A stretch of 36,730 nt of DNA from Pseudomonadota bacterium (lineage in GTDB: Bacteria; Pseudomonadota; Gammaproteobacteria; Xanthomonadales; Rhodanobacteraceae), in the NCBI GenBank assembly GCA_029561145.1, contig JAKQJM010000059.1, forward strand, positions 1 to 36,730. Direction: 5' to 3'. Positions 1 through 36,730 of the stretch are shown piece by piece; the stretch's first letter is position 1; every line of letters starts with the position of its first letter. The notes beneath the pieces were generated by a model. It saw only the letters and a program-made list of their open reading frames with translations, had not been told where the DNA came from and made no database searches. The position numbers were made by a program, and so were the translations under genes.

Positions 1-312
1 CGATGGGCGCTGCGCCTGTTCCTGGTCGTCAGCGGCGTCTGGTTTTTTCGCATCGGCCTGATGTTCTGGATCGCGCTGAACCAGGGGCCGGTCGGCTTCG
101 ATCCGGAAACGTTCCGCGGTCCCGCACTCGTTGCGCTCGCATTCGGCCAGACTCTCGTCCCCCTCGCCATCCTCGAGTTGTATTTCCGCGCGCAGCGGAG
201 TCCCTCGACAATCCTGCGTGCCGGGATGGCAGCGGTTCTCGGCGTGCTGTCACTGGCGACAGCAGCCGGCATCACCGCCGCATTTTTCCTCATGTGGCTG
301 CCGCGACTCTGA
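1..312 (+). CDS. C-terminal part of a DUF2306-like integral membrane protein
   Basis: The frame is open from the first base, so the start lies outside the window and only about 103 residues are visible. The piece begins RWALRLFLVVSGVWFFRIGL and contains about three hydrophobic stretches, separated by a short polar loop (NQGPVGFDPETFRG) and a segment with ELYFRAQRS. The aromatic/basic start of the first helix resembles the DUF2306 family of uncharacterised small membrane proteins; this is recognition by eye. It ends with TGA 41 bases before the histidine kinase gene on the same strand and could be co-transcribed with it. No function can be given. Confidence 0.6.
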   Translation, partial: RWALRLFLVVSGVWFFRIGLMFWIALNQGPVGFDPETFRGPALVALAFGQTLVPLAILELYFRAQRSPSTILRAGMAAVLGVLSLATAAGITAAFFLMWLPRL

Positions 313-352
313 TGGGCGTCATTGAGTCGCGATTCGCTGATAACCTCGGGAG

Positions 353-1441
353 ATGAGCCCGGCAGCAGCGTCTCCGATTCCACCCGTGCAGCAGATCCCG
401 CGCCTGTTCGGTTGGCAGCGCCTGCGCGTCATCCTGATTGTCTGCGCTGTGCTCAGCGCGATGATGGCGCCGACCTGGCAGGCGTCCTACCTCGCGCTGG
501 TCGGCCGCTGGCTGTTCATCGGCAGCGCCTGTCTGCTGATGTTCGGCCTGTTCGAACGTTGGCCGTCGCGTCTGCCGGGCTGGATCGCACGCTGGACGCT
601 GCAGGTGGCCGGCGTGGTCGTTGTCATCCCGTTCGCCGCCTGGTTCGCCTATGTGTTGACGACGCAGGGCGACCCTGTACCGTTCTGGCGGAACAACGAT
701 CGCCTTGCAGGTTTCGGCATGTTCACGGTGACGAGCCTGCTGATTGCGCCGTGGATGGCCGTCGCTGCCCTGATCGGGCAGATCAACGGCAAGGCACAAC
801 GCCAGGCACTGGCCTTCGAGCTCGAGCGCAGCGAGTTCGAACGCAAGGCCGTCGATGCGCACCTGCGCCTGCTGCAGGCACAGGTCGAGCCGCATTTCCT
901 TTTCAATACCCTGGCCAACATCCGCGAACTGGTCGATTCCGGCTCGCCACGGGCGTCGGCGGTATTGGGCAGCCTGATCGCCTATCTGCGCGCCGCGGTT
1001 CCGCGCCTGCAGGAACCCGCCACGACATTGCGGCAGGAACTCGACCTCGTGCAGGCCTATCTCGACGTCATGCACATGCGCATGCCCGATCGGCTGCAGT
1101 TCGAGCTGCATGTCGACACGATAGCCACGTCGATCCCGTTCCCGCCCATGGCCCTGCTGACCCTGGTCGAGAACGCCGTGCGCCACGGCATCGACCCGAG
1201 CGAGAGCGGGGGTCGCATCGAGATTCGCATTGTCGAGGACGAAGGCCGCTGCCGCGTCCAGGTCATCGACAGTGGCGTCGGGTTGGCTCGTGGCAGCGGG
1301 AGTCCCGGTACCGGGCTGTCGACGCTGCGCGAGCGGCTGCAGATCGTCTACGGAGGGGACGCGCATGTCTGGCTGATTCCGTTGACTCCAAATGGCGCCT
1401 GCGCCGAACTCGAGTTTCCGCTGCAACGGAGATCCTCATGA
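353..1441 (+). CDS. LytS/AlgZ-type sensor histidine kinase
   Basis: Membrane sensor kinase of 362 residues that should phosphorylate the response regulator encoded next. About four hydrophobic segments occupy residues 22-145. A short helical linker leads to the His_kinase (PF06580) signature H181-F-L-F-N, where H181 is the expected phosphoacceptor. The ATPase N-box follows at LVENAVRHG, with N274 as the likely Mg-binding Asn, and a glycine-rich G box (GSPGTGLSTL) lies near residue 320. No periplasmic sensor domain is visible, as usual for this family, so the stimulus is unknown. The stop overlaps the next start as ATGA, indicating translational coupling. The Shine-Dalgarno-like GGGAG touches the ATG at 353, unusually close, while GATAAC sits 8 bases upstream; a leaderless transcript is possible. 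Confidence 0.9.
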   Translation: MSPAAASPIPPVQQIPRLFGWQRLRVILIVCAVLSAMMAPTWQASYLALVGRWLFIGSACLLMFGLFERWPSRLPGWIARWTLQVAGVVVVIPFAAWFAYVLTTQGDPVPFWRNNDRLAGFGMFTVTSLLIAPWMAVAALIGQINGKAQRQALAFELERSEFERKAVDAHLRLLQAQVEPHFLFNTLANIRELVDSGSPRASAVLGSLIAYLRAAVPRLQEPATTLRQELDLVQAYLDVMHMRMPDRLQFELHVDTIATSIPFPPMALLTLVENAVRHGIDPSESGGRIEIRIVEDEGRCRVQVIDSGVGLARGSGSPGTGLSTLRERLQIVYGGDAHVWLIPLTPNGACAELEFPLQRRSS

Positions 1442-2220
1442 ATCGAAGATCGCCAACCGCCCTGATCGCCGATGACGAGCCGCTGTTGCGCGATTCGCTC
1501 GCACGAATGCTGCGGCAGGCCTGGCCGGAGCTCGAGGTCGTGGCAATGGCGCGCAACGGACGCGAGGCCGTCGAGCAGTTCGAGGCGCTTGCCCCCGCGG
1601 TGTGCTTTCTCGACGTGCACATGCCTGGCATGTCCGGCGTGGAGGCGGCGCGATGTATCGGGCGACGTGCCGAGCTCGTTTTCGTCACCGCATTTGACAA
1701 CTACGCATTGCAGGCATTCGAGCAGGGCGTGCTCGACTACCTGGTCAAGCCGGTCGAATCGGCACGGCTCGACGCGACCGTGGCGCGTATCCGCGAACGC
1801 CTGCTCGCCTCGAACACGACATCCGACAATGTCGCCCTGATCGAACAACTCGCGGCCCGACTGCGGACAGGGCAATCGAACCCGCTGCGCTGGATCCGTG
1901 CTTCGGTCGGGACGACCGTGCGATTGATTGCCGTCGACGAAATCGACTATCTGCGATCCGACGGAAAATACACGCGCGTCGCATGGCGCAATCCCGTCGA
2001 CAAGTGCAACGATGCGCTGATCCGCATGCCGCTCAGGGAAATCCTCGAACAGCTCGATCCCGCGCAGTTCATCCAGATCCATCGTGCGGTCGTCGTCAAC
2101 CTGCGCGCGGTCAGTCATGTCGTCCGCGCCGACAACGAGACGGCAAGCCTCCACCTGCGCGGCCGTGACGAAGTGCTGCCGGTCAGTCGCAGCTACCTGC
2201 ACCTGTTCAAGCAGATGTGA
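1438..2220 (+). CDS. LytTR-family response regulator
   Basis: DNA-binding response regulator of 260 residues, partner of the upstream kinase. The receiver domain (about residues 5-125) has the acidic pair D12-D13, phosphoacceptor D59 in FLDVHMPG, T84 in FVTAFD and K104 in YLVKPVE, so phosphorylation chemistry is intact. The LytTR domain (about residues 155-258) shows IDYLRSDGKYTRV and the typical FIQIHRAVVVNLRAV segment. LytTR proteins bind DNA as dimers through a beta-fold rather than a helix-turn-helix. The ATG at 1438 lies inside the stop region of the kinase gene (ATGA overlap). The kinase/regulator arrangement matches LytS-LytR and AlgZ-AlgR. Targets cannot be read from this window. Confidence 0.92.
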   Translation: MNRRSPTALIADDEPLLRDSLARMLRQAWPELEVVAMARNGREAVEQFEALAPAVCFLDVHMPGMSGVEAARCIGRRAELVFVTAFDNYALQAFEQGVLDYLVKPVESARLDATVARIRERLLASNTTSDNVALIEQLAARLRTGQSNPLRWIRASVGTTVRLIAVDEIDYLRSDGKYTRVAWRNPVDKCNDALIRMPLREILEQLDPAQFIQIHRAVVVNLRAVSHVVRADNETASLHLRGRDEVLPVSRSYLHLFKQM

Positions 2221-2276
2221 GCAGGATTGCCCGCAGCCCCGGGCAAGTCGTTGCACTCATCGCGGATGCCGCGGCA

Positions 2277-3128
2277 TCAAACCGCAAGCCTTGCCACAAC
2301 CAGGTCGATGAACGCACGCAGGCGCGCGAGCCTGCGCAGGTCGCGGTGCCAGGCGATCCACGTGTCGCGGCCTGGCGGATCGCTGCCGAGATCGAGGCGC
2401 TCGATTCCGTCCAGGCCATCGCCCAGGGGTTGCGGCAGCACGGCGATGCCCGCGCCGAGCTGGCACATGCGCGCCTGTACGTCGCGATTGTTGCTGCGAA
2501 AGCTGATTCGCGCGTTCGGCAACGCGTGCTTCAACCAACTGTCATCGGGTGTGCCGGAGAATCCGGATTCCAGGCCGATCAGCGAATGGCCGGCTCCGTC
2601 ACCGGCCGTCGGTCGCGGTGAGCCGACGCGCACGTAGACGCGATAGGGCATGTGCAGGAGCTTGCGCGAGACCACATCGGGCTCGACGAACGGCCGGATC
2701 CGGAATGCCAGATCCGCCTCTCGCCGTGCAAGGCTGAGAAACCGGGATTCCGTCAGCAGTTCGACGTCGACGCGAGGATGCGAGCTTGCGAATTCCGCGA
2801 GTACCGGGCTCAGGACATGTGCGCCGAACCAATCCGAGCACGTGACCCGGAGCGAGCCTTCGACATGCTGCGCGCCGCTCGCGAGGCGACGCTCGATCGC
2901 GAGGACTTCCTCCTCGATCCGTTCCGCGTGTTCGAGCATGGCGCTGCCCTCGTCGGTCAGGATGAATCCGGCGGCGGTGCGCTGGAAAAGAGGCTGGCCG
3001 ACCGAAGCTTCGAGTGCGCGCAGGCGCCTGCCCATGGTCGGCTGGGATTGCGCCAGCTTGCGCGCCGCAGCGCCCAGCGAACCTTCGCGGGCCACACCGA
3101 GGAACACACGAAGATCGCTCCATTCCAT
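2277..3128 (-). CDS. LysR-family transcriptional regulator
   Basis: 283-residue regulator. The N-terminal winged helix-turn-helix (about residues 1-60) has the family pattern LRVFLGVAREGSLGAAARKL followed by QPTMGRRLRALE and LFQRTAAGFILTDEG. A coiled linker (ERIEEEVLAIERRL) leads to a periplasmic-binding-protein-like effector domain from about residue 90 (VEGSLRVTCSDWFG) to near the end. The ligand is unknown. It is transcribed away from the CPBP protease gene at 3282. LysR proteins often control the divergent gene, and the shared intergenic stretch holds two palindromes listed separately. Its regulation of CPBP is inference. Confidence 0.92.
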   Translation of the reverse strand: MEWSDLRVFLGVAREGSLGAAARKLAQSQPTMGRRLRALEASVGQPLFQRTAAGFILTDEGSAMLEHAERIEEEVLAIERRLASGAQHVEGSLRVTCSDWFGAHVLSPVLAEFASSHPRVDVELLTESRFLSLARREADLAFRIRPFVEPDVVSRKLLHMPYRVYVRVGSPRPTAGDGAGHSLIGLESGFSGTPDDSWLKHALPNARISFRSNNRDVQARMCQLGAGIAVLPQPLGDGLDGIERLDLGSDPPGRDTWIAWHRDLRRLARLRAFIDLVVARLAV

Positions 3129-3156
3129 GGATGGGCCTGTCGAGAACGGGCATTCA

Positions 3157-3203
3157 ATTATGCATGGAGTTTATTCAGGAATGTTCGTTCCCATTCACGA
3201 ATG
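3157..3203. promoter_or_regulatory. Likely LysR operator: two ATTC-N2-GAAT palindromes 20 bp apart
   Basis: ATTCAGGAAT (3173-3182) and CATTCACGAATG (3192-3203) are both perfect ATTC-N2-GAAT dyads with centres exactly 20 bp apart, about two helical turns. A CATTC half-site lies further towards lysR at 3151. On the minus strand CATAAT (complement of 3157-3162) could be the -10 of the lysR promoter. The spacing and place between divergent genes fit a LysR tetramer site that also gives autoregulation. Binding is inferred. Confidence 0.5.
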
Positions 3204-3281
3204 TAGTCGGTAACGTCCTGGCCCGGCGAACGGAATCCTGTTCGACCGGACCAAACGACCATCGGCCCAGGGGCACACTTC

Positions 3282-4151
3282 GTGTTCAAACGCAGCATGA
3301 TCAGACAATCCCTGCTCCGCCTGCTGCTGGCAGCGGCGAGCATCTTCCTGGCAGTCCAGTTGTTCAGGTTGGTCCTCATCCCAGGCATCGAGGCCGTCTT
3401 TCATCCGTCAGGGTTCATGACGATCGCGATCCGGCGCTCGGGCATCCTCGCCTTTGCCTTGCTCGGCTACTGGCTTCATGTTCGCCATGTCGAGAAGCGG
3501 CCTGCCATCGAGCTGAAGCTCAGGCCGGCCGGCATCGGACTTGCCGCAGTGGCCGGCATGACGATGATTTCCGTCACCCTGATCGCGCTGTTCGCAGCGG
3601 GAGTCTACGAGGTCGTCTTGTTCCGCGGTCCGCGAATCGAACTGCTGGGCGTCGCCTCGGTCATCCTGGTTGCAGCGATGCTCGAGGAGCTGGTGTTCCG
3701 CGGTGTCCTGTTCCGCATCCTCGAGGATGCCCTCGGCACGACCTGGGCGCTCTGGCTGCAGGCGGGAATTTTTGCCGCATTGCATCTTGCGAATGCCGAA
3801 TCCAGCCCATCGGAGCTGGCAACGACCCTGGTTTCGGGAACCCTGATCGGTGCATTGTGGACACTGCTGTTCGTTGCGACACGCAACCTGTGGATCGTGG
3901 CCGCGCATCACGCGGCCTGGAATTTCACGATCCTGCTCGCGGGCGTTCCATTGTCCGGATTGTTGAACTGGCGAAGCATGGCGCCGATCGAGAGTCGCTA
4001 CGACGGACCGCAATGGCTGACCGGTGGCGTGTTTGGCCCCGAGGATTCGCTGATCACGATGGTCGTCGTCAGTCTGGTCGTGGTCGCGCTGGTGGTCTGG
4101 ACGAGAAGGACCGGTCGCTACCTGCCTCCGCCTTCGCTGCGCGCAGCGTGA
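3282..4151 (+). CDS. CPBP-family intramembrane metalloprotease
   Basis: 289-residue integral membrane protein with about seven or eight hydrophobic segments and the complete CPBP (Abi/Rce1-like) catalytic set. E135-E136-x3-R140 is in LEELVFRGVLF, F164-x3-H168 in FAALHL, and H210-x3-N214 in HHAAWN. Members are Rce1-related glutamyl/metal-dependent proteases in the membrane; bacterial substrates are mostly unknown. The start chosen is GTG 3282, with AGGGG about 8 bases upstream; ATG 3297 in frame is an alternative. The stop overlaps the GTG of the cupin gene (GTGA), so the two are probably translated together. The gene may be controlled by the divergent LysR protein. Confidence 0.88.
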   Translation: MFKRSMIRQSLLRLLLAAASIFLAVQLFRLVLIPGIEAVFHPSGFMTIAIRRSGILAFALLGYWLHVRHVEKRPAIELKLRPAGIGLAAVAGMTMISVTLIALFAAGVYEVVLFRGPRIELLGVASVILVAAMLEELVFRGVLFRILEDALGTTWALWLQAGIFAALHLANAESSPSELATTLVSGTLIGALWTLLFVATRNLWIVAAHHAAWNFTILLAGVPLSGLLNWRSMAPIESRYDGPQWLTGGVFGPEDSLITMVVVSLVVVALVVWTRRTGRYLPPPSLRAA

Positions 4152-4546
4152 CCGGCATCGTCGTGTCCAAGGTCGTGTCACCGGGGAAGATCGCGGCGTC
4201 GCTGTCCGAGTACTGGTCACCGCGCATCATCGCCCGGGTCGATGACGCCTGCGTCAAGGTGGCGAAGGTCAACGGCGTGCTCGGCTGGCACCGCCATCTC
4301 GACGAGGACGAGATGTTCTTCGTCCTCGACGGAAGCTTGCACATCGATCTCGAGGACGGATCAAGCGTGGATCTCGCCGCGGGCGATCTGCATGTCGTGC
4401 CGAAGGGCGTGCGGCACAATCCGCGGGCGGACAATGACTGCCTGCTGGTCCTCGTCGAGCGCGAGTCGACGCTGCACACGGGAGACGTCGTCAACGAATT
4501 CACTCGCTCGCTCGACGAGCAGCGCCGACCCATCGAGGACGCCTGA
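4148..4546 (+). CDS. Small cupin-domain protein
   Basis: 132-residue single-domain cupin. Motif 1 is visible as GWHRHLDEDEMFFVLDG, with H48 and H50 and nearby acidic residues able to bind a metal. Motif 2 is the GDLHVVPKGVRHNP stretch. Single-cupin proteins of this kind are often metal-dependent sugar or small-molecule enzymes or binding proteins; the substrate cannot be told. The start is GTG 4148, overlapping the CPBP stop as GTGA; GTG 4163 is a second in-frame option. The stop codon lies in a palindrome shared with the convergent isomerase gene. Confidence 0.82.
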   Translation: MTGIVVSKVVSPGKIAASLSEYWSPRIIARVDDACVKVAKVNGVLGWHRHLDEDEMFFVLDGSLHIDLEDGSSVDLAAGDLHVVPKGVRHNPRADNDCLLVLVERESTLHTGDVVNEFTRSLDEQRRPIEDA

Positions 4547-4558
4547 CCGGGTCAGGCG
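4540..4558. terminator. Palindrome carrying the stop codons of two convergent genes
   Basis: CGCCTGACCGGGTCAGGCG is a perfect inverted repeat. Its left arm contains the TGA of the cupin gene (4544-4546) and its right arm the TGA of the minus-strand isomerase gene (4552-4554). No T-run follows, so intrinsic termination is uncertain; it may act as an mRNA 3' end structure. Confidence 0.35.
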
Positions 4559-5316
4559 CGCCGGGCCTTGAGGCGCGCCACCATGGCGTGGAGTACGCCC
4601 TGGGCTTCTGCACAGAACCAGCGTTCGGCGAAAACCTCATTGCCGATCGTGGCGACCGCATCGAACTGGGCATGCAGGTCGGCGCGGGCGATGCGGCGGG
4701 TTTCGCTCATCGCCTGCGGCGGCAGCTTGAGCAGATCCTGCAACCAGCCGAGCGCGCGGCCGACCACGAGTTCGGTGTCGACCAGCTCGTCGACGAGCCC
4801 GACGCGCAAGGCTTCCTCGGCCTCGATCATCGAGCCGGCGACCATCAGGCGTTCGGCACGATGCGCGCCGAGCAGCCGTCGCATCGCGGCCTGGATGATC
4901 TCGGGGACGACCAGGCCGACCTGGACTTCGTTGAGGCCGATGCGAAAGGCGCCGCGTGCCATTACCCGGTAGTCGCAATACAAGGTCAGCACGGCGCCGC
5001 CAGCCGGGCTGTGACCGGTGATCGCCGCGACGACAGGAATCGGCGAACGCGCGAGCGCTTCGCAGAGGCCGACGAATTCGCTCCAGAACACGCCCATTGC
5101 CGCACGATCCAGCTGCAGCAGGCTGGGCACATCGAGACCCGCCGAAAACATGCCTGGATGACCCGAAACCACGATGCCGCGCGCGCCGTGGGCGGGTGCC
5201 GACAAGACGGCGCCGCGCAGTGCATTCACGAGTTCGGGATTGAACGCATTGACCGGAGGTCGCGCCAGGTGCAGTTCGTGGATGTCATCGTGGCGAATGG
5301 TTTCCAGCACGGTCAT
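4552..5316 (-). CDS. Enoyl-CoA hydratase/isomerase family protein, ECI1-like
   Basis: 254-residue crotonase-fold protein. The pattern SPAGGAVLTLYCDYR followed by FRIGLNEVQVGLVVP and HRAERLM resembles mitochondrial delta3,delta2-enoyl-CoA isomerase (ECI1/DCI) more than a standard hydratase. The first hydratase Glu position (Glu144 of rat hydratase) is Val109 here. The second Glu is kept as E130 in GLNE, the single-Glu arrangement used by ECI1-type isomerases. The oxyanion loop FSAGLDVPSLL is present. The likely role is shifting 3-enoyl-CoA to 2-trans-enoyl-CoA during oxidation of unsaturated fatty acids. The start is ATG 5316; a longer frame runs upstream to 5517 but its extra residues do not look like the family. 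Subfamily choice is by eye. Confidence 0.85.
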   Translation of the reverse strand: MTVLETIRHDDIHELHLARPPVNAFNPELVNALRGAVLSAPAHGARGIVVSGHPGMFSAGLDVPSLLQLDRAAMGVFWSEFVGLCEALARSPIPVVAAITGHSPAGGAVLTLYCDYRVMARGAFRIGLNEVQVGLVVPEIIQAAMRRLLGAHRAERLMVAGSMIEAEEALRVGLVDELVDTELVVGRALGWLQDLLKLPPQAMSETRRIARADLHAQFDAVATIGNEVFAERWFCAEAQGVLHAMVARLKARRA

Positions 5317-5577
5317 CGAGTGGCCTCGGAGTGGGAGTTCGAAGGTGCATGGACCTGCACCAGGCAGGAGCGCGTGGGGCAGCCCGGCGCTCCGTCGCAT
5401 CGCCGCGAGTTTAAGGCAAGGCGGATCAGGTGGTGCAATCGTCTCATTGCCTGGTCGGCGTCGCCTTGGGACAGCATCGACTCGGCCGCCGGCGGCGTTG
5501 CGGTCACATTGCGGCAATTCGCGTCAGGCCTGCGCGCGCAGCGCGGGCTATGATGACGGATCCCCGTGGAGTAGCCG

Positions 5578-6045
5578 ATGAAAGCCCTGTGCCGCGTGTT
5601 TTCAGTTCTGCTCGTGTTCCTGCTTGCTGCGGACGCCTTGGCGGCGGCGCGGATCGAGGTTTCCAATGCGTGGATTCCGCAGGCCCCGCCGGGCGCCCCG
5701 ATGCTTGCCGGCTATCTGACCCTGGCCAATTCCGGCGACACCGCGGTCAGCCTGCTCGCCGCGGAGAGCGAACGGTTCCGCACCGTCTCGGTACACAGGA
5801 CCGTGATCGAAAATGGCGTGTCACGCATGCGCGAGCTCAACCGGCTCGAGATCGCGCCAGGCCAGGAGATCAAGTTCGCTCCAGGCGGCATGCATCTGAT
5901 GCTGATGCAACCGCGCAGCGAAGTCGTCGCGGGCGATCGCATCCAGATAACCTTCCTGCTGTCGGATGGCCAGCGCGTTCCTGCGATCTTCGAGGTTCCG
6001 GCCGCCGAAGCCGCGACCGGGGATGCGCACGAACAGCATCATTGA
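5578..6045 (+). CDS. PCuAC-family periplasmic copper chaperone
   Basis: 155-residue secreted protein. A signal peptide with a hydrophobic core (residues 5-20) ends near LAADALAAA. The mature part matches the PCuAC (DUF461) fold, with SNAWIPQAPPGAPMLAGYLTLAN-type opening strands. The family Cu(I) motif H-x10-M-x21-H-x-M is complete: H73, M84, H106, M108. A His-rich tail (HEQHH) may add a metal site. Family members deliver copper to cytochrome c oxidase in the periplasm. The usual Sco-like partner is not in this window. TATGAT at 5549-5554, about 24 bases upstream, is a possible -10 box without a clear -35. Confidence 0.92.
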   Translation: MKALCRVFSVLLVFLLAADALAAARIEVSNAWIPQAPPGAPMLAGYLTLANSGDTAVSLLAAESERFRTVSVHRTVIENGVSRMRELNRLEIAPGQEIKFAPGGMHLMLMQPRSEVVAGDRIQITFLLSDGQRVPAIFEVPAAEAATGDAHEQHH

Positions 6046-6240
6046 GCGGAAGCCCGCGAAACCCGCCGGTCCAGCCCGGGCGTCTGTTCGACGAATCGCT
6101 GCACGGCCGTCCCGCGAGCCGCGCCGAGGGCTTCGTCACGGGGTTTTTGCGCAGCGGCTCGTTGTTCGTCGATTGCCTTTTGTTGCGATGCATCGAAGAA
6201 TGACGGACTCGCCTCCCGAGCCTGCCCAGTACCCGGAATC

Positions 6241-8850
6241 GTGAACCTGTCCAACGCACGCCTGCACGCCGACGCCCCGTGGGTCGTCATCAAGTTTGGG
6301 GGTACCAGTGTCTCGACGCGTCCGCGCTGGGACACTATCGCGCGCATCGCGGCCGACCATCGGGCGAATGGAAAGCGCGTCCTGATCGTGGTCTCGGCGC
6401 TGTCGGGAGTCACCGATCTGCTCAAGGGGATTGGCGAGGCGTTTGCCGATGGACCGCGCTGCGCCGAACTGCGCGAAACCATCGTCGCGCGCCATCACGC
6501 ACTGTTCGGCGAAATGGATTTGCCCAAGCGCAACGCGATCGATGCCTGGATCGCGAAGCTCGACCAGTTGCTCGCGGATCCGCGTCGTGCGGCCGGCACG
6601 CTCGACTGGCAGGCCGAGGTGCTTGCACTCGGCGAGCTCTCGTCGAGCACGCTCGGTGCGCTGTACCTGAATGCCTGTGGACTGACCACGCACTGGCTCG
6701 ATTCGCGCGAGTACCTGCGCGCCGAAGCCTTGCCGAACCAGGGTGCCTGGGGGCAATGGCTGTCGGCCTCGGTGCGCGTTCGCCACGAGCCGGCGATCGC
6801 CCTTGCGCTGGCATCGCGCGGCGAGGTTTTCATCGCGCAGGGGTTCATCGCGCGCAGTGGCGAGACGGCGACTGCCGTGCTCGGTCGCGGTGGATCGGAT
6901 ACCTCGGCTGCGTATTACGGTGCCCTGCTCAAGGCCGAAGCGGTAGAGATCTGGACCGACGTGCCGGGCATGTTCAGCGCGAACCCGCGCCAGGTTGCCG
7001 ACGCGCGCCTGCTGGCGAGGCTCGACTACGCCGAAGCGCAGGAGATCGCGACGACCGGGGCGAAAGTGCTGCACCCGCGCTGCATCCATCCGGTGCGCGA
7101 CGAGCGCGTGCCGATCCGCATCAAGGACACCAACCGACCCGAGCTGCCAGGTACCGAAATCGTCTGGGATGCGCAGCTGACGGCGCCAAGCGTCAAGGCG
7201 ATCAGTTCACGCAAGGGCATCACCCTCGTGTCGATGGAGTCGATCAGCATGTGGCAGCAGGTGGGTTTCCTCGCCGACGTGTTCGAGGTGTTCAAGCGCC
7301 ACGGCCTGTCGGTCGACCTGATCGGTTCAGCCGAGACCAATGTCACGGCGTCGCTCGATCCCTCGGACAACCTGCTCAACTCCGATGTGCTTGCGCGCCT
7401 GTGCACGGATCTCGAGGCGTTCTGCCGGGTCAAGGTGATCGCGCCGTGCGCGGCGATCACCCTGGTCGGCCGCGGCATGCGCGCGATGCTGCACAGGCTT
7501 TCCGCGGTGCTTGCCGAGTTCGGTGCGCTGAACGTCCACCTGATCTCGCAGTCGTCGAACAATCTCAACCTGACCTTCGTCATCGACGAGGACGTCGTCG
7601 ATGCACTGATCCCGAGACTGCATGCCTTGCTGATCCGCGCCGAAGTCATGCGCGTCGGCGACGCCGCGGTATTCGGACCGAGCTGGCGCGAACTGGCCGG
7701 CGGCGACGCTTCGGTTCGCCGCTCGACGTGGTGGCGCACCCAGCGCGAACGGCTGCTCGAACTCGCGACGCAATCGACGCCGCGCTATGTCTACAGCCTC
7801 GATCAGGTGCGTGAAAAGGCGCGTTGCCTGAGCGCACTCGGCATGGTCGATCGCTGGCACTATGCGCTGAAGGCCAATCCCCATCCCGACATCCTGCGTA
7901 CCCTGCATGCCGAGGGGTTCGCCTTCGAGTGCGTGTCATGGAACGAGGTCGAGGCCGTGCGCGCGACCCTGCCTGACCTGCCGGTCGAACGCATCCTGTT
8001 CACGCCGAACTTCGCGCCACGCGAGGAATATCGCGCAGCACTGGCCACGGGTGTCCGCGTGACGCTCGATGCATTGCATCCGATCACCGAATGGGGCGCC
8101 GATTTCGCGGGCGCCGAGATCTTCCTGCGTGTCGATCTCGGGGTCGGTCGCGGCCATCACGACAAGGTCAGAACCGGTGGCGCACAGTCGAAGTTCGGCG
8201 TGTCTTTCGACGAGATCGAAGCGTTCCGCGCACATGCGCGCGAGCACGGTGCGCGCATCGTCGGCCTGCATGCGCATCTCGGCTCGGGCATTCTCGATGT
8301 CCAGCATTGGCGCAGCGTCCATGTGCAGCTGGCGAGTCTGGCCGAGCAATTCAATCGGATCGAGGTGCTCGACCTCGGTGGCGGTCTCGGTGTGCCGTCG
8401 CGGCCGGAGGACGTTCCGCTGGATCTGGCTGCACTGGGCGCGGCCTTGTCCGAAGTCAAGCAGGCCTATCCGCAATTCAGGCTGTGGATGGAGCCCGGTC
8501 GCTATCTGGTCGCCGAGGCGGGCGTGCTGCTCGGCCGGGTGACCCAGACCAAGCGCAAGGGCGACGTGCACTATGTCGGCATCGATGCCGGCATGAATTC
8601 GTTGATCCGCCCCGCACTCTACGAAGCCTGGCACGAGATCGTAAACCTCTCGCGGCTCGATGACGAAACCAGTGAACTCGTGCAGGTGGTCGGCCCGATC
8701 TGCGAGACGGGTGACGTGCTCGGCAGCAACCGCCGCCTGCCGGCCAGTCATGAGAGCGACATCATCCTGATTGCCGAGGCGGGCGCGTACGGTGCAGTGA
8801 TGGGCTCGCGTTACAACCTGCGCGAACCGGCGGATGAGGTGTGCATCTGA
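6241..8850 (+). CDS. lysC-lysA: Bifunctional aspartate kinase / diaminopimelate decarboxylase
   Basis: 869-residue fusion of the first and last enzymes of lysine synthesis. Residues 1-290 are the aspartate kinase fold (KFGGTS at 18-23), followed by two ACT-type regulatory segments to about 465 (VSMESISMWQQVGFLADVF and ITLVGRGMRAMLHRLS), the usual site for lysine/threonine feedback. From about residue 495 there is an alanine-racemase-fold, PLP-dependent decarboxylase with Schiff-base K544 in YALKANPHP, H679 in HAHLGSG, E751-P-G-R, and C821-E in CETGD. All key residues are present in both halves. The fusion is known from Xanthomonas and Xylella. GTG 6241 has only a weak ribosome site. The 195 bases upstream hold no convincing gene. 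MurL and MurD2 follow in the same direction. Confidence 0.95.
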   Translation: MNLSNARLHADAPWVVIKFGGTSVSTRPRWDTIARIAADHRANGKRVLIVVSALSGVTDLLKGIGEAFADGPRCAELRETIVARHHALFGEMDLPKRNAIDAWIAKLDQLLADPRRAAGTLDWQAEVLALGELSSSTLGALYLNACGLTTHWLDSREYLRAEALPNQGAWGQWLSASVRVRHEPAIALALASRGEVFIAQGFIARSGETATAVLGRGGSDTSAAYYGALLKAEAVEIWTDVPGMFSANPRQVADARLLARLDYAEAQEIATTGAKVLHPRCIHPVRDERVPIRIKDTNRPELPGTEIVWDAQLTAPSVKAISSRKGITLVSMESISMWQQVGFLADVFEVFKRHGLSVDLIGSAETNVTASLDPSDNLLNSDVLARLCTDLEAFCRVKVIAPCAAITLVGRGMRAMLHRLSAVLAEFGALNVHLISQSSNNLNLTFVIDEDVVDALIPRLHALLIRAEVMRVGDAAVFGPSWRELAGGDASVRRSTWWRTQRERLLELATQSTPRYVYSLDQVREKARCLSALGMVDRWHYALKANPHPDILRTLHAEGFAFECVSWNEVEAVRATLPDLPVERILFTPNFAPREEYRAALATGVRVTLDALHPITEWGADFAGAEIFLRVDLGVGRGHHDKVRTGGAQSKFGVSFDEIEAFRAHAREHGARIVGLHAHLGSGILDVQHWRSVHVQLASLAEQFNRIEVLDLGGGLGVPSRPEDVPLDLAALGAALSEVKQAYPQFRLWMEPGRYLVAEAGVLLGRVTQTKRKGDVHYVGIDAGMNSLIRPALYEAWHEIVNLSRLDDETSELVQVVGPICETGDVLGSNRRLPASHESDIILIAEAGAYGAVMGSRYNLREPADEVCI

Positions 8851-8924
8851 TGTCCGCCCGCGTATTCCCGCACGCCTTGCCCGCGACGACACGGCCGACC
8901 CCTGCAATCGGTTGCCAGCGCCAG

Positions 8925-8930
8925 AAGGAG
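8925..8930 (+). promoter_or_regulatory. Ribosome binding site fixing the TTG start of murL
   Basis: AAGGAG ends 7 bases before TTG 8938. This strong Shine-Dalgarno sequence supports the rare start codon; the protein from there begins MEPVDPRSAKCF. Confidence 0.7.
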
Positions 8931-8937
8931 TCGACTC

Positions 8938-10287
8938 TTGGAACCCGTTGACCCGCGTTCTGCGAAATGTTTTCGTTTTGTCCGCCGCGAGTATTCCGAC
9001 GGTGAGGCGCGCCTCGTCTACGCGTTCGATGACGGCCCCGAACTGATCGAGCGGATCGGCTTTCCGCAAGCGCCCGGGCTGCTGCCCGAAAGGATGGCCG
9101 CGTTCGACGCGGCTCTCGACCTGCTGCATCTGATCGCCGGCGTCAGCTACTACAAGGCCGGCGTGCCTGCCGAGATCCGCATCGAGAGCGCAGCGCTGGA
9201 TCCGCCGACGGCGGGTTTTCTCGATTCGCTGTACCTGCATGGACTGGGCGAGTTCGCTTACCACAACAAGCTCGACCTGCGCGGCAGGATCCGTTTTCCG
9301 GCGACCGCTGTCGCGACGGATCCCGGCCTCAAGGCGCGCGTGCTCGGCTTGCCGTGCAACACCCTGGTTCCGATCGGCGGCGGCAAGGATTCGCTGGTCA
9401 GCGTCGAGATCCTGAAGGGCGCCGGTGAAGCCGCCACGGCGGTCTGGATCGGCAATTCGGGACTGATCGAGTCCTGTGCGCAGCGCACGGGCCTGCCGAT
9501 GCTGAATGTCACGCGCTCGATCTCGCCGTTGTTGTTCGACTACAACCGCGCCGGTGCGTTGAACGGGCATATCCCGGTGACCGCGATCAACTCCGCGATC
9601 CTCGTGGTTGCGGCGATCCTCTACGGGCACGACGCGATCGCCTTTTCCAACGAACGCTCGGCGTCGAGTGCGACGCTCGAGTACGACGGCGTTGCGATCA
9701 ATCACCAATGGAGCAAGGGCTGGGAGTTCGAGCGCGGTTTCCGCGAACGGATCCATGCGCGCATTGCCGCGGATCTCGACTACTACTCCCTGCTGCGACC
9801 GCTGTCCGAACTCGCCGTCGCATCGCGTTTCGCGCGCAGCAATCGCTACGATGACGTGTTCTCGAGTTGCAATCGCAATTTCCGCATCCTCGGCCCGAAG
9901 CCCTCCGACCGGTGGTGCGGTCAATGTCCAAAATGCCATTTCGTGTTTCTCGCGCTCGCGCCGTTCATGCCGAAGCCGCGCCTGCTCGGCATCTTCGGGC
10001 GCAACCTGCTCGACGATGCCGCGCAGACGGGCGGCTTCGATGCGCTGGTCGAGTACCAGGATCACAAGCCGTTCGAATGCGTGGGTGAGGGCAGGGAGTC
10101 GCGCGCGGCCCTGGCCGATCTGGCCCGCCGCGCCGAATGGCGCGAGGATGCCATCGTCGATCGCTTCGCGCGCGAGATCCTGCCGCAACTCGAACCGGGC
10201 GAGCTTTCGATCGACGCACTGCTGGTCGCCCAGGGCGAACACGCGCTGCCGCGACATCTGCTCGGTCCCGTGCTGGGTACAGCCTGA
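8938..10287 (+). CDS. murL: MurL, UDP-MurNAc-L-Ala-L-Glu epimerase
   Basis: 449-residue cytoplasmic enzyme matching MurL, described in Xanthomonas oryzae. It converts the terminal L-Glu of UDP-MurNAc-L-Ala-L-Glu to D-Glu in an ATP- and Mg-dependent way, replacing glutamate racemase plus classical MurD. The sequence has a PP-loop-like nucleotide motif G147-G-G-K-D-S152, the segment FSNERSASSATLEYDGVAIN, a run of Asn/Arg (SSCNRNFRIL), and a cysteine cluster W-C327-GQC330-PKC333. The identification rests on these motifs and on adjacency to MurD2, whose reading frame overlaps the murL stop as TGATG. Translation starts at TTG with a good ribosome site. The 87-base gap after the lysC-lysA fusion suggests a shared operon. 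Confidence 0.9.
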   Translation: MEPVDPRSAKCFRFVRREYSDGEARLVYAFDDGPELIERIGFPQAPGLLPERMAAFDAALDLLHLIAGVSYYKAGVPAEIRIESAALDPPTAGFLDSLYLHGLGEFAYHNKLDLRGRIRFPATAVATDPGLKARVLGLPCNTLVPIGGGKDSLVSVEILKGAGEAATAVWIGNSGLIESCAQRTGLPMLNVTRSISPLLFDYNRAGALNGHIPVTAINSAILVVAAILYGHDAIAFSNERSASSATLEYDGVAINHQWSKGWEFERGFRERIHARIAADLDYYSLLRPLSELAVASRFARSNRYDDVFSSCNRNFRILGPKPSDRWCGQCPKCHFVFLALAPFMPKPRLLGIFGRNLLDDAAQTGGFDALVEYQDHKPFECVGEGRESRAALADLARRAEWREDAIVDRFAREILPQLEPGELSIDALLVAQGEHALPRHLLGPVLGTA

Positions 10288-11651
10288 TGCGCATCGCCGA
10301 GCTTGCCAGCCTGCGCGTGGCGATCTGGGGCCTCGGTCGCGAGGGACACGCCACGCACGTGGCATTGCGCCAGCGCTTGCCCGGACTCGCGCTGACCCTG
10401 TTCTGCAGCGACGCCGAGGCGCACTTCATGACCACCAGCGATCCGGCCGATCGCTTCGTGACCACGGCGCCCACGGCAGCCGACCTGTCGGCCTTCGATA
10501 TCGTCATCAAGTCGCCGGGCATCAGCGGCTATTGCCCGGAATTGATCGAGGCGCAACGCAACGGAACGCGCTTCACTTCGGCGACTGCGTTGTGGTTTGC
10601 CGAGCATGCCGGATCGCGGGTCATCGGCGTGACCGGGACCAAGGGCAAGAGCACGACCAGCGCGCTGATCGCGTACCTGCTGCGCGGTCTGGGTCGACGC
10701 ACCGCGCTGGCCGGCAACATCGGCATGCCGGTCCTCGAATTGCTCGATCCGCCGGTCGAGCCGGATTGGTGGGTGATCGAGCTGTCGAGTTTCCAGACGC
10801 GCCAGGCCGGCCACCTCGACCTCGGCGTGATCACGAATGTCGAGGAGGAACACCTCGACTGGCACGGCAGCCGCGAAAACTATGTCAGCGACAAGCTCGC
10901 ACTCGCCGATGTGGCGCGCACGCTGCTCGTCCATGGCGGCCACGCCGAACTGCTCCAGCGCACCGCCCGGCATCCGCGTCGCATCCTTTTCGGAGTGGCC
11001 AGCGGTTGGCATGTCGATGAGACGTCGATCCGGCGCGGCGGCGAGATCGCCATCGAGCGATCGCGCCTGCCGCTGCCCGGCGCCCACAATGCCCTGAACG
11101 CATGCGCCGCGCTCGCGGCGGTAGAGGCGATCGGCGAGGACGCGATGGCGGCCGTCGACCGGATCGACGGTTTCCGGCCGTTGCCGCATCGTCTGCAAAG
11201 GCTTGGTGTGCGCGAGTCGGTGACCTGGATCGACGACAGCATCGCGACCACGCCGCAAGCGGTCACCGAGGCCTTGCGCAGCCTTGCCGGGCGCAGCGTG
11301 ACCGTGATCGTCGGAGGTCATGATCGCGGCCTCGATTGGCGACCGTTCGCCGAGCATGTCCGCGCCTTTCCACCGCATGCGGTGATCGCCAATGGCGCGA
11401 GTGGACGGCGCATCGGCGTGCTGCTGCACGAGGTGGCGGGGTCGTACCAGTTGCACACGGTGGCGACCCTGGCCGACGCGGTTGCGCTGGCACGCGATGT
11501 GACGCCGCCTGATGGCACGATCCTGCTTTCGCCCGGTGCGCCAAGTTTCGACCAGTTCCACGACTACGCCGAGCGTGGCCGGCATTTCGCCGAGCTCGGC
11601 GGCTTCGATGCCGATGCGATCGGGCAGATCGAAGGACTCGGGATATCCTGA
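10287..11651 (+). CDS. murD2: MurD2, UDP-MurNAc-L-alanine--L-glutamate ligase
   Basis: 454-residue Mur ligase. The N-terminal Rossmann-like domain begins VAIWGLGREGHATHVAL. The ATP P-loop is G117-T-K-G-K-S-T123. The central domain has ELSSFQ and NVEEEHLDWHGS, and the C-terminal domain HRLQRLGVRESVTWIDDSIATTPQA and SPGAPSFDQF, all typical of the MurD group. Next to MurL it is best read as MurD2, which adds L-Glu instead of D-Glu to UDP-MurNAc-L-Ala; MurL then inverts it. Start ATG 10287 overlaps the murL TGA. Substrate stereochemistry is inferred from the pairing, not from residues. Confidence 0.9.
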   Translation: MRIAELASLRVAIWGLGREGHATHVALRQRLPGLALTLFCSDAEAHFMTTSDPADRFVTTAPTAADLSAFDIVIKSPGISGYCPELIEAQRNGTRFTSATALWFAEHAGSRVIGVTGTKGKSTTSALIAYLLRGLGRRTALAGNIGMPVLELLDPPVEPDWWVIELSSFQTRQAGHLDLGVITNVEEEHLDWHGSRENYVSDKLALADVARTLLVHGGHAELLQRTARHPRRILFGVASGWHVDETSIRRGGEIAIERSRLPLPGAHNALNACAALAAVEAIGEDAMAAVDRIDGFRPLPHRLQRLGVRESVTWIDDSIATTPQAVTEALRSLAGRSVTVIVGGHDRGLDWRPFAEHVRAFPPHAVIANGASGRRIGVLLHEVAGSYQLHTVATLADAVALARDVTPPDGTILLSPGAPSFDQFHDYAERGRHFAELGGFDADAIGQIEGLGIS

Positions 11652-11723
11652 GCATTCCGGCGCAAGCCGGATCTCGGTTGCCATCGGGTTTATGATCGGC
11701 ACGAATGTCGACGGGAGTCTGCC

Positions 11724-12509
11724 ATGAGCCGCTTGCTGATTTCGTTCCTGATCCTCTTCTTCGCCGGCGATCTCGCTGCCGCGATGGTGGCCAAACCGAT
11801 CCACTACACGGTCGGCAAGACCCGCTTCTCGGGTCACCTGGTCTACGACGATGCATCGGCAAGGCTGCGCCCTGGACTGGTCATGGTGCCGAACTGGATG
11901 GGCGAGAATGCCTCGGCGATAGACAAGGCGAAGGCGATCGCGTCGACCGAGTATGTGGTCCTCGTTGCCGACATGTATGGCGAAGGTGTGCGGCCGACCA
12001 CCACCGACGAGGCACGCGCCGAAGTCGGCAAGCTGTATGCCGATATTCCGCAGTTGCGTGCCCGCATCAGCGAAGCGGTGGCGACGCTCAAGGCACAGGT
12101 CGGCAAGGCGCCCCTGCAGCCGGGCAAGGTCGGTGCGGTCGGGTTCTGCTTCGGCGGATCGACCGTGCTTGAGCTTGCCCGCAGCGGCGCCGATCTGGCT
12201 GGCGTCGTGAGCCTGCACGGCGGACTCTCGACCTCGATGCGGGCAGCGGAGAAATCGGTGAAATCGCCGATCCTCGTGCTCAATGGAGCGGACGACAAGA
12301 GCACCTCGATCGATGACATCAAGGCGTTCGATGACGAGATGAATGCGGCCGGTGCGGACTGGCAGTTCGTGAACTTCAGCGGGGCGGTGCATTGCTTCGC
12401 GGAAGCCGATGCAAATCGACCGCCCGGCTGTGTCTACAACGAGCGCGCGGCAAAACGCGCGTATCGCATGATGGACAATTTCCTTGCCGAGGTATTCGCC
12501 GCGCACTGA
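11724..12509 (+). CDS. Secreted dienelactone hydrolase family protein
   Basis: 261-residue alpha/beta hydrolase. Residues 1-20 form a signal peptide (LLISFLILFFAGDLAAA), so the protein is likely periplasmic, unlike the cytoplasmic chlorocatechol-pathway enzyme. The nucleophile is C142 in GFCFGGS. The triad is completed by an Asp in GADDKS (D190 or D191) and H223 in GAVHCF. A Cys nucleophile with this elbow is the mark of the DLH family. The natural substrate is unknown; the family includes many general carboxylesterase-like members. It sits alone between murD2 and the rml operon, with TATGAT at 11691-11696 as a possible -10 box. Confidence 0.88.
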   Translation: MSRLLISFLILFFAGDLAAAMVAKPIHYTVGKTRFSGHLVYDDASARLRPGLVMVPNWMGENASAIDKAKAIASTEYVVLVADMYGEGVRPTTTDEARAEVGKLYADIPQLRARISEAVATLKAQVGKAPLQPGKVGAVGFCFGGSTVLELARSGADLAGVVSLHGGLSTSMRAAEKSVKSPILVLNGADDKSTSIDDIKAFDDEMNAAGADWQFVNFSGAVHCFAEADANRPPGCVYNERAAKRAYRMMDNFLAEVFAAH

Positions 12510-12766
12510 CGCGCGGGCGATCGCTCTTGGGTAGGCCGCAACGCATTCGACGTGTCACATTGGGGTGCGATGCAGCGCGCCGCGCACGACGAAAGGCGTC
12601 GGCGCCGCGGGCGCCTGCTGCGCAACCGGGTAGACCGGCCAGCACGTCCGTCCCGGGAAATTGATTTTGGAAACAGGTGCTTGGCATCGATTCTCGGCGG
12701 ATGCGAGCGTCTCCCGGCGCGGCCAACTACAATGTGCGGCCCGAACCGAGGCATTGAGGAAATCCG

Positions 12767-13654
12767 GTGACATCACGACGCGGCATCATTCTCGCCGGCG
12801 GCTCCGGTACGCGCCTGTATCCGCTGACCCAATCGGTCAGCAAGCAGTTGCTGCCGGTCTACGACAAGCCGATGATCTACTACCCGCTCAGCACCTTGAT
12901 GCTGGCCGGAATCCGCGATGTGCTCGTGATCAACACGCCGCATGAGCAAGCCTTGTTCCAGCGGCTGCTCGGTGACGGATCGCAATGGGGGCTGTCGATC
13001 CGCTATGCCGTGCAGGAGTCGCCGGACGGCCTGGCCCAGGCCTATCGGATTGGCCGTGATTTTGTCGCCAGTGAACCGAGCTGCCTGATCCTCGGCGACA
13101 ACATTTTCTACGGTCATGGACTGACCGGCCTGTTGCAGACAGCCGATTCGCGCGCAGCGGGTGCCACCGTGTTCGGTTACTGGGTGCGCGATCCAGAACG
13201 TTACGGTGTCGCTGAATTCGACGCCGGCGGACGTGTCGTCGGTCTCGAGGAAAAGCCGGCCAGGCCGAAATCGAGCTGGGCCGTGACCGGACTCTACTTC
13301 TACGATGGCCGTGCCGCCGATTTCGCGCGTGACCTGAAGCCTTCAGCGCGTGGCGAGCTCGAGATCACCGATCTCAACCGCTGTTACCTGGCGGACGATT
13401 CGCTGATGCTCGAACGCATGGGGCGCGGTTTCGCCTGGCTGGACACCGGTACGCACGAGTCACTCGTCGAGGCGTCGAGCTATGTGCAGACGATCGAGAA
13501 CCGCCAGGGCCTCAAGATCTGCTGTCCCGAGGAGATCGCCTTCGTCAACGGCTGGATCGACGCCGAGCAGGTGCTGAAGCTCGCCGCGCCGCTGGCGAAG
13601 AACGCCTATGGCCAGTATCTGCAGGAACTCGTCCGCGAGGGACGTCCGGCATGA
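12767..13654 (+). CDS. rfbA: Glucose-1-phosphate thymidylyltransferase RmlA
   Basis: 295 residues, the usual size for RmlA. It makes dTDP-glucose from glucose-1-phosphate and dTTP, the first step towards dTDP-L-rhamnose. The nucleotide-binding loop [16 protein letters not shown] opens the protein, followed by [16 protein letters not shown] and LGDNIFYG, all family signatures; [11 protein letters not shown] and [10 protein letters not shown] also match. Start GTG 12767. TACAAT at 12728-12733 is a possible -10 box. The stop overlaps rmlC as ATGA. It is the first gene of a tightly packed four-gene operon. rmlB, needed for the next step, is not beside it. Confidence 0.95.
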
Positions 13655-14205
13655 GGCTGATCAAGACCGCGCTCGATGAATGCGTCGTCATCGAACCGAA
13701 GGTGCATGGAGATGCACGCGGGTTCTTCTACGAGAGTTTCAATGCGCAACGTTTCGCCGAGGCCGGACTGCACCTGCAGTTCGTGCAGACCAACGTCTCG
13801 CGTTCCGAACAGGGCGTATTGCGTGGACTGCACTACCAGTGGCCGAATCCGCAGGGCAAGCTGGTCAGCGTGCTCGAAGGCGAGGTCTACGATGTCGCTG
13901 TTGACATCCGGATCGGTTCGCCGACCTACGGCAAGTGGGCTGCGGCGATCCTGAGCGCCGAGAACAAGCGGCATTTCTGGATTCCCGAAGGCTTCGCGCA
14001 CGGCTTCGCGGTGTTGAGTGGACCAGCCACCTTCGTCTATCAATGCACGACGCACTACGACGGTGCCGCGGATGCCGCGATTCGCTGGAACGACGCGGCG
14101 CTCGCGATCGACTGGCCGCTGGCGCAACCGTCCCTGTCCGACAAGGACCAGAAGGCTCCCTTGCTTGCCGACGTGGCGCCGGAAAGGTTGCCGGTCCGCG
14201 CGTGA
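13651..14205 (+). CDS. rfbC: dTDP-4-dehydrorhamnose 3,5-epimerase RmlC
   Basis: 184-residue cupin-fold epimerase, normal family length. It inverts C3 and C5 of dTDP-4-keto-6-deoxyglucose. Visible signatures are [30 protein letters not shown] (containing the catalytic His region), [11 protein letters not shown], and [11 protein letters not shown], followed by YQCT. Overlaps at both ends (ATGA with rmlA, GTGA with rmlD) imply translational coupling. Confidence 0.95.
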
Positions 14206-15146
14206 CGATCCTTCTGCTGGGTGCCAATGGCCAGGTCGGCCATGTCTTGCGCGAACCACTTGCCGCGATCGGTCGACTGGTCTGTGCAACGCGCTCGGGC
14301 ATGCTCGACGACGGATCCCCGTGCATCGTCGCGGACCTGGCCGATTCCGCATCGCTGGCGCGTGCGCTCGAGGCCAGCAGCGCAAGCGTCATCGTCAACG
14401 CGGCGGCGTATACCGCGGTCGATCGCGCCGAGGACGAGCCAGGACAGGCCGAGCGGATCAATCATCTCGCCGTCGCCGAGATCGGCGAGTGGGCTGCGCG
14501 CAACGACGCGCTGGTCATCCATTACTCGACCGACTATGTGTTCAACGGGGAAGCCACGCTGCCCTGGCACGAAGGCGACACGACCGCGCCGCTTGGCGTG
14601 TACGGACACAGCAAGCTCGGTGGTGAGCAGGCATTGCGCGCGAGTGGCGCCCGGCACCTGGTCCTGCGCACTGCGTGGGTCTATGCGGCGCGCGGCAACA
14701 ACTTCCTGCGCACGATGCTGCGTCTTGCCGGCGAGCGCGACGAACTGCGTGTTGTCGACGACCAGGTCGGTGCGCCGACTCCCGCGCGCTGGATCGCCCG
14801 GACAACGGCGGAAGTGTTGCGTCGCTGGCTGGCGATGAACGCGCGGCAGCGCGCAAGCGCATCGGGCACCTATCACCTGACCGCATCGTCAAGCTGCAGC
14901 TGGTTCGAATTCGCACAGGCGATCCTGGGCGAGGCCCATGCGGCCGGACTGATCGCCAAGGTTCCGCGCATCACGCCGATCGCGAGTGCGGACTATGCGA
15001 CGCGCGCGCGCCGGCCGGCCTACTCGGTGCTCGACAATTCCAGGCTTGCCCTCGTCTTTGCACAACAACCGCGGCCCTGGCAGGAAGGGTTGCATGAGGT
15101 GATCGGTGAACTCGCCGATGCCCGTTCCCACGGAGAAATTGCATGA
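14202..15146 (+). CDS. rfbD: dTDP-4-dehydrorhamnose reductase RmlD
   Basis: 314-residue short-chain dehydrogenase/reductase giving dTDP-L-rhamnose. The Rossmann loop GANGQVG stands at residues 6-12. The segment VNAAAYTAVDRAEDEP is typical of RmlD. YSTDYVFNG and the catalytic Y-x3-K (YGHSK) are present, and RTAWVYAARGNNFLRTML matches the family. Start GTG 14202 overlaps the rmlC stop (GTGA); an in-frame extension upstream to 13935 is only the shadow of rmlC. The stop overlaps the start of xanB (ATGA). Confidence 0.95.
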   Translation: MTILLLGANGQVGHVLREPLAAIGRLVCATRSGMLDDGSPCIVADLADSASLARALEASSASVIVNAAAYTAVDRAEDEPGQAERINHLAVAEIGEWAARNDALVIHYSTDYVFNGEATLPWHEGDTTAPLGVYGHSKLGGEQALRASGARHLVLRTAWVYAARGNNFLRTMLRLAGERDELRVVDDQVGAPTPARWIARTTAEVLRRWLAMNARQRASASGTYHLTASSSCSWFEFAQAILGEAHAAGLIAKVPRITPIASADYATRARRPAYSVLDNSRLALVFAQQPRPWQEGLHEVIGELADARSHGEIA

Positions 15147-16582
15147 TCGTCCCGGTGATCCTTTCCGGCGGTGCCGGAACCCGGCTCTGGCCCGTGTCAC
15201 GAAGCGCCTATCCCAAGCCGTTCATGCGGATGGGTGACGGCGAATCGTTGCTGTACAAGACGCTTGACCGCGCGCTCAGGCTTGCTGACGGCGGTACCGT
15301 GCTGACCGTGACTGGCCGCGACTACTATTTCCTCACGCGCGACGAGTACGCCAGCCACCCGGCAGCGGATCTCGACCGGCTGCCGTTCCTGCTCGAACCG
15401 GCAGGGCGCAACACCGCGCCGGCCGTCGTGCTTGCCGCCTTGCACGCGCTCGACCAGTGCGGCGCTGACGCGATCCTGCTGATCCTGCCGTCGGATCATC
15501 TGATCCGCGATGTCGATGCATTCGCCGCCGATGTGGCGTGCGCCGCGAAACTCGCGGCGGAGGGCTGGCTGGTCACGTTCGGCATCCGCCCGACCGCGCC
15601 GGAAACCGGTTTCGGCTACATCCGCATGGGCGCCGGCGTCGAGGGTTTCGCGGGCCGCGAAGTTGCCGCCTTCGTCGAGAAGCCCGACCGTGCGACAGCC
15701 GAGTCCTATCTCCTGTCGGGCGACTACACGTGGAATTCCGGCATGTTCTGTTTCCGTGCCGATGCCCTCGTTGCGGCGGCCGCGGAAACCTGTCCGGACG
15801 TGCTCGCCGCGGCGCGCGCCTGCCATGCGAGTGAAAGCGGCCAGGTCAGTCCGGTCGAATTCTCGCGCGAGGCCTTCATGGCGCAACCCGATATCTCGAT
15901 CGATTACGCGATCATGGAACGCGCATCGCGCGTGGCCGTCGTGCCCGCACGCTTCGACTGGAGCGACATCGGCTCGTGGAAGGCGATCAGCGACATGGAT
16001 GCCGAATCCGATGCCGCCGGCAACCGTGTGCAGGGCACGGCGATCGTCGTCGACAGCAAGAACTGCTATATCCAGTCGGATGCGCGCATGGTCGCCGCCG
16101 TCGGCGTCGAGAACCTCATAATCATCGACACCGGCGATGCCGTGCTCGTCGCCGACCGCGATCGCGCGCAGCAGGTCAAGACAGTCGTCGAGCGGCTGCG
16201 CGAAAGCAATCATCCCGCGGCGACCGTGCACAGCACCGTGCATCGGCCCTGGGGCAGCTACACGATTCTCGAGGATCGCGAGGACTGCAAGGTCAAGCGC
16301 CTCACGGTGAAGCCGGGCCACGTCCTCTCGCTGCAACTGCACCACAAGCGCAGCGAACACTGGACGGTGGTGCATGGCACGGCCAAGGTGCGCGTTGGCG
16401 AGCGCGAATTCCTGCTGCAGGCCAACGAGTCGACCTACATCCCGATGAACACCGTGCACCGGCTGGAGAATCCGACCAGTCAGGACATCCACCTGATCGA
16501 GGTGCAGTGCGGCGACTATTTCGGAGAAGACGACATCGTGCGCCTCGAAGACCGCTACGGGCGCGTGCGCAACAAGGATTGA
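15143..16582 (+). CDS. xanB: Mannose-1-phosphate guanylyltransferase / mannose-6-phosphate isomerase
   Basis: 479-residue bifunctional enzyme that isomerises fructose-6-P to mannose-6-P and makes GDP-mannose from mannose-1-P. The N-terminal nucleotidyltransferase starts VILSGGAGTRLWPVSR with YPKPF; EPAGRNTAPA, LPSDH, and FVEKPD follow. The C-terminal cupin-type isomerase domain (from about residue 365) has HRPWGSY, KRLTVKPGH, and LQLHHKRSEHW. The phosphomannomutase (XanA) that links the two activities is not in the window. Last gene of the rml operon; a weak GC-rich hairpin (16586-16601) follows the stop. Product used for xanthan-like, LPS or capsule sugars. Confidence 0.94.
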   Translation: MIVPVILSGGAGTRLWPVSRSAYPKPFMRMGDGESLLYKTLDRALRLADGGTVLTVTGRDYYFLTRDEYASHPAADLDRLPFLLEPAGRNTAPAVVLAALHALDQCGADAILLILPSDHLIRDVDAFAADVACAAKLAAEGWLVTFGIRPTAPETGFGYIRMGAGVEGFAGREVAAFVEKPDRATAESYLLSGDYTWNSGMFCFRADALVAAAAETCPDVLAAARACHASESGQVSPVEFSREAFMAQPDISIDYAIMERASRVAVVPARFDWSDIGSWKAISDMDAESDAAGNRVQGTAIVVDSKNCYIQSDARMVAAVGVENLIIIDTGDAVLVADRDRAQQVKTVVERLRESNHPAATVHSTVHRPWGSYTILEDREDCKVKRLTVKPGHVLSLQLHHKRSEHWTVVHGTAKVRVGEREFLLQANESTYIPMNTVHRLENPTSQDIHLIEVQCGDYFGEDDIVRLEDRYGRVRNKD

Positions 16583-16641
16583 TCGGCCCGTCGCGGCGGG
16601 CAATAATCCAGAATTCAGCGATGCAAAAGGAGTTGTGAAAT

Positions 16642-18672
16642 ATGTTGATCCGGATTGCTGCCTTTGCAGCCTTGTTGTTCATTTCGACTTCGCTTCAGGC
16701 GGCCGAGCCCGTGCCGTTGTCCGATTTCGCCCGGCACATGCAGTTCAAGGACGTGCAGATTTCGCCGGATGGCGCGTACCTGGCGGCCACCTCGATCATC
16801 GATGGCAAGACCGTGCTTTCATTCATTGACCTGGCCAACAGCACCGGTTTGACCGTGCGTCCGCGCGACGACGATGAGGTCTACAGGTTCTGGTGGGTGT
16901 CCGACAAGCGCGTGGTCTATTCGGTCGCGCAGAATGCATCGATGCTGGAATCCCCCGAATTGACCGGCGAGTTGTTCGCGGCCAACCGCGATGGCAGCGG
17001 CACCGACACCCTGTTCGGTTACCGCGCAAGCGACAGTCGTTCCGGTTCGACCGGCACGCACATCCAGAAAAAGGAAAAGGAATACGCCAGGGCCTGGATG
17101 CTGGATGACCTGCGCGACGACGAGAACGAAGCGCTGATCAAGGTCGAGCGCATGAACCGGACCCATGTGCGTGTCGCCGGCGGCGAGCGCCTCCACCCCG
17201 AGGTGCGACGCATCAACGTGAAAACAGGAATAAACCGGAGTATCGCCGTTTCGCCGCTGACCAATGGCTATTTCGTGACCGACAACAACGGTGCCGTCCG
17301 CTTTGCCAGCGGTCAGGACGACCAGCAAAGGACCAAGGTGTACTACCGCAAGGACAACGACGCGGATTGGGAACTTGTCGTCGACGAACTGGACAATAAG
17401 AACATTTCGGTGCCGATCAGGTTCAACCGGGCAGGAGATGGCGCCTATTTCACCTGCGCGGGCAGCAAGAATCGCGGTGGCGTGTGTCTCTGGGATGTCG
17501 CCACGCGTACCTTCAAGACGCTGTGGAGCGGGTCCGGCTCCGATCTGACCGGTTTCGAATCGACGTTCGACCGGCAGGACCTTTTCGCAATCCGTTCGAT
17601 GCCGAGCCGGACCGCGGTGACCCTGCTCGACAAGAACGCCGGGGAGGCCAGGCTGCTGGCCGAGTTGATGGGCCAGTTCCCCGGTTCGGATGTTAGCTTT
17701 GTCAATGCGAGCAAGGACGGCAAGAAGGTGGTCGTGCTCGTCGACAGCGATCGTGATCCCGGCTCGTTCTATCTCTACGACGCGGATACCAAGAAAGTCG
17801 GATTCCTGCTTGCGCGAGCGCCGTGGATCAAGCCGGAAACCCTTGCCGGCATGGAGCCGTTCGAGATCAAGGCGCGCGATGGCTTGTCCCTGCACGGTTT
17901 CCTGACCAGGCCTGCGGGCCAGGAGGCCGCGAAGAAACTGCCGATGGTGGTCTTCGTGCACGGCGGCCCCTTCGAGGTCCAGGACAAATGGGCGTACGAC
18001 CGTGAAGTGCAGATGTTGGCCAGCCGCGGTTATGCCGTGTTGCAGGTCAATTTCCGCGGGTCGGGCGGCTATGGCGGCGCCTTCGTCGATGCCGGCTGGG
18101 GGGAGTGGGGCGCGAAGATGCAGGACGATGTGACCGATGCCACGCGCTGGGCCATCGAACAAGGCGCAGCCGACCCCAAACGCATCTGCATCTTCGGTGG
18201 CAGTTACGGAGGTTATGCGGCCCTGCAGGGCGCGGTACGCGAACCCGATCTGTACCAGTGCGCGATCGGCTACGTCGGCGTGTATGACCTTGCGTTGATG
18301 AAGTCACGTGGAGACATACCGCAATCGTTCAGTGGCGAAAACTACCTGGATCGCGCGCTCGGCAAGGACGACAAGGTGATCGCGCAGCGTTCGCCGATCA
18401 ACCAGTTGGACCGGCTCAAGGCCAAGGTCATGCTGATTGTGGGCGGCCAGGACAAGCGCGTGCCGCCCGTGCAGGGCGAAAACCTGCACAATGCCATGCT
18501 CAAGCGCGGCATCGAACACGAGTGGCTGTACCAGCGCACCGAAGGCCACGGCTTCTACGATGAAGCCAATGCCACCGACATGTTCGAGAAGATCATCGCC
18601 TTCCTTGGCCGCAACATCGGCGGGAAGGGCAAGATCGATGCTGCGCCAGTCGCGGAATCGACCTCACACTGA
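16642..18672 (+). CDS. Secreted S9 family prolyl-oligopeptidase-type peptidase
   Basis: 676 residues. The signal peptide covers about residues 1-21 (ending SLQAAEP). Residues 30-390 form a beta-propeller-like part with repeated SPDG-type blades (VQISPDGAYLA). The C-terminal alpha/beta hydrolase has MVVFVHGGPF, LQVNFRGSGGYG, and the triad S521 in FGGSYGGYA, D604 in GGQDKRVP and H636 in EGHGFYD. It is likely a periplasmic or secreted serine peptidase cutting oligopeptides; specificity is unknown. AAAGGAG about 10 bases before ATG 16642 supports the start. It is 59 bases after xanB but functionally unrelated. Confidence 0.92.
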   Translation: MLIRIAAFAALLFISTSLQAAEPVPLSDFARHMQFKDVQISPDGAYLAATSIIDGKTVLSFIDLANSTGLTVRPRDDDEVYRFWWVSDKRVVYSVAQNASMLESPELTGELFAANRDGSGTDTLFGYRASDSRSGSTGTHIQKKEKEYARAWMLDDLRDDENEALIKVERMNRTHVRVAGGERLHPEVRRINVKTGINRSIAVSPLTNGYFVTDNNGAVRFASGQDDQQRTKVYYRKDNDADWELVVDELDNKNISVPIRFNRAGDGAYFTCAGSKNRGGVCLWDVATRTFKTLWSGSGSDLTGFESTFDRQDLFAIRSMPSRTAVTLLDKNAGEARLLAELMGQFPGSDVSFVNASKDGKKVVVLVDSDRDPGSFYLYDADTKKVGFLLARAPWIKPETLAGMEPFEIKARDGLSLHGFLTRPAGQEAAKKLPMVVFVHGGPFEVQDKWAYDREVQMLASRGYAVLQVNFRGSGGYGGAFVDAGWGEWGAKMQDDVTDATRWAIEQGAADPKRICIFGGSYGGYAALQGAVREPDLYQCAIGYVGVYDLALMKSRGDIPQSFSGENYLDRALGKDDKVIAQRSPINQLDRLKAKVMLIVGGQDKRVPPVQGENLHNAMLKRGIEHEWLYQRTEGHGFYDEANATDMFEKIIAFLGRNIGGKGKIDAAPVAESTSH

Positions 18673-18674
18673 TT

Positions 18675-18710
18675 GGAAACCGGCAGCAGCATGCGCTGTT
18701 GCCGGATTCC
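18675..18710. terminator. Hairpin between convergent S9 peptidase and pgi genes
   Basis: GGAA-A-CCGGCAGCAG (18675-18689) pairs with CTGTTGCCGG-A-TTCC (18696-18710) around a six-base loop, with one A/A mismatch and one G/T pair on the plus strand. It lies 3 bases after the S9 stop and before the end of pgi, so it could serve both genes. A U-run is lacking. Confidence 0.45.
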
Positions 18711-18767
18711 CCCGATACAGCAGTTTTCGGCCAGTACCCGCGCGATCGTCAACGCGATCGACCCGGC

Positions 18768-20366
18768 TCAGCGGCGTAGACGGGCCAGCAAGCCGGCGGT
18801 CGAACCATCGAGTCCGCTGACGTCGCTACTGGCCAGTTTCGGCAACAGGGCGTTGCAGAGTGCCTTGCCGAGTTCGACGCCCCACTGGTCGAAACTGTTG
18901 ATGTTCCAGAGTGCACCGCTGACGAAGACGCGATGCTCGTACAGCGCGATCAGCGCGCCGAGCGAGCGCGGGGTCAGGCGATCCAGCAGGAAGGTCGTGC
19001 TCGGCCGGTTGCCCGGAAACGTGCGATGTCGCGCAAGTACCTGCGGATCGATCGTCGCCGAAGCCGTCGGAACCTTCTCGTGCGCCGCCTCATCGGCGCT
19101 CTTGCCGAGCATCAGGGCCTGCGCCTGGGCGAGACCGTTGGCCAGCAGTTTTTGATGCGAGTCGGCGTGCGCGTGGGAAGGTTCGCGCACGAGGATGAAC
19201 TCGACCGGGATCACATCGGTGCCCTGATGCAGCATCTGGAAGTAGGCATGCTGTCCATTCGTGCCGGGTTCGCCCCAGATGACCGGACTCGTCGCATACG
19301 GCAGTGCATCGCCGTCGAGATCGACGCGCTTGCCGTTGCTCTCCATCTCGAGTTGCTGCAGGTAGGCGGGCAGGCGCCGCAAGCCCTGGTGATACGGCGC
19401 GACGCTGCGGCTCGTGAAGCCATGGAAGTTGCGATACCACACATCAAGCAGGCCGAGCACGATCGGCAGGTTGCGCTCGATCGGTGTCACGCGGAAATGC
19501 TCGTCCATCGCATGCGCGCCATCGAGCAGTGCGCGGAAATTCGATGCGCCGATGGCGAGTGCGATCGGCAGGCCGATCGCCGACCATAGCGAGTAGCGCC
19601 CACCCACCCAGTCCCAGAACCCGAATGTCGTGTCGATGCCGAATTCCGCGGCCGCCTCGATGTTCGTCGTCGTCGCGACGAAGTGTTTGCGCGTGTCGGT
19701 GCCGCCGTTGGCGATGAACCATTCGCGTGCGATGCGCGCGTTGGCCATGGTTTCCTGCGTGGTGAACGTTTTCGACGCGATCACGAACAGGGTTTCGGCG
19801 GGGTTGAGGTCGCGCAAGGCTGCAGCGATATCGTGGCCATCGACGTTCGAGACGAAGTGCAGGCGCAGGTCGCGCTGGCAATAGTCGTCCAGCGCCGGCA
19901 CGACCATCTGCGGGCCGAGGTCCGAACCGCCGATGCCGATGTTGACGACATGCCGGATGCCACTGCTCGCGGTGTCGCGCACGCTTTCGGCATAGGCGAG
20001 CATGCGATCCAGCACGGCATGGACTTCGGCGCCGTGAGCCGCCGCGCCGCGTGGTGCGCGCAGGGCCGTATGCAGGACCGCGCGGCCCTCACTGGCGTTG
20101 ATCGGTTCGCCAGCGAACATCGCATCACGGCGCCGCTCGAGGTCGCATTGACGAGCCAGGTCGATCAGGGCGGACAGGGTTGCCGCGTCGATCAGGCCCT
20201 TCGAAAGATCCGCGAACAATTCCGGCGCCTCGAACGAGAAACGTCCGAAACGACCGGCGTCGTCCGCGAACGCCTCGCGCAGGTCGAAGCGCGATCCGCT
20301 GGAACGATGGAGCGCCTGCAGTCGCGACCAGGCCTCGGTGCGGTCACATCGGGAAACGGATTTCAT
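18768..20366 (-). CDS. pgi: Glucose-6-phosphate isomerase
   Basis: 532 residues, close to the usual 550. It interconverts glucose-6-P and fructose-6-P, and so also feeds fructose-6-P to XanB, encoded about 2 kb away. Family signatures visible: NIGIGGSDLGPQMV, VIASKTFTTQETMANA, FWDWVGGRYSLWSAIGLP, the long active-site segment around ESNGKRVD and WGEPGTNGQHAYFQMLHQGT, and FDQWGVELGK near the end. The start is set at ATG 20366 (MKSVSRCDRT); the frame extends upstream to 20480, but those residues are Arg-rich and unlike the family. It lies 117 bases downstream of the subtilase gene on the same strand. Confidence 0.96.
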   Translation of the reverse strand: MKSVSRCDRTEAWSRLQALHRSSGSRFDLREAFADDAGRFGRFSFEAPELFADLSKGLIDAATLSALIDLARQCDLERRRDAMFAGEPINASEGRAVLHTALRAPRGAAAHGAEVHAVLDRMLAYAESVRDTASSGIRHVVNIGIGGSDLGPQMVVPALDDYCQRDLRLHFVSNVDGHDIAAALRDLNPAETLFVIASKTFTTQETMANARIAREWFIANGGTDTRKHFVATTTNIEAAAEFGIDTTFGFWDWVGGRYSLWSAIGLPIALAIGASNFRALLDGAHAMDEHFRVTPIERNLPIVLGLLDVWYRNFHGFTSRSVAPYHQGLRRLPAYLQQLEMESNGKRVDLDGDALPYATSPVIWGEPGTNGQHAYFQMLHQGTDVIPVEFILVREPSHAHADSHQKLLANGLAQAQALMLGKSADEAAHEKVPTASATIDPQVLARHRTFPGNRPSTTFLLDRLTPRSLGALIALYEHRVFVSGALWNINSFDQWGVELGKALCNALLPKLASSDVSGLDGSTAGLLARLRR

Positions 20367-20483
20367 GCGCTCTGCCCTGGGTGCGGAAGGCAGAGCATAA
20401 CGAGTCCGCGCTGCGTGCGCCGATGCCCGGTCCCGCCCGCGCATGCTCCGCGCGAAGCGAATGCCCCGCTGTTTCCGCAACGA

Positions 20484-23231
20484 CTAGGGGAAAACCGAAA
20501 CCGGGTTCTCGAAGCCGTTGGCGAAGATCTGGTCGCCGACCGGAATGGCGAGATTGGTCGCGTTGTTTCCGGTATCCACGTCGGCATACAGCGGTGCGCT
20601 GATCGTTGCCGCAACATTCAACATGTCGCCCGGGCCGACGACAAGGCCCACGTGGGTCGTGAAGGTCAGGGCGGCGGCGGATGCATCGACAGGCAGGCTT
20701 CCGCCAGTCTGCTCGCAGGTGATCGTCTGGCCCACCGGGCTGCAGGACCACGTTGCGGTTCCTGCGGAGACCGCGCTCGTATCGAAGATGAGCCCGGCCG
20801 GAAGGTCGAGGACAAGCTGGGCCCCGCTGGCGGCATCCGCACCGAGATTCGCCACATTGACGATCAGGTCGATCGAAGCGCCCGCTTCCGCGACCGCGGG
20901 ATCGGCCACGACCGAGACACCGAGATCCGCGCTGCCGAGCAGCGCATCGGCGCAGTTGTAGCAGACCAGGGCGAAGTCCTGGCCCGGCGCACCGGGCGTG
21001 TATGGGTTGAGTGCGTCGGCGGCGATATTGGCGCCGAGGACCTTGATCTCGAACAGTCCCGTGATCTGGTCAGGGCGCAGGAACACCCCTTCGAGGTTGT
21101 TCTTGTTGTCGGCGCTGCCACCGCTTGCCGACCAGCCATCAGTGCCGATCACGTTGCCGGAAAAGGCCACCGCGTTGCTCGTCACCGAGAGATCGAGATC
21201 ATTGACCCACGCCGGTGTCGTGCCGCCGAGGCCGTGGCCCTTGGCGTCCGTCCAGGCCAGCATGATGCGCACCGGTCGCGTCGGATCGGCGGCGCTGAAG
21301 CTGCGTTTCCATTCGGCACCAGTCGTGCCGAGTGTCTCGGTCTGGTCGAGGGTGAAGATCGGATCCGGCGTATTGACGACCGCATCGAGGTCGATGCGCC
21401 CATAACCCTGGAAACGATCCGGGCGATGACCCATGATCCGGCCGTCCGCATCACGGAATCCCTCGAGATCCCTGGCCACAGCGGTAAAGGCGGCCTTGAT
21501 CATGGCCGGGCTCGGCGTGGCGCCCGCGTGCTCGGCACGATATTTCTGCACGAATACCGCCGATGCGCCGCTGGCGACCGGCGATGCCATCGAGGTGCCG
21601 CAGAGGAACGTGAACGAGGTATCGCTCGAGTTGCTCGTGCTGTCGGTGCTGCAGCCCGGCGCGACGACATTCGGCACGCGCCGGCCGTCGCAGGCGTTGC
21701 CATGGGCAGAATTGCCCGAGACGTTGAAGATGCCGGCAGACTGGGCACCCGAGCCCGACTGCATCGACGTGGAACCGATCGCGAACAGGTTCTTCGCTTC
21801 GTCCGGCGAGCCGAGTGAGGACGGTGCGCAGGCACCGCCGCCATCGCCGTTGCCGTTCATGATCGACCACACGTTCTGTACCTGCTGGTTGCCCGGCAGG
21901 TCCGGATTGGCATCGCGGATGACCATGTCGACCTGCTGGGTCGGGATGTCGTAACCCTGCGGCGAACCGGTCGGGCCCCAGGAATTGTTGGTCAGCACGG
22001 CGCCGCTGAGGCTTGATTCCTTGTAGATCTTGAGCATGCCGTCGGCGATCATCGAGCCCGGACCGCCGCCGAGGAAACTGCCGTAGCGCTGCTGCACCAG
22101 GTTCGCGCCGGGGGCGACGCCCTTGCCGCGCAGGAATCCGTTGAGCAGTATGCCGCTGGCGCCGGTGCCGGCGATCGCGCCGGCGACATGGGTGCCATGC
22201 GAGTCGCTCGCGATCGAGCAACTGGTTGGCGTCGCTCCCGAGGGCACGCAGGGCACCATGCGCGAGGCGAGATCCTGATGCGTCGTGCGAATGCCGCCAT
22301 CGACAACGGAAACAACAACGCCGGTGCCGTCATAGCCGAGCGCATCCAGCCACGACTGATAGCCCGGCACGATCGTGTAGGTCGGCGCAGGGCCGTAGGC
22401 ACCGACGATGGACTGCCCGCTCATTTCGCCACGCGGTCCGCCGCCCGCAGCCGTCGCCTGCACCGTGTAGACGCCGGCCAACGTGGCGAGGTCGGGATAG
22501 CGATTGCCCGCGGCGAGCACGTCGATCACGCTGAAATGCGCGTCGAGCACGCTCGTCGAGCGCACCGTTGCACCGAGTGATTCGATGGCATGCAGGAGTG
22601 CGGGCGCATCGGCGTGACGACTGACCAGCAACATCGTCGGTCGCAACGATGCATCGAGATTGCGTTGCTCGGGACGGGTCCGGAATGCAGTCTGGAAATC
22701 CCCGCTCCAGCGAACCTCGGGCCGCGCCTGCGCGCGATCGAGCGCGACCGGATCGGACCAGACGACATACGTGTACGGATGGATGTACTGGGCAGGAACC
22801 ACTCCCGATTCGCGCAGGGCGTTCAACCATTCCGGCTTGATCGGTCCGCGGAACTGGACGAGGTGCCAGTCGGCTTCGTGTCCGCTCGGCGAGTTCGATG
22901 CCGGAATCGGTGGCGCAACGAGCGGATCGAAACGCTGGCCGCCGAGATCGAGCACGAACGGTTGCTCGAAGCGCCTGACCGCGATGCCGGCGGCACCAAG
23001 CGCTGCTTCGTCGACGCTGGATGCCGGAACCCACTGGAATCGCCCGTAGTCGATCGCATCGTCGGTGATCGCCGACCTCGCGAGCAGTTCGACCCGCGTG
23101 GCTTCGACGCGCAGCCAGGCTTCGCCGGCACTCGGGCTTCGCGGTGCATCCGCGATCGCCATCGCGACGTTCGCTTGCGCGATCGACACGGCAGCCAGGA
23201 CAACGCAACAGATCGCGGATCGGAAAGTCAT
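20484..23231 (-). CDS. Secreted subtilisin-like S8 serine peptidase with IFxxGF C-terminal signature
   Basis: 915 residues. Signal peptide about 1-25. An N-terminal region of about 280 residues may act as propeptide. The S8 catalytic domain has D311 (VVDGGIRTTH), H345 (DSHGTHVAGA) and S547 (CGTSMASPVASG), a complete triad. After it come a proprotein-convertase-P-like beta region (WKRSFSAADPTRPVRIMLAWTD style) and a DUF11-like beta domain (SADLGVSVVADPAVAEAGASI onward). The chain ends QIFANGFENPVSVFP, a short signature also ending two other secreted proteins here. Cys pairs (CVPSGATPTSC, CYNC) suggest disulfides outside the cytoplasm. Likely exported protease; substrate unknown. Confidence 0.92.
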   Translation of the reverse strand: MTFRSAICCVVLAAVSIAQANVAMAIADAPRSPSAGEAWLRVEATRVELLARSAITDDAIDYGRFQWVPASSVDEAALGAAGIAVRRFEQPFVLDLGGQRFDPLVAPPIPASNSPSGHEADWHLVQFRGPIKPEWLNALRESGVVPAQYIHPYTYVVWSDPVALDRAQARPEVRWSGDFQTAFRTRPEQRNLDASLRPTMLLVSRHADAPALLHAIESLGATVRSTSVLDAHFSVIDVLAAGNRYPDLATLAGVYTVQATAAGGGPRGEMSGQSIVGAYGPAPTYTIVPGYQSWLDALGYDGTGVVVSVVDGGIRTTHQDLASRMVPCVPSGATPTSCSIASDSHGTHVAGAIAGTGASGILLNGFLRGKGVAPGANLVQQRYGSFLGGGPGSMIADGMLKIYKESSLSGAVLTNNSWGPTGSPQGYDIPTQQVDMVIRDANPDLPGNQQVQNVWSIMNGNGDGGGACAPSSLGSPDEAKNLFAIGSTSMQSGSGAQSAGIFNVSGNSAHGNACDGRRVPNVVAPGCSTDSTSNSSDTSFTFLCGTSMASPVASGASAVFVQKYRAEHAGATPSPAMIKAAFTAVARDLEGFRDADGRIMGHRPDRFQGYGRIDLDAVVNTPDPIFTLDQTETLGTTGAEWKRSFSAADPTRPVRIMLAWTDAKGHGLGGTTPAWVNDLDLSVTSNAVAFSGNVIGTDGWSASGGSADNKNNLEGVFLRPDQITGLFEIKVLGANIAADALNPYTPGAPGQDFALVCYNCADALLGSADLGVSVVADPAVAEAGASIDLIVNVANLGADAASGAQLVLDLPAGLIFDTSAVSAGTATWSCSPVGQTITCEQTGGSLPVDASAAALTFTTHVGLVVGPGDMLNVAATISAPLYADVDTGNNATNLAIPVGDQIFANGFENPVSVFP

Positions 23232-23345
23232 GTGGCTATCCCCGGCAACAAAGCGTTCGATGGTAGTCGCTTGACCCGGCCGATGTCAGCCGACCAGCGG
23301 CCGTCCGCACTCGGACGCAAGGCGTAGCCACCCGCGACCGTCGGT

Positions 23346-23385
23346 GATCCTCCGGCACGGCGGCATCCCGCCGTGCCGGAGGATC
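23346..23385. terminator. Perfect 18-bp hairpin after the M28 peptidase gene
   Basis: An 18-base arm (23346-23363) and its exact complement (23368-23385) flank the loop CATC, 6 bases beyond the M28 stop in its reading direction. Core GGCACGGCGG/CCGCCGTGCC. No U-tract follows, so it is either a terminator of unusual form, a 3'-end stabiliser or a repeat element. Confidence 0.5.
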
Positions 23386-23391
23386 GGGCGA

Positions 23392-25044
23392 CTACTTGCG
23401 TTGCGCCGCCGTCGCGTCGCGTATCGCGCGGAATTCGGATGCCTTGTCCCATTGCGGCCAGCGCTTCGAATTGGCGAGGTCGTTGCCGAGTTTGTAGAGC
23501 ACCGGCATGTCGTGAATCATTCCGGCGAAGGTCCAGCTTGCATCCCATTCGTCGGCGGGCTGGTGGTAGCGCTTTTCCACATAGTCCTTGCCTGCGGCTT
23601 CACCCGCCTCGATGCCGCCCTCGACCCAATCGTTGCCCGAACCCCAGGACAGCGCCGGCACGCCGCGTTTGGCGAACGGGAAGTGATCGGAGCGGAAGAA
23701 ATGGCCGGCTTCGGGATGCGGATCGGTCACATAGGCCATGCCCGCTGCCTTGCCGTCGGCGATCAGGGTATCGAGCAGCTCGGACTTGGCGCTTCCCGAC
23801 GTCGTGAAATTGCGCGCGACGCCAAACGGATCGAGTGCGTCCATGTTGATCACGGCGACCGTGGTGGCCAGCGGGTACAACGGTTTCGACGAGTAGTACT
23901 CGGAACCGAGCAGGCCCTTTTCCTCGGCCGTCACATTGAGGAAGACGATCGAGCGTTCCGGCCTGGGCGCCTTGGCGAACGCGCGACCGAGTTCGATCAG
24001 CGCAGCCGTTCCGGTGGCGTTGTCGACTGCGCCGTTGTAGATCGTGTCGCCCTTCGCATCGGGCGCGCCGACGCCGAGATGGTCCCAGTGGGCGCTGTAG
24101 ATGACGGTTTCGTCGGGTCGCTTGCTGCCTTCGATGCGCCCGGCGATGTTCTGCGAGGTGATCACCTTGGCTTCGACCGCATAATCCGCCGAGAACGTGG
24201 CGTCCTTGAGCGTGACGGCCTTGAAGCCGCGTTGTTGCGCCTGTTTCTTCAATGCCTCGAAATCGAGACCGGCGCGCTTGAACAGGTCGACCGTCACGTC
24301 GCGCTGGATCCAGCCCTCGAGCGCGGGATGCACGGCCTTCGGGTCGTCGCGCACGACATCGAACATTGCGTTGGTATTGGAATTCTTCACGGTCGCCCAG
24401 CCATACGAGGCCGGGTCGGTTTCGTGGACGACGAGCAGGCCGAGCGCGCCCTGGCGTGCCGCTTCCTCGTACTTGTAGGTCCAGCGGCCGTAGTAGGTCA
24501 TCGCCTTGCCGCCGAAGTCGCCGGTGCCGGTTTCGAAATCGGGATCGTTGATCAGGGCGATCGCGATCTTGCCCTTGAGGTCGATGCCGGCGAAATCATC
24601 CCACTGACGTTCCGGCGCCTTGACGCCGTAACCGACGAAGACCAGCGGCGCATCCTTGATCGCGATCCTGGCCGATCCGTCCATCGCCGCACGCACCGCA
24701 ATCTGCTCGCCCTGGGCCAGGGTTTCGTTGTTGCCTTTGACAGTGAGCGAAAGCGCGGGCTTGCCCTGGATCTCGGCGCGCAACAGCGGCACGGCCTGGG
24801 TCCAGAGGCGCTTGCCGTCCTTCAGATCGCCACCGGGCTGAAGCCCGGCTTCCTTCATCCGGGCAACCACGTACTCGATCGTCTTCACTTCGCCAGCGGT
24901 GGCCGGTCCGCGACCCTCGAAGCCGTCCGAGGACAGCATCCTGACCTCGTCGGAGAGTCGTTTGGCGTCGAATTGGGGTGCGTCCGCCGCGGCGGCGAGC
25001 AAGGGGAAGGACAGCACGATGGCGCTTGCGAGCATTCGTTTCAT
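23392..25044 (-). CDS. Secreted M28 family metallopeptidase
   Basis: 550 residues with a signal peptide (MLASAIVLSFPLLAAAADA). A PA-domain insert lies around residues 130-260 (LVFVGYGVKAPERQWDDFAGIDLKGKIAIAL). The catalytic zinc-peptidase part has the expected ligand motifs: SAHWDHLG (His), GAVDNATGTAAL (Asp bridging), AEEKGLLGS (Glu pair), NMDALDP (Asp) and a late His in EKRYHQPADEWD. It resembles aminopeptidases of the M28 group with two zinc ions and probably acts outside the cytoplasm. Start ATG 25044 has AGGAAA upstream; a frame to 25332 is non-family. Divergent from blaI, whose operator lies 99 bases or more from this start. Confidence 0.93.
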   Translation of the reverse strand: MKRMLASAIVLSFPLLAAAADAPQFDAKRLSDEVRMLSSDGFEGRGPATAGEVKTIEYVVARMKEAGLQPGGDLKDGKRLWTQAVPLLRAEIQGKPALSLTVKGNNETLAQGEQIAVRAAMDGSARIAIKDAPLVFVGYGVKAPERQWDDFAGIDLKGKIAIALINDPDFETGTGDFGGKAMTYYGRWTYKYEEAARQGALGLLVVHETDPASYGWATVKNSNTNAMFDVVRDDPKAVHPALEGWIQRDVTVDLFKRAGLDFEALKKQAQQRGFKAVTLKDATFSADYAVEAKVITSQNIAGRIEGSKRPDETVIYSAHWDHLGVGAPDAKGDTIYNGAVDNATGTAALIELGRAFAKAPRPERSIVFLNVTAEEKGLLGSEYYSSKPLYPLATTVAVINMDALDPFGVARNFTTSGSAKSELLDTLIADGKAAGMAYVTDPHPEAGHFFRSDHFPFAKRGVPALSWGSGNDWVEGGIEAGEAAGKDYVEKRYHQPADEWDASWTFAGMIHDMPVLYKLGNDLANSKRWPQWDKASEFRAIRDATAAQRK

Positions 25045-25120
25045 CAGGAGTTTCCTCGATTCGGACAACCGGTCGATGGTAGCAGGCACGGAAATCCGAT
25101 CACCCATGACTTCCGACCTG

Positions 25121-25168
25121 TTGCATTCGGCAAGGCCTGAAACTACAGTCGTAGTACGACATATGTAG
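25121..25168 (+). promoter_or_regulatory. blaI-M56 promoter with twin BlaI-type operators
   Basis: TTGCAT (25121-25126) and TACAGT (25144-25149) are a -35/-10 pair with 17-bp spacing. The -10 is inside a dyad CTACAGTCGTAG (25143-25154), followed by CGACATATGTAG (25157-25168). Each differs by one base from the palindrome CTACANNTGTAG typical of BlaI/MecI operators, and their centres are 14 bp apart. A bound repressor would cover the -10 and the start site. AGAAGGG (25170-25176) is the ribosome site for ATG 25181. Confidence 0.75.
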
Positions 25169-25180
25169 AAGAAGGGTTCG

Positions 25181-25564
25181 ATGATGCGTTCCAGCCATGT
25201 TTCCCTGAGCGAGTTGCAGATCGCGCTGATGCGCGTGTTGTGGGAGCGCGGCGAGACCAGCACGGCCGACGTCGCCGCAGCCCTGGCCGATGAACGTGGC
25301 CTCGCGCATACGACGATTGCTACCTTGCTCACGCGGCTGGAAAAGCGCGGCGTGGTCGGCCAGCGTCGCGATGGTCGCCAGTTGTTCTACCGGGCCGAGG
25401 TTGGCGAGGCGGACGTGAAGCGTTCGATGGTGGCCGACCTGATCGGATCGCTGTTCGCCGGCGACGCCAATGAACTGGTCGCGCACCTGGTCGAGGAGGC
25501 CGAGATCGCTCCGGCAGACCTCGCCCGCATTCGCCAGCGCCTTGAACGTGGAGAGCGGAAATGA
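25181..25564 (+). CDS. BlaI/MecI/CopY-family repressor
   Basis: 127 residues, normal length. The N-terminal winged helix (about residues 8-80) reads LSELQIALMRVLWERGETSTADVAAAL, then TTIATLLTRLEKRGVVGQRRDGRQLFYRA, the family hallmark. The C-terminal helices (LIGSLFAGDANELVAHLVEEAEI) dimerise. BlaI is normally inactivated by cleavage triggered by the partner M56 protease. It overlaps the M56 gene by four bases (ATGA) and is preceded by two operator dyads, so autorepression is likely. No beta-lactamase gene is nearby; the regulated function may be the M56 protein itself, the divergent M28 peptidase or genes elsewhere. Confidence 0.94.
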   Translation: MMRSSHVSLSELQIALMRVLWERGETSTADVAAALADERGLAHTTIATLLTRLEKRGVVGQRRDGRQLFYRAEVGEADVKRSMVADLIGSLFAGDANELVAHLVEEAEIAPADLARIRQRLERGERK

Positions 25565-28077
25565 CCACTGAAATGATTGCCGCATGGTTGGCGACCCTCG
25601 GCCTGCATGCCGGTGCATTGCTGACGATTGCGTTTGTCGCCGATCGCGTCCTGCTGAAAGCCCATCTCGGTTGGCGGGAATGGTTGTGGCGGGTGGCCTT
25701 GTTCGGAGGATTGCTCACGTCGTCCATGCAATTTCTGCTCGACACTCCGAAAGCCGCAAGCATCCCGATGGCAGCGATTGCGTCAGCAGCGCCGGCGGCT
25801 GGCCAGGATCTGATCGTCCTGCCCTCGATCGAGACGCACGCCGCGCGCTCGGGCAGAAGCCAATCCGCTGCGCCGGCGCGAGCGCGGTCGTCGCAAGGCC
25901 TCGGCACGGACACCGGATCCGATGGCCCGATCCAGTCAACGCGCGCGTGGTCACCATCTGCGTGGCTGCCGATCGGGTACCGGATCCTGGTTGGCGCATG
26001 GCTGGCCGGAGCCCTGATCGCCCTGTTCCGTGTGTTCGTGGCCTACGCCCGCGTGCGCAAGACGCTCGCGAGCGCTCGGCCTCTGCGCCATGCGCAACTC
26101 GAACGCGATGCAGAGGAACTCGCGGAACGGGCCGGCCTGCACAGCGTGTGCCTTGAGCGCATCGACGAGCTGGCCTCGCCGCTCGCGGCCGGTGCGAATC
26201 GCATCGTCCTGCCGGGCTGGGTGCTGGATCGTTTCGATCGCGCCCAACTGCGCGCGATGCTTGCCCACGAAGCAGCGCACCTCGCTCGCCGCGACCCCGC
26301 GCGCAAGTTCGCCGTGGCCCTGCTCTGTGCGGTGCTGTGGTTCATGCCGCTGGCGCATGCCGCTCGCCGGCGTCTCAACGAGATCGCCGAGCAGGCGTGT
26401 GATGCATGGGCGGCCGACCAACTCGGAGACGGGCGTGCGCTCGCCGAGTGCCTGGCTGGATGTGCCGAGCATCACGTACGCGGCTGGGAACTCGACCTGG
26501 CCGTCGCAATGGCCGGGCACGACTCCCCTGTATTGCAACGTATCGATCGACTGATGGACGGAACCCCGATGAAAATGAACATCTCCACTTCGCATGCGAT
26601 GCTCGCGACCGCACTTGCGCTCGCCGTCGCGGTCGTCGCGCTGCCGGGCATTGGCGTGTCCGAGGCATTGGCCAAGGCAGGGCAGGGGGCACCACCTTCC
26701 CCGCCGACGCCCCCTTCCGTGCCTGCTGCGCCCGAGGCAGTCACCCCGGCGCGTGATGTGCAGCCAGCCGTTCCGCCCGTTCCCCCCGCACCGCCAGCGC
26801 CGTCCGCATTGCCGTCGGTACCGGCGCCTTCCGTTCCGCCCGCTCCGCCGACGGAACCCACTCCGCCGCCGCCGGCTCCACCCGTAAAAGGTGATGGAAG
26901 CCATATCCATATCTCCAGCGATACCGGATTGTTCGGGAAGAGTCGCCAGCTGACACGCATGGAGGTCAGCGATGGCAAGCGCGGCTACCGCGCAAGCATC
27001 GAAGGCGAGATCACGTACACGCCGGATTACGACGCGGTCGCCAGTCTCGGCAAGGACAGTACTGCGAGCTTTGGCGAAACCATCAACGGAGTCACTCGTC
27101 GCATCGACTACGCGAACAGGAATGGCGCGCTCGAACGCCACTATTTCGTCGACGAGGCCGAACGGCCCATCGATGCGAAGGTCGACGCCTGGATCGCTGC
27201 CATCGTTCCCGAGCTGATCCGTGAAACGGCCGTGGATGCCGACAAGCGCGTCCGCCAGATCCATGCCCGGGGTGGCGCGACCGCCGTGCTCGACGAGATC
27301 CAGCGCATCCATTCGGACTATGCACGCGGCAGCTACATCAAGGAACTCGCCGTGGTCGGCAAGCTGACATCAGCCGAAGTGACGCGTGCCCTCGGTCTGA
27401 TTGATCCGATGGAATCCGACTATGAAATGCGCAATGCGCTGGTCGCCCTCGGCAGCGCCGGACGATTCGATGCGAATCAACAGAAGATGGTGATCGGCCA
27501 GGCGCGCAAGATCGAATCGGACTACGAACGCGCTGAACTCCTGCTCGCTTTGTTGCCGCAGCTGTCAGCCGACGCGACCGTCCACCAGGCCTGGCTCGAG
27601 GCCGCCAACGGGATCGAATCGGACTACGAGCATCGGCGCACCCTGAGCGCGCTGATCGATGCCGGCAGCAACGACGACGCCACTCTGATCACCGCGATCA
27701 ACGCGGCCAACACGATCGAATCGGACTACGAACGTCGCGAACTGCTGTCGACCGCGATCAAGGCGATCAGCAGTGCAGACGATGCCGCTGCGGCTTATGC
27801 CGCGGCTGTTGATGGCATCGGCAGCGACTACGAACGTCGCGAAGCGCTGATGGCCCTGATGCATGCGCGCGGATTCGGCAAGCGCTCCGCCGAAGCCATC
27901 CTCGGTGCGCTTGGCAAGATCGATTCGGACTACGAGTGTCGCGAAGCCTTGACCGCACTCGCCGCCGTCATGCCGAAAGATGCCGGCCTGATCGGTCGCT
28001 ACCGGGAAATCGCGAGCAAGCTCAGCGATTACGAGCGTCAAGAGGCCGAGCGCGCGCTCGATCGTTTCGCCGGCTGA
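25561..28077 (+). CDS. M56 (BlaR1-type) membrane metalloprotease with eight 34-residue SDYE repeats
   Basis: 838-residue sensor-protease partner of BlaI. Hydrophobic segments lie near residues 5-27, 38-60, 137-162, 250-266 and 345-370. The zinc site is H236-E-A-A-H240 with E277 in EQACDAW as third ligand. After the last membrane segment comes a Pro/Ala linker (377-442), then a region without recognisable homology (443-582, including ETINGVTRRIDY), then eight copies of I-x-S-D-Y-E-x-R starting at residues 583, 617, 651, 685, 719, 753, 787 and 820: spacing exactly 34 except the last, 33. The repeats look helical, like a HEAT/TPR-type solenoid. The penicillin-binding sensor of true BlaR1 is absent, so the signal is not obviously a beta-lactam. 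By BlaR1 topology the repeats should face the periplasm; this is inference. Confidence 0.9.
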   Translation: MTTEMIAAWLATLGLHAGALLTIAFVADRVLLKAHLGWREWLWRVALFGGLLTSSMQFLLDTPKAASIPMAAIASAAPAAGQDLIVLPSIETHAARSGRSQSAAPARARSSQGLGTDTGSDGPIQSTRAWSPSAWLPIGYRILVGAWLAGALIALFRVFVAYARVRKTLASARPLRHAQLERDAEELAERAGLHSVCLERIDELASPLAAGANRIVLPGWVLDRFDRAQLRAMLAHEAAHLARRDPARKFAVALLCAVLWFMPLAHAARRRLNEIAEQACDAWAADQLGDGRALAECLAGCAEHHVRGWELDLAVAMAGHDSPVLQRIDRLMDGTPMKMNISTSHAMLATALALAVAVVALPGIGVSEALAKAGQGAPPSPPTPPSVPAAPEAVTPARDVQPAVPPVPPAPPAPSALPSVPAPSVPPAPPTEPTPPPPAPPVKGDGSHIHISSDTGLFGKSRQLTRMEVSDGKRGYRASIEGEITYTPDYDAVASLGKDSTASFGETINGVTRRIDYANRNGALERHYFVDEAERPIDAKVDAWIAAIVPELIRETAVDADKRVRQIHARGGATAVLDEIQRIHSDYARGSYIKELAVVGKLTSAEVTRALGLIDPMESDYEMRNALVALGSAGRFDANQQKMVIGQARKIESDYERAELLLALLPQLSADATVHQAWLEAANGIESDYEHRRTLSALIDAGSNDDATLITAINAANTIESDYERRELLSTAIKAISSADDAAAAYAAAVDGIGSDYERREALMALMHARGFGKRSAEAILGALGKIDSDYECREALTALAAVMPKDAGLIGRYREIASKLSDYERQEAERALDRFAG
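27307..28047 (+). repeat. 102-bp coding tandem repeat (SDYE units) in the M56 gene
   Basis: Motif codons begin at 27307, 27409, 27511, 27613, 27715, 27817, 27919 and 28018, i.e. 102-bp steps, the last 99. The 17-base core ATCGAATCGGACTACGA is identical at 27511, 27613 and 27715, and ATC-N6-GACTACGA(A/G) recurs at 27817 and 27919. The remainder of each unit has diverged, so this is an old protein repeat with a conserved core rather than a recent expansion. Confidence 0.85.
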
Positions 28078-28111
28078 CCCGCCGTCGCGATCGCTGCCTG
28101 GTTTGCGTGTC

Positions 28112-28145
28112 AACGAAAAGGCCGGTTCACACCGGCCTTTTCGTT
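28112..28145. terminator. Strong intrinsic terminator after the M56 gene
   Basis: A perfect 15-bp stem AACGAAAAGGCCGGT / ACCGGCCTTTTCGTT with loop TCAC. The A-run and T-run lie inside the stem, so it can work on both strands, ending the blaI-M56 transcript and, from the other side, that of the PRC-barrel gene. Confidence 0.85.
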
Positions 28146-28181
28146 TGCTGCGTTGTTGATCCGACCCGCAAATGGCTGGAA

Positions 28182-28247
28182 ACCGTTCGGGCTGAGCCTG
28201 TCGAAGCCCATCTGTGGCGGCCCTTCGACAGGCTCAGGGCAAACGGT
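28182..28247. repeat. REP-like inverted repeat with GAGCCTGTCGAAG arms
   Basis: Left arm CCGTTCGGGCTGAGCCTGTC continuing GAAG (28183-28206) and right arm CTTCGACAGGCTCAGGGCAA continuing ACGG (28223-28246) are near-perfect complements around a 16-base spacer. The GAGCCTGTCGAA core is a well-known dispersed intergenic repeat in Xanthomonas-related and other proteobacterial genomes. Its position between two gene ends fits a REP element. Confidence 0.65.
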
Positions 28248-28279
28248 ATTTACCGGCTGGATCAATGGAGGATGCCGGG

Positions 28280-28621
28280 TCAGCCGGCGTAGTACGCGCT
28301 CATCTGTTCCGAGAAAGTACGATCGGCAAAGTTCGGCCAGTTGTCCTTGTCGAATCCCGGCGCGTCCTTGAGACGCTCCTTGCTCGCATTGAGGACGAGG
28401 TGCTTGTTCGCATAGTCGATGCTGATCGCATTCCAAGGCACCGCGAAGAACTTGTCGCCCATGCCGAGAATGCCTCCGAACGAGAGCACGCCATAGGCGA
28501 TCTTCCCGGTCGAAGTGTCGAACATGATCTCCTTGAGGTCGCCCAGCGATTCGCCTTGCGGATTCTTGACCGCATCGCCGAGCAGAGTGGTTGCCGACAT
28601 GAAGCGTGCATCATGTGTCAT
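28280..28621 (-). CDS. Small PRC-barrel domain protein
   Basis: 113 residues. The segment LLGDAVKNPQGESLGDLKEIMFDTSTGKIAYGVLSFGG is a typical PRC-barrel opening, followed by FFAVPWNAISIDYANKHLVL and a C-terminal tail ending MSAYYAG. PRC-barrel proteins bind partners or RNA or act in stress and photosynthetic assembly; stand-alone copies like this are often stress-induced and of unknown role. Start ATG 28621 has AGGAGA 8 bases upstream; the frame runs on to 28729 but without family likeness. Soluble, no signal peptide. Confidence 0.85.
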   Translation of the reverse strand: MTHDARFMSATTLLGDAVKNPQGESLGDLKEIMFDTSTGKIAYGVLSFGGILGMGDKFFAVPWNAISIDYANKHLVLNASKERLKDAPGFDKDNWPNFADRTFSEQMSAYYAG

Positions 28622-28985
28622 CTGGATTCTCCTGGATGGATCGTCGCGGCGGCATGCCGCAAGCGTGTGGCGCAGAACAATGCGCGGATGCCGATGAATC
28701 GAAGCCGAGTTCGACAGGGAGAGGTTCATTTGCGCGTCAGATTCCTCCGGATATCGGAGTCAAGCGCGTCCGGGCGTTACTCATGGCGCGCTTCGGCGTC
28801 GGCCATCGCGGAGTCGAAACGGGCTCCCCTCGACGCCCGGTGCCTTCGTGATCGGACACCGCGGTTCGATCTGCCTTGAGGCCAACGCTTCAGAGTGGCC
28901 GAAATGCCGGTCTGCGACGTCCGCCGCTTTCGCCGGGTCGCCCGCGGCCTTACCATCGGTCGTTCATTCCCGGGGATACCATCCG
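28622..28985. other. 364-bp divergent intergenic region
   Basis: Lies between the PRC-barrel and second S9 peptidase starts and must hold both promoters. No convincing gene: open frames on either strand here are Arg-rich and have no recognisable motif. CCGGGGATA at 28970-28978 precedes the S9 ATG and includes its likely ribosome site. I see no clear -35/-10 pair, tRNA or strong hairpin. Confidence 0.5.
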
Positions 28986-31049
28986 ATGAAGCCGTTGATT
29001 GCTGCCTTGCTGTTGAGTCTCGCCGTGCCCGTGCTGGCCGCACCGCACCCGTTCGAGGTCAAGGACCTGGTCATGATGGAGCGGGTTTCCGATCAGGTCC
29101 TGTCGCCGGACGGCCGCACGATCGCCTTGCAACTGCGCGAAACCGATTACGCTGCGAACAAGGGCAGGAACAGCATCTGGACCGTGCCGATGGCGGGCGG
29201 CAAGCCGACCCGCCTGACCGACGTCGCGCTCAACGCGACCACGCCGCGCTGGTCAGCCGACGGCAAGAGCATCTATTTCCTCGCCAGTCGCGACGATGTC
29301 AGCCAACTCTGGCGTGTGGCGGCAGCAGGAGGCGAAGCCGAAGCGGTCGGCAACCTGTCGCTCGATATCGGCAGCTACAAATTGTCGCCCGACGGCAAGT
29401 CGGTTGCATTCTCGGTCGACCTGTTCTTCGATTGCACGCCGGATCCGGCGCCGATCGCCTGCACCCGGAAGCGGCTCGACAAGGCAGCCGATGACAAGGC
29501 CAGTGGCCTGCTCTACAGCGAGGGGTTCGTGCGCCACTGGGATCAATGGTCCGATGGCCGGCGTTCGCAGTTGCTGGTGGCCTCGCTCGGTACCGATGGC
29601 CTGCTCGGTGAGCCGGTCCTGCTGAGCAGGGGCATCAATGGCGATGTGCCGTCGAAGCCGTTCGGCGACGACAGCGAATATGCATTCTCGCCGGATGGAG
29701 CGACCGTGTATTTCGACGTGCGCAACGTCAGCGCCGGCGAACCGTGGTCGACCAATTTCGACATCTACTCGGTGGCGACGGACGGTTCCTCGGAACCGAC
29801 CAACCACACGGCGGACAACCTTGCCTGGGACGCCAGCCCGTTGCCCTCGCGCGATGGCAAGACGCTCTACTACCTGGCCATGAAGCGGCCGGGTTTCGAG
29901 GCGGATCGCTTCGCCATCATGGCGCTTGATCTTGCCAGCGGCGGAACGCGCGAGATCGCTGCCGGCTGGGACCGCTCGGCCGGTGCACTGAAGGAATCGG
30001 GTGATGGCAAGACGCTCTACACGGCGACTGACGACCGCGGCCAGCATCCGTTGTTCGCAATCGATGTCGCGACGGGCAAGGCGACCCAACTGGTCGGTGA
30101 TGGCCAGGTCGCCGGCTTCGATGTCGGCGCGAAGGCCTTGCTGATCGCGCGCAACGACTTGCGTCGTCCAACCGATCTCTACAGCGCCGACCTGCGGGGT
30201 CGCAACCTCAAGCAGGTCACCCGGTTCAACGCATCGCGCATGAAGGACCTGCGCACCGGCGAATTCGAATTCTTCACCTTTGCCGGAGCCGCGGGAGCCA
30301 ATGTGCAGGGCTACGTGGTCAAGCCGGTCGGCTACAAGGCCGGTCGGAAGTATCCGGTCGCCTTCATCATCCACGGCGGACCGCAGGGTGCGATGGGCAA
30401 TGATTTCCACTACCGCTGGAATCCGCAGACCTATGCCGGGCAGGGCTTTGCCGTCGTCACGGTCAACTTCCACGGGTCGACCGGCTACGGCCAGGCATTC
30501 ACGGATGCGATCTCGAACGACTGGGGCGGCAAGCCGCTTGAGGATCTGAAGCTCGGCTGGGCGGCAGCGCTCAAGAAGTATCCGTTCCTTGACGCGGATC
30601 GGGCCTGCGCACTCGGTGCGTCGTACGGCGGCTACATGATCAACTGGATCGCCGGCAACTGGAACGAGCCGTGGAAATGCCTGGTCACGCACGATGGCGT
30701 GTTCGACACGCGCGCGATGGGTTATGAAACCGAAGAGCTGTGGTTCTCCGAATGGGAGAACGGTGGCACCGTCTACGACAACCCGGAAGCCTACGAGAAG
30801 TTCAATCCGGTCAATCACGTCAAGGACTGGAAGGTACCGATGCTGATCGTGCAGGGCGACAAGGATTTCCGCATTCCGACCACGCAGGGACTGGCGGCGT
30901 TCAATGCCGCACAACGGCGCGGCATTCCGAGCGAACTGCTGGTGTTCCCCGACGAGAACCACTGGGTGCTCAAGCCGCAGAACAGCGTGCAGTGGCACAA
31001 CACGGTGAATGACTGGCTCAAGCGCTGGACGTCCGCCGGCACGAAGTAG
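28986..31049 (+). CDS. Secreted S9 family peptidase, DPP5-like
   Basis: 687 residues, signal peptide about 1-19 (LLLSLAVPVLAAPHP). The propeller part has repeated DG-K motifs (SPDGRTIALQL, WSADGKSIYFLASR). The catalytic domain has FIIHGGPQGAMGN, VNFHGSTGYGQ, S546 in GASYGGYM, D627 in GDKDFRIP and H659 in DENHWVLKPQNS. The late pattern FPDENHWVLKP and overall order match bacterial dipeptidyl peptidase 5 and acylaminoacyl-peptidase-like enzymes, which release dipeptides in the periplasm. Distinct from the first S9 protein in this window (different active-site surroundings). Start ATG 28986 follows GGGGA. An upstream in-frame stretch to 28848 precedes the signal peptide and is rejected. Confidence 0.92.
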   Translation: MKPLIAALLLSLAVPVLAAPHPFEVKDLVMMERVSDQVLSPDGRTIALQLRETDYAANKGRNSIWTVPMAGGKPTRLTDVALNATTPRWSADGKSIYFLASRDDVSQLWRVAAAGGEAEAVGNLSLDIGSYKLSPDGKSVAFSVDLFFDCTPDPAPIACTRKRLDKAADDKASGLLYSEGFVRHWDQWSDGRRSQLLVASLGTDGLLGEPVLLSRGINGDVPSKPFGDDSEYAFSPDGATVYFDVRNVSAGEPWSTNFDIYSVATDGSSEPTNHTADNLAWDASPLPSRDGKTLYYLAMKRPGFEADRFAIMALDLASGGTREIAAGWDRSAGALKESGDGKTLYTATDDRGQHPLFAIDVATGKATQLVGDGQVAGFDVGAKALLIARNDLRRPTDLYSADLRGRNLKQVTRFNASRMKDLRTGEFEFFTFAGAAGANVQGYVVKPVGYKAGRKYPVAFIIHGGPQGAMGNDFHYRWNPQTYAGQGFAVVTVNFHGSTGYGQAFTDAISNDWGGKPLEDLKLGWAAALKKYPFLDADRACALGASYGGYMINWIAGNWNEPWKCLVTHDGVFDTRAMGYETEELWFSEWENGGTVYDNPEAYEKFNPVNHVKDWKVPMLIVQGDKDFRIPTTQGLAAFNAAQRRGIPSELLVFPDENHWVLKPQNSVQWHNTVNDWLKRWTSAGTK

Positions 31050-31254
31050 GGTCCGCGGCAAATCCGCCTGCCTGAACGAGCGCGGCCCCGAGGCGGGCCG
31101 CGCCGCTTGAAACCGGTGCCACGATGCGATCGCGGTTTCGGCATCCATCGATTGATTGCCGATTGGGTGCTGGGCGAGCATGATTCGGCGCATGGAAAAA
31201 ACCGCCAGCGCCATTCTCGCCGCCGCCTGCACCTCGCCCGTTGAAGCGGCCGCG

Positions 31255-32223
31255 ATGGTTGCCAACTGCGTGGCCTACAAGTCTGATGGATCGCGCATCG
31301 GCGACATCACGCTCGATGAGATCAGCGATGTGCTCGAACAACCCGATACCTATGTCTGGGTAGGGCTGGTCGAACCCGATGAAGCCCTGCTCGAAAAGCT
31401 GCAGGAGGAGTTCGGCCTGCATGACCTCGCCATCGAGGATGCCCACAACGCCCATCAGCGTCCGAAGATCGAGGCCTATGGCGATTCGCTGTTCATCGTC
31501 GCGCAGACCGCACAGGTCGTCGCGGCAAGCATCCAGTTCGGCGAAACCCATATCTTCGTCGGCAAGCGCTACCTGGTGACCGTGCGCCATGGCGCATCGC
31601 TCTCGTACGCGCCCGCGCGGCGCAGCTGCGAGCAGTCGCCCGACATGCTCATGTATGGCCCGAGCTATGCGTTGTACGCGGTGCTCGATTTCATCGTCGA
31701 CAACTTCATGCCGATCGTGCGCAGCTTCCGCGAGGACCTGCAGGAACTCGAGGAAGACATCTTCGAGGATACCTTCAAGCGCGAGACGATCCGGCGTCTG
31801 TACAACCTGAAGAAGGAACTCGTCACGCTGCGCCTCGCGATCGGTCCGTTGCAGGACATCCTCAACCAGCTCACGCGCATGTATCCAGGTCTCGTGCGCG
31901 ATGAAGTGCGGCCGTATTTCCGTGATGTCTACGATCATGCCGCGCGCATCAACGAATCAACCGACACGATGCGCGAGATGTTGACGGCGGCGCTCAGCGT
32001 TAATCTCTCGCTGGTCACCGTGGCCCAGGGAGAAGTGGTCAAGAAGCTCGCCGGCTGGGCCGCCCTGCTCGCCGCGCCGACCTTGCTCACGAGCTGGTAC
32101 GGCATGAACTTCCATCACATGCCCGAACTCGACAAGCCGTGGGGCTATCCGGCAATGATCGCGTTCACCGGATTGATCTGCGGCAGCCTGTACTGGTTGC
32201 TGCGTCGGGCGAAGTGGCTGTAG
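31255..32223 (+). CDS. corA: CorA-family magnesium/divalent cation transporter
   Basis: 322 residues from ATG 31255. A large cytoplasmic N-terminal part includes WVGLVEPDEALLEKLQEEFGLHDLAIEDAHNAHQRPKIE, the CorA signature, and a long helical section (FREDLQELEEDIFEDTFKRE onward). Two C-terminal membrane helices follow, the first ending in the ion-selectivity motif G283-M-N285 (YGMNF), and the second ending just before the basic tail RRAKWL. Forms a pentameric channel in the inner membrane. The start is uncertain: ATG 31192, ATG 31180 and TTG 31156 are in frame upstream, but the family usually begins near MVANCVAY. Convergent with the beta-helix gene that follows. Confidence 0.93.
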   Translation: MVANCVAYKSDGSRIGDITLDEISDVLEQPDTYVWVGLVEPDEALLEKLQEEFGLHDLAIEDAHNAHQRPKIEAYGDSLFIVAQTAQVVAASIQFGETHIFVGKRYLVTVRHGASLSYAPARRSCEQSPDMLMYGPSYALYAVLDFIVDNFMPIVRSFREDLQELEEDIFEDTFKRETIRRLYNLKKELVTLRLAIGPLQDILNQLTRMYPGLVRDEVRPYFRDVYDHAARINESTDTMREMLTAALSVNLSLVTVAQGEVVKKLAGWAALLAAPTLLTSWYGMNFHHMPELDKPWGYPAMIAFTGLICGSLYWLLRRAKWL

Positions 32224-32246
32224 GCAGGCGCGCGAGCCGACCGCAA

Positions 32247-32270
32247 CACCCGCCGCCGGAAGTGCGGGTG
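32247..32270. terminator. Weak hairpin between convergent corA and beta-helix genes
   Basis: CACCCGC (32247-32253) pairs with GCGGGTG (32264-32270) in the 62-base gap between the two stops. No U-run; terminator role is tentative. Confidence 0.3.
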
Positions 32271-32285
32271 CCCATCGATCCAGGG

Positions 32286-34076
32286 TCAGGGATCGAATCC
32301 ATCGCAGAAGATCGTGTCGGCAGCGCCGCAGCTGCCGGTTCCCGCCTGGCGTTCATAGGCGCCGAGATCACGCACGCCAAACAGATCCGCTACGCCGGAC
32401 AGATCCTGGTCGCGCGGCTGGTTGTCGAGATCGCGATCATCGCCGCTCACCGGAGGTGCGAAGTCGACGGCTGGCGAATATTGGCGCAGATGGTAGTCGC
32501 CATTGGCCGCATCGACGAAAGCAGGCGCATCGCTGATGACCGTCGGACCGTTTGGCAGGGTCGTGATGTCGCTCGCCAGCACATGCTCGACATCGATGTC
32601 ATTGGGACTTCCCGAGTACGCCAGTGAAAGCCGGCCTGGCTGATCGATGATGCTGCCGAACAGATCCAGTGTTCCTTCGATACGCATGACCTCACTGGAG
32701 CCGAGGCTGTTCCCCGCAAGCGTGCAATCCGTGACATAGGTGCTCGTGGACGCTTCGGAACTGATCAGTTGCCGGGTGTATTCGTTGTCGGCCAGCAGGC
32801 AGTCCTTGGCTATGGATATGCGGAACTGACCCGTCGTGCGAATGGCATAGCCGCCGCGATTGGCGCGAAGCTCGAAGCGATTCATGAACAAATATCCCTC
32901 GACATTGCGCAGGGTGGCGCCATCGCCGATCCCGCCAGTGGTCGGGCCTGCGTCATTGCCGACCATCGTGTTGCATGAAACGCCGCTTGCGCAACGCACG
33001 GCGCTCGGCACCGTGCAGTCCGATCGATTGAGGTAGGCGAAACCGGATTCGTTCATGTACAGGGCGCTGCCATCGCGAGCGAAATTGTCCTCGATCCGAA
33101 AGTCCGAGGCGCAAAAATAGGCGTCCGAAAAGGAGAACGCTCCATTCCAACCCTGAACGTAGATGGCGCCGCCGGTATCCGAAGCGCTGTTGCCGCGCAC
33201 GGTCACCGGTTGCTGCGGATCGGTGGTGAACAGATGCACGAGCGCATCCACGCCATCGCTCTGCGCGCTCTGAATCGATATGCCGCCCCCATCGACCGCT
33301 GAATTCGAGTAGATCGCGCCGAGCCCGAACGCGCCGGACGTGCCGATATAGGCAATCGCCGGGCCCTGTACGTGCAGTCCACCGCCGTAGCCGCCCACGC
33401 CGCCCACGCCCAGCGCCTGGTTGAATGCGATGATGCTGGACGGTGCGGTCATGGTCATTTCCAGCGGTCCGGCGATGTACACGCCACCACCGCTGCGGCG
33501 GGCAGTGTTGCTGCCGATCGTGGTGTTGTTGCTGATCACCAGTTCGGCATTGTTGCCAGTGGCTTCGGCATAGATGCCGCCGCCGTAATCGGCGCTGTTG
33601 TTGGTGACGTCGGTCTCGATCAACTCGAGGCCGCCGTCGCCCTTGAAATAGATGCCGCCACCTCCGCCGCCGCCGTCTTCATCGCCCAGGGTGATGGTCA
33701 GGTGCCGCAATTTTATGATCGAACCGGTGCCGGCAAAAATGCGGAACACCGGTTCTGCAGCGCCACCTTGCCCGCTGACCACGGTCTTGATGTTGTCGGT
33801 GGCGGCTTGCGTGCAGGTGGCAAAGCCACCGACCACGTTGAGGTTCTGGCTGGTATTGATGACGTTGGCTTCCGGTTGGTAGGTCAGCGAACGGGTCAGG
33901 CGTACGGTGTCTGCGACGCCATTTGCCTCGGCCGCATTGATCGCGGACTGGATGGTGCCGTGGGTGCATCCTGCGCCGGTGCCGACGGTGAATATCGCGG
34001 CCGGCACTTCGGCCGACCAGGCGACCAGGCCCAGCAGGGCAAGCAGGCATCCGTGGATGCATCGACGAGGTGTCAT
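32286..34076 (-). CDS. Secreted beta-helix protein with choice-of-anchor-Q-type end
   Basis: 596 residues. Signal peptide about 1-27 (CLLALLGLVAWSAEVPAA). The start of the mature chain, FTVGTGAGCTHGTIQSAINAAEANG, matches the opening of right-handed parallel beta-helix proteins. The body is full of GGGIY/GGGVY turns (SADYGGGIYAEATG, ARRSGGGVYIAG) and Asn/Ser-rich coils, with several Cys likely in disulfides. Near the end LRQYSPAVDFAPPVSGDDRDLDNQPR and DLGAYERQ resemble the choice-of-anchor Q family. It ends DTIFCDGFDP, the short signature shared with the subtilase and the next gene. Exported; function unknown, possibly adhesion or polysaccharide interaction. AGGGAG about 8 bases before ATG 34076 supports the start. 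Paralogous to the next gene. Confidence 0.85.
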   Translation of the reverse strand: MTPRRCIHGCLLALLGLVAWSAEVPAAIFTVGTGAGCTHGTIQSAINAAEANGVADTVRLTRSLTYQPEANVINTSQNLNVVGGFATCTQAATDNIKTVVSGQGGAAEPVFRIFAGTGSIIKLRHLTITLGDEDGGGGGGGIYFKGDGGLELIETDVTNNSADYGGGIYAEATGNNAELVISNNTTIGSNTARRSGGGVYIAGPLEMTMTAPSSIIAFNQALGVGGVGGYGGGLHVQGPAIAYIGTSGAFGLGAIYSNSAVDGGGISIQSAQSDGVDALVHLFTTDPQQPVTVRGNSASDTGGAIYVQGWNGAFSFSDAYFCASDFRIEDNFARDGSALYMNESGFAYLNRSDCTVPSAVRCASGVSCNTMVGNDAGPTTGGIGDGATLRNVEGYLFMNRFELRANRGGYAIRTTGQFRISIAKDCLLADNEYTRQLISSEASTSTYVTDCTLAGNSLGSSEVMRIEGTLDLFGSIIDQPGRLSLAYSGSPNDIDVEHVLASDITTLPNGPTVISDAPAFVDAANGDYHLRQYSPAVDFAPPVSGDDRDLDNQPRDQDLSGVADLFGVRDLGAYERQAGTGSCGAADTIFCDGFDP

Positions 34077-34092
34077 GGCGCGCTCTCCCTAT

Positions 34093-34108
34093 CACCCGTC
34101 ATCGGGCG
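34093..34108 (-). promoter_or_regulatory. Leader hairpin of first beta-helix gene
   Basis: Read on the minus strand, CGCCCG-ATGA-CGGGTG forms a six-pair stem with one G/T pair. It lies just after the conserved 40-base leader element and before the ribosome site. The paralogous gene has a hairpin at the equivalent place (36566-36581). Confidence 0.35.
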
Positions 34109-34146
34109 TGTCCCGGGTAACGCTGCCTGGTCGCCGGATGTGTCAC
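34107..34146 (-). promoter_or_regulatory. Conserved 40-base leader element, copy 1
   Basis: On the minus strand it begins GTGACACATC and includes GCGTTACCCGGG. It aligns without gaps to 36580-36619 upstream of the paralogous gene, 29 of 40 bases identical by hand count, with the first ten identical. It could also be a 15-codon upstream frame, GTG to TGA (34146-34099). Role unknown. Confidence 0.45.
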
Positions 34147-34222
34147 GCCGCCGTTCGCGCCATCCGGACTTGCCCGTTCCGGCCCGCATGTCGCCGGGGC
34201 CACAGCTCGCGCCTGGCTGATT

Positions 34223-36565
34223 TCAGGGCTCGAAACCGTCGTCGAAGATTCGGTCGTTCGGATCGAGCCATTCGAGCGTGATGCCATCGAACCAGCCGGT
34301 TGCCGTGCGCGGTGGTCCCGACACGCTGTTCTCGAAGACGATCATCGTGACGGCGACCGAACTTGTCGTTGTCCATTGAGCGGCCGACACCTCGATAACC
34401 AGCGGATTCGCAGGTCGCCGCCAGCTCGCCTGGTTGGACAGGAACAGGTAGCCGGAGGTATTCGGGTCGCCCTGGGTGCACGCTTCGCCACCGTTGTCGC
34501 GATATTCCCAGTACAACTGCGCGATGTCACCGGCGACAGTCATGTTGCCGGTGCCGCGTCCCCAGCCGTTGAGCGTGTACGTGCCAGGGCCGGGCAAGTG
34601 CACGCACTGGACCAGTCCGCTGACACTCTGGCCGAAGAAGGTGTTCGCGAGCGAAACCCTGGTCGAGCCCGAGCCTGGTGCGCCGGAGGCGTTCTGTGCG
34701 GTGTCGCGGGTCGAAGTACCGGCTGTCACCGGCGTCCACAGATTCAGGTCGGCATTGAAATCGCCGTTGAGCACGAGCGGCCCGATCATCTGGCGTTCGT
34801 AGGCGCCGATATCCCGTACGAAGCCATCATCGCGCGGCACCGGCTGGAGACGTCGATCGCGCGGCAGGCTGTCGGCGTCGACATCGTTGCCGGTGATCGC
34901 GGGCGCGAAGTCGATCGCGGGCGAGGCGGCGCGCAAGCGCACATCGCCGCGTTCGGGATCGATCAGTCGCGGTGAAAGTGACGACGCCCCTGCGCCGAGA
35001 CTGGCGGTTTCGCTCGCGATGACCATCGCGATGCTTTTGCCACCGCCACTCTGCGTGAGCGAGGTCGTTCCGGGTTGCCAGAGGATCGAGCGCAGCATGT
35101 CGATATCGCCGTTGACGGAAAGGACCTGGCTCGCGGCTATCGCATTGCCGGCGAAGGTCGAATCAACGATTTCGAGCGCGCTTTCATCCTCCAGGCGAAA
35201 CAGCGTTCCGGAGCTGGTATTGCCTGCGAATGCCGTCGCGTCGAGGGCGATATTCGATTGGAATGCGCGTAACGCGTGCGCACCGATGTTGTCGCGGACA
35301 CTGAGTCGCGTCGCCTCGAAGTATCCGCCGTTCTGTACGAGGATCGCCGCTCCTGGAGTCGCGGACCCCACGCTGTTCTCGCTGCGGTTGCCGTGCATCG
35401 TGTTGCAGTCGCTGCCAGCGGCGCAGCGCACGCTGCCCGCAGGTGGCGAGCAGAAACCCGGAAAGCCGGTGTTGCGATTGATCGCGGCAAGTGCGCCGTA
35501 GGCCTGGTTGATCGGGTCGTAATCCGAGTCCAGGTAGAGCGCGCTTCCTTCCGCCGCGACGTTGGCATCGATGCGCATGTCGTAGGCGCAGAGCAATGCA
35601 CGCGAAATGTCGATGACACCGAGGTTCGTGCCGAGGTAGATGCCTCCGCCGGTATTGCTCGCGCGGTTCCCATGGATGCGTACCGGCAGCGTCGGGTTCG
35701 TGGAGTACAGGGTGACCTTTCCGTCGACGTCCTGATCCCCGCCGTTGACCGCAATGCCTCCGCCATAGCGCGCCGAATTGCCGACGATCGCGCCGTTGCC
35801 GATGCCGGAGCTGCCGATAGTCGCGCTGGCTGGCGCGATGACCTGGACGCCGCCACCGTAGCCGTACTGCGGCTGGCTGTTGGTCGGATTGAGGCCGAGC
35901 GCTTCATTGCTCGCGATCGTCGAATCAGGGGCATTCATGATCATCTGTGCCGACCCTTCGAGGCGCACGCCGCCACCCGAGAACTGCGCGGTGTTGAGCA
36001 GGATCGTGGTGCCTGTCTCGAGGCGCAGAACGGCATTTCCACCCTCGCCGATCACGCTGATGCCGCCGCCATAGCCCGCGTAGTTCTGGGAAATGCCAAC
36101 GTCGCGCAGGGTGATCGTGCCGGCGCCCTTGAAATCCAGTCCGCCGCCGTAGCCGTCGTAGACCTCATCGCCACGGATCAGGTTGATGCGTTCCAGCAGC
36201 ACCGTGTTGCCGCTGCCACGTATCGTCATCACGCTGTCCTGGCTGCCGCCCTGTCCGCTCAGGGACGTGAAGCCGGTACTCGTGGGCGCTGAACAATTGG
36301 CGTAACCGCCTCGCACGGTGACACCGCGGCTCGTGATCTGCGCAGCCTGCGCATCCAATGATGGCGCGGCAATGTGCACCTCGTGGAAACCACTGGCCGG
36401 TACGGCAGCCAGCGCCGCAGCCAGCGTGGTGTGTGTGCAGGCACCGTCCACGCCGACGCTGAAGGTTGCCGCCTCGCCATGCGTGCTGAATACTTGCAGC
36501 ACAAGTGCAACGAGGGCAGGGCAGGGCAAACGTGAGAGCTGGGGCACGGCATCGTCTCCTGTCAT
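34223..36565 (-). CDS. Secreted beta-helix protein with extra C-terminal jelly-roll-like domain
   Basis: 780 residues from ATG 36565 (MTGDDAVPQL). Hydrophobic signal region CPALVALVLQVFSTHGEAA, then FSVGVDGACTHTTLAAALAAVPASG, the same opening as its neighbour. The beta-helix body repeats GGGI/GGGV turns (YAGYGGGISVIGEGG, AQFSGGGVRLEG). DIGAYERQ closes the helix at about residue 590. Unlike the neighbour, a further 180 residues follow, beginning LVLNGDFNADLNLWTP and containing aromatic-rich strands; this looks like a CenC-type carbohydrate-binding jelly roll. The chain ends DRIFDDGFEP. A GTG at 36619 would give a longer form (798 residues); ATG 36565 is preferred because the signal peptide starts there, though its GGAG is about 10 bases off. 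Function unknown; sugar binding is inference. Confidence 0.85.
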   Translation of the reverse strand: MTGDDAVPQLSRLPCPALVALVLQVFSTHGEAATFSVGVDGACTHTTLAAALAAVPASGFHEVHIAAPSLDAQAAQITSRGVTVRGGYANCSAPTSTGFTSLSGQGGSQDSVMTIRGSGNTVLLERINLIRGDEVYDGYGGGLDFKGAGTITLRDVGISQNYAGYGGGISVIGEGGNAVLRLETGTTILLNTAQFSGGGVRLEGSAQMIMNAPDSTIASNEALGLNPTNSQPQYGYGGGVQVIAPASATIGSSGIGNGAIVGNSARYGGGIAVNGGDQDVDGKVTLYSTNPTLPVRIHGNRASNTGGGIYLGTNLGVIDISRALLCAYDMRIDANVAAEGSALYLDSDYDPINQAYGALAAINRNTGFPGFCSPPAGSVRCAAGSDCNTMHGNRSENSVGSATPGAAILVQNGGYFEATRLSVRDNIGAHALRAFQSNIALDATAFAGNTSSGTLFRLEDESALEIVDSTFAGNAIAASQVLSVNGDIDMLRSILWQPGTTSLTQSGGGKSIAMVIASETASLGAGASSLSPRLIDPERGDVRLRAASPAIDFAPAITGNDVDADSLPRDRRLQPVPRDDGFVRDIGAYERQMIGPLVLNGDFNADLNLWTPVTAGTSTRDTAQNASGAPGSGSTRVSLANTFFGQSVSGLVQCVHLPGPGTYTLNGWGRGTGNMTVAGDIAQLYWEYRDNGGEACTQGDPNTSGYLFLSNQASWRRPANPLVIEVSAAQWTTTSSVAVTMIVFENSVSGPPRTATGWFDGITLEWLDPNDRIFDDGFEP

Positions 36566-36581
36566 CCGGAAAGTTCTCCGG
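36566..36581 (-). promoter_or_regulatory. Leader hairpin of second beta-helix gene
   Basis: Minus strand CCGGA-GAACTT-TCCGG folds as a 5-bp stem directly before ATG 36565 and holds the GGAG ribosome site in its 5' arm, so translation could be modulated. Confidence 0.35.
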
Positions 36582-36619
36582 TACCTCGGATAACGCCGCA
36601 TGCCCGCTCGATGTGTCAC
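36580..36619 (-). promoter_or_regulatory. Conserved 40-base leader element, copy 2
   Basis: Minus strand begins GTGACACATC and includes GCGTTATCCGAGG, 14 bases before ATG 36565. See the copy at 34107-34146. Here the equivalent GTG frame is open into the main gene. The rest of the window beyond it (36620-36730) shows no feature I can support. Confidence 0.45.
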
Positions 36620-36730
36620 TGCTGTCGTGCTGCGGATGCCAGGGTTTCACGACGTCGAGGAGAAATTGCTGGTGAAACCGGATCGACTGCCGGCAACGCA
36701 TATCAGTGCGATACGGCGTTTCGCCCGCGC

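Follow-up and report, generated by a model that had tools for sequence, protein, structure and literature searches.

The window, a stretch of 36,730 nt of contig JAKQJM010000059.1 whose forward-strand positions are used throughout, carries a gene pair composed of a BlaI/MecI-family repressor and an M56 zinc protease of 838 amino acids, whose C-terminal part is predicted to consist of a beta domain and, after it, an alpha-solenoid of SDY[E/A] repeats. Judged from sequence comparison, the M56-solenoid protein and blaI are a widespread two-gene module and not a single replacement, and we hold with moderate confidence that the pair constitutes a BlaI/M56 antirepressor pathway with an envelope-side input other than beta-lactams. 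A widespread version of BlaI/M56 signalling with an undescribed sensor domain would mean that the pathway serves envelope sensing in general, with inputs that can be exchanged. The features of the locus are the following:

25106-25122, forward strand: conserved 17-nt element RTGACTTYCGGCCYGTT, 20 nt before the operator
25143-25168, forward strand: tandem BlaI-type operator before blaI, CTACAGTCGTAGTACGACATATGTAG, made up of two CTACANNTGTAG-type boxes and overlapping a potential -10
25181-25564, forward strand: blaI, BlaI/MecI-family repressor of 127 amino acids (Penicillinase_R match in Pfam, E 3e-29)
25561-28077, forward strand: M56 protease of 838 amino acids, ending in the beta domain and SDYE solenoid
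26266-26280, forward strand: zinc motif HEAAH, aa 236-240
26389-26403, forward strand: ExxxD motif (E277, D281), unchanged in 13/13 aligned rows
26506-26514, forward strand: AMA, aa 316-318, aligned with the autocleavage loop of BlaR1 in the profile alignment to 8exs, candidate self-cleavage site
26683-26886, forward strand: Pro-rich linker, aa 375-442
26947-27165, forward strand: beta domain, about aa 463-535, from the secondary structure of the model
27310-28074, forward strand: alpha-solenoid of eight SDY[E/A] units, aa 584-838, from sequence repeats and model

The blaI product contains the winged-helix Penicillinase_R domain and matches the MecI structure (E 1.3e-11, PDB sequence search); its reading frame overlaps that of the M56 protein by 4 nt. 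Peptidase_M56 of Pfam spans aa 141-287 of the latter (69.6 bits, cut-off 31), and a profile of the protease part of 13 relatives matches BlaR1 (8exs) with E 2e-13. The M56 gluzincin site HExxH...ExxxD is complete, in agreement with the original prediction, which had named HEAAH and E277. Residues H236, E237, H240, D245, E277, D281 and R327 are unchanged in 13/13 rows, their counterparts in the alignment to 8exs being H201, E202, H205, D210, E242, D246 and an Arg at 293/294. Met317 is aligned to F284, the P1' residue of BlaR1 autocleavage; Met occupies this column in 11/13 rows and is one column off in L017 and L076, and AMA, GMA or AMS is found within the expected autocleavage stretch of 49 out of 58 proteins, which suggests that the autocleavage site is kept in M56-solenoid proteins. 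Two features of the protease part are less favourable. Leu294 is the counterpart of BlaR1 Tyr261 (Leu in 10, Val in 1 and Tyr in 2 of the 13 rows), and mutation of Tyr261 abolished induction in B. licheniformis according to the available part of PMC9834060, which argues against simple BlaR1 equivalence. Hydropathy windows exceed the cut-off at aa 8-26, 142-160, 250-268 and 348-366; the expected second membrane helix (about aa 42-62) stays below it, so that 3/4 expected helices pass, and one segment within the protease domain also exceeds it. We count both features against the antirepressor pathway.

The predicted Pro-rich linker is present, with 68 residues at aa 375-442 of which 46% are Pro, and leads to a C-terminal domain of 394 residues not covered by any Pfam family. 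The AlphaFold2 model of this domain (pLDDT 88.5) has a beta domain and then an alpha-solenoid, in which the Ser of each motif sits just before a helix. The solenoid of the original prediction is therefore supported by the model, but it does not make up the whole C-terminal part; the beta domain (about 463-535), which lies between linker and solenoid, had not been distinguished from it. No transpeptidase or beta-lactamase family of Pfam matched the 838 amino acid protein, in line with the claimed absence of a penicillin-binding sensor, and the blaR1_generic profile, whose cut-off is 400 bits, reached 45.7 bits and was confined to aa 142-352. Equally, no HEAT, ARM or TPR profile of Pfam was found in this protein or in the families listed for 13 relatives, and the best match of the model in Foldseek, among the matches listed, was a designed repeat protein (E 8.6e-4). 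Among the folds listed, a known sensor fold was rejected; in PDB sequences the domain profile matched nothing better than E 0.14. Searches of Pfam, NCBIfam and PDB sequences returned no characterised protein with the C-terminal domain, and no description of it appeared among the literature matches listed, in which subscription journals are thinly covered; the statement that the repeat belongs to no described system thus holds within these sources. At L091 (3425-5689, reverse strand) an M56 protein has a similar beta domain followed by 17-residue repeats (IGSHERHVASL...) and no 34-residue solenoid, and represents a case of the beta domain occurring without the solenoid.

The SDY[E/A] motifs start at residues 585, 619, 653, 687, 721, 755, 789 and 822, with a spacing of 34 residues six times and then of 33. 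Eight I-x-SDYE-x-R units with a period of 34 had been proposed: the eight units stand, but the first of them is SDYA (SDYE in 7/8), the Arg is present in 5/8 and one spacing is 33. Over aa 581-838 the identity at lag 34 amounts to 70 positions, versus a maximum of 36 in 2000 shuffles at lags 20-49. The DNA copies of the repeat lie 102 nt apart; as their identity to the reference copy over 40 nt is only 63-83%, a very recent expansion is unlikely.

The domain profile matched 13/60 relatives. In the larger genome searches, where scores were available for only some first-look candidates and centre genomes are included in the counts, matches were obtained in at least 36 out of 398 genomes drawn from the order (some partial), at least 6 out of 398 from the phylum (three of these belong to the family of the window), at least 36 out of 200 Gemmatimonadota genomes (a good part over the beta part only) and at least 1 out of 385 in the class of G357. 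The genome of the window has one domain match at E <= 0.001 and another at 0.056. M56 is present at 37 and blaI at 34 of the 38 same-order loci, and the four loci lacking blaI are at contig ends (L023, L028, L155) or on a fragment (L167). For the Gemmatimonadota the neighbourhoods of 20 out of 36 matching genomes were compared (21 loci including L017; most of the other genomes match the beta part only), and both M56 and BlaI were found at 20/21 loci, the remaining one, L081, being a short contig. The recurrent pairing with BlaI, which the original prediction had named as support for its reading, is thus found in both groups. Both genes are present at two of three further loci and neither is present at L069. 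We count against the antirepressor pathway this occurrence of the domain without M56 and BlaI, as well as the BlaI match of L025, divided between two frames, and that of L083, which has just 16.2 bits. The L069 gene (7831-9093, forward strand) encodes a free-standing beta-plus-repeat protein with SDHD motifs and has a macro-domain gene and an SSF symporter among its neighbours.

The domain also occurs in free-standing copies, at L069, L079, L080, L081 and L084, with N termini resembling, by eye, signal peptides or anchors. In a tree of 61 domains the rows of the order and those of the Gemmatimonadota cluster strongly, and one clade unites four stand-alone Gemmatimonadota copies with M56-linked ones. 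The free-standing copies, together with the restriction of the operator, in the searched genomes of the order, to its own promoter (see below), would suit a solenoid which is itself the working part, i.e. an envelope scaffold or clamp whose amount is autorepressed and which M56 sheds or tunes. We consider this unlikely, as M56 and BlaI are retained at almost all loci and as a mere anchor would not need zinc residues that are unchanged in 13/13 rows. A role of the module in a mobile element or in defence was rejected, there being no domain match in plasmids or phages, none confirmed among 60 candidate stretches of viral contigs and no PADLOC family match for the M56 protein.

The operator was searched in chosen genomes with known loci, 10, 7 and 9 genomes for the three box patterns. 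The composite operator, with up to 3 mismatches, occurs at one place per genome in 10/10 genomes, always the blaI promoter, with none in the backward control; a regular expression for it was found in 29/38 same-order loci and missed L152, L162-L165 and four cut or fragmentary loci. Each of L162-L165 has two TACANNTGTA boxes. Exact CTACANNTGTAG is present at a single place in 5/7 genomes, each time at the locus (backward control, 2-9 places per genome), and is lacking in the window's genome and in G006 because the boxes there carry mismatches. Several Gemmatimonadota loci have boxes of the form TGCTAN6TAGCA, which in nine Gemmatimonadota genomes occurs at 17 places, 16 of them at the locus (backward control, 5-21 places), while the 17th, in G618:C9, precedes a second, similar blaI at the end of a contig. 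As the patterns were derived from blaI promoters, finding them there is to some extent built in, which does not apply to their near-absence elsewhere. Since boxes are found almost nowhere else in the searched genomes, the data point to a local BlaI/M56-solenoid regulon at these box strengths. For the window's lineage neither the composite operator nor CTACANNTGTAG gave a target beyond its own promoter in the searched genomes, and this also counts against the antirepressor pathway. The element RTGACTTYCGGCCYGTT, with up to 1 mismatch, is found at the locus in 8/8 genomes and once elsewhere, in G024; a second regulator could have its site here.

In two Gemmatimonadota genomes boxes are located before other genes. 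G610 has one before a secreted-solenoid gene and one before blaI. In G531 two are before blaI, one is 12 nt before the ATG of a secreted solenoid and one is close to where the following reading frame begins. The product of that frame matches DUF5916 and CBM9_1, and so does a relative of it in L075. Homologues of this DUF5916 gene are present at 7/21 Gemmatimonadota loci.

The operator data also bear on an indirect sensor of beta-lactams or cell-wall damage, whose solenoid would bind a wall fragment or a partner protein reporting beta-lactams. The family resemblance to BlaR1 speaks for such a sensor, and so does the M. tuberculosis homologue of BlaR1, which likewise has no equivalent sensor domain in the account given by the available part of PMC9834060. 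With the composite operator found before blaI only, and no beta-lactamase or transpeptidase matched by Pfam among ten ORFs scanned around the locus, we regard it as highly improbable.

The blaI-M56 pair is surrounded by a peptidase-rich stretch (16642-31049), and two large reading frames follow:

16642-18672: further S9 relative
20484-23231: S8 subtilase (Pfam)
23392-25044 (likely ATG): M28 peptidase (Pfam)
28848-31049: S9 peptidase (Pfam)
32286-34076: large ORF with a Chlam_PMP match, possible beta-helix surface protein
34223-36619 (-): large ORF with a sub-threshold Beta_helix match, possible beta-helix surface protein

The M28 gene is divergent from the operator and 98 nt away from it, and relatives of M28 and S9 are found near the locus also in L019 and L020. 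Together with the S8 gene, this would fit a peptide-nutrition sensor linked to the nearby peptidases, which appears rather improbable, given that the other same-order loci compared, for which a sample of neighbours was annotated, have no such clustered neighbours and that the M28 relative of L020 does not adjoin blaI. A conserved neighbour serving as an order-wide target was likewise rejected, since only M28, S9 and phosphoglucose isomerase were clustered, in the window, L019 and L020.

In order to compare units within and between proteins, these were located by a regular expression and the motif was numbered from Ile as position 0 (x, position 1; Y, position 4). Of 63 listed proteins, 52 with at least five units were retained, and out-of-register units were dropped, giving 349 units. 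Within-protein likeness was 0.50 versus 0.21 shuffled at position 1 and 0.70 versus 0.29 at position 4. In a second sample of 25 proteins under 45% identity, with 500 shuffles of units among proteins, the values were 0.44 versus 0.16 and 0.71 versus 0.26, exceeding all 500 shuffles; positions 5, 8 and 9 were weaker (ratios 1.5-1.9) and the remainder ranged from 0.9 to 1.44. At positions 1 and 4 the likeness drops as repeats lie farther apart. The residue at position 4 is usually Y, F or H, and G or S in some proteins. Homogenisation at the DNA level is an unlikely source of the uniform motif, as the strong effect is confined to two positions. At several positions (6-9, 14 and 26-28 among them) likeness is higher at lag 2 than at lag 1, indicating that two unit types alternate in some proteins, and duplication of two-unit blocks may have contributed. 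Some Gemmatimonadota proteins (L075, L076, L085 and others) alternate SDYELA and SDYERH in a 68-residue super-unit.

Positions that are uniform in each protein and variable between proteins point to contacts from repeat to repeat or to a periodic ligand. The simplest reading is that of side chains meeting between neighbouring repeats; a periodic ligand touching every repeat would yield the same signal. A more specific and doubtful proposal, built on positions 1 and 4 being, unlike most positions, uniform within and different between proteins (Y, F, H, S, G), is that the solenoid reads a periodic polymer with one repeat per ligand unit and that these two positions set the specificity. If true, BlaI/M56 signalling would have in such a solenoid a sensory input of a new class, whose code could be tuned. 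The uniform positions provide a handle on what the solenoid binds.

The antirepressor pathway with a non-beta-lactam input is preferred on account of the M56 domain matching BlaR1 with invariant zinc residues, the pairing with BlaI, the local operators, the confident solenoid model, and the boxes that precede the secreted solenoid gene (G531, G610) or lie where the DUF5916 gene begins (G531). A BlaI-coupled system with a different input had been suggested originally; the coupling and the lack of a penicillin-binding domain are found, but sensing itself we infer, and the data favour none of the inputs then suggested (a periplasmic peptide, a protein or a cell-wall state). Topology, ligand binding, activation, both cleavages and the direction of regulation we likewise infer, the last steps by analogy with the scheme for BlaR1 activation and cleavage in the available parts of PMC9834060 and PMC7593790. 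The M56 protein would be an inner-membrane protein whose zinc site faces the cytoplasm, and the beta domain and solenoid would be periplasmic on the Pro-rich stalk. A ligand, probably extended or repetitive (for instance a peptide, a glycan or a stretch of unfolded protein), would dock along the solenoid and switch on the protease, which would cut itself and BlaI and so free the tandem operator. In the window's lineage the local response would be more of the sensor pair; in G531 and G610 it would add a secreted solenoid copy, and in G531 also the DUF5916/CBM9 protein. This scheme is directly testable through the operator and a regulon that appears to be local.

The best known M56/BlaI sensors are BlaR1 and MecR1, which respond to beta-lactams and have four membrane helices, a protease inside and a penicillin-binding, class D beta-lactamase-like sensor outside. 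In common with BlaR1/MecR1 of Staphylococcus aureus and Bacillus licheniformis, the M56-solenoid protein has an M56 zinc protease with HExxH and ExxxD, an extra C-terminal domain, and an adjoining gene for a BlaI-family repressor with palindromic boxes, as for BlaI/MecI. By this analogy the pair probably works like BlaR1/BlaI. It differs by a beta domain and SDYE solenoid in place of a penicillin-binding domain, by Leu at the Tyr261 position of BlaR1 and by operators apparently restricted to the locus and, having no penicillin sensor, it falls outside BlaR1/MecR1 membership. The second M56 protein of the window's genome, L001 (G000:C49), has another C-terminal part, without SDYE repeats and with an end that is TonB-like by eye. 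Compared to alpha-solenoids of the HEAT/ARM/Puf type (Vps35, PP2A A subunit, importin-alpha, Puf4), the solenoid described here belongs to no Pfam repeat family and is distinguished by its S-x-x-E motif and its period of 34 residues.
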